A stretch of 64,000 bases of DNA from positions 1,302,001-1,366,000 of the forward strand of contig NVQB01000001.1 of NCBI GenBank assembly GCA_002319075.1, given 5' to 3'. The notes beneath the pieces are model-generated. The model was not told the DNA's origin, did no database searches, and saw nothing but the letters and a program-made list of their open reading frames with translations. The stretch is from Sphingobacteriaceae bacterium (GTDB lineage Bacteria > Bacteroidota > Bacteroidia > B-17B0 > Aurantibacillaceae). Position numbers and translations under genes: made by a program. Below are positions 1 through 64,000 of the stretch, one piece after another; positions within the stretch are counted from its first letter, which is position 1; each line of letters opens with the position of its first letter.

Positions 1-78
1 TGGTTAAAAGATAATTTTAATTTAGCGTTGAAAGCTGGTGCTCTAAGAAGCTTTAGTTTGCTCTCCTCATTTTATTAG
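1..78 (+). other. possible 3' tail of an upstream gene
   Basis: Frame 1 is open from the window edge for 25 codons and closes with TAG at 76-78. It could be the C-terminal end of a gene lying to the left, which would then converge on the LytTR gene. Twenty-five codons is too short to recognise a family, and an open frame of this length is expected by chance. Confidence 0.2.
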
Positions 79-92
79 ATTCCTCCTTCCAT

Positions 93-830
93 TTAAAAAA
101 CGCGGAACCGTTTAAAGAGGTCGTCTCTTTTTCTTACCGAAACAGGAATATCTTCGCCATTAGAAAGCGTAACGTGACTGGTATCCCGCGAATAAGAAAC
201 AATCGAATCTAAATTTACAAGATACGAATGATGGATCCTCACAAATGAGGCAGTCATGGCTGTTTCAAATTCTTTTAGATTTTTATATGAAGTGTAAAAA
301 TCTTTTGTGTTTACATGAATTTCTGAATGTTTACCTAAAGCCTTTATAAAAACAATATCCTTTTTATCCAGCGCGATCAATTTGTTTTTATAATTAATCA
401 TCAAAGGCGTTTCAGATTCGTTCTTAGCTTTCACTAACTCTCCTTTCAGACCTACAAACTTTGCAGAGGCGTCTTTTGAACACAGTTTCATTACTTTTTT
501 AACTGCATTTACAAATTCAGACTCGTTAAGTGGTTTTAGCAGGTAATCCACTACGCTATATTTAAAAGCTTCGATAGCATAATCTTTATAAGCCGTTACA
601 ACAATTACATATATAAAATCTTTTATCTCCTTAAGCACATCGAAACCCACCCCGTCTTTTAACTCCATATCTAAAAAAACAACATCGTATTCAGACGAAT
701 TTATTAACTCGACAGCATTACCAACCGAGGCCGATTCTTCTATAGTTTCAATCTGAGAAAAATGTTTTTCTAAACAAGTTCTAAGATAAAGGCGATTGAC
801 CTTGTGATCGTCTATTATTAAGGCTTTCAT
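93..830 (-). CDS. LytTR-family two-component response regulator
   Basis: Cytoplasmic DNA-binding response regulator of 245 residues. Residues 1-120 form a receiver domain: acidic pair after MKALIIDD, phospho-acceptor Asp54 in VFLDME, switch Thr in VVTAY and Lys in LLKPL. Residues about 145-245 form a LytTR DNA-binding domain (KNKLIALDKKDIVFI, FVRIHHSYLVN). I start at the ATG at 830 because the receiver begins there; an in-frame ATG 39 bases upstream adds residues unlike the family. In Bacteroidota such regulators pair with LytS/YehU-like histidine kinases, but no kinase is in this window. Target genes are unknown. Confidence 0.9.
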   Translation of the reverse strand: MKALIIDDHKVNRLYLRTCLEKHFSQIETIEESASVGNAVELINSSEYDVVFLDMELKDGVGFDVLKEIKDFIYVIVVTAYKDYAIEAFKYSVVDYLLKPLNESEFVNAVKKVMKLCSKDASAKFVGLKGELVKAKNESETPLMINYKNKLIALDKKDIVFIKALGKHSEIHVNTKDFYTSYKNLKEFETAMTASFVRIHHSYLVNLDSIVSYSRDTSHVTLSNGEDIPVSVRKRDDLFKRFRVF

Positions 831-1109
831 AAATTGAAGTTCAGATTGAGTGCATCCTAAACTAATCAAAATCAGACGAAATCCACCACCATTTTAGCTG
901 GATTAAGAGTTAAACACTTATTCTAAAAATATAACAGTTATTCCAAATGCAGGGCAGATAAGGGACGATAACACCCGATTTAAGGTAAAATTTTCTCCTA
1001 AATATGTTAAAAAGAGATTAAAAAAACAGGTGAAAAATCGACCAATTTTTAATTTGTCCTATAAAAACTTAGACGTACTACTACGCGCGTTTACACTTTA
1101 GAATTCCTT

Positions 1110-1817
1110 TTATCCTTTCACGAGAAACTTCCTGTCCATGATGGGAATTACCGGGCACTGATTCGGAGTTAAGCAATATTTAATATCCCGTTCAAGATCC
1201 AGCTTTTCAAGACGATTGCGATGAGATGAATGTGCAAGAAAACCGTAAAGGTCATGCTTTGCCAGTTTGTAGAGTTCCATAGCAGCTATGGCCGAGTCGC
1301 AGGCGGAATTAAACCCGTATTTATAAATGAGCTGCTCTGCTACTGCGCCGGCGTATAAAGTATCCTCGAGGTTAAATTTATTTTTCCATCCCGCGCAGAG
1401 AAACACAACATCCTTCTTTTCTTTTTTTAAAAACTCAATAACGGCGTCAAGATTTAAAAAGCTACCGATAATGACTTTGTGAGCATCTTTTGCTACAGAA
1501 ATTGCTTGCGTTCCATTAGTAGTTGTAATGGCAATAGTTTTTCCTTTTACTTTGGCGTTCATATACCCAAAAGGACTGTTGCCAAGATCGAAGCCTTGTA
1601 CTATTTCACCATCTCTTTCAGCTGCTACGAGATACCCTTGTTCCTTATAGGATTGAGCTTCCTCAACGGTAGCAACGGGAATCATTTTGGTAACGCCATT
1701 AAAAAAAGCTGTAGTGATAGCAGAAGAAGCTCTTAAAATATCAATGACAACAACAATGGAATTGGAATTATGGAATAAGGGGTAAGAAAGTGGGCTAAAA
1801 CAAACTTCAATATTCAT
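1110..1817 (-). CDS. comB: 2-phosphosulfolactate phosphatase (ComB family)
   Basis: Predicted Mg-dependent phosphatase converting 2-phosphosulfolactate to sulfolactate, 235 residues, the usual ComB length. Family motifs visible are VVIDILRASSAI near the N-terminus, AERDGEIVQGFDLGNSP at about 66-82 and ITTTNGTQA at about 97-105. ComB was defined in coenzyme M biosynthesis, but homologues are common in bacteria that do not make coenzyme M; a role in sulfonate or sulfonolipid precursor metabolism is possible but not shown here. The gene stands alone, divergent from the gmhA operon across 240 bp. Family assignment is firm; the physiological substrate is not. Confidence 0.85.
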   Translation of the reverse strand: MNIEVCFSPLSYPLFHNSNSIVVVIDILRASSAITTAFFNGVTKMIPVATVEEAQSYKEQGYLVAAERDGEIVQGFDLGNSPFGYMNAKVKGKTIAITTTNGTQAISVAKDAHKVIIGSFLNLDAVIEFLKKEKKDVVFLCAGWKNKFNLEDTLYAGAVAEQLIYKYGFNSACDSAIAAMELYKLAKHDLYGFLAHSSHRNRLEKLDLERDIKYCLTPNQCPVIPIMDRKFLVKG

Positions 1818-2057
1818 ATTCAGTTTTTAAAAAAAGATCGATAACCCGTTAGTTCAAAATACACAGGCTTAGTCACTAACAAACATAAGGTTTTTTATGA
1901 TTATTGTAAAATTACAATTTGTAACTCTTGCTTGTTTCGGAAGCTTATGCTAACAAAGCTTGCAGAAGGGCCAGCTGAGAAAAGAAATCCCCAGTGGGTC
2001 TCAAAATTTGTGCCGGGCGCCTCTGTTTTGTCACTAAAAAATACATAAATTTAAACC

Positions 2058-2639
2058 ATGATAGATTTTATTAAATCAAAAATTCAGACGTCGATTGATC
2101 TGAAAACGTCTTTACTAAACAATACTCAAATTTTAACTGCTGTAGATGCAATTGTTAAAGAAATTTGTACCAGCTATAAAAACCAAGGGAAAGTACTTTG
2201 GTGCGGAAACGGTGGTAGCGCAGCAGACTCTCAACACCTGGCCGCTGAGTTAAGCGGGAGATTTTATTACGACCGTCCACCACTCTTTTCTGAAGCTTTA
2301 CATGTAAATACCAGCTACATTACTGCTGTAGCAAATGATTACAGCTACGACATCATATATAGTCGCCTGGTGGAAGCCATGGGTAAAAAGGGAGATGTTC
2401 TTTTAGGGCTGAGCACCAGTGGTAACAGCGGTAATGTGATAAAGGCTTTTGAAAAAGCGAACGAAATGGGACTGATAACGATCGGTTTTACCGGCGAAAC
2501 AGGCGGTAAAATGAAAGACCTTTGCAAATACCTTATTAATATTCCAAGTAAAGACACTCCCAGAATACAGGAATGCCACATGCTTTTAGGACACACTATT
2601 TGTGAAATGGTGGAAATAAATTTATTTCCTAAGAACTAA
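2058..2639 (+). CDS. gmhA: SIS-domain phosphoheptose isomerase
   Basis: Predicted sedoheptulose-7-phosphate isomerase producing D-glycero-D-manno-heptose 7-phosphate in the cytoplasm. The 193-residue length fits GmhA. The SIS motif GNGGSAADSQHLAAELSGRF lies at about 51-70, followed by LGLSTSGNSGNVIKA at about 116-130, which binds the sugar phosphate. It is the first gene of a four-gene run (isomerase, guanylyltransferase, HAD phosphatase, glycosyltransferase) with gaps of 6 bp or overlaps, so it is surely co-transcribed. The context indicates NDP-heptose synthesis for lipopolysaccharide or another surface glycan. Confidence 0.88.
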   Translation: MIDFIKSKIQTSIDLKTSLLNNTQILTAVDAIVKEICTSYKNQGKVLWCGNGGSAADSQHLAAELSGRFYYDRPPLFSEALHVNTSYITAVANDYSYDIIYSRLVEAMGKKGDVLLGLSTSGNSGNVIKAFEKANEMGLITIGFTGETGGKMKDLCKYLINIPSKDTPRIQECHMLLGHTICEMVEINLFPKN

Positions 2640-2645
2640 TTCTTA

Positions 2646-3359
2646 ATGCTTCAAACAGCAATTATACTGGCCGGGGGATTCGGCACTCGTTTACAAAGCG
2701 TTGTGAGTGATCTGCCAAAGCCGATGGCTCCAATAAATGGTGAGCCTTATTTAAATTATCAGCTGAATTATTTAAAGCATTACGGTATTAAGAAAGTAAT
2801 TTTTTCTTTAGGGTATCTGGCGGAGAAAATTCAAAATTATTATAAATCAAGTTTTAACGGACTTGAAATTGATTACGTTGTAGAGCAAAAACCTTTGGGT
2901 ACCGGCGGTGGCATACGTATGGCTATGGAACACTGCAAAGACGACTATGCATTAATTTTGAACGGTGATTCTTTTTTCGACATTAATCTTCACGACTATT
3001 TCAGATTACATGTGAATGAAGTTTCTGAGTTTTCGTTGGCTCTTAGAAAGGTAGAAAACGCTTCAAGGTATGGCACTATTGAAATAGACGCGAATGACCG
3101 AATAACTTCTTTCCGCGAAAAAACAAACGAAAACAAAGCGGGGCTGATAAACGGGGGTGTTTATATTCTGAATAAACAACTTTACCTGGAGTCTACACCT
3201 CAAAAAATAAATTTTTCCATTGAAAAAGATTTTTTCGAAAAACAACTCGCTGCCCTGCAAATAAAGGGATTTGAGTTTACTGGATATTTCATAGATATTG
3301 GCATTCCGGAAGATTATACAAAAGCACAAAATGACTTTAAAGGATTTACATATAGATAA
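2646..3359 (+). CDS. hddC: D-glycero-D-manno-heptose 1-phosphate guanylyltransferase-like nucleotidyltransferase
   Basis: Rossmann-type sugar nucleotidyltransferase of 237 residues. The nucleotide-binding motif is LAGGFGTRLQSVVSDLPKPM (residues 8-27), with a metal-binding NGDSFFD motif near residue 105 and a sugar-binding EKTNENKAG stretch. The neighbours GmhA and GmhB make D-glycero-D-manno-heptose 1-phosphate the likely substrate and GDP-heptose the likely product, as for HddC. From sequence alone another hexose-1-phosphate nucleotidylyltransferase cannot be excluded. Its 3' end overlaps the next gene by 29 bp. Confidence 0.75.
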   Translation: MLQTAIILAGGFGTRLQSVVSDLPKPMAPINGEPYLNYQLNYLKHYGIKKVIFSLGYLAEKIQNYYKSSFNGLEIDYVVEQKPLGTGGGIRMAMEHCKDDYALILNGDSFFDINLHDYFRLHVNEVSEFSLALRKVENASRYGTIEIDANDRITSFREKTNENKAGLINGGVYILNKQLYLESTPQKINFSIEKDFFEKQLAALQIKGFEFTGYFIDIGIPEDYTKAQNDFKGFTYR

Positions 3360-3885
3360 AAGCTGGACTTTGTTTCTTGATCGTGACGGGGTAATCAATA
3401 AAAAGCTCGAGAACGATTACGTGAAACACTGGATAGAATTTGAATTTTTAGAAGGAAGCATTGATGCTGTAAAATACCTTGCCACACTTTTCGGGAAAAT
3501 TGTTGTGGTTACAAATCAACAGGGAATAGGCAAACGGCTTTACCGTACTGAAGACTTAGAATTGATTCATAAAAACATGCTTTATGAAATTGATTTTTAT
3601 GGCGGAAAGATTGATAAAGTTTATTTTTCCCCTTACCTCACGGCCGAGAATCACCCTAGCCGCAAACCAGGAATTGGTATGGCTTTAAACGCTCAGAAAG
3701 ATTTTCCTGAAATTGATTTCAAAAAAAGCATTGTGGTGGGCGATAGTATGAGTGATATGGAATTCGGCAAAAATGCAGGTATGAAAACCATTTTTATCTC
3801 CGAAGAAAAACGACAGGATGAAAAAATAGATTTTAATTTTAAATCACTGAATGAGCTGGTAATTACTTTACAAAACACACTTTGA
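3331..3885 (+). CDS. gmhB: D-glycero-D-manno-heptose 1,7-bisphosphate phosphatase-like HAD protein
   Basis: HAD-superfamily phosphatase, 184 residues from the ATG at 3331; an in-frame ATG at 3298 would put 11 more residues inside the upstream gene. Catalytic motif I is FLDRDGVINK (DxD), motif II is VTNQQGIGK and motif III/IV is VVGDSMSDMEFG. This motif I-II arrangement is typical of GmhB/HisB-N phosphatases. It should remove the C7 phosphate of heptose 1,7-bisphosphate. The kinase that makes that substrate (HddA or HldE-like) is not in this window. It overlaps both neighbours. Confidence 0.8.
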   Translation: MTLKDLHIDKSWTLFLDRDGVINKKLENDYVKHWIEFEFLEGSIDAVKYLATLFGKIVVVTNQQGIGKRLYRTEDLELIHKNMLYEIDFYGGKIDKVYFSPYLTAENHPSRKPGIGMALNAQKDFPEIDFKKSIVVGDSMSDMEFGKNAGMKTIFISEEKRQDEKIDFNFKSLNELVITLQNTL

Positions 3886-4625
3886 AAATCTCTATTATAA
3901 CCATTACCTACAACTCTGCTGCAACGCTCGAAGAAACGCTTCTTTCGGTCATTAACCAGACTTACCACGATATAGAATATATTATCGTAGATGGAAAATC
4001 AACGGATGACACTTTAAAGATCATAGACAAACACAAGGATAAGATTTCGAAAGTAATTTCCGAAAAAGACAAAGGTTTGTACGATGCGCTGAATAAAGGA
4101 ATTGATATGGCTACGGGCGACGTGATTGGCATTTTGCACTCCGATGATTTTTACATTGACAACCAGGTGATTGAAAAATACGCGAAAACGTTTTTGAAAA
4201 ATAATTCTGATTCAGTGTATAGCGATTTGTATTATGTAGATAAAAGTAATACTGACAAAATCATCCGTAAATGGAAAAGCGGAGATTATTCCGAAAAATC
4301 CTTTATAAATGGCTGGATGCCACCCCACCCGACTTTCTTCTTAAAGAAAGAAATCTATAAAAAATTCGGCAAGTTTAACACGGATTTTAAAAGTGCCGCT
4401 GACTATGAATTGATGTTGCGTTTTATTGAAAAAAATAAAATCAGCATTTCCTATTTACCTGAATATACCGTTAAAATGAGGGTGGGAGGTAAAAGTAATG
4501 TGAGTGTGCAAAACCGTGTAAATGCTAATTTTGAAGACCGCAGAGCCTGGGAAATAAATGGCCTTAAGCCAAGGTTTTATACCTTGTACTTAAAGCCATT
4601 TCGTAAAATTCTTCAGTTTTTTTAA
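3882..4625 (+). CDS. family 2 glycosyltransferase (WcaA/WcaE type)
   Basis: GT-A fold glycosyltransferase of 247 residues with the N-terminal signature ISIITITYNSAATLEETLLS, a VDGKSTDDT substrate-contact motif and a DxD-equivalent LHSDDFY near residue 85. No membrane segment is seen. It likely adds a sugar from an NDP donor during surface glycan assembly. The start is a TTG at 3882 that overlaps the TGA of the preceding phosphatase by four bases, so translation is coupled; no better ATG keeps the conserved N-terminus. Acceptor and donor cannot be read from the sequence. Confidence 0.85.
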   Translation: MKISIITITYNSAATLEETLLSVINQTYHDIEYIIVDGKSTDDTLKIIDKHKDKISKVISEKDKGLYDALNKGIDMATGDVIGILHSDDFYIDNQVIEKYAKTFLKNNSDSVYSDLYYVDKSNTDKIIRKWKSGDYSEKSFINGWMPPHPTFFLKKEIYKKFGKFNTDFKSAADYELMLRFIEKNKISISYLPEYTVKMRVGGKSNVSVQNRVNANFEDRRAWEINGLKPRFYTLYLKPFRKILQFF

Positions 4626-4639
4626 TCCGAACCGGATTA
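4623..4639. terminator. short inverted repeat between convergent genes
   Basis: A 7-bp stem TAATCCG/CGGATTA with a 3-nt loop lies between the glycosyltransferase and the convergent protease gene and includes the protease stop codon. Seven T precede it and TTCTTTG follows on the plus strand, so it is at best a weak terminator for the heptose operon. Confidence 0.35.
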
Positions 4640-7600
4640 TTCTTTGATTAATTTCATTGTTTTGATAGTTTTTCCGGAACCATCTAAAACACTGATAATA
4701 TACATCCCGTTAGAAATAGTATCTAATTTTATTTTTTCCTCTGAGCTATTTAAAGTTTTTATCAGGACTAATCTGCCTGTAGCATCGGCAATCGCAACAC
4801 TCGCATTTGCGATTCCGCTATTAACAACTAAATTATCTTTAGCGGGATTTGGATAAATACTTACAGAACTTGCAGGGTTTGTTTTTGCAATGCCTGTGCA
4901 CTCTTCTACAATTAAAGAGGTTTCAGCAACATTCGAACAAGTTGACCCTGCATCTGTATAAACATAAGATACACTATAGGTGCCAGCACCAAGAGCAGAG
5001 GCGCTGAAGACGTTACCGTTCATTCCACTACCCGTATAAATCCCACCAGCAGGACTACCTTGCAGATCTATCTGATCGCCTGCGCAAACAGGTGCGGATG
5101 GATTTAAAAGAGTAACAACCGGAGCTGAAACTATAGAAACCTGAACAGGTACTCTTGGACTTGCACACTCTTCTTTAGAAATATTCCAGCCGTAGAAGAA
5201 ATAGTAGGCGCTGTTGCCAGTGTTGGAAGTAGTAATGTTTACGCACCCACCGATGTTATAGGGATAATTTAAACCAGAAGTAGAACGGTAAAGATTTGTG
5301 GCCGAGCCCGTAGCAAGACCTATTCTGTAATTTGCACCAACTGTGAGAGGGCAATTAAGAACAACTGTATTAGCACCTATTGCCAGTGTTACCGTAGTTG
5401 TAAAAACAACCTGATTGGCTGAGTTTCTTATTTGGATAACGCGGGCGCCGTTGGTTTGCGCAGACATGATTACTGAATTGAGAACTCCGTTTTGCAATAC
5501 ATCAAAAATCAAGTAATTCGAAGTTCCGCCCCCAATACCACCGCCTGTAGGGCTCAATTTACCCCCCACTACATTGGCAAGGGTAACTGTGTTGGCAGCA
5601 TAATAGGTAACATTTGTTGTAATTGCAGGCGTCGAAAAAATGCTCCCACTGCCCAGGGGAGCTCCGCCTGTTGGATTCTCGTACCATTTTACGGTAGCAT
5701 TTCCGGTGGCGGTTAGCACCGCCGAGCCATTCTCACACCCGTTTGCATCAGCTGTAACCGGCGCCGGAATCGGAGGATTAACCACCACATAGGTTGTTTT
5801 TGTAATACTATCCAGTAGGTTAGCACATCCGATCACCTTTAACTTTATAGAGTAAGAACCCACGGCCGTGTAAGTATGTGCAGCGTTAGTGCTTGTAGAT
5901 GCGGAAGAGCCGTCACCAAAATCCCAGGTATAAGATAAACCGTTTGCGGTAGTATTGCTAAAGGTAACTGTAGCAGGAGCTGAACAGAAACTGGTTACAT
6001 TGGAATAAAAATTCGGAACCAAACCATTTACATAATTTGTACCCACTCCTACCGCGTACCATGCCTTTGTTGTTTGAATAACCTGGTTGCTGCAATCACC
6101 ATAAAGATCCCTGGCTGCCTGAATGGTTAACAATCTTGCATTTGCATAATTCGTGCTTGGAGTAAAATACACGGTTAGCGCTCTGAAAGCAATTGCCGCT
6201 GCATCTGTAAAGCCAATGCCTGAAACCGAATAAGCATTCGAGATATCATTTGTTCCTGATCCTCCAGACGTTAATAAATAAAACCAGTAATTTGCCACAC
6301 CGCTATTTGTATGCACTCCGCCGTTATCAGCAGTGCCGGTGTAATAGTATGTTCCGCCATAAGTATCCGGATTAAAGAAGGAACTTGGATTCGACATATC
6401 TCTCAAACCACCGTTTGTAATATCCTCACCGATTTTCCAACTCCATTGATTTGGTCTTGCATAGTTTTCAATAGATTGTCCGAAAATGTCCGAGAAGGCT
6501 TCATTTAAAGCACCAGACTCGTTACTGTAAGTTAGATTTCCTGAGTTTGAAGTAAGGCCATGTGTAATTTCATGACCACAAACATCCAGACCTGTAAAGA
6601 TTGTGTATCCGCTACCACCATCACCATAGGTCATGCGGTTGCCATCCCAAAAAGCGTTGGTATAACCTACAGTGTAATGCACATAACTTAATAATTTAAA
6701 GCCAGCGTTGTTAATACTGTTTCTATTGTGTTCGTTTAAATAATAATCGTAAGTCATTTCAGCTCCCCAATGAGCGTCTGTAGCTCCCTGGTCTACACCT
6801 GTGCTTGTCCAGTTACTTGTAGTATTTGTAAAATCGCTGGCTGAACTATAGCTTACTGTATTTTTTAAATTGTAGGTTTCAATACCCAAACCTCTTTGCG
6901 TTTCTCTTAAGCGATAAAGAGTTCCGGTATTATCCACCGTCATATTTTGATTACCACTGTATTTTGTTACGGCTGTACCTGGTACGTCAGCAGTGCAAAT
7001 CAGGTTTTGTTCGTCTAACACTTTTCCTGTAGAAGCATCAACAAATACGTTTGCGCGGTAGAGCGGCACCTCTGCATAAATATTAAAACAATAAGTATTA
7101 AACAACTTACCATCCTTTTCAAGAATCATTTTTTGAGCTACAGGCTTGTATGAAAAAGAAGGGTCATTTAACGCCTCGCGCATGTGACGTTCTTCAGCAA
7201 CATTTTCCCATTTATATTTTTCAGCATTTACTTTTGCTAAAGCATAAGAAAGTGCCTGCGATTCATTTATAACAAAACTATTTCCGGTAGCATCCACATC
7301 AGAAAGATCACCATTCAGCGAAACAAGTTTGCCGTTTTTACAATGAGCGATAATAACCTTATTGGCAAGAGGTATACCGTTTTGCAGAATAGCAAATTTT
7401 ATGTTTGTGTAACCAATGCCATCTTTTTCAGTTTTCTGTATCGAAACCTTATTTATTCCATTGCCAAAAAGAGTAGTATTCAAAAACGCTTCAAGACCAT
7501 TTTCGCCGATAGAACGTTTAGCATCTATCTGAGCAAAAGTCAGTTTGTTTTCGGTAGTATAAGAAACATTTTCTGCGTAAGGCAGAAGATTTGAATTTCC

Positions 7601-7660
7601 TTGTCCAAAAGTGATTTGAGCAAGAAAAAATAAGCATAAAGAACCTACTGTTTTTTTCAT
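4637..7660 (-). CDS. secreted M4 (thermolysin-family) metalloprotease with PKD domain and T9SS sorting domain
   Basis: Secreted zinc endopeptidase of 1007 residues. The order is signal peptide (1-20), FTP/PepSY propeptide (about 30-220), M4 catalytic domain (about 225-545), PKD domain (about 550-615, WDFGDG motif), an Ig-like region and a T9SS type A sorting domain (about 935-1007, beginning SIYPNPAKDNLVV). Zinc ligands are His363 and His367 of HEITH and Glu387 of ALNEAFSD; His450 in GGVHTNSG is the transition-state His. The catalytic set is complete. It is monocistronic. It probably scavenges protein outside the cell; the neighbours give no further hint. Confidence 0.95.
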   Translation of the reverse strand: MKKTVGSLCLFFLAQITFGQGNSNLLPYAENVSYTTENKLTFAQIDAKRSIGENGLEAFLNTTLFGNGINKVSIQKTEKDGIGYTNIKFAILQNGIPLANKVIIAHCKNGKLVSLNGDLSDVDATGNSFVINESQALSYALAKVNAEKYKWENVAEERHMREALNDPSFSYKPVAQKMILEKDGKLFNTYCFNIYAEVPLYRANVFVDASTGKVLDEQNLICTADVPGTAVTKYSGNQNMTVDNTGTLYRLRETQRGLGIETYNLKNTVSYSSASDFTNTTSNWTSTGVDQGATDAHWGAEMTYDYYLNEHNRNSINNAGFKLLSYVHYTVGYTNAFWDGNRMTYGDGGSGYTIFTGLDVCGHEITHGLTSNSGNLTYSNESGALNEAFSDIFGQSIENYARPNQWSWKIGEDITNGGLRDMSNPSSFFNPDTYGGTYYYTGTADNGGVHTNSGVANYWFYLLTSGGSGTNDISNAYSVSGIGFTDAAAIAFRALTVYFTPSTNYANARLLTIQAARDLYGDCSNQVIQTTKAWYAVGVGTNYVNGLVPNFYSNVTSFCSAPATVTFSNTTANGLSYTWDFGDGSSASTSTNAAHTYTAVGSYSIKLKVIGCANLLDSITKTTYVVVNPPIPAPVTADANGCENGSAVLTATGNATVKWYENPTGGAPLGSGSIFSTPAITTNVTYYAANTVTLANVVGGKLSPTGGGIGGGTSNYLIFDVLQNGVLNSVIMSAQTNGARVIQIRNSANQVVFTTTVTLAIGANTVVLNCPLTVGANYRIGLATGSATNLYRSTSGLNYPYNIGGCVNITTSNTGNSAYYFFYGWNISKEECASPRVPVQVSIVSAPVVTLLNPSAPVCAGDQIDLQGSPAGGIYTGSGMNGNVFSASALGAGTYSVSYVYTDAGSTCSNVAETSLIVEECTGIAKTNPASSVSIYPNPAKDNLVVNSGIANASVAIADATGRLVLIKTLNSSEEKIKLDTISNGMYIISVLDGSGKTIKTMKLIKE

Positions 7661-7890
7661 GTGTGATTGGTAATTTTTGATTCCACAATGTAGAGAATTT
7701 ATTATTACGTGCTTTCACATTATACCTCAAAAAACAGCCACTTATACAATTTAACAAATTTGCAGCGACCGGCATTTAAGTCCCAAACTTACCAAAACCC
7801 CCTAATTACGAGGCTAACAACGTAGCGTCACCCCAAAAGCGGGAGGAAGACATTAAAAATCAATTAGAACCAAAAGGTGGCGCATAGGAG

Positions 7891-8172
7891 CTAAAACAGG
7901 ATGTCTTTATAAAGCTCTGAACCTTCTAACACTTTTTTTGCATAGGGACAAGCAGGAATGATTTTGTAGTTGTTTTTCCGGGCAAAATCAACTGCAGCTT
8001 CCACAAGTTTTCTGGCTATTCCCTTACCTTCGTTTTCAGGATTTACCACTGTATGTTCAATACTAAAAACAGTTTCGTCTTTAAAAATATACAGCAGGTT
8101 GGCAATACGTTCGCCATTGTTTTCCACATAAAAAATTCCGGAGTTCTCGCGTTTATCATGTTTTACTTCCAT
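7891..8172 (-). CDS. small GNAT-fold N-acetyltransferase (YjdJ type)
   Basis: Compact GNAT-like domain of 93 residues from the ATG at 8172; another in-frame ATG lies 15 bases upstream. The acetyl-CoA loop is visible as NEGKGIARKLVEAAVDFARK, preceded by the EHTVVNPE strand. The C-terminal IIPACPYAKKVLE motif is characteristic of the minimal YjdJ-type acetyltransferases (COG2388). The substrate is unknown. It is monocistronic. Confidence 0.8.
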   Translation of the reverse strand: MEVKHDKRENSGIFYVENNGERIANLLYIFKDETVFSIEHTVVNPENEGKGIARKLVEAAVDFARKNNYKIIPACPYAKKVLEGSELYKDILF

Positions 8173-8318
8173 GTTTTTTTTAAACAAATTTAGGCTTTTA
8201 AGCAGTATGAGAAGCTATTTGCAAATTACAAATGAATCTTACATGTGTAGGTTAGAATAAGGGATCTGTTTTAAATAAGCCTAAATACAACGGATCTTTG
8301 ATAAACAAAAAACAACTC

Positions 8319-8852
8319 ATGATCTCCCATTTTAAAACACCCGCAAAACTTCTCCTCATTCTGGTTTTAATAGTACAATCTCATTCTTCTTACGCGAGAG
8401 GAAAAAAGCAGGATCCTCCAGTTAGGAAAGATAGTTCGACGCATGTTTTATTAAATACAAAAATACTGGTAAATACAAAAAATACCGTGGGCAGCTACAG
8501 ATTAGAGGTTTTGTACAGAGACATAATAATTAATTCTTTCACCGTTAAAAATAACTCCCCTGTAAGACTTCTGTTAAAAAAAGATTCGCCGTATGTTATC
8601 AAAATTTCGAAGAAAGGCTACATACCAAGGTTTATTTGCATCAATACTAACATGCATGAAAAAACGAATAAAAGCATTTATTATTTAAACCTTGAAACGG
8701 AATTTATTGCCGCCTCGGCAGCAATGACTTTAGATGATGAAGCCCTTCAGCTGCCGTCTGCTTTGGTATCTTATAATAAAAAGGCCGGTAACTTTGAAAA
8801 CAACAAAGACTACTCACTTTTTGTTCTGCAAAGAATTTATGCCGGAAAGTAA
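8319..8852 (+). CDS. exported hypothetical protein with a PEGA/carboxypeptidase-regulatory-like segment
   Basis: A 177-residue protein from the ATG at 8319, chosen because the signal peptide (TPAKLLLILVLIVQSHSSYA) begins just after it; a TTG 21 bases upstream is less likely. The mature part resembles small beta-sandwich repeats in Bacteroidota envelope proteins: a short strand (YRLEVLYRD), then SPYVIKISKKGYIPRFICIN and a tail with LPSALVSYNKKAGNFENN. No catalytic motif is seen. It is a probable periplasmic or outer-membrane-associated protein of unknown function. Confidence 0.6.
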   Translation: MISHFKTPAKLLLILVLIVQSHSSYARGKKQDPPVRKDSSTHVLLNTKILVNTKNTVGSYRLEVLYRDIIINSFTVKNNSPVRLLLKKDSPYVIKISKKGYIPRFICINTNMHEKTNKSIYYLNLETEFIAASAAMTLDDEALQLPSALVSYNKKAGNFENNKDYSLFVLQRIYAGK

Positions 8853-8879
8853 ATTTTCTAAACTCTATGCGCTAACTGA

Positions 8880-9101
8880 CTATTTGCGCAACCAGTTAAA
8901 AAATCGCTTATTAATAAAAGGTATGTAAAAGAACGCCATAACAGGTACAAGTATTACACTCACCACTAATGTTCTTAAAGGTGCTGGAAAATCTACCAAC
9001 ATAGGAAGTATTGTAATAGAAATGATAGTGATTGCCGGATAGATAAAGCACCAAACCAGTAAGGCAAATTTCCATTTTTTTGGCATTGAAGGTTGATTCA
9101 T
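8880..9101 (-). CDS. small membrane protein matching the C-terminal membrane segment of ABM-superfamily enzymes (COG3224)
   Basis: A 73-residue protein from the ATG at 9101, the start that begins just before the conserved PKKWKFALLVW; the open frame extends 20 codons further but that part is unlike the family. It has two hydrophobic segments, LLVWCFIYPAITIISITIL and TLVVSVILVPVMAFFYIPF, joined by PAPLRT. This pattern (RWKMAL, then PLRTLVV, then a terminal FRRWL) is the one I know from the C-terminus of membrane-linked antibiotic biosynthesis monooxygenase-like proteins. Here it occurs without the ABM domain. Function unknown. Confidence 0.6.
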   Translation of the reverse strand: MNQPSMPKKWKFALLVWCFIYPAITIISITILPMLVDFPAPLRTLVVSVILVPVMAFFYIPFINKRFFNWLRK

Positions 9102-9244
9102 ACGCTTAAATTTTTTTGTAAAAATACGTTTTATAACTAACCGATCGTTTTCACCAAACACTAAAAACGTTCCATTTAAATACTCCTGCCCACTTATCTG
9201 GACGGTTTTACGTATAAAAAGCGGGTATAGAAAGCAGGAATTTC

Positions 9245-9278
9245 TCTGTAAAACGGATATTATTTTTTTGTAGATTTG
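9245..9278 (+). promoter_or_regulatory. candidate Bacteroidota-type promoter
   Basis: A perfect -7 element TAGATTTG (TAnnTTTG) lies at 9271-9278, 25 bp before the ATG at 9304, with a poor -33-like TCTG at 9245-9248 and a 22-bp spacer. The -7 match and its position support a promoter for the downstream T9SS protein gene. Confidence 0.5.
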
Positions 9279-9303
9279 CTCCCATACCCTAACCCCAAAT
9301 ACT

Positions 9304-10380
9304 ATGAAAAAAATCTACAAACTTTCTTTTTTAATTCTGGTTCTGCAATTTGTAAACGTGCAAATTACCTTTTCCCAGGCGCCGGTAATCAATGCTGTTC
9401 AGGGGCAGACAATAGTTTGCTCCACTGGTAATATAGCTGCTGCCGTTTACAGCGTTACTGCAAGCAACAACCCAACGTCTTATTACTGGACAGTTTTTAA
9501 TGCGTCGGACGGCTCGGCAACTTTCGCGAGTCCAAGTGCCTCATCGACATCCGTTTCCTTTTCAACAACTTCAGGCGTGGCCAGTTTTACCCTCATGTGT
9601 GTGGCTTATAACGGATCTGGCGTTAGCTCTCCCATAATGCTTGTTGTGAAAGTATTTGAAACGCCTTCTGTAACTTTTTCAGGTGTTAGCACACTTTGCC
9701 AGGGCGGTTCGGGAAACATATCCGCAAGCTCCACAAGCTCTACACTTTTTCAGTCAAGTTCAACAACAATCTTCTGGGCACCTGCAACGGGGCTTAGTTC
9801 CACCTCTTCGCCAAGTGTGATTGCTAATCCTCCCGCTACAACAAACTATACAATTCTTACTTCTTTTGGTCCTTGTACCACTACAAACTATTTTTTAGTT
9901 ACAGTAACTCCAGCACCTTCCGTTAGTGCTATGTTTACACCAAGTGTTATCTGTAAAGGAGAAAAAAGTATTTTAAATCTGAGTGGAACTGCTTTGAGTT
10001 ATTCGGTTAATGGGGCTTTAACTTCCATCTCATCGAGTTATTCACCTACCCAAAACACCTCTTATACCGTAAATGGCACAGGAACGGGAAGTTGTCAGAG
10101 TACGGCAAGTGTTGTTTCCCTGGTTGTAAATCCCTGCACAGGAATTAATGATTACACCGAAGAAAAATCCAGATTGTACATCTATCCTAATCCAAGCAAT
10201 GGAACTTTTAAGTTGAAATCTGAAACAGATGCCCACGTGGTAATCGTTAATGAACTTGGTCAGCAGGTTAAAACACTTCATCTAAACGCAAGTTCTGAGA
10301 CTGCAATTAGCGGTTTAAGTGCAGGAATCTACTTTGTGGTCAGCAAAACTGAGAAAAAGAAAATAGTCGTCACTCCATAA
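9304..10380 (+). CDS. secreted T9SS-sorted Ig/PKD-like protein
   Basis: A 358-residue secreted protein with signal peptide (residues 1-25, ending TFSQA), a Ser/Thr-rich region of two or three Ig/PKD-like beta domains (about 27-275; WTVFN, TLMCVAYNGSG and FWAPATGLSST motifs) and a C-terminal T9SS type A sorting domain (about 287-358, beginning LYIYPNPSNGTF). There is no enzymatic domain, so it is probably a surface or extracellular adhesin-like protein. The gene is flanked by a TAnnTTTG promoter and a strong terminator, so it is monocistronic. Confidence 0.85.
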   Translation: MKKIYKLSFLILVLQFVNVQITFSQAPVINAVQGQTIVCSTGNIAAAVYSVTASNNPTSYYWTVFNASDGSATFASPSASSTSVSFSTTSGVASFTLMCVAYNGSGVSSPIMLVVKVFETPSVTFSGVSTLCQGGSGNISASSTSSTLFQSSSTTIFWAPATGLSSTSSPSVIANPPATTNYTILTSFGPCTTTNYFLVTVTPAPSVSAMFTPSVICKGEKSILNLSGTALSYSVNGALTSISSSYSPTQNTSYTVNGTGTGSCQSTASVVSLVVNPCTGINDYTEEKSRLYIYPNPSNGTFKLKSETDAHVVIVNELGQQVKTLHLNASSETAISGLSAGIYFVVSKTEKKKIVVTP

Positions 10381-10397
10381 ATATTAATTTTAATTTT

Positions 10398-10423
10398 AAA
10401 AACCGGTTAAGGCCGGTTTTTTT
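10398..10423 (+). terminator. intrinsic terminator
   Basis: A 9-bp stem AAAAACCGG/CCGGTTTTT with a 6-nt loop runs into a T tract 18 bp after the stop of the T9SS protein gene. This is a good rho-independent terminator. Confidence 0.8.
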
Positions 10424-10454
10424 ATTTTTACTGACTAAACACTAAATCGGATTT

Positions 10455-12296
10455 ATGAATCAAGCAGTGCGGACAAAACTTTTCCTACTTGGCATAGTAA
10501 TTTCTTCTGTAATTGGCTTCCCTTTTATTCTGGATCCAACATTGATGCCGCGATTCATAGCGCTGGTAATTTTTGCAGCTCTGAGCTTGTACTTTTTTTA
10601 TAAGGTTAATAGTTCATTCATTGTAAAAGTTGATCTCATTCTTCTTTCCTATGCCTCTTACACTTTGTTTTGCTGTCTCTCGTTCTTGTGGTCCACAACA
10701 AGTTCCGAGGCCATATTTGAATCTTCTAAACAGTTTTTGAATTTATTTGTTTTTCTACTGACTTATTTTAGTTTAAAAACAGACTATACCTTCTTCATAA
10801 AATCTCTTCTTAAAGTTTCTGTTATTCTTTTTGTATTTATTTTTCTTTTTGCTCTTTTTCAAATTTCGGGATTGGAAAACCTGGATAAGGAGTCTCTGTA
10901 TCAGGTTAAAAGTATACAAGGTCATAAAAATTTATTTTCGAGTTTTCTTTTTCTGAATCTCTTCTTTTTAATAAGTGCAACTTATAAACTTGAAAAAAAA
11001 TGGAAGTTAATGGCGGGCATTTGCATTGCACTTAACCTGGGCCTTCTTTTTTTTCTTAGAACAAAAGCTGTGTGGACAGGATCAGGAATCGCTCTTTTAG
11101 TTTTTATTACTTTCTATCTGTTTTCTAAAAGCGTTAAAAGCTCAAAGCACAAACTAAATTTAGCTGTGGTCTTAGCATTGACTATTGGCTTTGCCAACCT
11201 ATTCTTTTTAGGACTTTTACAACCTATCATTCAAAAAAGTGTACACTATACTTCGAAGGCCGATTCATTAAACGCACTTACGGGTATTAAACTAGAAGAA
11301 GAACGTTTAATCATGTGGGATAAGACCTACCATCTCATTCAGCAAAAACCTGTGGCGGGCGTTGGGATGGGAAACTGGCAGGTTCATTTTCCAGATGCTA
11401 CTCTAAGCGGATTATGGCGTGGAGAAGATTTAAATTACACTTATCAAAGGCCGCATAATGATTTTCTGTGGATACTTTCGGAAACAGGGCTTGTGGGCTT
11501 CAATTTATTTTTACTGTTTTTGTTCTCAACACTCTTCCTGTTAGTCAGAACTCTTCGCGTACTCTATCCAGGTACCGATAAGAACTTACAACTTGATATT
11601 TTAGTTTGCGTGGCTTTTATCAGCGGCTATTACACCATTTCATTTTTTGATTTCCCTAAAGAACGCATCGAACATGGCATCTGGATCAATCTCATTTTAG
11701 GATTTGCCTATTATCTTATAAAAACGCAGGGTTCACCAAGGTTCTATTTCACTATTAGAATTGGCAGAAGTCATCTGGCCATTACTGCAGTTTTACTTAT
11801 TTTTATTTTTAGTATTGGACTCTTAAGATTTAAAGGTGAATTTTTTATGAGAAGGCTACTGATCTACAAAAGCACCAATCAACTTCTTAACGTTGTAAGT
11901 TCAGGTAACAGTGCTCAATCTTTTGCCTACACGATTGACGCTACATCCGTTCCTGTTAGCTGGTATACCGGCAACGCAAAAGCGGCGCTTGGACACTTTG
12001 AGGATGCCCAGAAGGATTTTATAACTGCCTATAAATTAAGCCCCTTCAATAAAAATGTTTTAAATGATCTGGGATCGTCTTACGTGTATACCAATGATGT
12101 GTTACGGGCTAAAGTACTTTACGAAGAGGCTGCCCGTATTAGCCCCCGTTTCGACGATCCTAAATTAAATCTTGCTGCGATGTATATCAATGCGAAAGAT
12201 TTTAAAACGGCTTCCTTCTGGCTAAAATCTTTAATGCACGATTCTGAACGTAGAAAAAATTACGAGCAAATTGTGGGAGCGTTAAGCGACAAGTAA
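10455..12296 (+). CDS. O-antigen ligase/polymerase-like membrane protein with C-terminal TPRs
   Basis: Polytopic inner-membrane protein of 613 residues: about ten to twelve hydrophobic helices in residues 1-460, then a C-terminal region (about 490-613) with tetratricopeptide-like helices (WYTGNAKAALGHFEDAQKDF, LNDLGSSYVYTNDVLRAKVL). The Wzy_C/WaaL signature sits in the large periplasmic loop, GVGMGNWQVHFP then YQRPHNDFLWILSETGLVGF at about 335-355. Proteins with this layout join or polymerise surface glycans, or glycosylate proteins at the periplasmic face. The heptose-nucleotide operon nearby fits a surface-glycan role, though it is not adjacent. Confidence 0.85.
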   Translation: MNQAVRTKLFLLGIVISSVIGFPFILDPTLMPRFIALVIFAALSLYFFYKVNSSFIVKVDLILLSYASYTLFCCLSFLWSTTSSEAIFESSKQFLNLFVFLLTYFSLKTDYTFFIKSLLKVSVILFVFIFLFALFQISGLENLDKESLYQVKSIQGHKNLFSSFLFLNLFFLISATYKLEKKWKLMAGICIALNLGLLFFLRTKAVWTGSGIALLVFITFYLFSKSVKSSKHKLNLAVVLALTIGFANLFFLGLLQPIIQKSVHYTSKADSLNALTGIKLEEERLIMWDKTYHLIQQKPVAGVGMGNWQVHFPDATLSGLWRGEDLNYTYQRPHNDFLWILSETGLVGFNLFLLFLFSTLFLLVRTLRVLYPGTDKNLQLDILVCVAFISGYYTISFFDFPKERIEHGIWINLILGFAYYLIKTQGSPRFYFTIRIGRSHLAITAVLLIFIFSIGLLRFKGEFFMRRLLIYKSTNQLLNVVSSGNSAQSFAYTIDATSVPVSWYTGNAKAALGHFEDAQKDFITAYKLSPFNKNVLNDLGSSYVYTNDVLRAKVLYEEAARISPRFDDPKLNLAAMYINAKDFKTASFWLKSLMHDSERRKNYEQIVGALSDK

Positions 12297-12303
12297 CAAA
12301 AAA

Positions 12304-12765
12304 TCATTTAAAACTTAAAGGAGCTGAACGGTTATAAGACAGCAGTGTGTCGGCATTTCGCCGGCGTGCATACCTGGCCAGATAAGAACCAGGAGTGGTG
12401 TGACCGGAGTATAAGTAGATTTGTTTTACTGAATGCTCTCTGCACCATTTGTCGAGACCTATAGAAATAAATGCGGAGTGGTCGTAAACCAAAAGTGATG
12501 GCAGCTGTTTTAATTTCCCTAAACGCGTCAACATCTTCACTATCTGAGTTTCCACCGAACTGTTTATTTCGATTGCTTCCAGAGCCAATACCAATTTTTT
12601 GGACTGGTCTGCCAGTGTTATAAATTTAATTTCGCGGCCATTCCACAACGTCTCGCCTGTAAAACTTAGTTCCCAGATTTTTGACGACTGACTTAAATCA
12701 ATAAGATTTTGTTTGTACAATTTATTGAGGCGCGTGTTTTTTATAAGTCTGCTTGAATTAAACAT
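12304..12765 (-). CDS. degenerate IS3-type integrase-core (rve) fragment, catalytic residues lost
   Basis: An intact 153-residue frame whose residues 26-143 follow the IS3-family OrfB integrase core segment by segment: KIWELSF for NQVWSMDF, NGREIKFITLADQSKK for DGRRFRVLTVVDDFTR, LLVYDHSAFIS for the SDNGTEFTS region, GLDKWCREHSVKQIYLYSG for the helix before the PGKP loop, and PGSYLARYARRRNADTLLS for NGFVESFNGRLRDELL. Of the DDE triad only Asp95 remains; the first Asp is Ser34 and the Glu is Ala130. It lacks the OrfB N-terminus, OrfA and visible inverted repeats. It lies 17 bp downstream of gapN on the same strand. It is a dead remnant or a repurposed domain. Confidence 0.6.
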   Translation of the reverse strand: MFNSSRLIKNTRLNKLYKQNLIDLSQSSKIWELSFTGETLWNGREIKFITLADQSKKLVLALEAIEINSSVETQIVKMLTRLGKLKQLPSLLVYDHSAFISIGLDKWCREHSVKQIYLYSGHTTPGSYLARYARRRNADTLLSYNRSAPLSFK

Positions 12766-12782
12766 ATTTTTTAATGACTGCT

Positions 12783-14414
12783 TTAGAAAATAAACTTTGT
12801 ACTTAAAAAATTTGAACGTTCGTTACTGATAATATCGTTGATCAATTCTTTATTATTATCTGTAAGTTTGGTTGCTACGAGTGAACGGATGGAGAAAGCG
12901 CGTAAAGCATCATGCACTGAAAGAGTTCCTTCAGCACTGTCTTTTCTGCCTGTAAAAGGAAAAGAATCGGGTCCGCGCTGGCTTTGACTATTAATGTTTA
13001 CACGACCTACAAGATTTACAGCAACATCAATAACCTGTGCAATTTCTGCAGAATCGTTACTGAACAAACTCATTTGTTGCCCGTAAGTTGAATCGATCAT
13101 ATATTGAATAGCTTCGCTTATATCATCAAAAGGAACGATTGGAATTACCGGACCAAATTGTTCTTCGTGGTATAATTTCATTTTATCATTTACCGGATAT
13201 ACAACGGCAGGATAAACAAACGACTCAGAAGTTGCGCCACCGTTTTCGTTCATAACACTTGCTCCGTGAGCCACCGCGTCGTCGATACATTCTTTCAAAT
13301 ATCCTGGCTTATGGGGCTCAGGCAGTGGAGTAAGATTAACACCTGGTTCCCATGGCATTCCATATTTTAATTTTGCGATAGCTTCATTAAGTCCCTTAAT
13401 AAATTCGGTAGCCAGAGAACGATGTACCAGAATAATTTTGAGAGCTGTGCACCGCTGACCGTTAAAGGACAAAGCCCCTAAAATAGTTTCCTGTACTGCC
13501 TGTGTTAAGTCGGCATGTTTAGAAACGATTGCTGCATTTTTAGCATCTAATCCCAATACTGCGCGAAGACGGTTTACTTTTGGATGTAATTTTTTAATAT
13601 CATTAGCTACGCGGCTAGAACCGATAAGCGAAAGAACATTTACTTTACCAGATTTCATTAATACAGGAACAATATCAGCACCTCTTCCATAAATACTATT
13701 TACCACACCTTTTGGGAAACACTCTTTAAATGCTTCCAGCAGAGGGTAATGTAAAAGCGTTCCATGCTTTGGTGTTTTAAATAACAAAGTATTTCCCATA
13801 ATGATAGCGGGAATTAACGTTGTATATGTTTCGTTTAAAGGATAATTAAATGGCCCCATGCAGAGTACAACTCCCAGGGGAACGCGGCGCGCTTGTCCGG
13901 CTATGCCTTGCTCAATGGCAAAGTTAGAGGCCTGGCGATCCATGGTTTTTAAAGCGTCAACCGTAGCGTAAATGTATTCAATGGTGCGATCAAACTCTTT
14001 TACAGAATCGGTGTACGATTTGCCGATCTCCCACATAATGAGTTTAACAGTAAGATCTTTTTTCTTTATGATATGATGAACAAATTTCTCTACGCATTTG
14101 ATTCTGCTGCTCACACTCATTGAAGGCCACTCGCCTCTCCCGTGATCGTACGCGTTTTCTGCTGCGGCCAGAGCCTCGAGTGCTTCAGTTTCGCCACAAA
14201 TAGGATAGGTGCCAATGAGTTTACGTTCTAAACCTTTTTCTGTTCTGATACAAACGGGTGAATATACTTTGTGCGTAGCTCCCGACCATTTCTTCATTTC
14301 CCCGTTAATGAGGAATTCATTCTGGTTAATTTCTTCATTCAAACGGTATTCAGCGGGAATCTGATCTTCCGATACGAATATTTTTTCGAAGGATACTTTT
14401 TCTTTTATTATCAT
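12783..14414 (-). CDS. gapN: NADP-dependent non-phosphorylating glyceraldehyde-3-phosphate dehydrogenase-like ALDH
   Basis: Cytoplasmic aldehyde dehydrogenase of 543 residues. The predicted reaction is glyceraldehyde 3-phosphate + NADP+ to 3-phosphoglycerate + NADPH. Visible are MGPFNYPLNE with Asn190, the cofactor motif LIGSSRVA at about 263-270 and catalytic Cys322 in FNGQRCTALK, which matches GapN/ALDH family 11. The usual ELGGK glutamate is replaced: the aligned segment reads LGLDAKN (Gly288). The upstream region holds a LacI-like composite operator and CTGAAC direct repeats shared with pectin promoters, so it may process the triose phosphate made by KDPG aldolase. Other ALDH substrates remain possible. 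Confidence 0.75.
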   Translation of the reverse strand: MIIKEKVSFEKIFVSEDQIPAEYRLNEEINQNEFLINGEMKKWSGATHKVYSPVCIRTEKGLERKLIGTYPICGETEALEALAAAENAYDHGRGEWPSMSVSSRIKCVEKFVHHIIKKKDLTVKLIMWEIGKSYTDSVKEFDRTIEYIYATVDALKTMDRQASNFAIEQGIAGQARRVPLGVVLCMGPFNYPLNETYTTLIPAIIMGNTLLFKTPKHGTLLHYPLLEAFKECFPKGVVNSIYGRGADIVPVLMKSGKVNVLSLIGSSRVANDIKKLHPKVNRLRAVLGLDAKNAAIVSKHADLTQAVQETILGALSFNGQRCTALKIILVHRSLATEFIKGLNEAIAKLKYGMPWEPGVNLTPLPEPHKPGYLKECIDDAVAHGASVMNENGGATSESFVYPAVVYPVNDKMKLYHEEQFGPVIPIVPFDDISEAIQYMIDSTYGQQMSLFSNDSAEIAQVIDVAVNLVGRVNINSQSQRGPDSFPFTGRKDSAEGTLSVHDALRAFSIRSLVATKLTDNNKELINDIISNERSNFLSTKFIF

Positions 14415-14500
14415 GATTTCAATTTTTGAATTTTGGTTTGCGAACGTCAGCTTAGAAATTATTCAGCTTAGCTAAACCTGAAATTATCCTTTTATACCTG

Positions 14501-14526
14501 CTGAACTATCCTGAACCGGCCTGACC
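14501..14526 (-). promoter_or_regulatory. three 10-bp-spaced CTGAMC direct repeats upstream of gapN
   Basis: CTGAAC, CTGAAC and CTGACC begin at 14501, 14511 and 14521, exactly one helical turn apart. On the minus strand they read GTTCAG, with TTCAGGATAGTTCAG in the middle, very like TACAGGATAGAACAG at 37123-37137 upstream of the GH28 module. They are 87-112 bp upstream of gapN. This is a candidate operator; the binding protein is unknown, and the adjacent GntR regulator is one option. Confidence 0.45.
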
Positions 14527-14626
14527 TTACAATTTCTTAACGTTGGTTCGGGAATAGATTGCAACGCTCAAAAACAATGTTACAGAATAAAAAACGCGAT
14601 GACGACAAAGCGAATGGAATTAATTA

Positions 14627-14652
14627 CGCAATCGTTTTCGGCATCGATTGCA
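14627..14652. promoter_or_regulatory. LacI-like composite operator, copy 1
   Basis: A 26-bp near-palindromic element built as CGCAATCGTT, a TTCGG core and CATCGATTGCA. It aligns without gaps to copies at 17470-17495 and 50886-50911. The CGCAAnCG..CGnTTGC arms are typical of LacI-family operators. It lies between the GntR gene and gapN, 213 bp upstream of the gapN start. Confidence 0.55.
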
Positions 14653-14682
14653 ACCGAAATTTGAAAAAACACCAATTAAAAT

Positions 14683-15714
14683 TTAAAGAGACTCTCTTAA
14701 AATAAGAGCGAAGGGGATTTCGACCTGGCTTGTAGAATGCTCAAGTACAAGCTTTGCGGCCGTTTCGCCCATGAGTTTAAAATCTGTAGAGACAGTTGTT
14801 ATTCCTTTGAGGATTATTTTTTTCAGAGGCACTTCGTTGTAAGAAATGATTCCGATATCTGTTCCGATATGAAGGCCCTGAGAAATAATGCGTTCGATTA
14901 AGACCACCAGATCATCTTCCATTAAATTAATAAAAACATCGCCTTTATTAATTGTTTCATGCGTTACAGAAGGAATTACTTTACACTCGAATTTAAATTC
15001 TGCACAAAAGCGTTTTACACCTTCAATAATTTCTTCGGGATAGTAACTGTTTTCGGGAAAAATTATTTTTATCGTGGAATAATTTCTCAGGCGTGTTTCA
15101 GCTTTTGTAAGCGCAGAATAGATATCCTTGGAGAAATTTTCGTAGACAGCACCATACTCGCCTTTAATGCCGGGCATAGATCTATCCAATATAATTAATT
15201 TTCCTTTGGGGATTGTATTGATAATTTCATGTGCATTTTCACCTCCCTCAATAAAATGGGGAATGATCACATAATAAGAATAATCCTGCTTAGCGTTGGC
15301 GAGTATTTTTTTGAACAAACCAAAATCGCTGTTATAAATAAAAAGATCTATAAAAACATTTTCGCCCATTGCTGCGGCGAAGGAATCATAAATGATTTTT
15401 TTGTGCGCGCTGAGTTTATTAAACAATAAAAAAATACGTGTTGGTTTTGTAAAATCTGTATTCTCAATAAAATAGCCTTTGCCCGGAACGGAGCCCAGTA
15501 CGCCTTTTTGTTTCAGCGATCTATAGCCTTTTTCGGCAGTATCCCTCGAAATTTCAAGTTGAAAACTTAATTCGTTGATAGAAGGAAGAAGATCGCCTTT
15601 CTTAATGGAACCAGAAGCAATACCGTCTAATATAGAATTATAGAGCTGAAGATATTTAGGAGTGGATGAGTATTCATTCACCTTTATCAGCTCAAACATT
15701 CTTTTTGCATCCAT
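14683..15714 (-). CDS. GntR-family regulator with periplasmic-binding-protein-like effector domain
   Basis: A 343-residue one-component regulator. Residues about 14-86 are a GntR winged helix-turn-helix (YLQLYNSILDGI, LPSINELSFQLEISRDTAEK, GSVPGKGYFI). Residues about 93-343 resemble the LacI/ribose-binding-protein sugar-sensing domain rather than the FadR or UTRA domains usual in GntR proteins; this HTH_GntR plus Peripla_BP layout is common in Bacteroidota. Its start overlaps the LacI stop (TAATG), so the two are translationally coupled. The position beside the pectin locus suggests it senses a pectin-derived sugar. Targets are not proven. Confidence 0.85.
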   Translation of the reverse strand: MDAKRMFELIKVNEYSSTPKYLQLYNSILDGIASGSIKKGDLLPSINELSFQLEISRDTAEKGYRSLKQKGVLGSVPGKGYFIENTDFTKPTRIFLLFNKLSAHKKIIYDSFAAAMGENVFIDLFIYNSDFGLFKKILANAKQDYSYYVIIPHFIEGGENAHEIINTIPKGKLIILDRSMPGIKGEYGAVYENFSKDIYSALTKAETRLRNYSTIKIIFPENSYYPEEIIEGVKRFCAEFKFECKVIPSVTHETINKGDVFINLMEDDLVVLIERIISQGLHIGTDIGIISYNEVPLKKIILKGITTVSTDFKLMGETAAKLVLEHSTSQVEIPFALILRESL

Positions 15715-16754
15715 TATTTTTTCTTTTTCTTGAATGAAGATTCGCGTTCAAATAACTGGCAGGGTAAAACGTTGTAATTAAATTTTTCAAGCTTGGTTTT
15801 ACTGGCTATTAACTGAAGTAAAAGATTTATAGCATTTTGTCCTATATCAAAGGCGGGTTGATGCACCACAGATAGTGAGGGGTTGAGCAGTTCACTTAAA
15901 TCGCGGTTAGAAAATCCAACCAGTGCCACATCGTCGGGCATTTTAATATTATTGGCCTTTAGATAACGCAGCGTTCTCGTAGTTAAATTATCTCCACAAG
16001 TAAGAATTGCATCCGGCTTCACCTTCATACTGAACAGTTCCTGTAATGAATTTTCAACTTCATTGAGAACCATTCCACCATGTGCGCAGTATTTCACGTA
16101 ATCCGGGTTAGGGACAATTTTATTTTCAAGGTGCGCTTTCAAATAGCCAGCGTGCCTGTTTTGCATGGTAGAAAGATGCGGGGCATTTCCCAGAAAAGCA
16201 ATTTTTTTGTAGCCATTTTTAATAAAATGAGTTACTGCGTCGTAAGCTCCTTGCTCGTTATCAGAAATAACTTTATGTGTTTTTATTTCATTTGCAATAC
16301 AATCGAAAAATACGATGGGCATATTTTTATCGTGCAATCCCTGGTAATGGTCTACGTTGGTGGTTTCCGAAGAAAGGGAAACCAAAAGGCCATCCACAGA
16401 ACGAGAGGCAAGATGGGCTACGTTAATCAACTCTCTTTCGTATGAGCCATAGGTTTGTGTGATAATAACATTGTATCCTTTATCATAGGCGATGGATTCA
16501 ATTCCGTTAATGGCCTGGGAGAAAAAATTATTTGCAATTTCACTTACAACAATTCCAATAGCCTTACTTGAACGCTCCTTCAGACTCAGTGCAATCTGAT
16601 TTGGCTTATAGTTCATTTTTTGGGCGTACTCTGTAACTATGCGTTTTGTTTCGGCGCTAATTTCATAGCTATCTCTTAAGGCCCGCGATACTGTTGAGAT
16701 TGACAACCCTAGTGCCTTTGCAATATCCTTAATGGTTATGGTCTCAAATTTCAT
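15714..16754 (-). CDS. LacI-family transcriptional regulator
   Basis: A 346-residue regulator from the ATG at 16754; a start 18 bases further upstream is possible. The N-terminal helix-turn-helix and hinge read IKDIAKALGLSISTVSRALRDS and MNYKPNQIALSL. The rest is a sugar-binding effector domain (AIGIVVSEIANNFFS, GAYDAVTHFIKNGYKKIAFLG, VGFSNRDLSELLNPSLSVV). The protein is the natural candidate to bind the CGCAAnCGTT-type composite operators at 14627, 17470 and 50886. Its gene is upstream of and overlaps the GntR gene, and both lie beside the divergent susC. The inducer could be a uronate or 2-keto-3-deoxygluconate derivative; that is inference. Confidence 0.9.
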   Translation of the reverse strand: MKFETITIKDIAKALGLSISTVSRALRDSYEISAETKRIVTEYAQKMNYKPNQIALSLKERSSKAIGIVVSEIANNFFSQAINGIESIAYDKGYNVIITQTYGSYERELINVAHLASRSVDGLLVSLSSETTNVDHYQGLHDKNMPIVFFDCIANEIKTHKVISDNEQGAYDAVTHFIKNGYKKIAFLGNAPHLSTMQNRHAGYLKAHLENKIVPNPDYVKYCAHGGMVLNEVENSLQELFSMKVKPDAILTCGDNLTTRTLRYLKANNIKMPDDVALVGFSNRDLSELLNPSLSVVHQPAFDIGQNAINLLLQLIASKTKLEKFNYNVLPCQLFERESSFKKKKK

Positions 16755-16846
16755 GTCTATTACTTTAAACAAGTATACACAAAAATTGTAATAAGTAAAA
16801 CAAAAACAGGGAAAGCAGTGCTAATACAGGGCAAATAGATAAAAAA

Positions 16847-17368
16847 TTAAAGTGAATATTTTTCTTTGATGAACGCTTGCATTTTTTTTATTTCTGCAGG
16901 TTGCGTAATTTTTAATTTCCAAAGAGCATCTACCAAAAGGAGTAAAAGTTCTGTTTCTTTTTCCGGCTTTTTATAATCAAGTTCTGAAAAAGCCTTAACC
17001 AGCAGGGCGTACACGGGCTTGATAAAAGCAGCGTGTTGTTTGCCGGAAATATCCATGAACATAAGCCTGGATTGTAATTCCCAAAAATCAGGCTCTTCTG
17101 TAACAAGTTTATAAGGTAATTCTATGATGTTAAAAATAAATTTACGCGGATCACTTTCTTTCATCATGCCCCGATTTTGCTCGATCACACGCTTGTATCC
17201 ACTTTTGATTATGAAAGTGAGCAATTGCTCTTTGTTTCCAAAATGTTTAAAAATCAATGCTTCAGAAACTCCAGCCTCCTGGGCTATAAGCTGTGTGGTT
17301 GTGCTTCTGTAGCCCTTGTGCGCGAAAAGATTAAGCGCCACTTCACTGATTTTTTGTTTACGATCCAT
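16847..17368 (-). CDS. TetR-family transcriptional regulator
   Basis: A short (173-residue) TetR-type regulator. The N-terminal helix-turn-helix covers residues 1-50 (ISEVALNLFAHKGYRSTTTQLIAQ, VSEALIFKHFGNKEQLL). The ligand domain is unassigned. It diverges from susC at 17617 across 248 bp holding both a LacI-like composite and an 18-bp palindrome AGTAAGTGAATACTTACT. That palindrome belongs to a motif found before all four pectin modules, so this protein is my first candidate to bind it. TetR proteins near polysaccharide loci more often regulate efflux, so the link needs binding data. Confidence 0.88.
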   Translation of the reverse strand: MDRKQKISEVALNLFAHKGYRSTTTQLIAQEAGVSEALIFKHFGNKEQLLTFIIKSGYKRVIEQNRGMMKESDPRKFIFNIIELPYKLVTEEPDFWELQSRLMFMDISGKQHAAFIKPVYALLVKAFSELDYKKPEKETELLLLLVDALWKLKITQPAEIKKMQAFIKEKYSL

Positions 17369-17469
17369 TCGGATAAGTCGTTTTTTTGTTACTCAAATCT
17401 ATTCAAAAAAAGCCGAATTTTTATTTTATAAGCTCCGATAGTTACAAAACTTTGCCCGGACCGCAAACT

Positions 17470-17495
17470 CGCAAACGTTTCCGGCAACGATTGCG
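17470..17495. promoter_or_regulatory. LacI-like composite operator, copy 2
   Basis: A 26-bp element CGCAAACGTT-TCCGG-CAACGATTGCG between tetR and susC. It matches copy 1 at 21 of 26 positions. A further half site CGCAAACT starts at 17462, directly upstream. It is 121 bp before the susC start and can affect either divergent gene. Confidence 0.6.
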
Positions 17496-17553
17496 CAATT
17501 TTTCTTTTAGTTTATTTAACAATAGGGGCAAAAATGTCATACAATTGTTATCG

Positions 17554-17571
17554 AGTAAGTGAATACTTACT
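17554..17571. promoter_or_regulatory. TetR-like palindromic operator upstream of first susC
   Basis: AGTAAGTGAATACTTACT has perfect 7-bp arms around a 4-bp spacer, 45 bp before the susC ATG. Related sites with the same arm-spacer geometry occur at 37178, 41957, 41977 and 50982. Confidence 0.55.
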
Positions 17572-17616
17572 TAAAAAAACAACCAAAAAAAAATACTAAA
17601 TTAAACAAAGCAACTA

Positions 17617-20600
17617 ATGAGAAAACGACTACACACACTAAATCGAGCCGCATTAACATGTCTCTTGTTAATGACTGCATCTCTAATTACTGCACAAACA
17701 CGTAATATTACGGGCCGCCTTATAAGCGCCGGTAATGACACCCTCGTGGGTGCAGTGGTTAAGCAGAAAGGAACAAATGTTGGAACACAAACTGGACCGG
17801 ATGGAAGTTATTCCCTTACAGTTCCGGATACTGCAAATGTTACACTCATATTTTCTTACATAGGATATGCCGACAAAGAAGTTGTTGTAGGATTGCAATC
17901 TTCTGCCAGCCCTGTAATGGAAGACGACTCAAAAATTTTAGACGACGTTGTTGTGGTTGGTTATGGTACCGTTAAGAAAAGTGATCTTACCGGATCGGTT
18001 GCAAGCATTAAACCCGACGAACTCAAAAAAGTTCCGACTGCCAATATTATGGAATCTATTCAGGGTAAAGTTGCCGGTGTGGATATTACGAGAACAAGTG
18101 GAGAGGCCGGCGCGGCGGTTAATGTAACCGTTCGTGGTAACCGTTCGATTACGGCAGGTAACGGACCGTTATATATAGTTGACGGAGTTCAATACTCGAA
18201 CATCCAGGATATCAATCCTAACGACATTCAAAGTATGGAAGTTCTAAAAGACGCGTCCTCTACTGCTATTTATGGATCACGCGGTTCAAACGGTGTTATT
18301 ATCGTTACTACCAAAAGAGGTGCCTCGGGAAAAACAAAAGTGTTCTTTAACAGTTACACAGGTTTTTCGCAGGTGGAAGGGATGCCGGAAGGTTTGAGCG
18401 GTGAGCAGTACATTGCGCTTCGCCGTGAAGCCTACCGTACTAACGGAATATGGAACAGCGTTGCAGATGATCCTAAAATTTTTAACGGTGCTGAATTAGG
18501 CTGGATTGCCGATGGCACTTCAACAAATTATGTTGACAAATTAGTACACAACGGCCTGCAACAAGATTATCAAATTGGTATTTCAGGTGGAACAAACAAA
18601 TTAAAATCTTATTTCTCGTTAGACTACTATCAAGAAAAAGGCATTGTGAAATTAGACGAGTTGAAACGCTACACCGGTCGCGTTAACCTGGATTATTCTG
18701 TAAATAAGTATTTCAAAGTTGGAACACAAACACAGATAACCTATTATGACCAAAGTAAGAGATCGAATGCTATGACAAAAGCCCTTGGTACAACACCACT
18801 AGGACCCGCTTTTGACGACGGAGGAACATTAATTTATTATCCCGGAACAGGAGCCAATCCAAATCCTTTAGCTGACGAGCAAGCGAATGTATATTCCAAC
18901 CTTGGCAACACTTTAAGAATTTTTCCTACTGTTTACGCTGAATTAACTCCATTTAAGGGATTCACGGCCAGAACAAATGTGTCGTTAAATATGACCTCTG
19001 CACAGGAAGGCTTGTATGCCGGAGCATTTAGCGTTGGCCAACTAGGTACGGTTTCAAAATCAAGTATGACAAACAATAACAATAATAATCTTGATTGGCA
19101 GGGAATTTTAAATTACACCAAAGAAATTAAAAACCATTCTTTTGGAATTACTGCATTAACAGAATTGATCCAAAACAAAACGGTTACTATGAATGCGCAG
19201 GGTCAAAACCAATTGGTAGCCTCACAGCTATTTTACAATGTTGGTGCCAACACTCAAAACGTAGCCATTGCAAGTGGTTATTCAAAAACGGCATTAGTGT
19301 CTTTCGCGGGTCGCGTTAATTACGCTTTTAAAAGCAGGTATTTGTTAACAGCTACCATGCGCAGCGATGGAGCATCTGTTCTTGCTGAAGGCAACAAATG
19401 GGATTACTTTCCTTCAGTAGCTGCGGGCTGGCGTTTCAGCGAAGAGAAATTCTTCGCAGGAGCTAAGAAAACTTTCAACACTGCTAAATTAAGAGCCAGT
19501 TATGGATTAGCGGGTAATGCCTCAGTAGCTGCTTATTCTTCTCAAAACACTTTAATCAGAATTCCTTTTGCTTATGGTGATAATTCAGCAACCGGATATG
19601 TTTACAATTCACAAATTGGTAACCCCGATCTTAAATGGGAAAAATCAGCAACTGCAGATATCGGACTTGATATAGGAATGTTGAATGATAGAATTCAGTT
19701 TACGGGTGATGTATACGACACACACACAAACAACTTATTATTGAACCGTGTTCTTCCGCTTTCTACCGGTGTAAGCGCCGTAACTGAAAACGTTGGAAAA
19801 ACCCGTAACCGTGGGATTGAACTATCGTTAACTTCAGTGAATATCCAAAAGAAAAATTTTCAATGGAGTACTACTGTTACCTTTATGAAAAATAAAGAAG
19901 AAGTTAAAGAACTTGTTGGCGGTGTAAACATTTTAAATATCGGAACATCTTCAAATCCACAATACTTAGTAGTTGGTTCACCCGTTAACACCTTTTTTGA
20001 TTACCAAAAGGTTGGCATCTGGCAATTAGGTCAGGAAGATGAGGCTGCTAAATTTGGACAAAAACCCGGAGATATTCATGTGAAAGACGTGAATGGTGAC
20101 GGCAAAATAAATACTGATGACCGTACTGTTCTTGGGTCGCAGGTTCCAAAATGGAGCGGTGGATTTAATTCTGAATTCAAATACAAGGGATTTGATTTGA
20201 GTTTTTACATCTACGCACGTGTTGGTCAAAAAGTTTATTTAAACAACACCGGGAATCTTTACGATCCGCGCGTACAATGGAACAGTGTTAACATGAATGG
20301 TTTTGATTACTGGACACCTGAAAATCCAACAAACGATCTTCCTCGTCCGAACTCTAACTTAACTTATAGCAGCCTTCAATACTATAACACTATTGGTTAT
20401 ATGAATGGTTCTTTTGTGAAGTTAAGAAATGTTCAAATTGGCTATACTTTCCCGACGAGAATTACACAAAAAGTTAAAATCGAAAGACTTAAAGTATACG
20501 TAACAGGAAAAAATCTCATCACCTGGAGCAAGACCAAAAATTATGATCCGGAAATGAACGGCTCGTTAAATAATCCTTTAGTAAGATTATTCATTGGTGG

Positions 20601-20619
20601 TGTAAATATTGATTTCTAA
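17617..20619 (+). CDS. susC: SusC/RagA-family TonB-dependent outer-membrane transporter (pectin module A)
   Basis: Outer-membrane active importer of 1000 residues. A signal peptide ends near residue 26, followed by a carboxypeptidase-regulatory-like domain (ITGRLISAGNDTLVGAVVKQ), the TonB-box-proximal DDVVVVGYGTVKKSDLTGSV, a plug domain (IQGKVAGVDITR, YIVDGVQYSN, SMEVLKDASSTAIYGSRGSNGVI) and a 22-strand beta-barrel ending in an aromatic C-terminus (VNIDF). No STN domain is seen, so it is not of the FecA/anti-sigma signalling type. It forms a pair with the SusD 22 bp downstream. The enzymes that follow suggest rhamnogalacturonan oligosaccharides as cargo. Confidence 0.95.
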   Translation: MRKRLHTLNRAALTCLLLMTASLITAQTRNITGRLISAGNDTLVGAVVKQKGTNVGTQTGPDGSYSLTVPDTANVTLIFSYIGYADKEVVVGLQSSASPVMEDDSKILDDVVVVGYGTVKKSDLTGSVASIKPDELKKVPTANIMESIQGKVAGVDITRTSGEAGAAVNVTVRGNRSITAGNGPLYIVDGVQYSNIQDINPNDIQSMEVLKDASSTAIYGSRGSNGVIIVTTKRGASGKTKVFFNSYTGFSQVEGMPEGLSGEQYIALRREAYRTNGIWNSVADDPKIFNGAELGWIADGTSTNYVDKLVHNGLQQDYQIGISGGTNKLKSYFSLDYYQEKGIVKLDELKRYTGRVNLDYSVNKYFKVGTQTQITYYDQSKRSNAMTKALGTTPLGPAFDDGGTLIYYPGTGANPNPLADEQANVYSNLGNTLRIFPTVYAELTPFKGFTARTNVSLNMTSAQEGLYAGAFSVGQLGTVSKSSMTNNNNNNLDWQGILNYTKEIKNHSFGITALTELIQNKTVTMNAQGQNQLVASQLFYNVGANTQNVAIASGYSKTALVSFAGRVNYAFKSRYLLTATMRSDGASVLAEGNKWDYFPSVAAGWRFSEEKFFAGAKKTFNTAKLRASYGLAGNASVAAYSSQNTLIRIPFAYGDNSATGYVYNSQIGNPDLKWEKSATADIGLDIGMLNDRIQFTGDVYDTHTNNLLLNRVLPLSTGVSAVTENVGKTRNRGIELSLTSVNIQKKNFQWSTTVTFMKNKEEVKELVGGVNILNIGTSSNPQYLVVGSPVNTFFDYQKVGIWQLGQEDEAAKFGQKPGDIHVKDVNGDGKINTDDRTVLGSQVPKWSGGFNSEFKYKGFDLSFYIYARVGQKVYLNNTGNLYDPRVQWNSVNMNGFDYWTPENPTNDLPRPNSNLTYSSLQYYNTIGYMNGSFVKLRNVQIGYTFPTRITQKVKIERLKVYVTGKNLITWSKTKNYDPEMNGSLNNPLVRLFIGGVNIDF

Positions 20620-20641
20620 TTAAAGCATTAAAATAAAGACT

Positions 20642-22273
20642 ATGAAATATTCATATATAAAAGCAGGTTTATTAATCACAATTCTATCAATATCAGTTGT
20701 GGCTTGCAAGAAAAAACTTGAAGAATACAATCCAAGCGGATTAACAGATCAAAGTGTTTATACCACTCCGGCAGGTTTTGAGAGCCTGGTAAACGGAGCC
20801 TATTCCTTCCAGCGCTGGTGGTACGGAAAAGTTCAGGGGTATGCTATCTCAGAAATGGGCACGGACCTTTGGGCAAGTGGCTCTGCAGATCAGTATCCTG
20901 AATTAACGCAATACACAAACTTACAAGGTGTAAGCGAGCCGGTTACTACTGAATGGTCGAAGCTTTATGCTGCGGTGAATATGTGTAACACCGGCCTTGC
21001 AAAAATTGACGGTTCAGGATTAAGTGCAGCTCTAATTAAAACACGTACCGCTGAATTAAAATTTTTAAGAGCATTTTATTATTGGCATATAGTAGAGATG
21101 TGGGGCGGCGTTAATTTTAGTACTGTGCCTACCGAAGGTATTGTTACGACTGCAAACAAGACCCCCGTTGAAAAATTCTATGAGCAAATTTTTGCCGACC
21201 TTACTGATGCTATTGCAGGATTGCCAAACACAACTGCAGACTATGGCAGAGCAACAAAACCAGCAGCCGAGGCTTTTATGGCAAGGATGTGTATAACGCG
21301 CGGACGTCACGCAGATGCAATTACTTACGCAAATAACGTGATTACCAAATACACTTTTTCCCTTTTACCAAACTATGCTGATCTCTGGAAAATGTCAAAT
21401 CTTCAAAATAAAGAAATCGTGTATGCAGTAAATTACTCCTCTAATTTATTATTAAACGACCGTACTGATCCTGTAAACTACCCAACCGGCGACGGTAATG
21501 GAAGTAACAATGGTCATCTTTTCTTTGTTATGAAATATGATGATCAACCTGGGATGGCAAGAGATATAAATGGCGGACGACCATACAATCGCTGGATGCC
21601 TTCGCGCTTTTTACTTGATTTATTTACTACCGGCGACACACGTTACGACGCCTCATTTAACCAGGTTTGGTATTCTAATTCGGCTACACGCCCAGCAGGT
21701 ATGGCACTTGGTGACACGGCGCTTTTCGCGACAAAAAAATCGATAGCTGTAAAATCAACCAAGTACAAAACATTTGACAGAGATGTTGTATACAATGCAA
21801 ACGGGTCTGCGAAAAACAGATTACAGTATGTGGCTTTGAAAAAATTCATGGATCCAACACGTACATCAGTTAACGAACAACAAAGTGCGAGAGATGCGTA
21901 TGTGATCAGGCTGCCGGAAATGTACCTGATTATTGCAGAGGCAAATTTAGCTTTGGGTAACACGGCTGCGGCAGCCACAGCAATTAATACAGTGAGACAA
22001 AGAGCGGCTGGTGGGACTAATGTTCTTGATATAACAGCAGCCGACGTAACTCTTGATTTTATACTGGATGAGAGAGCCCGTGAATTTGCAGGTGAACAAT
22101 TGCGCTGGTTTGACTTAAAACGTACTAATACCTTAGTTAGCCGCGTTCAGGCTCATAATCCGGATGTGGCCGCAAAAATTCAATCTTATCATATAGTTCG
22201 TCCGATTCCTCAAAGTCAGATTGATGCTGTAACAAATAAAGGAGAGTTTTCACAAAATCCTGGTTACCAATAG
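20642..22273 (+). CDS. susD: SusD/RagB-family outer-membrane glycan-binding lipoprotein (module A)
   Basis: Surface lipoprotein lid of the SusCD importer, 543 residues. The lipobox is ISVVAC (Cys22). SusD hallmarks are the TPR helices in the N-terminal half (AELKFLRAFYYWHIVEMWGG at about 140-159) and the C-terminal region with YLIIAEANLALGN, ERAREFAGEQLRWFDLKR and the terminal PRPIPQSQI-like IVRPIPQSQID/NPGYQ. It follows susC by 22 bp. A strong hairpin just after its stop probably marks the end of the high-expression susCD transcript. Confidence 0.95.
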   Translation: MKYSYIKAGLLITILSISVVACKKKLEEYNPSGLTDQSVYTTPAGFESLVNGAYSFQRWWYGKVQGYAISEMGTDLWASGSADQYPELTQYTNLQGVSEPVTTEWSKLYAAVNMCNTGLAKIDGSGLSAALIKTRTAELKFLRAFYYWHIVEMWGGVNFSTVPTEGIVTTANKTPVEKFYEQIFADLTDAIAGLPNTTADYGRATKPAAEAFMARMCITRGRHADAITYANNVITKYTFSLLPNYADLWKMSNLQNKEIVYAVNYSSNLLLNDRTDPVNYPTGDGNGSNNGHLFFVMKYDDQPGMARDINGGRPYNRWMPSRFLLDLFTTGDTRYDASFNQVWYSNSATRPAGMALGDTALFATKKSIAVKSTKYKTFDRDVVYNANGSAKNRLQYVALKKFMDPTRTSVNEQQSARDAYVIRLPEMYLIIAEANLALGNTAAAATAINTVRQRAAGGTNVLDITAADVTLDFILDERAREFAGEQLRWFDLKRTNTLVSRVQAHNPDVAAKIQSYHIVRPIPQSQIDAVTNKGEFSQNPGYQ

Positions 22274-22282
22274 TCAAATTTT

Positions 22283-22312
22283 TAACTTTATAAAAAGTGT
22301 GTGAAGCAATTC
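22283..22312 (+). terminator. 13-bp perfect hairpin with GCAA tetraloop after susD
   Basis: The stem AAAAGTGTGTGAA pairs with TTCACACACTTTT around a GCAA (GNRA-type) loop at 22296-22299, followed by TATTTTTTA. It begins 9 bp after the susD stop. It can serve as an intrinsic terminator or as an mRNA-stabilising 3' structure with partial read-through into the GH105 gene 39 bp further on. Confidence 0.75.
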
Positions 22313-22350
22313 ACACACTTTTATTTTTTAATTCTTTCTTTAATAGTTCT

Positions 22351-23496
22351 ATGCTTAATTTTAAAAAAATAGTTTCCGCTTTTCTTTTCATCACATTCTT
22401 TTCCGGATCTATTCCCCTGAATGCGCAAACCCTTCCCGATAAAAAACAAGTATTATCCTCTATGCAACTTGCCAATTCGTATTTCATGGCAAAATGGCCG
22501 GACGCAGGAAAAGATATTACCGTAAAAGAAATTACCCGCCCCAGCAATATATGGACAAGAGCCGTTTATTATGAAGGCCTCATGGAACTTTATAAAACAG
22601 ACAAACAGAAGAAATACCTTGATTACGCGGTACAATGGGGCGAAGCTCATAAATGGGGCCTTCGCAAAGGAGTAGAAACCCGTAATGCTGATAATCAATG
22701 CTGCGGACAAATTTACTTTGATGTTTATAAACTAACCAAAAAACCAGAATGCATTAAGGACATAAAAGCATCTATTGACCTTATGGTTAAAAGTGATAAG
22801 GAAGATGACTGGAACTGGATTGACGCTATTCAAATGGCAATGCCTGTTTTTGTGCGACTTGGTGTGGAATACAAAGACACGAGTTATTTTAATAAAATGT
22901 ACAAACTCTATGCTTTTGCAAAGTATAAACATGGAGGAAATGGCTTATATAATGCCGCCGATAAATTATGGTGGAGAGATAAAGATTTTGTTCCTCCGTA
23001 TAAAGAGCCTAACGGTGAAGACTGCTACTGGAGTCGTGGTAATGGCTGGGTAGTTGCCGCACTGGTGCGCGTTTTAGAAAAATTACCAAAATCAGATCCA
23101 CACTATAAAGAGTATTTACAGGATTATAAAGATATGATGGGCGCTTTATTGCCTATACAACACGCCGATGGACTTTGGACCGCCAGCCTGCACGATTCAA
23201 CAAATTACGGAGGAAAAGAAATTACCGGAAGTTCGCTTTTTATTTATGGAATGGCCTGGGGAATAAATAATAAACTACTTGATAAAAAAATATACTTACC
23301 TGTTATTGCAAAATCATGGAATACAATTGTAAAAGATGCCGTTCATGCTGATGGTTTTTTAGGGTATGTTCAGGGAACGGGGAAAGAACCGAAAGACGGG
23401 CAACCTGTAACTTACACAAGCGTTCCGGACTTTGAAGATTATGGCCTGGGATGTTTCTTACTTGCAGGTACCGAAATCTATAAATTAAAACGTTAA
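22351..23496 (+). CDS. GH105 unsaturated rhamnogalacturonyl/galacturonyl hydrolase
   Basis: Predicted periplasmic or surface (alpha/alpha)6-barrel hydrolase of 381 residues that removes delta-4,5-unsaturated uronates from pectin oligosaccharides by hydration of the double bond. A signal peptide (MLNFKKIVSAFLFITFFSG.. LNAQ) sets the start at 22351; the open frame reaches 22297 but that start lies inside the terminator hairpin. GH105 motifs are DDWNWIDAIQMAMPVF with the catalytic Asp, GEDCYWSRGNGWVVAALVRVL and EITGSSLFIYGMAWGINN. Unlike the other two GH105 genes here it has no extra domain. Whether rhamnogalacturonan or homogalacturonan products are preferred cannot be told. Confidence 0.9.
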   Translation: MLNFKKIVSAFLFITFFSGSIPLNAQTLPDKKQVLSSMQLANSYFMAKWPDAGKDITVKEITRPSNIWTRAVYYEGLMELYKTDKQKKYLDYAVQWGEAHKWGLRKGVETRNADNQCCGQIYFDVYKLTKKPECIKDIKASIDLMVKSDKEDDWNWIDAIQMAMPVFVRLGVEYKDTSYFNKMYKLYAFAKYKHGGNGLYNAADKLWWRDKDFVPPYKEPNGEDCYWSRGNGWVVAALVRVLEKLPKSDPHYKEYLQDYKDMMGALLPIQHADGLWTASLHDSTNYGGKEITGSSLFIYGMAWGINNKLLDKKIYLPVIAKSWNTIVKDAVHADGFLGYVQGTGKEPKDGQPVTYTSVPDFEDYGLGCFLLAGTEIYKLKR

Positions 23497-23498
23497 AT

Positions 23499-23574
23499 CC
23501 GGGATCAGATTATTGTTTTTTATTCATTAAAATGTTAGTGATTTTAGGATTACAAGACCGTAATCTGCTCCGGG
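23499..23574 (+). other. long-range inverted repeat upstream of the unassigned hydrolase
   Basis: CCGGGATCAGATTA (23499-23512) can pair with TAATCTGCTCCGG (23561-23573) with one bulge, leaving a loop of about 48 nt, followed by GGTTTTCTTTCTTTC. It could be a terminator for the upstream GH105 or part of a leader for the next operon. Confidence 0.35.
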
Positions 23575-23613
23575 GTTTTCTTTCTTTCTAAACTATTTAA
23601 ATTCTTAAAAAAA

Positions 23614-23630
23614 CAGACAATACAGGACAG
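23614..23630 (+). promoter_or_regulatory. CAGGACAG-type motif upstream of the rhamnogalacturonan enzyme operon
   Basis: CAGACAAT followed after one base by CAGGACAG, 34 bp before the ATG at 23664. The second unit is identical to that at 37135-37142. It is a weak candidate for the direct-repeat operator seen at 37125 and 14501. Confidence 0.3.
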
Positions 23631-23663
23631 TGTTTTGATTAATAATACCAATATTTGAAAAGC

Positions 23664-25796
23664 ATGAAACACATTGCCTATTTACTTATTTTTATTTTTG
23701 TTAGCGGGCATTTTTTTGCGCAGGAAAAAATAAACCGGAAAGAAGTTGTTCAAAGACATAGAGTTGAATTAAAAAAACCAGATACTCTTTCATCTCTTAC
23801 AGTGGGCAACGGCGAGTTCGCCTTTACAGCAGACATCACAGGTTTGCAAACATTTCCTAAAGAATACCAAAACGGAGTACCGCTGGGAACCCAGTCAGAA
23901 TGGGGATGGCACAGCTTTCCTAATACGGAGAACTATAAGTTTGAAGAAACTTTCCGGTATTACGATTTAGATAACCGTAAAATTCCCTACTCCGTTCAAT
24001 TAAAAGAGCAGAGAGGAAAAGATGCCTGCGAGTATTTTCGTAAAAACGCTCATCGTTTACAATTGGCAAATATCGGAATGGATATTTACAAAAAAGATGG
24101 CACTCTTATTCAACTCAAAGACCTTACAGATTGTTCGCAGACGCTTGATCCCTGGTCGGGAGAACTATCAAGTACTTTTAACGTAGAAGGAGAGGAAATA
24201 AAAGTTACTACTTACGGACATCAGCAAAAAGATTTAATAGGTTTTAAAATAAATTCAAATTTATTACAACAAGGAAAAATAAAGATTAATATCAAATTCC
24301 CCTTTCCAACTGCTCAATTTTCAGATATGGGTGTTTATTATGGCGATGCTGAAAAACACAGCTCACAAATAACCACCAACAAAAAAAACAGCGGCATAAT
24401 TAAACATACTTTAGATACAAGCACTTATTTTCTGAACGTAAACTGGTCAAATAAAGCCGAACTAACCGAAAAATCTAAACATTATTTCAGTATTAGTCCT
24501 GATGCCTCAAGTGCAACCTTTGAGTGCACTATTCTTTTTACAAAAAACAATAAACTTCAAAACACTGACAATTTCGCTTCTGCAAAAACAAGCAGTGAAA
24601 CAAGTTGGGAAAAATTCTGGCAATCAGGCGGAGCAATTGATTTTAGTGGAAGCACAGACACCAGAGCCAATGAACTTGAACGCAGAATTATTCTTTCACA
24701 ATATCTTACCAAAGTGCAATGCGCGGGTAATTGTCCACCACAGGAAACCGGTTTAACATACAATAGCTGGTATGGTAAACCTCACCTTGAAATGTACTGG
24801 TGGCATGCCGCGCATTTTGCACTTTGGAACCGTACTGATTTACTTGAAAAAAGTATGCAATGGTATTTTGCAGCTTACAAAGGAGCGCAGGAAATTGCTA
24901 AACGACAAGGATACAAAGGCGCACGCTGGCAAAAAATGACGGACAATGCGGGAAACGAAAGTCCTTCATCTATAGGCGCGCTGCTCATCTGGCAACAACC
25001 TCACCTTATTTATTTAGCCGATTTGGTTTATAAAACCAGGAAGGATGAGAAAACCCTTGACAAATATAAAGAACTGGTATTTGCTACTGCAGATTTCATG
25101 GCGTCATTTCCTCAATATGACAAGGAAAAAAAACACTACAATTTAGGGAAAGGTTTAATTCCGGCACAGGAATGCTTTAATGCAGCAGACACTTATAACC
25201 CCACTTATGAGCTGGCTTACTGGCACTGGGCCCTGAACAAAGCGCAGGAATGGCGGATACTATCAGGCCTGGAAAGAAAAAAAGAATGGGACGATGTTAT
25301 CAAAGCCTTAGCTCCTCTTCCACAAAAAAACGGTGTGTATTTAGCAGCAGAAAGTGTGCCCGATTGTTACGCTGCTGACAGTAAGTATTTAATCGACCAT
25401 CCTGCGGTTCTTGCCGCTTTAAGTACAATTCCGCCCTCTAACGGTTTAGATACCGCCGCAATGCACCGTACATTTAATTGGGTAGATAAAGTATGGACCT
25501 GGGAACACACCTGGGGCTGGGATTTTCCCTTAGTGGCGATGACAGCTGTGAGACTAAACTCACCTAAGCAGGCTTTGGATGCGTTATTTATGAACGTTCA
25601 AACCAACACTTATTTACCCAATGGCCATAATTACCAGGACGAACGCCTGACCATCTATTTGCCCGGAAATGGCGGACTATTATCAGCTGTAGCACTGATG
25701 TGCGCTGGTTCAGAAAATTCAAAAATTGAAAATCCCGGTTTTCCAAAAGACGGTAGCTGGAAAGTGAAATGGGAGAATTTAAATAAAATGCCTTAA
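23664..25796 (+). CDS. exported six-hairpin glycoside hydrolase-like protein, family unassigned (GH65/GH95-like fold)
   Basis: A 710-residue exported protein (signal peptide KHIAYLLIFIFVSGHFFAQ; ATG at 23664 preferred over a TTG nine bases upstream). Residues about 25-310 look like the beta-sandwich that precedes GH65/GH95-type catalytic domains (SLTVGNGEFAFTADITGLQT). Residues about 330-690 look like an (alpha/alpha)6 barrel: SWYGKPHLEMYWWHAAHFALW, PAQECFNAADTYNP, WTWEHTWGWDFPLVAM. Conserved Glu/Asp/His in those motifs are candidate catalytic residues. I do not recognise a CAZy family. It heads an operon with GH105, CE12, GH106, GH2 and CE12, so a side-chain or backbone sugar of rhamnogalacturonan is a likely target. 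Confidence 0.7.
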   Translation: MKHIAYLLIFIFVSGHFFAQEKINRKEVVQRHRVELKKPDTLSSLTVGNGEFAFTADITGLQTFPKEYQNGVPLGTQSEWGWHSFPNTENYKFEETFRYYDLDNRKIPYSVQLKEQRGKDACEYFRKNAHRLQLANIGMDIYKKDGTLIQLKDLTDCSQTLDPWSGELSSTFNVEGEEIKVTTYGHQQKDLIGFKINSNLLQQGKIKINIKFPFPTAQFSDMGVYYGDAEKHSSQITTNKKNSGIIKHTLDTSTYFLNVNWSNKAELTEKSKHYFSISPDASSATFECTILFTKNNKLQNTDNFASAKTSSETSWEKFWQSGGAIDFSGSTDTRANELERRIILSQYLTKVQCAGNCPPQETGLTYNSWYGKPHLEMYWWHAAHFALWNRTDLLEKSMQWYFAAYKGAQEIAKRQGYKGARWQKMTDNAGNESPSSIGALLIWQQPHLIYLADLVYKTRKDEKTLDKYKELVFATADFMASFPQYDKEKKHYNLGKGLIPAQECFNAADTYNPTYELAYWHWALNKAQEWRILSGLERKKEWDDVIKALAPLPQKNGVYLAAESVPDCYAADSKYLIDHPAVLAALSTIPPSNGLDTAAMHRTFNWVDKVWTWEHTWGWDFPLVAMTAVRLNSPKQALDALFMNVQTNTYLPNGHNYQDERLTIYLPGNGGLLSAVALMCAGSENSKIENPGFPKDGSWKVKWENLNKMP

Positions 25797-25801
25797 GACC
25801 G

Positions 25802-27160
25802 ATGAAAAAAATAATCTTACTATCCGCCTTCGCCGCAAGTTTTACATACGCACACGCTCAATACACGAGTGGTAAAGGAAACGATGTTACCAGCCCGCTT
25901 CATTTAATGAAACCTGACTATGTAACTCCGTATTCGGCCATGAGCAAGGAAGACATTAAAAAAGTGATAGACCGAGTTTATGCTTATCTCGATGCGGTAA
26001 CACCTGCGCAGATGGTAAACAAACAAACCAACGAAGTGGTTAGCGATATTCTAAAACTGGATACAAATACAATTGTTCAACCTGGCGATTACCGCTTGAC
26101 AAGTTATGAATGGGGTGTTACCTATTCTGCTTTTTTGCGCGCTACTGAAACTACCTCAGATAAAAAATATTCAGAGTATGTCAAAAAACGTTTCGATTTC
26201 CTTGCCACCTGGGTTCCACCTGTAAAAAAATTAGTGGATGCAGGTAAGTATAAAACCAAAGACTTCCCTTTACACCAACCAATTGCACCACATGCGCTAG
26301 ATGATGCCGGAGCGGTGTGCGCTGCTATGATCAAAGCAACAAATGCCGGATTAAATACAAACCTCCGTCCTCTTATTGATAATTACATTGCTTATGTGGC
26401 AACAAAAGAATACAGATTGGCTGACGGAACATTGGCCCGTAACCGTCCGCAAAAAAACACCTTATGGTTAGACGATCTATACATGGGAGTTCCCGCAATC
26501 GCTAATATGGGAAAACTAACAAACGAAAAAAAGTATTTTGATGACGCTGTTAATCAACTTAAATTATTTACTGAACGCATGTTTAATAAAGAGAAAGGTC
26601 TTTACATGCACGGGTGGGTAGAGGGCATGGAGCAACACCCGCAATTTCACTGGGGACGCGCTAATGGTTGGGCGATTTTAACCATGGTTGAATTGCTAGA
26701 CGTACTACCAGAAAATCATGAAGGAAGACCATATGTACTATCGCAACTAAAAGCACATGCGAAAGGCTTAGCGTCCTATCAATCGGGCTTTGGATTCTGG
26801 CATCAATTATTAGATCGTGAAGATTCTTATCTGGAAACTTCTGCCACAGCCATCTACGCTTATTGTTTTGCGCATGCTATTAATAAAGGGTGGCTGGATG
26901 CTAAGGCCTACGCGCCAGCAGCTATGTTAGCATGGAATGCCGTAGCCACAAAAGTAAATGATAAAGGGCAAGTAGAAGGTACCTGTGTTGGTACCGGAAT
27001 GGCCTTTGATCCTGCATTTTATTATTATCGTCCTGTAAATGTTTTCGCTGCGCACGGATATGGTCCGGTAATTATGGCCGGTGCCGAAATGTATGAACTT
27101 ATGAAAACGAGTCCCCTTAAACTTAATGACAGCTCCATTCAGTACTACAAAGACAAATAA
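25802..27160 (+). CDS. GH105 unsaturated rhamnogalacturonyl hydrolase (YteR/YesR-like)
   Basis: A 452-residue exported GH105 enzyme with signal peptide MKKIILLSAFAASFTYAHAQ. The (alpha/alpha)6 domain shows NTLWLDDLYMGVPAIAN with the catalytic Asp, LYMHGWVEGMEQ, FHWGRANGWAILTMVELLD, FWHQLLDREDSYLETSATAI and VGTGMAFDPAFYYYRPVN. It should release unsaturated galacturonate from the non-reducing end of rhamnogalacturonan oligosaccharides. It is 5 bp downstream of the six-hairpin hydrolase and 6 bp upstream of CE12, so all are one transcript. It differs from the GH105 at 22351 in motif details, suggesting distinct specificity. Confidence 0.92.
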   Translation: MKKIILLSAFAASFTYAHAQYTSGKGNDVTSPLHLMKPDYVTPYSAMSKEDIKKVIDRVYAYLDAVTPAQMVNKQTNEVVSDILKLDTNTIVQPGDYRLTSYEWGVTYSAFLRATETTSDKKYSEYVKKRFDFLATWVPPVKKLVDAGKYKTKDFPLHQPIAPHALDDAGAVCAAMIKATNAGLNTNLRPLIDNYIAYVATKEYRLADGTLARNRPQKNTLWLDDLYMGVPAIANMGKLTNEKKYFDDAVNQLKLFTERMFNKEKGLYMHGWVEGMEQHPQFHWGRANGWAILTMVELLDVLPENHEGRPYVLSQLKAHAKGLASYQSGFGFWHQLLDREDSYLETSATAIYAYCFAHAINKGWLDAKAYAPAAMLAWNAVATKVNDKGQVEGTCVGTGMAFDPAFYYYRPVNVFAAHGYGPVIMAGAEMYELMKTSPLKLNDSSIQYYKDK

Positions 27161-27166
27161 AGCCAG

Positions 27167-28537
27167 ATGTTATTTAAACAAATAATTAAGATCAGTGTTG
27201 TTACTTTGCTTGCGTTGTATGTTACAAAAACTTACAGCCAAAAAAATACAGATCTTAAGTTTGATTTTGGAAATAATACTGCTCCATCAGGATTTATAAA
27301 AATAACTCCACAAACAAAATTTACTTACAACCTCGGTTATGGATTTGTGAATACTACAGATCTTGTGAGTATCAGTGACTCTTCAAAAAACACTTTTTCC
27401 AGAGGATATATTACCAGCAATAAACCTTTTTTTTTCGCTGTAAAACTGCCTGATGGAAATTATGATGTAACCATTACTCTTGGCGATGGCACTGGAAGAT
27501 CAGCCACAACTGTTCGCGCAGAATGCAGACGTTTGTTTTTACAAAATGTAAAAACAAAGCAAGGTGAAATTCTTAAACAAAGTTTTACCGTACACGTTAA
27601 AGATAGCCTCATAAGAAACGCTGAAGACAAAATTATTAGTTCCGTTAAATTAAAACCAAGAGAACGGAGTTATTTACATTGGGACAACTTACTTACCCTG
27701 GAGTTTAACGATAGCCTTCCGAAAGTAAGGATGATCGAAATTAAAAGAAATGAAAAAGCTATAACTGTTTTTTTAGCCGGCAATTCTACGGTAGTTGACC
27801 AGGACCGTGAACCCTGGGCGGCGTGGGGACAGTTCTTTCCCTCGTTTTTTGAATCGCAAAAAATATGCATTGCTAACTATGCAGAGTCGGGAGAGACCTT
27901 AAAGGCTTTTGAAAAAGAAAACCGCCTGGCGAAGCTTATGAGTCTGGCAAAAAAAGGAGATTACCTTTTTATTGAATTTACACACAACGATCAGAAACCT
28001 GGCGGTAATCATTTAGATCCTTTTACCACCTACAAAGACACCTTAAAATCATGGATCCGCCAGGCAAAAAAAAGAAACATCATTCCAGTTCTGGTCACCT
28101 CGATGCACAGAAGAGTTTTTGATTCAAGCGGGCATGTAGTGAATACCTTGCTGGACTATCCGGAAGCTATGCGCCAGGCTGCCCGGGAAGAAAAAGTAGT
28201 ACTGATAGATTTGAATGCCATGAGCAAAGTACTTTACGAAAGCTGGGGTGTCGAAAACTCAGTTAAAGCATTTGTGCATTATCCGGCACATACCTTTCCA
28301 GGACAGGATCTCGAATTAAAAGACAACACACATTTCAATCCTTATGGCGCTTACGAACTGGCACGCTGTGTAATAAGTGAATTGCACCGATCGAATTTGC
28401 CTTTGAAAAACTATTTAAAAAAAGATATTTCAGATTTTGATCCATCTAAACCCGACGCCTTTTCAAACTGGTATTGGCCGCTTAGTCCATTAACAGAATC
28501 AGTAAAGCCGACGGAAATTAAACTCAACGAACTATGA
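27167..28537 (+). CDS. two-domain CE12 rhamnogalacturonan acetylesterase
   Basis: A 456-residue exported esterase. After a signal peptide, residues about 25-190 form a beta-sandwich carrying DLKFDFGN and GFVNTTDL, usual in two-domain CE12 enzymes. Residues about 195-420 are an SGNH hydrolase: block I FLAGNSTVVDQ (Ser nucleophile, with Asn in place of the usual Asp of GDS), block III FTHNDQKPGG, and the Asp/His pair in DNTHFNPYGAYEL. Predicted role is O-deacetylation of galacturonic acid in rhamnogalacturonan. Its stop overlaps the GH106 start by 4 bp (ATGA). Confidence 0.9.
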   Translation: MLFKQIIKISVVTLLALYVTKTYSQKNTDLKFDFGNNTAPSGFIKITPQTKFTYNLGYGFVNTTDLVSISDSSKNTFSRGYITSNKPFFFAVKLPDGNYDVTITLGDGTGRSATTVRAECRRLFLQNVKTKQGEILKQSFTVHVKDSLIRNAEDKIISSVKLKPRERSYLHWDNLLTLEFNDSLPKVRMIEIKRNEKAITVFLAGNSTVVDQDREPWAAWGQFFPSFFESQKICIANYAESGETLKAFEKENRLAKLMSLAKKGDYLFIEFTHNDQKPGGNHLDPFTTYKDTLKSWIRQAKKRNIIPVLVTSMHRRVFDSSGHVVNTLLDYPEAMRQAAREEKVVLIDLNAMSKVLYESWGVENSVKAFVHYPAHTFPGQDLELKDNTHFNPYGAYELARCVISELHRSNLPLKNYLKKDISDFDPSKPDAFSNWYWPLSPLTESVKPTEIKLNEL

Positions 28538-31425
28538 TAAAAAAGATTTTTCTCTTCAGCGTATTTTCTCTAGCCCTTTCAGGCACTTCACAAACGCAGT
28601 GGCCGACAATAACCCAGGCAAATAAACCATGGACCCGCTGGTGGTGGGAAGGAAGCGGCGTTGACAAAGAAGGTTTAAGTGCTGCGATGAAACTCTACCA
28701 GCAAGCAGGACTTGGCGGTTTAGAAATAACTCCCATTTACGGAGTAAAAGGCGCGGAAGATAAATTCTTAAATTTCTTAACACCCCAATGGACCGAAATG
28801 CTTCAGTATACTTTAAACGAAGCGGCTAAACTAAACCTGGGCATAGACATGGCAACCGGCACGGGTTGGCCTTTTGGCGGTCCCTGGGTTAAACCGGCAG
28901 ATGCTTGTAAAAATATTCATCTAAAAACATACAGCTTAAAAGAAGGCGAAGAATTAAAAGACACGATCTATTTTACGCAAAAAACCATGGTGCGAACCGT
29001 AAGTGGAAAACCAGTAGACATCACCACACTTTCCTATCCTATTGCAACAAATAAGAATTTACAGACCTGCGCCTTTGATCAGGTTGTTTATCCAATTCCT
29101 CTCGATCTTCATGTGTTAATGGCCTATTCTGATAAAGGAGTTGTTATTGATCTTACAAAAAAAGTAAATGCAAAAGGCAAATTAAACTGGAAAGCTCCGA
29201 AAGGAAACTGGAATCTTTACGCACTGTTTATGGGTTGGCATGGCAAACAGGTCGAACGGGCCGCTCCTGGTGGTGAAGGAGATGTTATAGATCATTTTAA
29301 CGAACAAGCTTTAAAAAATTATCTTTCAGAATTTGACAAAGCATTTAAAGGAAAAGACTTATCCGGTTTAAGAAGTTTTTTTAACGACTCTTACGAAGTA
29401 GACGATGCGCGAGGTCAAAGCAACTGGACTCCGGAGTTTTTCAAAGAATTCAGTGCAAGACGAGGTTACGATCTAAGAAATGAACTCCCATCGCTTTACC
29501 AGATTGAAAAATCTGAAAAGACAGCTCGCGTTCTGTATGATTATCGCTTAACTATTTCTGAACTACTTTTAGAAAAATTTACCAAGCCATGGCATACATG
29601 GGCAAAAGAAAAAGGAAAATTAATACGCAACCAATCGCATGGATCTCCTGCCAATATTCTTGATTTATATGATGCTATCGATATCCCGGAAACAGAAGGA
29701 AAAAACGCCATGCGTTTTAAATTTGCAACTTCAGCGGCCAACGTAAGCGGCAAACCTTTGGCATCAGCAGAAGCATCTACATGGCTCAATGAACATTTTG
29801 TTTCTAAATTAAGCGACGTTAAAAAAAACCTCGATGATTATTTTGTTGGAGGGGTAAATCATATTTTTTACCACGGTACAAATTACTCTCCCCAAAATGA
29901 TGCATGGCCGGGCTGGTTATTTTATGCTGCAGTGCATTTTACTCCTTCAAACCCTTTCTGGAAAGATTTTGGAACACTCAATAATTATGTAGCGCACTGC
30001 CAGTCTTTTTTACAAAAAGGAAAGTCAGATAATGATGTGCTGGTTTACTTCCCTTACAATGATAAAATATCTGAAGTAAATAACGAAGCTGATTACCGCC
30101 AAACCTATTCTGAACACGATCCGAAACATGTATCCGGATTTTTATATCACTTTGATGGCATGAATGGTTTTGAAAAAACTGATTTCAAAACATCTTCAGA
30201 CATGCTACTTGAAAAAGGATACACTTTTGATTTTATTTCTGACAAACAACTTGAACTGACAACCTCTACAGGAGGACTTCTGGAAACTACGGGCAATTCT
30301 TACAAAACAATTTTGCTGAGCAATACAAAATACATTAGCCTGCAAACCTTTACCAAACTTGCGGACCTCGTAAAATCAGGCGCAACCGTTATTTTCTATA
30401 AAGATTCTCCCTCTCTTGTTCCAGGACTATCGCATTTGAAAAAAAACCAGGCCGGACTGGACGCCCTTTTAAAACAATTAAATTACAGCAAGACCTCGGT
30501 TACCTCTATACAACAAGCGGTTTTAGGTAAAGGAAAATTTATTAAAGGAGACGACCTTTCTGAACTTTTAAAATTTGCTTCTGTAAGCAGAGAAAGTCTT
30601 GCTGATAAAGGTCTCGGTTTTGTGCGCCGTAAATTAGGAACTGGCCACTACTACTTTATTACAAATTCAGGTACCAACAGAATAAACGATTACGTTAGCA
30701 TAGAAAGTAAAGGGGCCACAGTAGTTTTATTTGATCCTATGTTCGAAAGAAAAGGCCTCGCTAAAATTAAAAAAGACGATGGTGGAAAAATAGAAGTTTT
30801 TCTTCAATTGGAACCAGGTGAAAGCTGCATTTTGCAGGTCACCCCTACCATTGTTAATGATGTTCTTTTTCCTTACAGCAAGTCTAACGGTTCTGCAGAA
30901 GTGCTAAAAGGAAAATGGATTGTAAAATTTTTAAGCGGAGGCCCGGTGTTGCCGGCAAGTTACGAAACTGAAAATCCCGCGCCATGGACGGCCCAGTCGG
31001 CAGCAGACTACCAGAATTTTTCCGGAACGGCCGAATACAGTACCACATTCGATAAGCCAACAACCAATTCTGAAGCCTATCAGCTTGATCTTGGAAAAGT
31101 TGAGGAAAGCGCTGAAGTAATTTTGAACGGAAAAAAAATGGCCACACTTATTGGACCGAATTACAAGGTAATTATTCCTGCAGCTTCGTTACAAGACAAT
31201 AATCAACTACAGATAGTAGTAACGAATGGAATGGCTAACAGAATTATTGATCTTGAAAAAAGAGGTGTGGAATGGAAAAAATTCTACAACGTTAACTTTC
31301 CGGCGCACGATGCCGAAAACAGAAACAAAGACAACTTATTTACTGCTAAAAGCTGGACAGTGCGTCCGTCGGGCCTTACAGAAAAAGTAACACTAAGCCC
31401 CATTACACTTGAACATAAACCTTAG
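28534..31425 (+). CDS. GH106 alpha-L-rhamnosidase
   Basis: A 963-residue exported enzyme predicted to cleave terminal alpha-L-rhamnose from rhamnogalacturonan oligosaccharides by an inverting mechanism. The N-terminal GH106 signature is NKPWTRWWWEGSGVD, followed by LGGLEITPIYGVKG and GIDMATGTGWPFGGPWV. Further family segments are RSFFNDSYEVDDARG, LIRNQSHGSPANILDLYDA and a C-terminal galactose-binding-like beta-sandwich (about 840-950; YQLDLGKVEESAEVILNGKK). The length is normal for GH106. It is translationally coupled to CE12. It fits with the GH105 enzymes, which expose rhamnose after removing the unsaturated uronate. Confidence 0.93.
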   Translation: MIKKIFLFSVFSLALSGTSQTQWPTITQANKPWTRWWWEGSGVDKEGLSAAMKLYQQAGLGGLEITPIYGVKGAEDKFLNFLTPQWTEMLQYTLNEAAKLNLGIDMATGTGWPFGGPWVKPADACKNIHLKTYSLKEGEELKDTIYFTQKTMVRTVSGKPVDITTLSYPIATNKNLQTCAFDQVVYPIPLDLHVLMAYSDKGVVIDLTKKVNAKGKLNWKAPKGNWNLYALFMGWHGKQVERAAPGGEGDVIDHFNEQALKNYLSEFDKAFKGKDLSGLRSFFNDSYEVDDARGQSNWTPEFFKEFSARRGYDLRNELPSLYQIEKSEKTARVLYDYRLTISELLLEKFTKPWHTWAKEKGKLIRNQSHGSPANILDLYDAIDIPETEGKNAMRFKFATSAANVSGKPLASAEASTWLNEHFVSKLSDVKKNLDDYFVGGVNHIFYHGTNYSPQNDAWPGWLFYAAVHFTPSNPFWKDFGTLNNYVAHCQSFLQKGKSDNDVLVYFPYNDKISEVNNEADYRQTYSEHDPKHVSGFLYHFDGMNGFEKTDFKTSSDMLLEKGYTFDFISDKQLELTTSTGGLLETTGNSYKTILLSNTKYISLQTFTKLADLVKSGATVIFYKDSPSLVPGLSHLKKNQAGLDALLKQLNYSKTSVTSIQQAVLGKGKFIKGDDLSELLKFASVSRESLADKGLGFVRRKLGTGHYYFITNSGTNRINDYVSIESKGATVVLFDPMFERKGLAKIKKDDGGKIEVFLQLEPGESCILQVTPTIVNDVLFPYSKSNGSAEVLKGKWIVKFLSGGPVLPASYETENPAPWTAQSAADYQNFSGTAEYSTTFDKPTTNSEAYQLDLGKVEESAEVILNGKKMATLIGPNYKVIIPAASLQDNNQLQIVVTNGMANRIIDLEKRGVEWKKFYNVNFPAHDAENRNKDNLFTAKSWTVRPSGLTEKVTLSPITLEHKP

Positions 31426-31468
31426 GTAGAAAAACTTTCTCTTAACAGTTTCACTAAAACTAAATGCA

Positions 31469-31951
31469 ATGAAATCAATGATTCACGAAGGCGTAATGCC
31501 AAAAATCAAAACCTTAAGTAAAAAACTAATCTTAACACTCGCCCTTATGACAAGTATTTCAACAACCACAATCGCACAATCAAAAGAAGAAAAAGAAGTA
31601 GCAAGCGCCCTAGAAGCTTTACGAGTTGCCATGGTTGACGCTGATAAAAAAGGCCTGGAAGAAGCAGCATCAGAAGATCTTAGCTATGGTCACTCTGGTG
31701 GTCATGTAGAAGGTAAAGCAGAGTTTGTAGATAAAATTGCAAGCGGAAAATCTGATTTCGTTACCATTGAGGTTTCAAACCAGACCATTAAAATTGTGGG
31801 TGATAATGCCATTGTAAGACATGACCTTAAACTGGAAACCAACGATGGTGGTAAGCCAGGAAATGTTTCACTACACGTTTTATACGTTTGGAAAAAACAG
31901 CATGGCCATTGGAAAATGATCGCCAGGCAAGCAGTTAAAATTGCGCACTAA
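31469..31951 (+). CDS. exported NTF2-like (DUF4440/SnoaL) protein
   Basis: A 160-residue protein with an N-terminal signal segment (KKLILTLALMTSISTTTIAQ) and an NTF2-like alpha+beta cone domain (about 38-160): ALEALRVAMVDADKKGLEEAASEDLSYGHSGG and the terminal VWKKQHGHWKMIARQAVKI, typical of DUF4440. The ATG at 31496 gives a more usual signal-peptide length, so the first 9 residues may not be translated. No function is established for such proteins in polysaccharide loci. It is embedded between GH106 and GH2 on the same strand with short gaps, so it is expressed with them. Confidence 0.8.
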   Translation: MKSMIHEGVMPKIKTLSKKLILTLALMTSISTTTIAQSKEEKEVASALEALRVAMVDADKKGLEEAASEDLSYGHSGGHVEGKAEFVDKIASGKSDFVTIEVSNQTIKIVGDNAIVRHDLKLETNDGGKPGNVSLHVLYVWKKQHGHWKMIARQAVKIAH

Positions 31952-31985
31952 TTAATAACCTGCTTCGGCAGTTTAAATTCCATAA

Positions 31986-34868
31986 ATGAAAAAAATATTT
32001 TTTGTTAGTCTTTTTGCTGTGTTTTATTTTGCCGATATTTTTGCGCAGACAAAACAGATTCAATATTTGTCCGGCACGGGAAGCGACAAAACCGTTGCCT
32101 GGGATTTCTTTTGCACCAGCGGAAGAAAGAGTGGCGCCTGGACTAAAATACAAGTCCCTTCCTGCTGGGAACAACAAGGCTTTGGAGAATATAATTTTGG
32201 ACGGGATTATAAAACTTACGGAAAAAATTTTCGGTTTGCGGACGAAAAAGGGATGTATAAATTTGAATTCAAAGTCCCTGCTTCCTGGAAAGATAAAGAG
32301 GTGTTTATTGTTTTTGATGGATCTATGACGGATACAGAAGTCAAAATCAATGGCAAGCCTGCAGGTAAATTACACCAGGGAGCTTTCTATAGATTTAAAT
32401 ACAATATCTCAGACAAACTTAAATATGACCAGACAAATTTGTTAGAGGTAACTGTAAGCAAAATGTCAGCCGATGAAAGTGTGAACAATGCCGAGCGCCT
32501 TGCTGACTACTGGATTTTCGGCGGAATTTTCCGTCCGGTTTTCTTAGAAGCAGTTCCAAAGCAAGCTATTGATTATGTAGCTATAGATGCAAAAGCCAAT
32601 GGCGACTTTGCCATGCAGGTTCACACGAAAGGGTTGTTGCAGGCATCTGATATTGTTACAGAAATACGCGATTCAAAAAATAAAATCGTGGCAAGTACTA
32701 CGACAAAAGCAAACAAAGACGATTCACTTATTCTAGTGACTTCAAAAGTTCAAAATGTTTTACAATGGACTTCAGAAACCCCAAGACTTTATTCGGTAAA
32801 CGTTTCGCTAAGAGCTGGCGGGAAAACACTTTACCAGCTTTCAGAAAAAACCGGATTCAGAACAATTGAAATAAGAAGAGGAAACGGCGTTTATATTAAT
32901 GGTGTACAGGTAAAAATGAAAGGTGTTAACCGTCATTGCTGGTGGCCAACGACAGGCAGAACATTAAATGACAGCCTTCAGCTGGCAGACGTAAAGCTGC
33001 TAAAAGAAATGAACATGAATGCCGTGCGATGTTCTCACTATCCACCTGATGCAAAATTCCTGGACCTTTGTGACTCTTTGGGACTATATGTTTTGGACGA
33101 ATTGGCTGGCTGGCAAAAATGGTATAGCTCAAAAGCGGGCGAGCCATTGGTAAAAGAACTTGTACTAAGAGATTTAAATCACGCCAGTATTATTTTCTGG
33201 GATAATGGCAATGAAGGTGGAACCAATAAAGAGCTCGACGATGATTTTTATAAATGGGATTTCTCAAAACGTCCCGTAATTCACCCACATCATAAACCAG
33301 GCAATGAATACAACGGCATTGATTGTAATCATTATGAAGACTTTTACAGCAGCACAAAAATTTTAAACGATTCGCTAATCTACATGCCTACAGAATTCCT
33401 GCATGCACAGGATGATGGCGGCGCCGGCTCTGCGATGTCGGAATTCTGGGAATTACATTGGAATGCAAAAAAATCAGCCGGTGGATTTATCTGGGCATTC
33501 AACGATGAAGGCATTGTAAGAACAGATCATAACAACCAGGTGGATGCGAATGGCGTTAACGCGCCCGACGGAATACTTGGTCCGTTCCGTGAAAAAGAAG
33601 GTAGCTTTTTTGCCTTGCGAGAGATATTTTCTCCTGTTAAAATTTCAATGAAAAAACTACCCGATAATTTCTCTGGCAGCATTGAAATTGAAAACAGGTA
33701 CCACTTCACCAATATCAGCACCTGTACTTTTCAATGGGCCCTGGTTAATTACAGAAAGCCCCAGGAAAGTTTCGCAGGTTATACTATTGCTAAAAAAGGC
33801 TCTGCCCTAGCCCCTTCTATTGCACCGCTTCAGAAAGGAAATTTAAGTATCCCGATCCCGGCGGATTTCAAAAACTACGATGCACTTGTTTTAAGCGCCA
33901 ACGATGGGTTCGGAAAGGAAATATATAAATGGACCTGGAAGATTAAACCCAATACATTATTACTTGATGGCATTGTAACTATGAATGATAGCATTGCTTC
34001 CGCGTACGAAAATGATACCGCGTATGTTCTTTCTGGTTCGGATATTATCATTAGTCTGTCGAAAAAAACCGGGCAACTGGCAAACGGGTTAAAGAGTAAA
34101 TCTTCTACCATGGATAAATTGTCGTTTAGCAATGGGCCTTTGTTTACACAAGGAGAAACTAAAGTACTGGCTTCAAAAAGATACAAGGATGGAAATAATG
34201 CCATTGTTGAATTTGTTTATGAAGGAAATTTAAAATCGGCTAAATGGACAATCTTCGGCAGTGGATGGGTAAAACTGGATTATGAGTATAATTTGAATGG
34301 CACATATAATTTCAGCGGAATAAGTTTTTCTTATCCTGAAAATTTTATTCTTGGCGTTAAGTGGATGGGCAAAGGTCCATACCGCCAGTGGAAAAACCGT
34401 AGTGCAGGCACTCCAGTAAATGTTTATCACAAATTGTATAATAACACACAAACAGGTTATTCTCCTATGATTTATCCCGAATTTAAAGGCTACTACGGTG
34501 ACATTACCTGGATGGAATTTAATACTGTTGAAGGAAAATTTTATGTAGCGAGTCAGGACACGGGTCTATACGTGCGTCTTTTCGACTTTTACGGCTTAAC
34601 AGGCATTAAAAATTTCCCTGAGTTACCTGTTGGAAATATTTCCTTTCTCGATTGTATTCCACCAATGGGAACAAAATTAGGATTGACTATTAATCCGAAT
34701 ACTCATGTTCTTGGTGTGCAGAGTGAACAAACAAAAATAAGCGGTCCGGTAAAAAGAACACTGTGGTTTTATTTTGGTTTACCTAAAAGTGATGCATCTA
34801 AAAAAGAACAGTATTCGCGGCCTGCAATTGATGAAGTGTTTGATACAACTGCTCCCAAAACAAACTAA
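31986..34868 (+). CDS. GH2 family beta-galactosidase-like glycoside hydrolase
   Basis: A 960-residue exported retaining glycosidase. Order: signal peptide (1-20), sugar-binding jelly roll (about 50-200; GKNFRFADEKGMYKFEFKVP), Ig-like linker, TIM barrel (about 300-580) and C-terminal beta domains. In the barrel: VKMKGVNRHCWWPTTGRTLN, MNAVRCSHYPPD, acid/base Glu410 in FWDNGNEGG and probable nucleophile Glu470 in MPTEFLHAQDDGG. The WDNGNE motif replaces the usual WSLGNE. The operon suggests it removes beta-galactose, or possibly another beta-linked sugar, from rhamnogalacturonan side chains. The precise activity cannot be told within GH2. Confidence 0.9.
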   Translation: MKKIFFVSLFAVFYFADIFAQTKQIQYLSGTGSDKTVAWDFFCTSGRKSGAWTKIQVPSCWEQQGFGEYNFGRDYKTYGKNFRFADEKGMYKFEFKVPASWKDKEVFIVFDGSMTDTEVKINGKPAGKLHQGAFYRFKYNISDKLKYDQTNLLEVTVSKMSADESVNNAERLADYWIFGGIFRPVFLEAVPKQAIDYVAIDAKANGDFAMQVHTKGLLQASDIVTEIRDSKNKIVASTTTKANKDDSLILVTSKVQNVLQWTSETPRLYSVNVSLRAGGKTLYQLSEKTGFRTIEIRRGNGVYINGVQVKMKGVNRHCWWPTTGRTLNDSLQLADVKLLKEMNMNAVRCSHYPPDAKFLDLCDSLGLYVLDELAGWQKWYSSKAGEPLVKELVLRDLNHASIIFWDNGNEGGTNKELDDDFYKWDFSKRPVIHPHHKPGNEYNGIDCNHYEDFYSSTKILNDSLIYMPTEFLHAQDDGGAGSAMSEFWELHWNAKKSAGGFIWAFNDEGIVRTDHNNQVDANGVNAPDGILGPFREKEGSFFALREIFSPVKISMKKLPDNFSGSIEIENRYHFTNISTCTFQWALVNYRKPQESFAGYTIAKKGSALAPSIAPLQKGNLSIPIPADFKNYDALVLSANDGFGKEIYKWTWKIKPNTLLLDGIVTMNDSIASAYENDTAYVLSGSDIIISLSKKTGQLANGLKSKSSTMDKLSFSNGPLFTQGETKVLASKRYKDGNNAIVEFVYEGNLKSAKWTIFGSGWVKLDYEYNLNGTYNFSGISFSYPENFILGVKWMGKGPYRQWKNRSAGTPVNVYHKLYNNTQTGYSPMIYPEFKGYYGDITWMEFNTVEGKFYVASQDTGLYVRLFDFYGLTGIKNFPELPVGNISFLDCIPPMGTKLGLTINPNTHVLGVQSEQTKISGPVKRTLWFYFGLPKSDASKKEQYSRPAIDEVFDTTAPKTN

Positions 34869-34869
34869 C

Positions 34870-35631
34870 ATGAAGACAAAATTTTTAAACTATTTACTCT
34901 TAAGTCTGGTCTTTTCTTTATTTGCTTTCGCTAAAAAAGCAGAGAACATAAAAGTCTACCTGATCGGTGATTCTACCTGTGCCATTAAAGAACCGAATAA
35001 ATATCCTGAAACCGGCTGGGGCATGCCGTTTGTGTATTTCTTTGACTCCAGCATAGTTGTTGATAACCGAGCTAAAAACGGAAGAAGCACAAGAACATTT
35101 ATTGAAGAAAAATTATGGCAACCGGTAGTTGAGAACCTAAAAGAAGGAGATTATGTTTTTATTCAGTTCGGACATAATGACGAGGTGAAGACAAAAAAGA
35201 GTTACACGACTGAAGAAGAATTCAAAAAAAATCTGGTGCGTTATATAACAGAATCAAAAAATAAAAAAGCACTTCCCATTCTTATTACCCCTGTGGCAAG
35301 AAGAAAATTTGACAGCGTTGGCGTTTTTGTAAAAACACATGAAGTTTATTCTGCTATTGTGAGAGAAGTGGCCAGGCAGCAGCAGATTCCGCTCATAGAT
35401 TTGGATATTAAAAGCACAGAGCTTCTTATAAAAATGGGAGTAGAAAATTCGCGCATGCTTTTTTTACAACTTGCTAAAGGCGAGCATCCCAATTATCCCG
35501 AAGGTATAGAAGACAACACACACTTCAATGAATTTGGTGCTAGGAAAATAGCACAAATCGTTTTAGAAGACATCCGGAAATTGAATTTACCACTTGCCGC
35601 ACATATCGTGAAGCCCGGTGAAAAAAAATAA
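34870..35631 (+). CDS. CE12 rhamnogalacturonan acetylesterase
   Basis: A 253-residue exported SGNH esterase starting at the ATG at 34870, one base after the GH2 stop; the open frame reaches 34774 but that would lie inside GH2 and lack a signal peptide. Catalytic motifs are YLIGDSTCAIKE (Ser), NRAKNGRSTRTFIEE (Gly block), IQFGHNDEV (Asn) and DNTHFNEFGARKIA (Asp/His). The single-domain length fits CE12. It closes module A, and its 3' end is 3 bp from the convergent amt stop. Confidence 0.92.
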   Translation: MKTKFLNYLLLSLVFSLFAFAKKAENIKVYLIGDSTCAIKEPNKYPETGWGMPFVYFFDSSIVVDNRAKNGRSTRTFIEEKLWQPVVENLKEGDYVFIQFGHNDEVKTKKSYTTEEEFKKNLVRYITESKNKKALPILITPVARRKFDSVGVFVKTHEVYSAIVREVARQQQIPLIDLDIKSTELLIKMGVENSRMLFLQLAKGEHPNYPEGIEDNTHFNEFGARKIAQIVLEDIRKLNLPLAAHIVKPGEKK

Positions 35632-35634
35632 TCA

Positions 35635-36942
35635 TTAGAGCTTTTCGCCGTGCTGACTTAAATCGAGGCCTAAGAATTCCGCTTCGGCATCTACTCTTAA
35701 AGGAATGATCATGTCAGTAATTTTTAAAAGAATCCAGGTTCCGCCAAAAATGAATACAGAAACACAAACCATCGCCAGGAGCTGAACTAAAAACAGCCTG
35801 CTTTCACCAAAAAATAATCCATTATCAACAACAGCGCTGTTTACTGCCGAGCTTGCAAATACACCCGTGAGAAGCATTCCAACTATCCCTCCTACGCCAT
35901 GTGACGGAAAAACATCTAAGGTGTCATCAATAGAAGTACGACTTCTAAACTCAATTACAAGATTACTTATCACACTGCTGATGCATCCTATCAAAATAGC
36001 GTGGGATATACTTACATACCCGGCAGCGGGAGTAATAGCCACGAGTCCAACCACAATTCCAATACATGTGCCCATGGCACTCGGTTTTCTTTTTCTAAAT
36101 ACATCAAAACAAATCCACGCAAAGGCTGCTGCTGCTGAAGCAATAGAAGTAGTAGCCAAAACATTTGCCGCTGTTGAGTTTGCTGCATAAGCCGAACCTG
36201 CATTAAAACCAAACCAACCAAACCAAAGAAGACCTGTACCTATCATTACATAAGTTATTCGCGCAGGGCTATGACTAACATCGTTACGGCGTTTTAAATA
36301 CAAAGCACTGGCAAGAGCGGCCCAGCCGGCGCTCATGTGAATAACAGTTCCACCTGCAAAATCAAGAACACCCAGCTTAAAGAGAATTCCCTCAGGATGC
36401 CAGGTGGCGTGTGCAAGTGGACTATAGATAAATACTGAAAACAAACAGATAAAAACAAGGTAAGCACTAAAACGGATACGCTCTGCAAAAGCGCCGGTGA
36501 TAAGTGCCGGCGTAATGATTGCAAACTTCAACTGAAAAATCGCGTATAAAATTAATGGAATTGTCGGGGCAGTAACCCAGGGCGTGCCGTTCATGACATC
36601 TTTCATCATAAAAAAAGTAAAAGGGTTGCCTATGATTCCGCCAAGTGATTCCCCGAAACATAAACTAAATCCAACCAATACCCATAGCATAGTGATGACC
36701 ACCATGCTAACAAAACTCTGTAACATGGTTGAGATAACATTTTTTTTACTCACCATACCCCCATAAAAAAAAGCAAGTCCCGGCGTCATAATCAAAACAA
36801 GTGCCGTAGACGCCAGCATCCACGCTGTGTCAGCGGCATTAATTGTGGGCGCCACGGGCGGAATAGAATCATTGCCAGGAAAAAACAGGCAAATACTCAT
36901 AAAAAAACAAAAGAACAAAAGCAGGAAAAGACGTTTATTCAT
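35635..36942 (-). CDS. amt: Amt/Mep/Rh-family ammonium transporter
   Basis: A 435-residue inner-membrane channel with about 11 transmembrane helices after a leader-like N-terminus. Family motifs visible are LVLIMTPGLAFFYGGMVSKKN (about 53-73), GGTVIHMSAGWAALASALYL with pore His, LLWFGWFGFNAGSAYA and DVFPSHGVGGIVGMLLTG with the second His. It conducts ammonium or ammonia into the cell. No glnK/PII gene adjoins it. It lies on the opposite strand between two pectin modules, perhaps because carbon-rich, nitrogen-poor pectin use calls for ammonium uptake, or simply by chance. Confidence 0.95.
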   Translation of the reverse strand: MNKRLFLLLFFCFFMSICLFFPGNDSIPPVAPTINAADTAWMLASTALVLIMTPGLAFFYGGMVSKKNVISTMLQSFVSMVVITMLWVLVGFSLCFGESLGGIIGNPFTFFMMKDVMNGTPWVTAPTIPLILYAIFQLKFAIITPALITGAFAERIRFSAYLVFICLFSVFIYSPLAHATWHPEGILFKLGVLDFAGGTVIHMSAGWAALASALYLKRRNDVSHSPARITYVMIGTGLLWFGWFGFNAGSAYAANSTAANVLATTSIASAAAAFAWICFDVFRKRKPSAMGTCIGIVVGLVAITPAAGYVSISHAILIGCISSVISNLVIEFRSRTSIDDTLDVFPSHGVGGIVGMLLTGVFASSAVNSAVVDNGLFFGESRLFLVQLLAMVCVSVFIFGGTWILLKITDMIIPLRVDAEAEFLGLDLSQHGEKL

Positions 36943-37005
36943 AGCGGGTAGAATTAATATATCTTGCCGAAATTATATTTTTTCTATAAAAACAGTATGA
37001 ATACT

Positions 37006-37023
37006 TACGCAAACGATAACGCC
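37006..37023. promoter_or_regulatory. partial LacI-like site upstream of module B
   Basis: TTACGCAAACGATAACGC contains the CGCAAACG half found in the composite operators, but the second half is not conserved. It lies about 215 bp before the GH28 start and 63 bp from the amt start, so it could serve either gene. Confidence 0.3.
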
Positions 37024-37110
37024 TCAAACAGCAAAACCTGATTTTACTTTTTAAAAACAAATGATTTTGATGTGCAATTTTAAAAAGACATAAGAATACG
37101 TCTCTTCGTT

Positions 37111-37142
37111 TATATTTGAAATTACAGGATAGAACAGGACAG
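37111..37142 (+). promoter_or_regulatory. candidate -7 element with adjoining CAGGAYAG direct repeats
   Basis: TATATTTG (37111-37118) is a perfect TAnnTTTG element, though no TTTG is seen at a proper -33 spacing. CAGGATAG (37125-37132) and CAGGACAG (37135-37142) follow, exactly 10 bp apart, at or just after the expected start of transcription. Missing -33 identity is common at activated promoters; position at +1 could equally block transcription. Confidence 0.45.
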
Positions 37143-37177
37143 ACTTAGGCTTGTCTTTTTTTTTCTTTACTAAAGTA

Positions 37178-37195
37178 TTTAAGTAATCACTCATC
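37178..37195. promoter_or_regulatory. TetR-like operator upstream of module B
   Basis: TTTAAGT-AATC-ACTCATC, 42 bp before the GH28 ATG. The 12-mer AGTAATCACTCA is identical to the one at 50986-50997 upstream of module D. The inner arms pair with one mismatch. Confidence 0.45.
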
Positions 37196-37237
37196 TGATT
37201 ATTCCTTTACTTTAAACAGGAATAAAATAAATAATCT

Positions 37238-38656
37238 ATGAAAAAAAATCTTGCCATCTGTTTTCTTTTAATTTCTGGTTTCTTCTTCGCTCAAAAAACA
37301 GGTGACATGTCCTGGGTAAAAAAAGTAGGTGCCAGAAAATTTCCCGCCAGTCAGGCCGTTTTCAACGTTAATTCTTATGGAGCAGTTAATGATGGAGTTA
37401 CTCTGTCAACAGAATCTATCCAAAAAGCTATTGACGATTGCGCCAAAAAAGGCGGTGGAATTATTTCGTTTAACGCAGGTACCTATGTTATGGGATCCAT
37501 TTTCTTAAAAGAAAACGTACACCTTAAAATCGATAAAGGTGTTCTTATTTTAGGATCACAAAATTTTTTAGACTATCCCGAAATTGACACACGCATTGCA
37601 GGAATAGAAATGAAATGGCCCGCGGCCCTTATTAATATCATGAATACCAAAAATGTTGCTGTGAGTGGAGAAGGTGTAATTAATGCAAGAGGAAAATTTT
37701 GCTGGGATAAATACTGGACAATGCGAAAAGAATACGATGCTAAAGGTTTACGATGGATAGTGGATTATGATGCCAAACGCGTGAGAACTTTTCTCGTACA
37801 AAATTCATCTGATGTTTCACTCACAGGTCTCACTTTTGAAAACGCCGGTTTTTGGACCGTTCAGCTGCTGTACTCAGATCATCTTACGGTTGATGGTATA
37901 ACTATTAAAAATAACAAAGACGGTAAAGGTCCTAGTACCGATGGAATAGATGTAGATTCCTCTAGTTGGGTTTTAATTGAAAATTGTGATATCGACTGCA
38001 ATGATGATGATTTTTGTTTGAAGGCAGGAAGAGACTGGGATGGTTTGCGTGTGAACAAACCTACAGAATACGTTGTTATTAGAAAATGTATTGCGCGAAA
38101 AGGTGGTGGACTCTTAACTTTAGGAAGCGAGACATCAGGGTATATTCGCCACGTACTGGCCACGGATCTTATTGCAAAAGGTACGGGTAACGGATTTCAT
38201 ATCAAATCAGCAACCACTCGCGGTGGCGGTGTAGAAGACATTCACTTTGAAAATATTCAAATGGACAGTGTGAAAAATGTTTTTCATTTTACTATGAATT
38301 GGAATCCGGCCTACAGTTACTCAAAATTGCCGGAAGGAATAGACCCGGAAAATATTCCAGCGCATTGGACAACCATGTTAAATAAAGTAGACCCCGTTGA
38401 GAAAGGAACTCCGCATTTTAAGGATGTGTATGTAAAAAACATTAAAGTGAGTAGTGCCAAAGTGATCATACTCGCTGAAGGCATGAAAGCGTCTTATCTG
38501 CAAAATTTTAATTTCCAGGATGTAAACATACTTGGTGACGAAAAAGGAAAAATTGAATTTGCCGAAAACTGGACTTTTAAAAATGTAAAGTTGTTGTCTA
38601 AAAGTGATAAAGACCTGCAGGTAACGGAGTCTGTAAATGTAACTGTTCCAAAATAA
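37238..38656 (+). CDS. GH28 polygalacturonase-family hydrolase
   Basis: A 472-residue exported right-handed beta-helix enzyme (signal peptide MKKNLAICFLLISGFFFA). GH28 motifs: SYGAVNDGVTLSTESIQKAI at the start of the helix, GIDVDSSSWVLIENCDI with NDDDFCLKAGRDWDG for the paired Asp residues, GGLLTLGSETSG for the GHG region and FHIKSATTRGGG for the RIK region. The HIKS and GSE variants are those of the exo-acting or rhamnogalacturonan-type bacterial subgroup. Predicted role is hydrolysis of alpha-1,4 galacturonic linkages or related pectin bonds. First gene of module B. Confidence 0.9.
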   Translation: MKKNLAICFLLISGFFFAQKTGDMSWVKKVGARKFPASQAVFNVNSYGAVNDGVTLSTESIQKAIDDCAKKGGGIISFNAGTYVMGSIFLKENVHLKIDKGVLILGSQNFLDYPEIDTRIAGIEMKWPAALINIMNTKNVAVSGEGVINARGKFCWDKYWTMRKEYDAKGLRWIVDYDAKRVRTFLVQNSSDVSLTGLTFENAGFWTVQLLYSDHLTVDGITIKNNKDGKGPSTDGIDVDSSSWVLIENCDIDCNDDDFCLKAGRDWDGLRVNKPTEYVVIRKCIARKGGGLLTLGSETSGYIRHVLATDLIAKGTGNGFHIKSATTRGGGVEDIHFENIQMDSVKNVFHFTMNWNPAYSYSKLPEGIDPENIPAHWTTMLNKVDPVEKGTPHFKDVYVKNIKVSSAKVIILAEGMKASYLQNFNFQDVNILGDEKGKIEFAENWTFKNVKLLSKSDKDLQVTESVNVTVPK

Positions 38657-38658
38657 TT

Positions 38659-40092
38659 ATGAAAAATCTCTTATTTACAATTTCTCTTGTACTAGCACTT
38701 ATTACAAAAGCACAAACAGCCCAGGGGCCTAATATTATTTTTATTCTTGCCGACGACCTTGGTTATGGCGACGTAGGATGTTATGGTCAGCAAAAAATAA
38801 AAACACCGAATATTGACGCACTTGCCAGAGAAGGAAAACGTTTTACGCAATTCTACTCAGGTACTGCGGTTTGCGCGCCTGCACGCACTTCCCTTATGTC
38901 GGGCTTACATACGGGCCATACACCAATTCGTGGTAACAAAACTTTTAAACCTGAAGGACAAACTCCACTTCCTGATTCGATTATTACTTTCGCAACCCGT
39001 CTACAAAATTCAGGCTATAACACTGCAGCTTTTGGAAAGTGGTCTTTGGGATTTATAGGAACATCGGGCGATCCTGCTAAGAAAGGAATTCAGAACTTTT
39101 ATGGTTATAATTGTCAAACATTAGCTCACGATTATTATCCCGATCATCTTTGGGAAAATACAACCCGCATCGAATTTCCTTCGAATGCACGTAAGCACGA
39201 CCATTATTCTGCGGACATTATTCATGAAAAAGCCATGCAATTTATTAGCGCGCAAAACAAAGAAAAACCCTTCTTTATTTATTTACCTTACACACTTCCT
39301 CACGCTGATTTAAATTTACCAGAAGATTCTGTTTATAAAAGTTACGTGCAATTGTTTAACGAACCTACTCGCAACATAAGCAGTCCTGCAGATACCATCG
39401 GCGGAAAATTATTTCAGAAATACCCACACGCTGCTTTTGCTGCTATGGTTTCCAGACTGGATAGATACGTAGGAGAAATAACACAACTGATTGATAAAAT
39501 GGGGTTTGGGGAGAATACTATAATTATTTTTACGAGCGACAATGGTCCTCATCGCGAAGGCGGAGCAGACCCGGAATTCTTTAAAAGCGGCGGTATTTAC
39601 AAAGGCATAAAAAGAGATCTTTACGAAGGTGGTATTCGCGAACCGTTTATTGCCCGCTGGAAAGGGACTATCAAACCAGGTGTGGACAATTCAAGTATTT
39701 TTGCACTCTACGATTTTTATAATACGGTAATGGATCTGTCAAAACAGCCCGCGGCCTATTATACAAAAGATGGCATCTCTTTTCTGCCAACTTTGCTGGA
39801 TAAAAAACAAAGTCAGCACCTCTATTTATATTGGGAGCTAAATGAGTTTGGTGGTAAGCAAGCCATTCGCGTTGGAAAATGGAAAGGAGTAAAAACAAAC
39901 ATACTCGAAAATGCGAATTCACCTCTGGAACTATACGATCTCGAGAAAGATCCATCAGAACTTTATAATCTTGCAGAAAAAAACCCTGCAGTTGCTAAAA
40001 AATTAAATGTACTCATTCAGTCTGCACATGTCGCTAATAAGGACTGGCCGCTGCTTTTAAACGAAAACAAGTCTTCATTACATGAAAAATAA
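38659..40092 (+). CDS. S1-family (type I, formylglycine) sulfatase
   Basis: A 477-residue exported sulfatase. The signal peptide ends near residue 20. The metal-binding N-terminal motif is FILADDLGYGDVGCYGQQ and the formylglycine precursor is Cys72 in VCAPARTSLMSGLHTGH (CxPxR). The second metal site is IIIFTSDNGPHREGG. It resembles the arylsulfatase A-like group of marine Bacteroidota. It needs a maturase (anSME or FGE), which is not in the window. It lies 2 bp after GH28 and overlaps CE12 by 11 bp, so it belongs to this pectin operon. The sulfated substrate is not known. Confidence 0.92.
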   Translation: MKNLLFTISLVLALITKAQTAQGPNIIFILADDLGYGDVGCYGQQKIKTPNIDALAREGKRFTQFYSGTAVCAPARTSLMSGLHTGHTPIRGNKTFKPEGQTPLPDSIITFATRLQNSGYNTAAFGKWSLGFIGTSGDPAKKGIQNFYGYNCQTLAHDYYPDHLWENTTRIEFPSNARKHDHYSADIIHEKAMQFISAQNKEKPFFIYLPYTLPHADLNLPEDSVYKSYVQLFNEPTRNISSPADTIGGKLFQKYPHAAFAAMVSRLDRYVGEITQLIDKMGFGENTIIIFTSDNGPHREGGADPEFFKSGGIYKGIKRDLYEGGIREPFIARWKGTIKPGVDNSSIFALYDFYNTVMDLSKQPAAYYTKDGISFLPTLLDKKQSQHLYLYWELNEFGGKQAIRVGKWKGVKTNILENANSPLELYDLEKDPSELYNLAEKNPAVAKKLNVLIQSAHVANKDWPLLLNENKSSLHEK

Positions 40093-40870
40093 GATCCGTT
40101 ACTCTTTAGGGTTTATCGTTGTCGCATCCCTTCTATTCTCTTTTACCTTTCTTTCAAAGGAAAAACCCACACTCTTTATTATTGGAGATTCTACTGTGAA
40201 AAACGGAGATAATACCGGCAAAGATAATTTGTGGGGCTGGGGAAGTTTTATCCAGAATTATTTCGACACCCTGAAAATTTCTATACACAATGATGCTATT
40301 GGTGGAAGAAGCAGTAAATCTTTTATTACCGACGGACGTTGGGATAAACTAATGAGTGAATTAAAACCCGGAGATTTTGTGATCATTCAATTTGGTCATA
40401 ACGATCGGGGTCCGCTTGACGATACTGCTCGTGCGCGAGGCACCATTAAGGGAACTGGAGAGGAAACGAAAGACATTTATAATCCTGTTAGAAAAGTAAA
40501 GGAAACCGTACACACATACGGATGGTATCTTCGCAAGTACGTAAACGAAAGTAAATCAAAAGGAGCAATCCCTATTATTTGTTCTCTTGTTCCAAGAAAC
40601 ATCTGGACAAATGGAAGAGTAGAACGTTGCAACGATGATTACACTAAATGGGCTAAAGAAGTTGCTGCAGAAACCAAAGTCAGTTTTATTGACTTGAACA
40701 ATCTGGTAGCAGACAAATACGAAGCAATGGATTCTGTAAAAGTAAAACTTTTTTTCCCGAAAGACCATACTCATACAAATTTAGAAGGTGCTAAATTGAA
40801 CACCGAAACCGTAGTAAGCGGAATAAAAAATTTAAAGGAAAATCCGTTAAAAAATTATTTAATTCAATAA
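40082..40870 (+). CDS. CE12 rhamnogalacturonan acetylesterase
   Basis: A 262-residue exported SGNH esterase with an uncleaved-looking N-terminal hydrophobic segment (FIVVASLLFSFTFLS). Catalytic motifs are FIIGDSTVKNGDN (Ser), DAIGGRSSKSFI (Gly block), IQFGHNDRGPLDD (Asn) and KDHTHTNLEGAKLN (Asp/His). The sequence is clearly different from the CE12 at 34870, notably a long insert after the Asn block. It overlaps the sulfatase by 11 bp and is 7 bp from the following esterase. Confidence 0.92.
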   Translation: MKNKIRYSLGFIVVASLLFSFTFLSKEKPTLFIIGDSTVKNGDNTGKDNLWGWGSFIQNYFDTLKISIHNDAIGGRSSKSFITDGRWDKLMSELKPGDFVIIQFGHNDRGPLDDTARARGTIKGTGEETKDIYNPVRKVKETVHTYGWYLRKYVNESKSKGAIPIICSLVPRNIWTNGRVERCNDDYTKWAKEVAAETKVSFIDLNNLVADKYEAMDSVKVKLFFPKDHTHTNLEGAKLNTETVVSGIKNLKENPLKNYLIQ

Positions 40871-40877
40871 AACTACC

Positions 40878-41798
40878 ATGACAGCTTTAAAAAACCACCT
40901 TTTAATAAGTCTTATGGCTTTTACAACACTTTTTAAAGCGCAGGAAATCATCCCTTTATACAGTGGAGAAATCCCTAATTCAAAGCCCTGCAACCTGGTA
41001 GAATCAAGTACTACAACCTTACGGGCTTCCGATAGCGTCATGGTCGAACGCGTCTCTCATGTTACAAAACCCGAGCTGATCGCTTTTTTTCCGCCGGCCG
41101 GAAAAGCAAACGGCACCTCTGTTATTATTTGCCCCGGTGGCGCATATAAAATTCTTGCTATAAACATTGAAGGTTATGATGTTGCTAAAAAACTAAACGC
41201 AGCGGGCATCACAGCGTTTGTTTTAAAATACCGGTTACCAAGTGACACCAGTATGCGCGATAAGAGTATTGGCCCTTTACAAGATGCCCAAAGAGCTATA
41301 CAACTTGTAAAAGAAAATGCAGAAAAATGGCGGCTTGATAGCACAAGAGTTGGCTTGATGGGATTTTCAGCAGGCGGTCATCTTGCTTCTACTGCCGCAA
41401 CCCATTTTAAAGAAGTAATTCCAAATGCTCAGAAAATAAATCTCATTCCATCTTTCTTAATTCTCGCATATCCTGTTATCAGTTTTGAAGACAGCCTGAC
41501 ACACCTTATCTCGCGCTCACGCTTGTTAGGACCATCACAATCACCTGAAGCAATACATTTGTATTCTAACGATAAACAAGTAAGTTCGAAAACACCTAAA
41601 ACATTTATCGTTCACGCCATTGATGACAAAGGGGTGAAGGTTGAAAATTCATTGTACTTCATAGCAGCTTTAAAAAAATACAAAGTGCCTGTAGAGGTAT
41701 TCTTGTATGCTAAAGGAGGCCACGGTTTCGGAATTCTAAATAAAACCACTCCCGTTAACTGGATCGACGATTGTATCCGTTGGATAAATACAAACTAA
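40878..41798 (+). CDS. exported alpha/beta-hydrolase esterase
   Basis: A 306-residue serine esterase with a signal peptide ending about residue 20 (TTLFKAQ). Motifs: oxyanion region CPGGAYKILAINIEGYD, FVLKYRL, nucleophile Ser in GLMGFSAGGHLAS, Asp in FIVHAIDDKGVKVENS and His in KGGHGFGIL. This is the acetylesterase type (BD-FAE/AXE-like, COG0657) often found with plant-polysaccharide enzymes. Deacetylation of pectin or xylan-type oligosaccharides is likely. It is the last gene of module B. Confidence 0.85.
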   Translation: MTALKNHLLISLMAFTTLFKAQEIIPLYSGEIPNSKPCNLVESSTTTLRASDSVMVERVSHVTKPELIAFFPPAGKANGTSVIICPGGAYKILAINIEGYDVAKKLNAAGITAFVLKYRLPSDTSMRDKSIGPLQDAQRAIQLVKENAEKWRLDSTRVGLMGFSAGGHLASTAATHFKEVIPNAQKINLIPSFLILAYPVISFEDSLTHLISRSRLLGPSQSPEAIHLYSNDKQVSSKTPKTFIVHAIDDKGVKVENSLYFIAALKKYKVPVEVFLYAKGGHGFGILNKTTPVNWIDDCIRWINTN

Positions 41799-41902
41799 TT
41801 TTTCACATTATTCACTACAGTAGGATAAACGGATTTTGTATCTATTCTTTAAAAAAAAAATCTTACTATCTGTAGCACTTTCAAAGCTTTTTTTTATTTC
41901 GA

Positions 41903-41910
41903 CAGGATAG
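41903..41910 (+). promoter_or_regulatory. single CAGGATAG unit upstream of second susC
   Basis: CAGGATAG matches the first unit at 37125-37132. No second unit is seen 10 bp away. It is 131 bp before the susC start. Weak on its own. Confidence 0.25.
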
Positions 41911-41956
41911 TGCATAACGGTTTCCGTGAATCATTTTTTTTTCTTTGGCTCAACAG

Positions 41957-41996
41957 AGTGAGTGACTACTTATTTTAGTGAGTAGTCGCTTATTTT
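41957..41996 (+). promoter_or_regulatory. tandem 20-bp direct repeat, two TetR-like sites, upstream of second susC
   Basis: AGTGAGTGACTACTTATTTT (41957-41976) is followed immediately by AGTGAGTAGTCGCTTATTTT (41977-41996). They differ only in the five central bases. Each holds AGTGAGT-N4-RCTTATT, the arm-spacer layout of the sites at 17554 and 50982. The pair ends 45 bp before the ATG. Two helical turns separate the copies, so two dimers could sit on the same face. Confidence 0.6.
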
Positions 41997-42041
41997 TTGA
42001 ATAAATAGAAACTATTGTTAACCACAATTAAACAAACACAC

Positions 42042-45000
42042 ATGAAAAAAAAACTACTAACATGGTGCCTTACATTACTGTCCATAGCAGCGTTTGCTCA
42101 AACGCGGACTATAACGGGCAAGATTATTGGTTCTGCAAAAGACACCCTTGCCGGTGTTGTTGTAAAGGAAAAAGGAACCAGTAACGGAACATTAACCGAT
42201 GCAAATGGCAACTTCTCTCTTGTTGTGGCCGATACTGCAAATGTTACACTTCAACTATCTGCCGTAGGATTTCGCGATAAGGAAGTAAAACTAGGAACAC
42301 TTTCTTCTGCGAATTTAACTTTGGAGGAAGATGCAGAACTTCTCGACGATGTTGTTATTGTGGGATATGGTACTCAAAAGGCCTCATCGATAAGCGGCGC
42401 TATTGCGACATTTAAAGCCGACAACCTCGAAGAAAGGCCCGTGGCAAGGGTAGATCAGGCATTGGTAGGACAAATGGCCGGCGTGCAGGTAAAACAAACT
42501 TCCGGAGCCCCGGGTAAAGCCATGAGTATTCAGGTACGGGGTGCAGGATCTATTTCCGGAGGCAACGAACCTTTATACGTGTTAGATGGTTTTCCTTTAA
42601 GTCAGTCGGCTCCCGGAGCCAGTGGCAGCTTTGCAACAAATCCGCTCGATAATATTAATCCCAACGACATCGAATCTATTCAGGTTTTAAAGGATGCTTC
42701 GGCAGCAGCCATTTATGGATCACGCGCTGCAAACGGTGTTGTTATCATAACTACCAAAAAAGGAAAATCAGGAAAACCACAACTTAACTTTAACGTTACC
42801 AGCGGCTTTTCGCAAGCAAGTAAACGCGTAAAGATGATGGATGGCGATCAGTGGATTAACAGAGCAACAGAGATGATCAACGCTCAATGGGTAGCTTCTG
42901 GTACCGGAAGAACTGCTTCTCAAACAACAGAACAAAGAAGACAAATATTAAACTTACCTGCAGGGGGTATTAATCCAACTTATATGCTCGACGACCGCTG
43001 GGCGCAACCGGGTCGCCCTGGTCTGCAGGAAATAAACTGGCAGGATGAAATTTTCCGTACTGGTTTCATGCAGAATTATCAATTGTCAGCAAGCGGCGCT
43101 ACTGATTACATGCGCTATTATATATCCGGAAACGTAGGTAGTCAGGATGGTTTTGTAAAAGGTATGGATTTTACAAATTATTCAGCAAGAGCTAACGTGG
43201 AAGTAACGCCTAATAAAAAATTCAAATTTGGTATTAATCTTGCGCCTACCTTTTCCATAAGAAATGATCCGGGTGTTGAAGGTAAAGATGGTATCCTTCA
43301 CCAGGCAGTATCTTTTTCTCCTATACAAGAAGCCAGTTCTGGCTTGCACGTTAACACTTATGATAACGCTGGTTATATCTGGTCTAACTCACTTAATAGC
43401 TCTGTAGATAAATTAACTACTCAGGTAGGAGAAAATAAATTATTCAGAACACTTGCAACCACTTACCTCAATTATGAAGTGCTTCCGGGGCTTGTGGCGC
43501 GCACCACGGTGAATCTTGACAATGCTGACAATACAAGAAAAACATTTATACCTTACACGCTTGTAGGTACGCTTGCGTCAAGACAAGGTCAACCAGGTGT
43601 TAATACCTCAGGCACCTACTCGGCTTACCGCAACCAAACTTTTGTAAATGAAAATACACTAGGCTATTCGAAAAAATTCAAAGAAGTACACAACCTTTCT
43701 GTTCTTGCGGGTCACGCCTATACCACAGGTAAAATTGATAACGTAAACATCGCTTCAACGGGCGGCTATGCAAACAGCTCTATCACCACACTTAATGCAG
43801 CTACAGGTATTACTGGACCTGCAAGTACAAACACCAGCGAAAGTAAAAATGTATTAATCTCCTACTTCGGAAGGGTGCAATACGATTACGCAGGTAAATA
43901 CCTTTTATCTGCAAGCTTAAGACGCGATGGGTCGTCTCGTTTTGGTGCTAATAACAAGTGGGGTTATTTCCCTTCTGCCTCTGCCGCCTGGAGAATTTCA
44001 AGCGAAAAATTCATGGCAAAAACGACGAAAATAATGAACGATTTAAAACTTCGCGCAAGTTGGGGTAGATCAGGAAACTATAACATTGGCGATTATTCAA
44101 GCATATCAACACTTGGTTTCTCAAACTACACTTACAATGGAGCTTTGGCTACCGGACAAGCGCCAAACATTCTTGCTAATCCTGATTTAAGCTGGGAAAA
44201 AACAGAGACATTTAACTATGGTGTTGATATGGGATTTTTTAAGAACAGGATTACTTTTTCTGCAGACTATTACACTAAAAGAAGTACTGACCTTTTATTG
44301 AACGTACCCGTACTACAATCTACAGGCTTTGTAACTTCTTTATCCAATGTAGGTGAAGTATTGAACAAAGGATGGGAATTAGAACTAACCAGCAACAATG
44401 TTGTGAGAAAATCCTTCAGCTGGAAAACATCTGCCAATTTAACACATAACAAAAATGAAGTGATTGCACTTGGTAAAGGTCAAACTAAAATTGAGCTTCC
44501 TTCCTCTTTTGATATTTCCAATACAGTGTTACAGGTGGGAGATCAGATGAACAGTATCTATGTTGTACAGCAAGATGGTTATCTTACTGCGCAGGATATT
44601 GCAGATCATGCACCGGTTTACGGAACACAAACTGTTGGAGATCCTAAATATGTAGATGCTAATGGTGACAATAAAATCGACGCCAATGACCGCGTAGTTG
44701 TAGGTCACCCCAACCCTAATTACATCTTCGGACTCACCAACACGGTAAAATACAAAGGATTTGATCTTTCTGTTCTTGTTCAGGGTCAGCAAGGTGGTAG
44801 TGTGTATTCTCTTTTTGGAAGAGCTATAAACCGCACGGGTCAAGGCTCACAAGATAATACACTTGCCGAAAATGAAGGAACAAAATACTATTCCACATTT
44901 GGACGTATCGTAAATACTGATTGGTTGTACTCTTCAGATTATTTAAGCATCCGTAGCATTGTTCTTGGTTATGATCTGAAAAAAGTGATAAAAAGCGAAA

Positions 45001-45188
45001 AAATCCAGGCTGCCAGATTTTACGTTTCTCTTGAAAATTATTTCTCCTGGAATAAATACAAAGGCGGATTTAATCCGGAAGCTTCTAATACAGACTTAAG
45101 TGGAAGTGCTGTTTTCCCTAATGCAGGAGACTATGGTGGACTTCCCCTAGCCAAATCACTAATTTTCGGTTTGAATATCACCTTTTAA
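42042..45188 (+). CDS. susC: SusC/RagA-family TonB-dependent outer-membrane transporter (module C)
   Basis: A 1048-residue importer starting at the ATG at 42042; the open frame extends nine codons upstream from a TTG, but the signal peptide KKKLLTWCLTLLSIAAFAQ fits the later start. Domains: carboxypeptidase-regulatory-like (TITGKIIGSAKDTLAGVVVK), DDVVIVGYGTQKASSISGAI, plug (LVGQMAGVQVKQTSGAPG, SIQVLKDASAAAIYGSRAANGVV) and barrel ending FGLNITF. No STN domain. The PL22 gene downstream suggests homogalacturonan oligosaccharides as cargo. Confidence 0.95.
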   Translation: MKKKLLTWCLTLLSIAAFAQTRTITGKIIGSAKDTLAGVVVKEKGTSNGTLTDANGNFSLVVADTANVTLQLSAVGFRDKEVKLGTLSSANLTLEEDAELLDDVVIVGYGTQKASSISGAIATFKADNLEERPVARVDQALVGQMAGVQVKQTSGAPGKAMSIQVRGAGSISGGNEPLYVLDGFPLSQSAPGASGSFATNPLDNINPNDIESIQVLKDASAAAIYGSRAANGVVIITTKKGKSGKPQLNFNVTSGFSQASKRVKMMDGDQWINRATEMINAQWVASGTGRTASQTTEQRRQILNLPAGGINPTYMLDDRWAQPGRPGLQEINWQDEIFRTGFMQNYQLSASGATDYMRYYISGNVGSQDGFVKGMDFTNYSARANVEVTPNKKFKFGINLAPTFSIRNDPGVEGKDGILHQAVSFSPIQEASSGLHVNTYDNAGYIWSNSLNSSVDKLTTQVGENKLFRTLATTYLNYEVLPGLVARTTVNLDNADNTRKTFIPYTLVGTLASRQGQPGVNTSGTYSAYRNQTFVNENTLGYSKKFKEVHNLSVLAGHAYTTGKIDNVNIASTGGYANSSITTLNAATGITGPASTNTSESKNVLISYFGRVQYDYAGKYLLSASLRRDGSSRFGANNKWGYFPSASAAWRISSEKFMAKTTKIMNDLKLRASWGRSGNYNIGDYSSISTLGFSNYTYNGALATGQAPNILANPDLSWEKTETFNYGVDMGFFKNRITFSADYYTKRSTDLLLNVPVLQSTGFVTSLSNVGEVLNKGWELELTSNNVVRKSFSWKTSANLTHNKNEVIALGKGQTKIELPSSFDISNTVLQVGDQMNSIYVVQQDGYLTAQDIADHAPVYGTQTVGDPKYVDANGDNKIDANDRVVVGHPNPNYIFGLTNTVKYKGFDLSVLVQGQQGGSVYSLFGRAINRTGQGSQDNTLAENEGTKYYSTFGRIVNTDWLYSSDYLSIRSIVLGYDLKKVIKSEKIQAARFYVSLENYFSWNKYKGGFNPEASNTDLSGSAVFPNAGDYGGLPLAKSLIFGLNITF

Positions 45189-45199
45189 TCTTAAAAAAA

Positions 45200-46705
45200 A
45201 TGAAAACAACTTCTAAAAGATATTTCCCCGGACTACTGGTAATCGCGTTATTTGTGATCTCTTCCTGTAAAAAGGATCTGAACCAAATACCAATTTCCAA
45301 CTCTACAACAATCACTTTTTATAAAACGCAAAGTGATTTCACGCAAGCCTTAACAGCAATATATAATGACCTAAGAACTTTCCCAAACAGAATGCTCAAT
45401 TTATCTGAAACACGTTCGGATAATTTATATGCTGCTTCTGACGGCGGAGTGAGAGATTGGGAAGGCATTAACGGCTTTGCTTCTACACTTAACAACAACC
45501 CATACATTGTAGAAGCGTACAAAACAGATTTCAACGGAATCTACCGTGTTAATGAATTCCTTAGTCAAATGGAAACTAACGGATCAATTATCTCAAATCC
45601 TGCCTTGCGCACGCAATATGAAGCAGAGGCTAAATTTTTACGTGCTTTCTACTATTTTGATCTTGTAAGATGGTTTGGCAAAGTTCCTCTCGTAGATAAA
45701 GTGCTCACTGCTAAAGATGCCGAAACAATTGGCAGAAGTCCGGTTGCAGATATTTACAAATTTATTATCGCCGATCTTGAATTTGCAAAATCAAATTTAC
45801 CATTAAATCAAACGGATAAAGGGCGTGCTACTCTCAATGCCGCCAAAGGAATTCTTGCCCTTGTTTATATGACGCGTTCAGGTCCAACATACGGGATCGA
45901 AGGGCCGGGTCTTGGCACTAACGACTGGCAAACAGCAAATACACTTCTTGGAGAGATAATAGCAAGCAATAAGTACTCTGCAGTTGCAACCTTTACAAGC
46001 ATATTTTCTTATAGTAATGAAAACTCAACTGAAGTTGTCTTCGACATACAGTACTTAAGCGGCGGTATTGGCGTAGGAGCTAACTTTGTATGGCTGCTGA
46101 CTCCAGACGGTTACTTTCAATCTTTTGGTCTACCAACCCAGGGTGCACTTTTCATCCGTCCGGTTTCGCAAAACTTTCTAAATTCTTTTGCTGCAGAACC
46201 GGGTGACATTAGAAGAGCCGCTACCATTACGAATTCGTATGTTTCAAATGGCGTAACTGAATCGCGTCCGTTTTACACAAAATATGTAGACGTTACAAAA
46301 TATGGAAAAGATGCAGCAGATTGGCCAATCAATTATATAGTGATGCGTTATACGGACGTGCTGCTCATGAAAGCAGAATGTATTTTACACGGCGCAACAG
46401 GCTCCCAGGGAGACGTTGACGCAGCTGTAAATCTGGTGCGCGCCCGGGCTGGTTTAACGCCCGTATCAGGCGTAACTATGGCAAGTTTAATGGAAGAAAG
46501 AAGAAAAGAGTTTGCTGCGGAAGGGTTGAGATGGCATGATCTTGTAAGAAGCGGTTTAGTAACAACTATAATGCCTGCATGGATTGCAGCTGATGATGTA
46601 CAACATCGCATTAGTCCTTTTCAACCGAACTATATTATTTATCCCATTCCCCTGTCAGAATTAACTACGCTTCCTGGATTATATACACAAAATCCTGGAT
46701 ACTAA
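45200..46705 (+). CDS. susD: SusD/RagB-family outer-membrane glycan-binding lipoprotein (module C)
   Basis: A 501-residue lipoprotein with lipobox FVISSC (Cys23). It has the SusD core YEAEAKFLRAFYYFDLVRWFG at about 136-156, LMKAECILHG, EERRKEFAAEGLRWHDLVRSG and the terminal IYPIPLSEL/QNPGY motif. It lies 11 bp after susC and should form the lid of that importer. A strong intrinsic terminator follows 39 bp after its stop. Confidence 0.95.
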   Translation: MKTTSKRYFPGLLVIALFVISSCKKDLNQIPISNSTTITFYKTQSDFTQALTAIYNDLRTFPNRMLNLSETRSDNLYAASDGGVRDWEGINGFASTLNNNPYIVEAYKTDFNGIYRVNEFLSQMETNGSIISNPALRTQYEAEAKFLRAFYYFDLVRWFGKVPLVDKVLTAKDAETIGRSPVADIYKFIIADLEFAKSNLPLNQTDKGRATLNAAKGILALVYMTRSGPTYGIEGPGLGTNDWQTANTLLGEIIASNKYSAVATFTSIFSYSNENSTEVVFDIQYLSGGIGVGANFVWLLTPDGYFQSFGLPTQGALFIRPVSQNFLNSFAAEPGDIRRAATITNSYVSNGVTESRPFYTKYVDVTKYGKDAADWPINYIVMRYTDVLLMKAECILHGATGSQGDVDAAVNLVRARAGLTPVSGVTMASLMEERRKEFAAEGLRWHDLVRSGLVTTIMPAWIAADDVQHRISPFQPNYIIYPIPLSELTTLPGLYTQNPGY

Positions 46706-46744
46706 ATTTATCTGTTTCATCGAAAAAAACAGTCTAAAACATAC

Positions 46745-46779
46745 TAGCCTGCCACTGTTAAAAGGCAGGCTATTTTTTT
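46745..46779 (+). terminator. intrinsic terminator after second susD
   Basis: TAGCCTGCC (46745-46753) pairs perfectly with GGCAGGCTA (46764-46772) around a 10-nt loop and is followed by seven T. It separates susCD from the PL22 gene 27 bp downstream, which either depends on read-through or has its own promoter. Confidence 0.85.
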
Positions 46780-46806
46780 AATGTCATTATTTTATCTCTC
46801 TGAAAA

Positions 46807-48069
46807 ATGAAAAAAAACAGCGCATTCATTCTCATCTTTTTTCTAAGCTTATGCAACACCATTTATTCTCAACAGGAAATGGAAACAGGTGGTAAAGAAA
46901 TGCCTGATGAGTGGATCGACAAAGACACCAAACACAAAGTTGTATGCATCTCCAGACGAGAAGGGATAAACCTGAGTTTTTACTTTCACAACAATCCTTT
47001 TGTTGGAAATAAAATGGTGTTTTACGGAAGCAACGAAAGACAAAAAGAAAATTATCCAGGCGAACTAAAAAACAAATCACAGGAAATTTACAACCTGAAT
47101 GTAAAAAACAAACAACTTTACCTTCTTGATCTCGCTACTTTAAAAATTGAACAGCTTACGCATAATGGAAGTGCTATGGCTGGTGAAATTTTATCTGCCT
47201 CTACACATGAAATTTTCTATCAAATAAACGACAGCGTTTTCGCTACAGATGTAAACACGAAAAAAGAAAGGCTGCTTTATGTTTTCCCGAACGATTTTAA
47301 AGGAAATATAACCTCCGTAAATTCTGATGGAACCTTGCTGGGCGGTGCCTGGGGAACAGACAAAGAAAAAGAACTTTTCAAGAAGTATCCTGAGAAACAC
47401 GATTTTTTTAATATCGTTTTTGAAGCGCATCTCCCTCGAACTTTATTTACGCTAAATACAAAAACAGCTCAACTCAATAAAATATGGACAGATTCTGCCT
47501 GGTTAAACCACGTTCAGTTTTCCACAACGAATCCAAACTTATTAATGTTTTGTCACGAAGGTCCGTGGCACAAAGTTGATCGGATATGGACAATAGATGT
47601 TGTATCTAAAGAAGTAACAAAAGTGCACACGCGCACCATGGAAAATGAAATTGCCGGACACGAATGGTTTAGCGCCGACGGCAAAACTATTTGGTTTGAT
47701 TTACAAATGCCTAAAGGTGAAACATTTTTTGTAGCTGGACGTGACGTTGCAAGCGGTAGAGAAAAAAAATTCGCGTTAAAAAGAGACGAATGGAGTATTC
47801 ATTTTAATAGTTCAAAAGATAATTTAACCTTCTGCGGAGATGGTGGAGATCCGGGGCAGGTAGCCAAGGCAAAAGATGGTCAGTGGATTTATCTTTTTAT
47901 TCCCGAAGGAGATCATTTCACCTCTGAAAAGTTAGTAAACATGAAAAATCACAATTACAAACTTGAACCCAATGTTCATTTTTCACCAGACGAGAAATGG
48001 ATTATTTTCCGCGCAAACTTTGAAGGGAAAGAAGAGATCTACGCAGTAAAAATTGAAAAAGAGAAATAG
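46807..48069 (+). CDS. ogl: exported PL22 oligogalacturonate lyase
   Basis: A 420-residue seven-bladed beta-propeller lyase cutting galacturonate disaccharides and short oligomers to 4-deoxy-L-threo-5-hexosulose uronate. Family signature: HVQFSTTNPNLLMFCHEGPW then HKVDRIWTIDV, with metal-site His residues in AGHEWFSADG and LEPNVHFSPDEKW. Known PL22 enzymes of Dickeya and Yersinia are cytoplasmic. This one has a clear signal peptide (KNSAFILIFFLSLCNTIYSQ), so it should act in the periplasm, and its products would need the inner-membrane uronate transporter. The enzyme feeds KduI and KduD encoded at 60.3-62.0 kb. Confidence 0.9.
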   Translation: MKKNSAFILIFFLSLCNTIYSQQEMETGGKEMPDEWIDKDTKHKVVCISRREGINLSFYFHNNPFVGNKMVFYGSNERQKENYPGELKNKSQEIYNLNVKNKQLYLLDLATLKIEQLTHNGSAMAGEILSASTHEIFYQINDSVFATDVNTKKERLLYVFPNDFKGNITSVNSDGTLLGGAWGTDKEKELFKKYPEKHDFFNIVFEAHLPRTLFTLNTKTAQLNKIWTDSAWLNHVQFSTTNPNLLMFCHEGPWHKVDRIWTIDVVSKEVTKVHTRTMENEIAGHEWFSADGKTIWFDLQMPKGETFFVAGRDVASGREKKFALKRDEWSIHFNSSKDNLTFCGDGGDPGQVAKAKDGQWIYLFIPEGDHFTSEKLVNMKNHNYKLEPNVHFSPDEKWIIFRANFEGKEEIYAVKIEKEK

Positions 48070-48087
48070 CACTTCTACTTCTCTTTT
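48057..48087. terminator. bidirectional terminator between PL22 and ilvE
   Basis: AAAAGAGAA (48057-48065) pairs with TTCTCTTTT (48079-48087) across a 13-nt loop, and T tracts follow on the plus strand (to 48092). It lies between convergent genes and includes the PL22 stop. Confidence 0.6.
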
Positions 48088-48100
48088 TTTTTATTCTTAT

Positions 48101-48994
48101 TCAGGCAGCAACCATTTCTGAGGCTACACCTTTTACAAGTTTTGTGTAATCGTCTGCTAACATTGCACCGATTGTATCGCTGAATTTCTTAGCGAAAATA
48201 CTATCATTTACCGATTGAATACCCACAACTTCTGATGCTGTTCCCGTGTAAAAGGCACCATCTGCTCCTACTAAACTTTCCGGGCGAATGTGTCCGACTT
48301 TTACAGTGATGCCCCTTTTTTCTGCCAGCTCAATAATTGTACTCCGCGTAATTCCACTTAAAATATTTCCTTTTGGCGGTGTATAAAGTATACCGTTTTT
48401 TTCCATGAAGAAATTAGCTCCCGGTCCTTCGGCAATATTTCCCTGTGCATCTAAAAGTAGCGCTTCATCATAGCCTTTTAATTTTGCTTCTGTGCTTGCA
48501 ATAATAGAATTTGCATACTGTCCTGCACACTTTGATTCAATAGGTACAGCAAATGGATTTGGTCTTTGATAAGAAGAAATCATAAGGCGCAATGTTCTGT
48601 CGCCTAAATATTTGGGCCAGTCCCATGCTGCGATTAAAAGATCTGCCTTTAACGGCGCAGTTAACGACATGTTAGGTTCCTGTGCATAAGCCAGTGGACG
48701 AATATAGGCTTCCTTCAGGTTATTTAATTCCAGTAATTTGTAGGTTGCTTTTTCCAGTTCCTGCGCAGTGTATGCAAGCGGAAGATAAATGAGATCACAC
48801 GAGCGCTTCAAGCGTTCGAAATGTTCCAATCCTTTAAATATAACAGTACCCTTTGGCGTCATGTAGGCTCTAATACCCTCAAAAACGGCATATCCATAGT
48901 GCAGACTTTGTGCATATAAATTGCAATTTGTCTCTTTCACATTTTTAAATTCTCCATTGATAAAAACAATGGAATCTTCATTATAATAATTCAT
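48101..48994 (-). CDS. ilvE: branched-chain amino acid aminotransferase
   Basis: A 297-residue class IV PLP aminotransferase, making or degrading leucine, isoleucine and valine with 2-oxoglutarate. Motifs: LHYGYAVFEGIRAY near the N-terminus, PLP lysine Lys155 in ESKCAGQYANSI, NIAEGPGANFFM and SGITRSTIIELAEKRGITV. The length is usual. Its start overlaps the HAD phosphatase stop by 4 bp, so they are coupled. This housekeeping pair sits on the opposite strand inside the pectin locus. Confidence 0.93.
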   Translation of the reverse strand: MNYYNEDSIVFINGEFKNVKETNCNLYAQSLHYGYAVFEGIRAYMTPKGTVIFKGLEHFERLKRSCDLIYLPLAYTAQELEKATYKLLELNNLKEAYIRPLAYAQEPNMSLTAPLKADLLIAAWDWPKYLGDRTLRLMISSYQRPNPFAVPIESKCAGQYANSIIASTEAKLKGYDEALLLDAQGNIAEGPGANFFMEKNGILYTPPKGNILSGITRSTIIELAEKRGITVKVGHIRPESLVGADGAFYTGTASEVVGIQSVNDSIFAKKFSDTIGAMLADDYTKLVKGVASEMVAA

Positions 48995-49707
48995 GCTGAT
49001 TTCTTTAATAGATTAGTTATTTGGTTAACTTGATTTAATTTTTTTTCGTAATCGGAAATGATCTGATCGAAAGTTGCCGCAACATGATCCGCTTTGCTCA
49101 CTACATTATCGCGGCGCACATTTTCTACAAAGGCGTAAAAAACAGATGCAATCCCGGCTTCACGAACCTCATAGTCCGTATATCCATCACCAATCACGAT
49201 AATTTCACCACTCAGGTTGAGCTGAGAAACTAACTTTACTTTACCTTGTGGGGAAGCAAGGAGATTACTGTGATCAAAACCGATAATATTTTCATACTCA
49301 TCGAAAATAAAAGAATTGGCAAAAACATTTTCTGCCTTAATACCATACTCCAACACTACCGGCAAAATAAATTCACAGAAGCCATTAGATACAATAAAAA
49401 CTTTGTCGGCATTTAATTTTAAAAACTCTTTGTTAGCACTGAAGGATGCAGATACCATTCCGCGTAAAATCTCAATAAGTGGCTTAAGATGTTTTTTGTG
49501 AGCATTTAATAAAAGTAAGCGCGATTCTAGTGATTCATTGATAGAGAGTTCACCCCTCATTCCTTTGTCTGTTATAGCTTTAACCTGATCGAGAATCACC
49601 GATCTTTCATTTTCATTGGTGTAGCACAATTTACATAACTCATCGAATGCCTCAACTTTCACAAATGTGCTGTCGAAGTCTATAATAAAATTGTGTGCTT
49701 TTTCCAT
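48991..49707 (-). CDS. HAD-family phosphatase, phosphoserine-phosphatase-like
   Basis: A 238-residue HAD hydrolase. Motif I is NFIIDFDSTFVKVEAFDEL (nucleophile Asp and Asp+2), motif II is VFIVSNGF, and motif IV is IVIGDGYTDYEVREAG. This is the SerB-like subclass, with an alpha-helical cap at about 30-90. Phosphoserine is a plausible substrate, and coupling to ilvE supports an amino acid role, but related enzymes act on other phosphates. Upstream is DUF3050, 32 bp away, probably in the same transcript. Confidence 0.82.
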   Translation of the reverse strand: MEKAHNFIIDFDSTFVKVEAFDELCKLCYTNENERSVILDQVKAITDKGMRGELSINESLESRLLLLNAHKKHLKPLIEILRGMVSASFSANKEFLKLNADKVFIVSNGFCEFILPVVLEYGIKAENVFANSFIFDEYENIIGFDHSNLLASPQGKVKLVSQLNLSGEIIVIGDGYTDYEVREAGIASVFYAFVENVRRDNVVSKADHVAATFDQIISDYEKKLNQVNQITNLLKKSA

Positions 49708-49739
49708 ATCTTTTAAATGAATTTGATTGCTTTCTACTA

Positions 49740-50528
49740 TTAAAGGTGAACAGGTTGTTTAATTCTTTCAAGAATAGAATCCCATAATTCTATTCTCCCC
49801 AGCAGCGAACGATTTATCGCGTAGGTGGCCTCTGTCCATTTCATTTCGTCGTCTCCGCAAAGTTCACGCGTCATCTCATGAGCAACCTTCGAAAGATCAT
49901 CGTCTTTATCTTTAATGTGCAGATCTATGTAGTATTTGAAAATACTTACACGCTCAGGATTCTGATGATCCAGCTCCTGGATAAAATTGATGAACATATC
50001 AGGAAGTAAATCTCTGCGGCCGAAAGTGAACACTGCAGCCTGCACGTGCACCTTGTCGCCAGAAATAGAGGTTTCAATTGTATTTTTAATAAACCGGCGT
50101 GCTGAACCGCGAATATTACTTGTAGCTAATGAGTTGCTGAAGGATTCGCCACTTTTTAATTTATTGAGTAACGAAAGAACAGGCCGCATATCACAACCCA
50201 CTTGTTCCATAGCCTTCAGGTAAATTTCAAAATGACTGCTACGATTTCCTTCATGATCAATTCCACTTTCTTCTTCCAACACTATTTTATTGATCATATA
50301 CCTCGTTTTTGCATTCCCTCTCGGAATCCAGGGAACATGAATTGAAGTAAGTTTTTGTTGCAGAACCTTTAAAACAGACATGAAATCCCACACGGCAAAT
50401 ACATGTTGTTCCATAAATATTGTAAGATCTTCGAGAGATTTTATTTCATTGTAAATTGGATGAGTTTTTACCTGATGCCTTAAGCTTTCAATCTCAGCTT
50501 CTAGTTGTTTAAGTCTTTCGTTTTGCAT
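49740..50528 (-). CDS. DUF3050 family protein (haem-oxygenase-like fold)
   Basis: A 262-residue cytosolic protein. It carries the DUF3050 hallmarks: HPIYNEIKSLEDLTIFMEQH, VFAVWDFMSVLKVLQQKLT, VPWIPRGNAKTRYMINKIVLEEESG, HFEIYLKAMEQVGC and the C-terminal YIDLHIKDKDDDLSKVAHEM. Conserved Glu and His residues in these helices resemble the metal sites of haem-oxygenase-like diiron proteins. The activity is unknown. Likely first gene of the DUF3050-HAD-ilvE transcript. Confidence 0.85.
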   Translation of the reverse strand: MQNERLKQLEAEIESLRHQVKTHPIYNEIKSLEDLTIFMEQHVFAVWDFMSVLKVLQQKLTSIHVPWIPRGNAKTRYMINKIVLEEESGIDHEGNRSSHFEIYLKAMEQVGCDMRPVLSLLNKLKSGESFSNSLATSNIRGSARRFIKNTIETSISGDKVHVQAAVFTFGRRDLLPDMFINFIQELDHQNPERVSIFKYYIDLHIKDKDDDLSKVAHEMTRELCGDDEMKWTEATYAINRSLLGRIELWDSILERIKQPVHL

Positions 50529-50806
50529 GTGTGTAGTTTTTAATAATTATACTTAAGTTACCGTACTATTTTGCTTGTCGTCATTCTTAAATGACCAGGT
50601 ACAAGATTTAAAATCTTTGAATTCTTTTATAGCATCAGAATATCTTTCTATAACACAAAAAAATCTCTTTTTCAAATCATGTAGTTTGTCGCTTCTTCAA
50701 AACTGCTCCTTTCAAATTTCCAAGAACATAAATTGCGTTACATTCTCATTTTTTCAAATGTGCAATCTTTTTTATGGAAATAATAATTTCCAGCCGACAA
50801 TATTCA

Positions 50807-50820
50807 CGCAAACGGTTGCG
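50807..50820. promoter_or_regulatory. LacI-like palindrome upstream of module D
   Basis: CGCAAACGGTTGCG has 5-bp arms CGCAA/TTGCG around ACGG. It matches the arms of the composite operators but is the shorter single-site form. It is about 185 bp before GH28. Confidence 0.5.
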
Positions 50821-50885
50821 CTGGAATCACCTGAAAATACTGGCATTCCGACCCATATTCCAACTTTTAATCCCGTCCTCGAAAA

Positions 50886-50911
50886 TGCAAAGGTTACCGG
50901 CAACGTTTGCG
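50886..50911. promoter_or_regulatory. LacI-like composite operator, copy 3
   Basis: TGCAAAGGTT-ACCGG-CAACGTTTGCG, 26 bp, aligns without gaps to the copy at 17470 with 22 of 26 identities. Its right half CAACGTTTGCG is a good LacI-type half palindrome. It is 94 bp before the GH28 start. Confidence 0.55.
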
Positions 50912-50981
50912 TAAGTTTTCCTGTTAAATACCGCTCTACGTATGAAAAAACACAGTAAACTTGTGTTGTTGAGACATTAAA

Positions 50982-50999
50982 AATGAGTAATCACTCACT
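50982..50999. promoter_or_regulatory. TetR-like operator immediately before module D
   Basis: AATGAGT-AATC-ACTCACT contains the perfect palindrome TGAGT-N4-ACTCA and ends 6 bp before the ATG at 51006, where it would cover the ribosome-binding region on the DNA and block initiation or elongation. Confidence 0.5.
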
Positions 51000-51005
51000 A
51001 AATTT

Positions 51006-52652
51006 ATGAGACAAAAACTGATATTATTTTTCGCAGCAATTCATTGTCTTTCGTTTGCTCAAACAAAAGCAGATTGGAAACTTCCTGTCGTAACTGAACC
51101 TACTTTTAAAAAAGATTCATTTAATATAAAAAATTACGGCGCCGTTCCCGATGGCATCACGCTGAATACAAAAAGCATTAACGACGCTATTAACGCGTGT
51201 CATGCAAAAGGTGGTGGTGTAGTTGTTATTCCTTCAGGACAGTGGTTAAGTGGTCCCATCGAATTAAAAAGCAATGTTAACCTGCATTTGCAGGAAAATG
51301 CTTTCCTGCTTTTTACAAAAGATAAAAGTCAGTATGCACTGGTAGCTACCAACTGGGAAGGCCTTCCAGCGGTACGCAACCAATCTCCGGTTTCAGGTAC
51401 AAATCTTCAAAATATCGCCATCACCGGAAAAGGAATCATCAATGGAAATGGGGATGCCTGGAGAGCAGTAAAAAAAGATAAGCTCACAGAAACACAGTGG
51501 CAAAAATTGATTTCTTCAGGTGGAGTCCTTTCTGAAAACGGAAAACAATGGTATCCCTCTGAACAGTTTTTACAAGCTTCAAAACTTGACAAACCGGGCG
51601 TTTTAACGAATGGAAAAACACTTGATGACTATAAAAATTACAAAGATTTTTTTCGTCCGAATTTAGTTGTTCTTACTTCCTGCAAAAAAGTTTTGATAGA
51701 AGGTTTGACTTTTGAAAGTTCAGCAGCCTGGTGCTTGCATCCGTTAATGTGCGAAAATCTCACAGTAAGAGGTGTTACAGTAAAAAATCCCTGGTATGCC
51801 CAAAACGGCGATGGTATTGACGTGGAGAGCTGCTCCAACGTGCTTATTGAAAATTCAAGTTTTGATGTTGGCGACGATGGTATTTGCATTAAATCAGGCC
51901 GTGACGAAGAGGGAAGAAAAAGAGCCATGCCAACACAAAATTTAATAGCACGTAATTGCGTGGTGTATCATGCGCATGGAGGATTTGTTATTGGCAGCGA
52001 AATGAGTGGGGGTGCCAGAAATATTTTTGTGGAGAACTGCACTTTTATTGGAACCGACATAGGTCTTCGTTTTAAAACAACCCGCGGAAGAGGTGGCGTT
52101 GTAGAAAATATCTTTGTTCGCAACATTAACATGAAAGATATTATTGCGGAAGCTATTTTATTCGATATGTATTACATGGCGAAAGACCCGGTTGTTTTAG
52201 CAGGCGAATCAAGAGCTGATATTAAAATTGAAACCTTTCCTGTAACCGAAGCAACTCCGGTTTTCAAAAATTTCCATATAGAAAACGTGGTTTGTGATGG
52301 CGCAGAAAAAGCAATTTTTATACGTGGTCTGCCCGAGATGAACATCACTGATATTCACCTTGAAAACATTACCATACAGGCGAATAAAGGCATTGAAATT
52401 ACGGAAGCGGCTGCTATTACTTTAAAAAATGTGTATGTTATCCCGGTGGAAACTAATCCCGTGGTAAAGATCAATAATGCAAGTAATATTTCTTTTGAAA
52501 AAAGTCGCTTTAAAGATGGATCTGATTTGATTTTTGAAATCAGTGGTGCCAAAACAAAAAATCTAAAAGTAACCAACTCAGCGCTGGCAAAAGCTAAAAC
52601 ACAAACAAAATTTTTAGAGAATGTTTCAGAAAAAGTTCTTGAAATAAAGTAG
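51006..52652 (+). CDS. GH28 polygalacturonase (exo-type)
   Basis: A 548-residue exported beta-helix hydrolase (signal peptide MRQKLILFFAAIHCLSFAQ). GH28 motifs: NYGAVPDGITLNTKSINDAI, NGDGIDVESCSNVLIENSSF, the catalytic pair in VGDDGICIKSGRDEEG, AHGGFVIGSEMSGG for the His loop and LRFKTTRGRGGVVENI for the RxK site. The RFKTTRGRGG form and long loops match bacterial exo-polygalacturonases that release galacturonate. First gene of a run that continues to the window end with no convincing terminator. Confidence 0.92.
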   Translation: MRQKLILFFAAIHCLSFAQTKADWKLPVVTEPTFKKDSFNIKNYGAVPDGITLNTKSINDAINACHAKGGGVVVIPSGQWLSGPIELKSNVNLHLQENAFLLFTKDKSQYALVATNWEGLPAVRNQSPVSGTNLQNIAITGKGIINGNGDAWRAVKKDKLTETQWQKLISSGGVLSENGKQWYPSEQFLQASKLDKPGVLTNGKTLDDYKNYKDFFRPNLVVLTSCKKVLIEGLTFESSAAWCLHPLMCENLTVRGVTVKNPWYAQNGDGIDVESCSNVLIENSSFDVGDDGICIKSGRDEEGRKRAMPTQNLIARNCVVYHAHGGFVIGSEMSGGARNIFVENCTFIGTDIGLRFKTTRGRGGVVENIFVRNINMKDIIAEAILFDMYYMAKDPVVLAGESRADIKIETFPVTEATPVFKNFHIENVVCDGAEKAIFIRGLPEMNITDIHLENITIQANKGIEITEAAAITLKNVYVIPVETNPVVKINNASNISFEKSRFKDGSDLIFEISGAKTKNLKVTNSALAKAKTQTKFLENVSEKVLEIK

Positions 52653-52666
52653 AACCCCTTTTGTTT

Positions 52667-54586
52667 ATGATCAAAAAAAACGCCCTCATACTTTTAATAG
52701 CTGTTATTTTCTTAAAAGGGAATGCACAGGAAAAACCTTTGTCACAACAGATGGCTGCCACCATTATGGAACTCTGGAAAGATTCTATGAAAGTAAAAAT
52801 GGATGGACAGCCCGCGCCGTGGTCATACGAACAAGGTGTTGCATTGGAAGGATTCGAAGTACTATGGAAAAATACTGCTGATGCACGCTATTTTGATTAC
52901 ATAAAAAAAGCTATGGATTTTTTCGTGAAAGAAGATGGAACTATCCGTCGTCTGAAAGAAAATGAATACAATATTGACAATGTAAAAAATGGTCGCTCTC
53001 TGATTTTACTTTATCACGTCACCAATCACTATAAATACCTCAAAGCCGCGCAAATTTTAAGAAATCAATTAAGAACCCATCCGCGCACTTCTGAAGGTGG
53101 ATTCTGGCATAAAAATATTTATCCACACCAAATGTGGCTCGACGGACTTTATATGGCAGAGCCATTTTACGCTGAATATGCAGCGGCTTTTAACGAACCT
53201 AAAGCTTTTGATGATATTGCCGCGCAATTCATCCTGATGGAGAAACATGCGCGCAATTCTAAAACAGGTTTGTTATACCATGGCTGGGACGAATCTAAAG
53301 GAATGAAATGGGCGGATGAAACCACCGGCTGCTCACCTAATTTTTGGGCGAGAGCTATTGGCTGGTATGCCATGGCCTTAGTAGATGTGCTTGATAATTT
53401 TCCGGAGACCCACCCAAAAAGAGATTCCCTTATTTCCATTCTTAATCGTGTATGCACCGCAGTTGAAAAAGTTCAGGACCCTGCAACCGGACTCTGGTAC
53501 CAGGTAATCGATAAACCAACAGGTAAAGGAAATTATTTTGAGTCTTCTGCATCTTGCATGTTCACTTACGCCTTCGCTAAAGGGGTTAGAAAAGGCTATC
53601 TGAATGAATCGTATTTAAAAGCTGCGAATAAAGCATATGAAGGTATTAAGAAAGAATTTATTGAAAAGCGTTCTGAAGGAAAAATTAATTTAAAAGGAAC
53701 TTGCAGCGTTGCAGGCCTGGGAGGCAGAAAATATAGAAGTGGGAGTTATGAATACTATTTGAGCGAGCCTGTTGTAACAAATGATCCTAAAGGTGTTGGG
53801 TCATTTTTATTAGCAGCTAATGAGATGGAAATGGCCTCCACAGTGGCGTTGGGAAAAGGTAAAACCGTTCTCCTCGATAATTATTTCAATAAAGAAACAA
53901 AAACAGATTCTTCGGGTTTTACCTTCGACCATCATTACGTTTGGAATGAAGAAGAACTAAACGGATTTTCATTCTTCGCGCATGTTTTTAATAAATATGG
54001 TGTAAAAACACTTCAATCGAAAGAACAACCTGCTCCTGCTCTTCTTGCTAAAAGCAACATCTACATAATTGTCGATCCGGATAATAAAAAAGAAAGTGCT
54101 AACCCTAATTTTATAACGGATAAAAACATAAAGGATATCTACGATTGGGTTAAAAATGGTGGCGTTCTTTTATTATTCGCTAACGACACAGGTCATACAG
54201 AATTACCCGGCATTAACAAGCTGGCCGCGAAATTTGGAATTCATTACAAAGATCAGCCTATTAACATGCTCAACGGAAAAGAATATGAAAAGGGTGCAGT
54301 AATGATATCTCCAAACAACGAAATTTTTCCGCACGTAAAAAAGATTTATGCAAAGGAAGTTGCTCCTGTTGAAGTAAAATCGCCCGCAAAACTGGTGCTC
54401 TCAAAAGGAAATGACGGAGTGATCGCTGTTTCCAGGGTTGGAAAAGGAACAGTATTTGCAATTGGAGACCCCTGGTTATACAACGAATATATAGATGACC
54501 GTAAAATTTCAGCCAATGAATACGAAAATTATAAAGCCGCTGAAGATCTTGTAAACTGGGCTATAAAACAACTACAAAAAAAATAA
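52667..54586 (+). CDS. GH105 unsaturated uronyl hydrolase with C-terminal DUF4350-like domain
   Basis: A 639-residue exported protein from the ATG at 52667 (signal peptide IKKNALILLIAVIFLKGNAQ). Residues about 25-395 are a GH105 barrel: HQMWLDGLYMAEPFYAEYA with catalytic Asp, GLLYHGWDESK, PNFWARAIGWYAMALVDVLD and NYFESSASCMFTYA. Residues about 405-639 form a second domain (VLLDNYFNKETKTDSSG, IYIIVDPDNKKE, VKNGGVLLLFANDTGH, GKGTVFAIGDPWLYNEY), resembling the GATase1-like DUF4350 fold. Its role is unknown; it may bind glycan or protein. The gene overlaps the pectinesterase by one base. Confidence 0.85.
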   Translation: MIKKNALILLIAVIFLKGNAQEKPLSQQMAATIMELWKDSMKVKMDGQPAPWSYEQGVALEGFEVLWKNTADARYFDYIKKAMDFFVKEDGTIRRLKENEYNIDNVKNGRSLILLYHVTNHYKYLKAAQILRNQLRTHPRTSEGGFWHKNIYPHQMWLDGLYMAEPFYAEYAAAFNEPKAFDDIAAQFILMEKHARNSKTGLLYHGWDESKGMKWADETTGCSPNFWARAIGWYAMALVDVLDNFPETHPKRDSLISILNRVCTAVEKVQDPATGLWYQVIDKPTGKGNYFESSASCMFTYAFAKGVRKGYLNESYLKAANKAYEGIKKEFIEKRSEGKINLKGTCSVAGLGGRKYRSGSYEYYLSEPVVTNDPKGVGSFLLAANEMEMASTVALGKGKTVLLDNYFNKETKTDSSGFTFDHHYVWNEEELNGFSFFAHVFNKYGVKTLQSKEQPAPALLAKSNIYIIVDPDNKKESANPNFITDKNIKDIYDWVKNGGVLLLFANDTGHTELPGINKLAAKFGIHYKDQPINMLNGKEYEKGAVMISPNNEIFPHVKKIYAKEVAPVEVKSPAKLVLSKGNDGVIAVSRVGKGTVFAIGDPWLYNEYIDDRKISANEYENYKAAEDLVNWAIKQLQKK

Positions 54587-55617
54587 TGCCGGTACCAACT
54601 AAAATATCCGTTTTTGTTTGCATTGCTTTTCTTAGCATTGCAACTTGCTTTGCGCAGTCAAAAAAAATCATTGTATCTCAAACTGGTCCTGCTGACTTTA
54701 AGAGTATTCAGGCTGCCATTGCAAGCTTAAGCGATTCTTCAGCAACCCCAAGAACTATTTTTATTAAAAAAGGAACCTACAACGAAAAAATTTATATTGA
54801 GAAGCACAATATTATTTTAGAAGGGGAAGACAAAGAAAATACAATTGTTACCTACGCTATTGCGCGTGACGAGTGGAAATGCGAGCACCCTGGAGACTGG
54901 GGAGTTGCGACGGTTAACATTGATGGCAATGATGTCACTTTTAAAAACATGACTTTCATTAATAGTTACGGTTTCGACTGGAAAGCTGACAAAGTTATTT
55001 ATTGCCCCACCGATACTTTTTCGGATCATTCAAAAAAGATAAACCGTTTCGGTCACCAGATGACCGTTAGAACGATGAAAGCTACGCGTTTCAAGGCAGT
55101 TAATTGTGTGTTCAGATCCTATGCAGGTGATACAATGAGCCCCTGGAATGTAAAATACGGACTGTTTTATTTTAAGGATTGCACCATGGAAGGTGGCGTT
55201 GATTTCTATTGTCCGAGAGGCTGGGCTTACGCGGATAACTGCAAATTTATAGCTACACGCGGCGATGCAGCGATATGGCACGACGGATCACATACCGAAG
55301 ACTCAAAAACAGTTTTAAACAATTGCTCCTTTGAAGGCTACGATAAATTTGTTTTGGGGCGTTATCACCGCGATGCACAATTTTACTTACTGAACTGTAA
55401 GTTCGCGGCGAACATGAAAGACACTACGATCTACCGTGTTGCCACAAAAAATGTAATCCGTTGGGGACACCGCGTTTATTTTTATAACTGTCACAAAGAA
55501 GGTGGCGACTATAAATGGTTTTCAGATAACATTCAAACAGCAGCCGGTTCGCCTGATCCAAAAAAAATTGACCCCTACTGGGTTTTTGGAAAAAGGTGGA
55601 ATCCACTAATAGACTAG
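54586..55617 (+). CDS. CE8 pectinesterase (pectin methylesterase)
   Basis: A 343-residue exported beta-helix esterase removing methyl groups from homogalacturonan. The signal peptide ends near residue 24 (ATCFAQ). CE8 motifs: VSQTGPADFKSIQAAIASLS, RTIFIKKGTYNEKIYIEK, the YAGDTMSPW segment for the usual GxQDTL, the catalytic Asp in EGGVDFYCPRGWAYADNC (GxVDFIFG equivalent) and LGRYHRDAQFYLLNCKF for the LGRPW region. The AGDT replacement of the QDT glutamine is a departure from plant and proteobacterial enzymes. Its start overlaps the preceding stop (TAATG). Confidence 0.9.
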   Translation: MPVPTKISVFVCIAFLSIATCFAQSKKIIVSQTGPADFKSIQAAIASLSDSSATPRTIFIKKGTYNEKIYIEKHNIILEGEDKENTIVTYAIARDEWKCEHPGDWGVATVNIDGNDVTFKNMTFINSYGFDWKADKVIYCPTDTFSDHSKKINRFGHQMTVRTMKATRFKAVNCVFRSYAGDTMSPWNVKYGLFYFKDCTMEGGVDFYCPRGWAYADNCKFIATRGDAAIWHDGSHTEDSKTVLNNCSFEGYDKFVLGRYHRDAQFYLLNCKFAANMKDTTIYRVATKNVIRWGHRVYFYNCHKEGGDYKWFSDNIQTAAGSPDPKKIDPYWVFGKRWNPLID

Positions 55618-55621
55618 TAAA

Positions 55622-57142
55622 ATGATTCTTTCGAAACAACATATAAGCAAAATAGTTCCTAATAAGGACCTTAAAATTCCAAACGAAAAACTTTTTTCTC
55701 TGCCTGAAAAAGTTCTGCAATTTGGAACAGGAGTTCTACTGCGTGGCCTGCCTGATCATTTGATTGATGAAGCAAACCGTAACGGTATTTTCAATGGGCG
55801 TATAGTAGTAGTTAAATCAACCGGCAAAGGCGGTACCGACGATTTTGATAAGCAGGGAGGTTTATACACCCTATGTGTTCGCGGTTTAGATAAGGGTGTT
55901 CAGAAGGATGAAAAGATAATCAACGCATCCATTAGCCGTGTGCTTTCTGCCAAAGAAGACTGGAAAAAAATTATGACCTACGCTGCCGATAAAGATCTGC
56001 AGGTGATTATTTCAAACACTACCGAAACAGGCATAAAATTAGTTCGTGAAGGACTTCTATTCGCTTCGCCGCCAGAATCTTATCCAGGTAAATTAGTTGT
56101 CTTTCTTTACGAGCGTTTCAAAGTTTTTAAAGGAAATGCCTCAAGTGGCCTGGTAATTCTACCAACAGAACTAATTTCAGAAAACGGTAAACAACTTCGC
56201 ACAATTTGCATTCAACTAGCCGAGCTCAATCACTACGAAAGTGATTTTATCCACTGGTTGCAAACGGCTAACGATTTCTGCAATACCCTTGTAGACCGGA
56301 TTGTTCCCGGAGCACTTCCCGTAACAGAACACAGGGCAGTTGAAAAACAATTAGGGTATTCAGACAAATTGATGATAATGGCTGAGCCTTATTATTTATG
56401 GGCCATTGAAACCACAAATGAGCGCACTAAAAAAACATTATCCTTCGTTACAAAACAAAGTAATGCCATTATTTGCGACAACATTTATAAGTACAAAGAA
56501 ATCAAATTAAGACTTTTAAACGCGTCTCATACATTTAGCTGCGCATTAGCTCTGCAATTAGGTTTTACGACAGTTAAGCAAGCTATGGAAAATAAATTTT
56601 TCCGTAATTATATTTCAGGACTTATAGAGCAAGAGATAATTCCAGCCATTGTTGGAACTGAAATTACATTAGAAGAAGCGAAAGAATTTGCTTCAAAAGT
56701 GATTGACCGTTTCGCTAATCCTTTCATTGCACACGAATGGCTGAATATTTCGGCGCAGTATACGTTAAAACTAGTCTCACGCTGTATTAAGGTTATAGAG
56801 AATCATTACAAATTCTCTAAGACTGCCCCAAAAAACATTACACTCGGCTTTGCAGCTTACATTTTATTTATGAGGTCGCGAAAAAATGATGAAGGCAAAT
56901 TTATCGCGACTATTCGAGGCAAAGAATTTTTAATAACAGACGACAAAGCTTCAATACTTCATAAACACTGGCAGCTAGAGGACCCCTCAAAAGTCGTTAA
57001 AGCCATCTTAAAAGATGAAACACTTTGGGATATGGATCTGACAAATTTTCCAGACTTTGAAGAAAGTGTGCTAAGAGCAATGGATTCTTTAAGTGAAAAA
57101 AATACCGATACGCTGCTTGCGCACGCATTAACCACGCCTTAA
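55622..57142 (+). CDS. uxaB: tagaturonate reductase / altronate oxidoreductase
   Basis: Cytosolic NAD-dependent dehydrogenase of 506 residues reducing D-tagaturonate to D-altronate. It has the mannitol-dehydrogenase family Rossmann motif VLQFGTGVLLRGLPDHLIDEA (about 31-51), ISNTTETGI and EPYYLWAIET, and the C-terminal domain with KLRLLNASHTFSCALALQLG carrying the catalytic Lys/His. The length fits UxaB. It is 4 bp from the pectinesterase, and thus a cytosolic enzyme shares a transcript with exported pectin hydrolases. Confidence 0.92.
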   Translation: MILSKQHISKIVPNKDLKIPNEKLFSLPEKVLQFGTGVLLRGLPDHLIDEANRNGIFNGRIVVVKSTGKGGTDDFDKQGGLYTLCVRGLDKGVQKDEKIINASISRVLSAKEDWKKIMTYAADKDLQVIISNTTETGIKLVREGLLFASPPESYPGKLVVFLYERFKVFKGNASSGLVILPTELISENGKQLRTICIQLAELNHYESDFIHWLQTANDFCNTLVDRIVPGALPVTEHRAVEKQLGYSDKLMIMAEPYYLWAIETTNERTKKTLSFVTKQSNAIICDNIYKYKEIKLRLLNASHTFSCALALQLGFTTVKQAMENKFFRNYISGLIEQEIIPAIVGTEITLEEAKEFASKVIDRFANPFIAHEWLNISAQYTLKLVSRCIKVIENHYKFSKTAPKNITLGFAAYILFMRSRKNDEGKFIATIRGKEFLITDDKASILHKHWQLEDPSKVVKAILKDETLWDMDLTNFPDFEESVLRAMDSLSEKNTDTLLAHALTTP

Positions 57143-57183
57143 TTTAAACGAGACAACTAAATACTGTCACTAAAATAAAAAAC

Positions 57184-58833
57184 ATGAAACGCAGCGTTTT
57201 AAAAGTACATCCAAAAGATAACGTGATAGTAGCTTTGCAGGATCTTGCCAAAGGAAGCACTATCCAGCTGGATGGAAAAGAATACATCCTGCTGGAAGAT
57301 ATTCCTGCGAAACATAAATTTATCTCGGAGCCGGTAAAAATTCACGAACCTGTTATAATGTATGGTGTTTTAGTTGGAAAAGCTAAAGAAGATTTACAAG
57401 TTGGCGTACGCATCTCGACCGAAAATTTACATCACGCATCTAGTAGCTACGATTTAGGAGAACGAAGACTGGGTTGGAATGTTCCGGAAACAACTAAATT
57501 TAATGAAAGGACTTTTAATGGATATCACCGTTCCGACGGCAGTGTTGGGATCTCCAATTATTGGTTGATTATCCCCCTGGTGTTTTGCGAAAACAGAAAT
57601 GTAGAAGTTATGCGTGAAGCTTTATTGGATGAACTTGGATACGCGCGGCCAAAGAAATACAAAAAATTCACCGAGAATCTTATTAACTTATATAAAGCAG
57701 GAAAAAGTGTTGAAGAAATTCTTCAAACAGACTTTACTTCGTCGTTAACCGCTGCACAAACAAAATTATTTGAAAATATTGATGGCGTAAAGTTTCTCAC
57801 GCACGAAGGCGGCTGCGGCGGTATTCGTCAGGATTCACAAACCCTTTGCGGATTGCTTGCCGGATACATCACCCATCCAAATGTTGCCGGTGCAACTATC
57901 CTTAGTCTTGGTTGCCAAAATGCACAGGTAAGCATTTTACAGGAAGAAATTAAAAAACGCTCAGCAAATTTCGACAAACCTTTAATTGTTCTTGAACAAC
58001 AAAAAATAGGAAAAGAAACAGATCTTATTTCAAAAGGTATTCGTGAAACTTTCGGGGCTCTTATAGCAGCCAACGAAAACAAAAGGAAACCAGCACCCAT
58101 AAGCAAACTTGTTATAGGACTTGAATGTGGCGGATCAGATGGGTTCTCTGGAATCTCAGCTAATCCTGCAATCGGGTACACATCCGACCTTTTGATCGCA
58201 GCCGGCGGAAGTGTTATTCTCTCTGAGTTTCCGGAGCTCTGCGGTGTTGAACAGGAACTAAGTGACCGCTGCACAAATGTTGACATGGCAAAAAAATTTA
58301 TGCACCTCATGAAAACATATAACCAACGTGCAGAAGATGCCGGGAGCGGATTCTACATGAATCCATCACCGGGAAATATTAAAGATGGTTTGATTACAGA
58401 TGCTATTAAATCTGCGGGTGCAGCAAAAAAAGGCGGAACATCGCCAGTTGCGGACGTGCTGGATTACCCTGAACAAATAAAAAATCACGGTCTGAATTTA
58501 TTATGTACCCCCGGAAATGACGTAGAATCGACCACTGCCGAAGTAGGATCGGGTGCTACAATTGTATTATTCACAACAGGTCTCGGTACCCCAACCGGAA
58601 ATCCAATTGCCCCGGTTGTAAAACTGTCGAGTAACACTGCTCTATACAAAAAAATGCCAGATATCATTGATATTAACGCCGGGACTATTATTGATGGTGA
58701 AGAAACTATTGAGGAAGCGGGTGAACGCATTCTCGATTTTGTAATACGTGTAGCCAGCGGAGAACAAGAAGTTCTCTCGGTGAAAAACGGACAAGATGAT
58801 TTTATTCCCTGGAAGAGAGGGGTTTCTCTTTAA
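57184..58833 (+). CDS. uxaA: altronate dehydratase
   Basis: A 549-residue full-length UxaA: N-terminal SAF domain (about 1-95; VHPKDNVIVALQDLAKGST) joined to the catalytic dehydratase domain. Motifs: FNGYHRSDGSVGISNYWLI, LTHEGGCGGIRQDSQTLCGL, ILSLGCQNAQ, LECGGSDGFSGISANPAIG and NPSPGNIKDGL, which hold the metal-binding Cys/His residues. It converts D-altronate to 2-keto-3-deoxygluconate. It lies 41 bp after uxaB and 30 bp before uxaC. Confidence 0.94.
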   Translation: MKRSVLKVHPKDNVIVALQDLAKGSTIQLDGKEYILLEDIPAKHKFISEPVKIHEPVIMYGVLVGKAKEDLQVGVRISTENLHHASSSYDLGERRLGWNVPETTKFNERTFNGYHRSDGSVGISNYWLIIPLVFCENRNVEVMREALLDELGYARPKKYKKFTENLINLYKAGKSVEEILQTDFTSSLTAAQTKLFENIDGVKFLTHEGGCGGIRQDSQTLCGLLAGYITHPNVAGATILSLGCQNAQVSILQEEIKKRSANFDKPLIVLEQQKIGKETDLISKGIRETFGALIAANENKRKPAPISKLVIGLECGGSDGFSGISANPAIGYTSDLLIAAGGSVILSEFPELCGVEQELSDRCTNVDMAKKFMHLMKTYNQRAEDAGSGFYMNPSPGNIKDGLITDAIKSAGAAKKGGTSPVADVLDYPEQIKNHGLNLLCTPGNDVESTTAEVGSGATIVLFTTGLGTPTGNPIAPVVKLSSNTALYKKMPDIIDINAGTIIDGEETIEEAGERILDFVIRVASGEQEVLSVKNGQDDFIPWKRGVSL

Positions 58834-58863
58834 ACTAATTAAAACCACAAAAGTACTTAAGCA

Positions 58864-60300
58864 ATGAAAAAATTTTTAGACGATAATTTTTTACTACAAA
58901 GTTCAACGGCTCAGAACTTATATCATTACTATGCAAAAGATTTACCCATCATTGACTACCACTGCCATCTCTCACAAGCGTTAATAGCAGAAGATCATAA
59001 TTTTGAAAATCTTACAAAGATCTGGTTAGCCGGCGATCACTATAAATGGAGGGCTATGCGCACGAATGGTGTCGACGAGAGTTATATCACCGGCGATAAA
59101 AGCGATCTTGACAAATTTAAACAATGGGCTAAAACGGTTCCGTATACTTTGAGAAATCCACTTTATCATTGGACCCATCTTGAACTTCAACGCTACTTTA
59201 ACATTCACTATTCATTAAATAACGAAACAGCGCAGGACATTTATGATGAATGTACTGCAAAACTTCAGACTTCAGATTACAGCGTAAGAAATTTACTTCG
59301 TAAGATGAATGTTGCATTAATTTGCACAACCGACGATCCCATAGATAATCTGGCTGATCATGCAAAATTGAAAAAAGAAAGCTTTGAAATTCCGATTCTG
59401 CCGGCATTCAGACCAGATAATGCAATGAATGTAGACAACATTGAAGTATTTAATGCCTATGTAAAAAAAGTAGAAAAGACCTCTAATGTTTCCGTATCCA
59501 ACTTCAGCGATTATGTAAAGGCACTTAAAAGTCGTCACGACTTTTTTGCAGAGATTGGCTGCACCGTTTCTGACCATGGTTTAGAAGAAATCTATGCCGA
59601 AAATTATACGACTATAGAAATCGAAAAAATATTTTCTGAAATACTTTTAGGAACCGAAGTTAGCCTCGAAGATAAACGCAAATTTAAATCGGCCATGCTC
59701 GTTTTATTTGCTGAATGGGATTTTGAAAAAGGCTGGACACAACAATACCATCTTGGCGCCATTCGCAACAATAATTTACGCATGATTAAAAGCCTGGGCC
59801 CCGACACGGGTTGGGATTCTATCGGAGACTTTCAGCAGGCAAAATCATTAGCGAAATTTTTAGGACGATTAGATGCCGAAAACAAACTTACCAAGACCAT
59901 CATCTACAATCTTAATCCCGCTGACAATGAAGTTATGGCTACCATGATCGGTAACTTTAACGACGGATCGATGGCCGGTAAAGTGCAATGGGGCTCGGCA
60001 TGGTGGTTTCTCGATCAAAAAGACGGAATGACCAAACAAATAAACGCCCTTTCCAACATGGGCTTAGTAAGTAAATTTATCGGAATGCTTACCGACTCCC
60101 GAAGTTTTCTTTCCTATCCACGTCACGAATATTTCAGAAGATTGCTGTGTAATTTATTTGGAGAAGAAATCGAAAACGGCGAGTTGCCAAATGATATGGA
60201 GTGGACCGGTAAAATAATAAAAGACATCTGTTTCCATAATGCACAAAATTATTTCGGCTGGAAATCACTAACGAACGTAAAAACTTTAAATAACCAATGA
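58864..60300 (+). CDS. uxaC: glucuronate/galacturonate isomerase
   Basis: A 478-residue uronate isomerase of the amidohydrolase fold, converting D-galacturonate to D-tagaturonate (and glucuronate to fructuronate). Signature regions: LPIIDYHCHLSQALIAEDHN with metal His residues, WLAGDHYKWRAMRTNGVDE, CTTDDPIDNL, TQYHLGAIRNNN-like QQYHLGAIRNNNLRM and MLTDSRSFLSYPRHEYFRR. All segments are conserved. Its stop overlaps the kduD start (ATGA). Confidence 0.95.
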   Translation: MKKFLDDNFLLQSSTAQNLYHYYAKDLPIIDYHCHLSQALIAEDHNFENLTKIWLAGDHYKWRAMRTNGVDESYITGDKSDLDKFKQWAKTVPYTLRNPLYHWTHLELQRYFNIHYSLNNETAQDIYDECTAKLQTSDYSVRNLLRKMNVALICTTDDPIDNLADHAKLKKESFEIPILPAFRPDNAMNVDNIEVFNAYVKKVEKTSNVSVSNFSDYVKALKSRHDFFAEIGCTVSDHGLEEIYAENYTTIEIEKIFSEILLGTEVSLEDKRKFKSAMLVLFAEWDFEKGWTQQYHLGAIRNNNLRMIKSLGPDTGWDSIGDFQQAKSLAKFLGRLDAENKLTKTIIYNLNPADNEVMATMIGNFNDGSMAGKVQWGSAWWFLDQKDGMTKQINALSNMGLVSKFIGMLTDSRSFLSYPRHEYFRRLLCNLFGEEIENGELPNDMEWTGKIIKDICFHNAQNYFGWKSLTNVKTLNNQ

Positions 60301-61064
60301 GTCTAAACATTTTTGACCTAAAAGGCAAAACCGCTTTAATAACAGGGGGTAACAAAGGTATTGGAAAAGGCATGGCGCTGGGCCTGGCTGAAGCTGGAGC
60401 AGATATTCTCGTGGTATCTTCCTCCATAGAATTAGAAGGCAGCGCCATTGAAAAAGAAGTGCGCGCGTTGGGTCGCAATTTTAAAGCTTACCAGGCAGAT
60501 TTTACAGATCGCAGCAGTCTTTATGCTTTCATTGATAAAGTTCAGAAAGAAAATAAAACAATAGATATTCTTTGTAACAATGCGGGTACCATTATGCGCA
60601 AACCGGCAGCTGAGCACCCGGATGAATATTGGGATAAAGTTCTTGCGATAAATCTTGATTCACAATTTATTCTGGCAAGAGAGATCGGAAAAAAAATGAT
60701 CGAACAAAAAAGTGGAAAAATAATTTTCACGTGTTCTTTACTGAGTTTTCAGGGCGGAATAAATGTTCCCGGATACGCTGCAAGCAAAGGCGCTGTAGCC
60801 AGTCTTGTGAAAGCACTTGCAAACGAATGGGCATCAAAAGGAATTAATGTTAACGGAATCGCTCCAGGATATATTGCTACAGACAACACAGAAGCACTTC
60901 GCAACGATGCAGAGCGCAGCAAATCAATTTTGGAAAGAATACCTGCAGGCCGATGGGGAGAAGCGGAAGATTTTAAAGGTCCTGCCGTATTTCTCGCGTC
61001 ACGCTCTTCAAATTATATAAATGGCACCATACTTACCGTTGACGGCGGTTGGATGGGAAGATAA
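60297..61064 (+). CDS. kduD: 2-dehydro-3-deoxy-D-gluconate 5-dehydrogenase (SDR)
   Basis: A 255-residue short-chain dehydrogenase reducing 2,5-diketo-3-deoxygluconate to 2-keto-3-deoxygluconate. Motifs: TGGNKGIGKGMALGL (TGxxxGxG), CNNAGT, catalytic Tyr160/Lys164 in GYAASKGAV, ATDNTEALR and the KduD-typical ERIPAGRWGEAEDFKGPAVF and VDGGWMGR end. Coupled to uxaC by a 4-bp overlap. It completes the unsaturated-uronate branch with KduI downstream. Confidence 0.93.
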   Translation: MSLNIFDLKGKTALITGGNKGIGKGMALGLAEAGADILVVSSSIELEGSAIEKEVRALGRNFKAYQADFTDRSSLYAFIDKVQKENKTIDILCNNAGTIMRKPAAEHPDEYWDKVLAINLDSQFILAREIGKKMIEQKSGKIIFTCSLLSFQGGINVPGYAASKGAVASLVKALANEWASKGINVNGIAPGYIATDNTEALRNDAERSKSILERIPAGRWGEAEDFKGPAVFLASRSSNYINGTILTVDGGWMGR

Positions 61065-61076
61065 CAGCGACGCAGG

Positions 61077-61092
61077 CCCGTTAAAAAACGGG
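61077..61092 (+). other. short hairpin between kduD and kduI
   Basis: CCCGTT-AAAA-AACGGG forms a 6-bp stem with a tetraloop 12 bp after the kduD stop. No T tract follows (ACGCTTGACTAG), so it is not a classical terminator; it could be an mRNA processing or stability element in this unusually wide (87-bp) gap. Confidence 0.4.
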
Positions 61093-61151
61093 ACGCTTGA
61101 CTAGTGGTAATAAAAAAAAGAATTAAAGTTTAGAACAAACATAAACACACT

Positions 61152-61982
61152 ATGGAAATCAGATTTGAACACCATCCTAAAGAAGTAAGCAGGATGAATA
61201 CCGAAGAATTACGTAATGCATTTCTCGTTGAAAAATGTATAGTTAACGACGAGATCAACTATATGTATTCGCATTATGACCGCGTAATTATAGGTGGGGC
61301 AAAACCTGTACACAAAACACTTGTGCTACAAAATGATCCGGAATTGCGTTCTGACTATTTTTTAGAACGTCGTGAACTCGGAATCATTAATGTGGGTGGT
61401 AGCGGTAGCGTTGAAGCAGATGGAATTAAACACGATCTTGAAAAATTAAGTTGTTTATACCTTGGCAAAGGCACAAAAAAAGTTTCTTTCAAAAGCAAAG
61501 ATCCTAAAAATCCTGCCAGCTTTTTTTTGATGTCAACACCGGCACATTTTATCTATCCTAATACCGTAATGCACAAAGAAAGTGCCTCGCCGGTAAATCT
61601 TGGTGATGGATCTACATCTAACAAAAGAACCATCTACAAATACATTCACCTGGAAGGCATTCGCAGCTGTCAATTGGTAATGGGTTTAACCGTTCTTGAA
61701 AATGGAAGTGTTTGGAATTCGGTTCCTCCACATACGCATACACGCAGAACAGAAGTTTATTTTTATTTCGATCTACCAGAACAACAACGTTTGTTCCACT
61801 ACATGGGCGAACCAACAGAGACAAGACATTTACTTATGAAAAATCATCAGGCGGTTATTTCTCCACCCTGGTCGGTACACTTTGGAAGTGGAACTTCTAA
61901 TTATGCTTTCATATGGGCAATGGCCGGTGAAAATCAAGTGTACAGTGATATGGATGCTCTGGCCGTAACCGATCTTAAATAA
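61152..61982 (+). CDS. kduI: 5-keto-4-deoxyuronate isomerase
   Basis: A 276-residue zinc-dependent cupin isomerase converting 4-deoxy-L-threo-5-hexosulose uronate to 2,5-diketo-3-deoxygluconate. Motifs: LGIINVGGSGSVEADG, YLGKGTKKVSFKS, the metal-binding PPHTHTRRTEVYFYFDLP and PPWSVHFGSGTSNYAFIWAM. The length and all ligands match KduI. It acts on the products of the PL22 lyase and GH105 hydrolases. It shares one base with kdgK. Confidence 0.95.
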   Translation: MEIRFEHHPKEVSRMNTEELRNAFLVEKCIVNDEINYMYSHYDRVIIGGAKPVHKTLVLQNDPELRSDYFLERRELGIINVGGSGSVEADGIKHDLEKLSCLYLGKGTKKVSFKSKDPKNPASFFLMSTPAHFIYPNTVMHKESASPVNLGDGSTSNKRTIYKYIHLEGIRSCQLVMGLTVLENGSVWNSVPPHTHTRRTEVYFYFDLPEQQRLFHYMGEPTETRHLLMKNHQAVISPPWSVHFGSGTSNYAFIWAMAGENQVYSDMDALAVTDLK

Positions 61983-63043
61983 TGGCACCTGAAAAAAAAA
62001 TAATTCATAAAACTGTTCTCTGCTTTGGCGAGTTGCTCCTGCGCATGTCACCAAGAATAAATGGAGAATGGATTAACGATAATACTATACCCACTTATGT
62101 GGGCGGTGCAGAACTAAATGTTGCTACTGCTTTGGCAAAATGGAAAATTCCAAGTAAATATTTCACAGCCCTTCCAGATCACGCCTTAAGTCATGAGCTT
62201 ATAAACTACTTAAAGAAAAAAAATATCGATGCCTCTTCTGTAAATTTATCGGGAGAAAGAATTGGTATCTATTTTTTACCGCAAGGGAGTGATCTTAAAA
62301 ATTCGGGGGTGATCTATGACAGAGCCCATTCTTCATTTTCGCAATTAAAGCCAGGCATGATTGACTGGAATAAAACACTAAAAGATGTTACCTGGTTTCA
62401 TTTCAGCGCAATTAATCCCGCACTTAATTTAAATGTCACCGCACTTTGCCTCGAAGCTTTAGAAGCAGCTTCCAAAAAAAAGATTACCATTTCTATGGAT
62501 CTGAATTTTCGCGCCAAGCTTTGGAAGTATGGAAAAAATCCAGTGGATATAATGCCGCAACTAGCATCCTATTGCGATCTGATCATGGGAAATATTTGGG
62601 CCGCCGAAAAGTTATTAGGCATTTCTGTAGATCTTAAAATTCTTAGAAAAAACAGTAAAAAGGCTTACCTTGAACATGCTCTGTACACTTCCGAAGAAAT
62701 TATTAAGCGTTTTCCAAAAGTAAAAACAGTGGCCAATACTTTTCGCTTCGACAGAAAAGGCAGCGCCATAAATTATTATGCCACTCTTTACACTGAAAAT
62801 AAATTGTATGTTGCAGATGAAATAAATGCTACCGAAATAAAAGATAAAATTGGAAGCGGCGATTGCTTTATGTCCGGACTTATTTACGGATTTTATAAAA
62901 ACAACACCCCTTCTAAAATTGTAAATTTCTCAGCAGCAGCGGCGGTAGGAAAAATGTACGAAACCAGCGATGCAACCAATCAATCACCGGCCAAAATAAC
63001 CGCGGACGTAAAAAGGAACACGGAATTAAAAGATAAAAAATGA
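61982..63043 (+). CDS. kdgK: 2-keto-3-deoxygluconate kinase (PfkB family)
   Basis: A 353-residue ribokinase-like sugar kinase making 2-keto-3-deoxy-6-phosphogluconate. N-terminal VLCFGELLLRMSPR and YVGGAELNVATALAKW are the substrate-binding signature. The C-terminal PfkB motif is DKIGSGDCFMSGLIYGF with the catalytic Asp. Bacteroidota KdgK proteins have this length. The next gene, kdgA, overlaps by 4 bp. Confidence 0.92.
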   Translation: MAPEKKIIHKTVLCFGELLLRMSPRINGEWINDNTIPTYVGGAELNVATALAKWKIPSKYFTALPDHALSHELINYLKKKNIDASSVNLSGERIGIYFLPQGSDLKNSGVIYDRAHSSFSQLKPGMIDWNKTLKDVTWFHFSAINPALNLNVTALCLEALEAASKKKITISMDLNFRAKLWKYGKNPVDIMPQLASYCDLIMGNIWAAEKLLGISVDLKILRKNSKKAYLEHALYTSEEIIKRFPKVKTVANTFRFDRKGSAINYYATLYTENKLYVADEINATEIKDKIGSGDCFMSGLIYGFYKNNTPSKIVNFSAAAAVGKMYETSDATNQSPAKITADVKRNTELKDKK

Positions 63044-63702
63044 GCAAACAACAAACATCTTTAGACCTGATTTTAAAACAAGCCATGTTGCCACTTTTTT
63101 TTCACCCTGGTGAAGAAGTAAGTATTCATGTTCTGAAAGCGCTTTATAGCGCCGGCATCAGAAGTGTAGAATATACAAATCGTGGACCAGAAGCCTTAGG
63201 GAACTTCAAAAAATTACTGGCCGTAAAAAAATCAGAAATGAAAGATTTGCAATTAGGAATCGGAACGATTAAAAATAAAGAGTCGGCCGCACAGTTTATT
63301 GAAGCTGGAGCAGATTATTTAGTAAGTCCCGGTTACATTGCAGAGGTAGGAGACATTGCAGGAAAAAACAACATTCTCTGGATTCCAGGCTGCATGACTA
63401 GTTCTGAGATTATTGCGGCAGAAAATGCAGGAGTGAAATTCATTAAACTTTTTCCAGGAAACATTCTGGGTCCGGCATTTATGTCTTCTATCAAAGATAT
63501 CTTCCCGGATATTTACTTTATGCCAACCGGCGGAGTTGATTTAACTTCAGAAAGTATTGGCGGCTGGTTTAAATCTGGTGTTAGCGCGGTAGGCATGGGA
63601 AGTAAACTCATTACCAAAGAATTATTGGAACAAAAAAATTATACTAAAATTGAAACACTTACCAAAGAAGCGCTAAGTCTTGTAGCCTCTCTAAAAAAAT
63701 AA
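63040..63702 (+). CDS. kdgA: KDPG aldolase
   Basis: A 220-residue class I aldolase splitting 2-keto-3-deoxy-6-phosphogluconate into pyruvate and glyceraldehyde 3-phosphate. The Schiff-base lysine is Lys136 in FIKLFPGNILGPAFM, with Glu44 in VEYTNRGPEAL and the phosphate site MPTGGVDLTSESIGGWFKSG. The length fits Eda/KdgA. It ends the core uronate pathway, and the transporter gene starts 2 bp later. Its glyceraldehyde 3-phosphate product is the substrate of the GapN-like enzyme at 12.8-14.4 kb. Confidence 0.93.
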   Translation: MSKQQTSLDLILKQAMLPLFFHPGEEVSIHVLKALYSAGIRSVEYTNRGPEALGNFKKLLAVKKSEMKDLQLGIGTIKNKESAAQFIEAGADYLVSPGYIAEVGDIAGKNNILWIPGCMTSSEIIAAENAGVKFIKLFPGNILGPAFMSSIKDIFPDIYFMPTGGVDLTSESIGGWFKSGVSAVGMGSKLITKELLEQKNYTKIETLTKEALSLVASLKK

Positions 63703-63704
63703 AA

Positions 63705-64000
63705 ATGAGTACAAGTACACTGAATCAAAAAATGGGCACGTATCGCTGGACAATTTGTTCTCTGCTATTCTTTGCTACCACTATAAATTATCTCGACCGC
63801 GTAGTAATCGCTCTCTTAAAATCAGATCTAACCGTCTATTTTAACTGGAGCGGTATTGAAGCTATTGAGAACTACGCCAATCTTGAAATTGTATTTAAAA
63901 TTTCCTACGCATTTGGAATGGTTATAGCGGGAAGACTTATAGATAAACTCGGAACAAAAATAGGGTATGGACTATTTACATTCTTATGGAGCGTTGCTGC
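63705..64000 (+). CDS. exuT: hexuronate transporter of the MFS/ACS family (5' part only)
   Basis: The first 98 codons of an MFS transporter run off the window edge. It begins with MGTYRWTICSLLFFATTINY then LDRVVIALL, the first helix motif of the anion:cation symporter/ExuT group. The second helix FKISYAFGMVIAGRLIDKLG carries the MFS GRxxDRxG-like motif (GRLIDKLGTK). It is 2 bp after kdgA in the same operon. Galacturonate or glucuronate uptake across the inner membrane is the likely function. Confidence 0.85.
   Translation, partial: MSTSTLNQKMGTYRWTICSLLFFATTINYLDRVVIALLKSDLTVYFNWSGIEAIENYANLEIVFKISYAFGMVIAGRLIDKLGTKIGYGLFTFLWSVA

Follow-up and report, generated by a model that had tools for sequence, protein, structure and literature searches.

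The question raised by this locus is which bond is cleaved by P0001, a 710-residue protein encoded in a rhamnogalacturonan region at positions 23664 to 25796 (plus strand) of the window, i.e. the whole 64,000-nucleotide stretch of Sphingobacteriaceae DNA that was analysed. The gene is an open frame from ATG to stop, and the same frame on the opposite strand contains stops throughout. The protein starts with a signal-like N-terminus (Sec type, judged by eye), and its frame and residue positions confirmed the length and the two motifs given in an earlier note on this DNA, YWWHAAHFALW (residues 378-388) and WTWEHTWGWDFP (residues 611-622). With P0001 as the query, no Pfam or NCBIfam family was matched at E<=1, which supports the earlier assignment, as far as these two databases go, to a GH65/GH95-type six-hairpin enzyme outside any known family. 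A phmmer search of PDB sequences returned an unrelated protein as its best match (E 0.12), and in the source genome there was neither a paralogue at E<=10 nor a GH65 at E<=0.001.

An AlphaFold2 model of P0001 built from 40 sequences was confident (mean pLDDT 93.1, pTM 0.93) and predicted an N-terminal beta-sandwich, a helical linker and an (alpha/alpha)6 barrel, bearing out the sandwich-then-barrel layout that had been proposed. The closest solved structure, ranked first by both Foldseek (2.0e-25) and VIA-align (Z 30.0 over 587 residues, 2.9 A, 16% identity), was the GH65 alpha-1,2-glucosidase FjGH65A (7fe3), which shares this domain layout. It was followed in VIA-align by human PGGHG and kojibiose phosphorylase (Z 26.6), by GH95 (2eae, 7kmq and 4ufc at Z 23.7, 26.2 and 25.2, with 12-15% identity) and by the GH139 2-O-methyl-L-fucosidase BT0984 (9hyq; Z 23.6, 14% identity), a rhamnogalacturonan enzyme that was compared by fold alone and whose substrate is rhamnogalacturonan II (RG-II), not rhamnogalacturonan I (RG-I). 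As these nearest folds are hydrolases and phosphorylases, an identity as a polysaccharide lyase was rejected.

Profile-profile comparison (hhalign) of 58 sequences of family P, as P0001 and its relatives are called here, gave 98.4% and 97.6% against GH65 hydrolase-like profiles of four and 13 sequences, 78.7% against GH95 (six sequences) and 1.1% against a GH65 phosphorylase-like profile (16 sequences), with the 'hydrolase-like' and 'phosphorylase-like' labels assigned from length and residue pattern. The controls were two GH105 groups (15.0 and 0.3%), DUF4450 (1.3%), PL11 (1.1%), GH28 (0.5%), GH106 (0.1%) and GH2 (0.1%). Searched against PDB sequences, the hits of the family P profile A1 were to GH65 and weak, with E values from 1.9e-5 to 2.8e-3. 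The Pfam GH65 domain (PF03632/PF03636, cut-off 27 bits) scored 13.6-20.5 bits in five of six further members and gave no match in the sixth, and in a six-frame genome search two members reached 22.1 (the highest score) and 20.8 bits, so that the clear match to an established family that the earlier note had named as counting against it did not occur. The GH95 family PF22124 gave no match above its cut-off in P0001 or six further members and 620 bits for a true GH95 protein encoded alongside one relative. Nor was there a Pfam match of P0001 to GH106 or GH78, which are separate sequence families; this bears on family membership rather than on rhamnosidase activity. A tree was built from 64 sequences (27 of family P, 13 + 18 of GH65, and 6 of GH95 as root), and in it the 31 GH65 sequences formed a clade excluding family P with 100/100 SH-aLRT/UFBoot support. 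The GH65 clade had full support in both programs, whereas the family P branch received 0.008 in FastTree and 83.3/89 in IQ-TREE; since the alignment is very divergent, the tree is taken solely as evidence that family P is not nested within GH65. P0001 as a plain GH65 member was rejected, given the Pfam scores below cut-off, the replaced subsite residues described below and the position outside the GH65 clade.

Some match to family P at E<=1 was present in 60 of 296 genomes of the phylum. Of these, 19 genomes from 17 genera, the source genome counted, encode true members (E < 1e-180). In one further genome (G203) the match is a fragment of 67 residues interrupted by two stops, and the matches in the remaining 40 are weak or due to chance. 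One of the weak matches (L021) is GH65 by Pfam, and L022-L027 align with it. The GH65-aligning frames of L023-L027 are 1,025 aa long and have an extra N-terminal part that appears HAD/beta-phosphoglucomutase-like by eye. Among GTDB species genomes, at least 598 stretches encode a relative (598 of the 600 pattern matches listed), and the best 80 of these, which are not a random sample, were used for analysis of gene context; the titles of all 80 genomes name taxa that we take to be Bacteroidota. No title or abstract opening on family P was found in the open-access PMC literature. Family P is a real and widely found enzyme family of the GH65/GH95 superfamily, associated with RG-I utilisation, that has no name in Pfam or NCBIfam.

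In the window, the gene run around P0001, an 'operon' as defined by spacing and strand, lies on the plus strand. Upstream of the family P gene are a SusC-like transporter (17617-20619, recognised by eye), a SusD-like lipoprotein (20642-22273, by eye and position) and a GH88/GH105 protein resembling unsaturated rhamnogalacturonyl hydrolases (22297-23496; PF07470, 8.2e-81). Only 5 nt downstream is a second GH88/GH105 protein (25802-27160; PF07470, 2.1e-89), followed after 6 nt by an acetylesterase-like GDSL esterase with an AGA-YXIM galactose-binding-like domain (27167-28537; Pfam), which overlaps by 4 nt a BT4145-like GH106 alpha-L-rhamnosidase (28534-31425; NF049897, 1.5e-251, below the equivalog cut-off). 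The run continues with a 160-aa DUF4440/SnoaL-like protein (31469-31951), a GH2 closest to the exo-beta-1,4-galactosidase BT4156 (31986-34868; NF049891, 1.6e-251, below the equivalog cut-off) and, by Pfam and clustering, a GDSL esterase (34774-35631) of the same cluster as esterases adjoining the relatives. The locus is a rhamnogalacturonan locus, as had been noted, although the claim that all partners are rhamnogalacturonan enzymes does not extend to the DUF4440/SnoaL-like protein. Farther along lie a GH28 (37238-38656, plus strand; Pfam), a sulfatase, a GDSL esterase (40082-40870, also of the relatives' cluster), a second SusC-like gene (by eye), an oligogalacturonate-lyase-like protein, a second GH28, a GH88 protein, a pectinesterase and galacturonate catabolic genes, and the uronate catabolism genes in the window comprise UxaC, altronate dehydratase and KduI. 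The surroundings of P0001 are a pectin region.

The 80 related loci, 65 of them at least 20 kb long, were annotated by cluster labels that each rest on one scanned representative, on window members or, for SusC, on inspection by eye. The commonest partner was DUF4450 (40 loci), followed by GH28 (34), PL11 (20), GDSL (16), a GntR-LacI regulator (16), GH105a (15), FGGY kinase (14), PL1-like (13), GH43a (13), RhaI (13), RhaD (11), RhaT (8), GH105b (7), GH106 (6) and RhaM (6). At least one rhamnose gene was present in 23 of the 80, and some member of the labelled rhamnogalacturonan/rhamnose set, which includes the less specific labels GDSL, PL1-like and GH2, in 65. The 15 loci with none include four on short contigs (about 10 kb at most), three GDSL fusions, and one (L072) with a single gene of a GH88/GH105-like cluster that lies outside the labelled set and occurs in 11 loci (window member 52661-54586). 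Against NCBIfam, the representatives for RhaD, RhaT and RhaM score above the cut-offs, and those for RhaI (508 of 647 bits) and the FGGY kinase (62 of 528 bits) fall below. RhaM lies on the same strand and within two genes of the family P gene in L044, L060, L104 and L105. The most telling locus is L104, where the family P gene, the gene for the rhamnose mutarotase RhaM, that for the rhamnose symporter RhaT and GH105 follow one another on one strand with gaps of 10-14 nt, and where the three scanned flanking genes serve other roles (a fatty acid desaturase, DUF4197 and CinA); in L011 the order is RhaT, RhaM, family P gene. The cluster of the window's DUF4440/SnoaL-like protein is present in 10 of the 80 loci. 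At L044:12153-14687, the GH95 protein scoring 620 bits is encoded directly after the family P gene, with both superfamily branches side by side.

The galacturonate of RG-I is acetylated. In three loci a GDSL domain precedes the family P domain within one open frame (L084, 1.2e-15; L093, 5.6e-15; L089, 6.8e-13), and such fusion or adjacency fits a substrate that needs deacetylation, as RG-I galacturonate does. Co-occurrence was assessed in the 296 phylum genomes as 19 positive against 277, with the other 41 matching genomes counted as negative and shared ancestry ignored: DUF4450 was found in 9/19 versus 0/277 (p 2e-12), GH106 in 16/19 versus 28/277 (p 3e-12), PL11 in 11/19 versus 6/277 (p 3e-11; strong matches alone 10/19 versus 3/277) and RhaT in 10/19 versus 19/277 (p 9e-7). 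The presence of GH106 in 16 of the 19 positive genomes led to rejection of the idea that the family P gene replaces GH106.

DUF4450, like family P, belongs among six-hairpin barrel proteins, is about 1,130-1,260 aa long (with one shorter protein at a contig end) and is encoded within two genes of the family P gene in 37 loci; L032:12297-15953 and L042:12087-15518 are two examples from the 40 loci that carry it. All nine DUF4450-carrying genomes of the 296 also carry a family P gene; the source genome of the window has no DUF4450 at E<=0.001. A model of the L042 protein from 24 sequences had a mean pLDDT of 76.9, its confidence being weak in parts of the barrel, and its ranking differed between VIA-align, which placed alpha-L-rhamnosidases, presumably of GH78, first (Z 22.3), and Foldseek, which placed GH94-type phosphorylases first. 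Pfam gave a borderline six-hairpin rhamnosidase match (24.8 bits versus 24.5). With no match among PDB sequences at E<=0.01, a PL27-type rhamnose-glucuronate lyase found no support, and DUF4450 was not named in the open-access PMC literature searched. The DUF4450 protein may be the rhamnosidase of these loci.

Across 99 members of family P, the Asp and Glu residues kept in at least 98% are D190, D326, E337, E339, E361, E376, E503, E516, D578, D620 and E704. E503, conserved in 99/99, lies opposite the GH65 general acid (E472 of FjGH65A) in most alignments, including hhalign and HMMER to 3wiq and 4ktp, with Q502 rather than E503 in that place in three alignments (including HMMER to 4ktr and MAFFT). 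It is the sole acidic residue around the GH65 acid column, and the general acid of GH65 appears from these sequences to be kept as E503; both this position and that of the base shift by one or two columns between alignment methods. The FjGH65A residues were transferred by motif via the GH65 hydrolase-like sequences, FjGH65A itself being outside the alignments. At most one of the four GH65 subsite -1 residues W343, D344, K538 and Q539 is kept: W343/D344 fall on W380/H381 by hhalign versus L375/E376 by MAFFT, and K538/Q539 on D578/H579 by MAFFT (from 18/18 phosphorylase-like and 11/13 hydrolase-like sequences) and on other, non-K/Q positions by hhalign. The GH95 profile (hhalign) sets its HRH motif on H579, in agreement with MAFFT. 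GH95 also shares an EM..W motif in both alignments, and its TGWS loop lies opposite WGWD of family P by MAFFT.

The candidate base region of family P comprises D620 and H655-N656. PMC8626586 identifies Glu616 as the catalytic base of FjGH65A. Its counterpart, located through a conserved Glu/Phe pair, spaced nine residues apart, of the GH65 hydrolase-like sequences, lands in the stretch from G654 to N656, on G654 by MAFFT or in an ambiguous gap beside N656 by hhalign. In this stretch family P has no conserved Asp or Glu and an invariant H655-N656. Asn421 and Asn423 of the GH95 enzyme AfcA are likewise not kept, falling on K372/H374 by MAFFT and in a gap by hhalign; H374 is present in 99/99 members and position 372 is K in 90 and R in 9. 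D620 lies by MAFFT in the loop that matches the phosphate-binding loop of GH65 phosphorylases and TGWS of GH95. In PMC12282258, an Asn primed by another residue is proposed as the base in both GH95 and GH139, with a Glu acid paired with the proposed non-carboxylate base in BT0984, which has a Gln411-Asn412 motif, so a base other than a simple carboxylate has precedent. D620 acting directly as the base would be as good a reading as a non-carboxylate base.

It is very probable that family P is an alpha-glycosidase of the GH65/GH95 fold with E503 as the acid. That it is an inverting exo-alpha-glycosidase, most likely an alpha-L-rhamnosidase acting on RG-I oligosaccharides, stands somewhat short of an even chance. 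P0001 would be exported and would act either in the periplasm or on the cell surface, cleaving one terminal alpha-linked sugar, presumably with inversion, as reported for FjGH65A, GH95 and GH139 (PMC8626586; PMC12282258). E503 would act as proton donor to the leaving group, while D620 and/or H655-N656 would position the attacking water. The sugar released would most likely be L-rhamnose, from the non-reducing end of RG-I oligosaccharides (Rha-alpha-1,4-GalA) exposed through the action of PL11-type lyases and GH105 and deacetylation by GDSL esterases, with R421, K424 and K/R372 gripping the galacturonate carboxylate. RhaM beside an inverting rhamnosidase would make sense because the beta anomer would be released. 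A bolder reading, to which we assign a rough probability of 0.38, is a new glycoside hydrolase family that would form a third branch beside GH65 and GH95 and take backbone L-rhamnose off RG-I, with a base that coincides neither with the Glu of GH65 nor with the Asn of GH95 and would be either D620 itself or H655-N656 with D620 as the priming residue. It would work together with the uncharacterised, rhamnosidase-like DUF4450 proteins.

The genes of L-rhamnose catabolism, the in-line RhaM and RhaT, PL11, GH105 and the GDSL fusions point to the RG-I backbone, i.e. to rhamnose or galacturonate. An exo-alpha-D-galacturonidase with the same fold and inversion, holding GalA at subsite -1 and cleaving the GalA-alpha-1,2-Rha bond of the backbone, would be suited by the conserved cationic R421 and K424 (each 99/99) and K/R372, by the uronate catabolism genes near in the window and the UxaC near the family P gene of L060, and by the RhaM/RhaT gene order, as this cleavage would free rhamnose too, a point against the rhamnosidase reading. 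The rhamnosidase reading is further weakened by the GH106 of the same gene run and of most positive genomes, beside which a second rhamnosidase would be partly redundant, and by the 15 loci without a labelled gene and the below-cut-off scores of RhaI and the FGGY kinase; if DUF4450 is the rhamnosidase, the family P enzyme would more likely be a galacturonidase. However, some GH28 enzymes perform the GalA-Rha cleavage step and GH28 is already present in 34 of the 80 loci, the compact run of L104 comprises a rhamnose mutarotase and a transporter with no uronate gene among its four, and K424 lies in both alignments opposite the Trp of a W-E pair that GH65 hydrolase-like sequences conserve (taken as W391/E392 of FjGH65A), a subsite +1 rather than -1 residue. 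We consider a galacturonidase unlikely. The same backbone context leaves less support for the side-chain sugar proposed in the earlier note, i.e. an alpha-L-fucosidase, alpha-L-galactosidase or alpha-galactosidase on RG-I side chains, which we regard as quite unlikely. The nearest folds do include GH95 and GH139, which act on L-fucose, L-galactose and 2-O-methyl-L-fucose, a GH2 close to BT4156 lies in the gene run, and a GH95 gene follows the family P gene in L044; against this, the context is one of L-rhamnose catabolism, with RhaT, RhaM and RhaD passing curated cut-offs, and the catalytic Asn pair of GH95 is not kept.

A divergent GH65 phosphorylase or alpha-glucosidase, acting on an alpha-glucoside and merely located in these loci, would agree with GH65 being the closest fold and with the apparently conserved general acid. 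Neither the K-Q pair of subsite -1 nor the W-E pair of the kojibiose +1 subsite is kept, however, and family P falls outside the fully supported GH65 clade, is linked to rhamnogalacturonan genes and has a phosphorylase-like profile match of 1.1%, making this explanation highly improbable; the small probability that is left goes to other activities. With the rhamnosidase reading preferred, the activity proposed for family P would be that of GH106 and GH78, one of which is encoded in the gene run of P0001, i.e. an alpha-L-rhamnosidase on the GH65 fold. RG-I ranks among the major pectins, and a small number of rhamnosidase and galacturonidase families are believed to carry out its breakdown. As a family that many Bacteroidota carry and that is linked to rhamnose uptake, family P would add an unassigned step to this pathway, allow automated annotation to name a protein missed by Pfam and NCBIfam, and bring a new catalytic arrangement into a well-studied superfamily.

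The family P gene had also been said to head its operon. This is partly right: the SusC-like, SusD-like and first GH105 genes lie upstream on that strand, but a 167-nt gap separates them from the family P gene, which begins a second block. Within this gap is a stable hairpin (23495-23600, plus strand; -29.1 kcal/mol, z -4.5) with a U-rich tract after it, resembling a terminator or attenuator. A genome search matched only its own copy below E 0.5, which gave no support to a dispersed repeat, and Rfam gave no match at the gathering score over window positions 17000-36000. The hairpin may attenuate or terminate transcription after SusC-SusD-GH105. Farther downstream, a minus-strand ammonium-transporter-like gene (35635-36942, by eye) breaks the run of pectin genes, and the sulfatase-family gene (38659-40092) between the GH28 and the GDSL esterase is unexpected cargo for RG-I.
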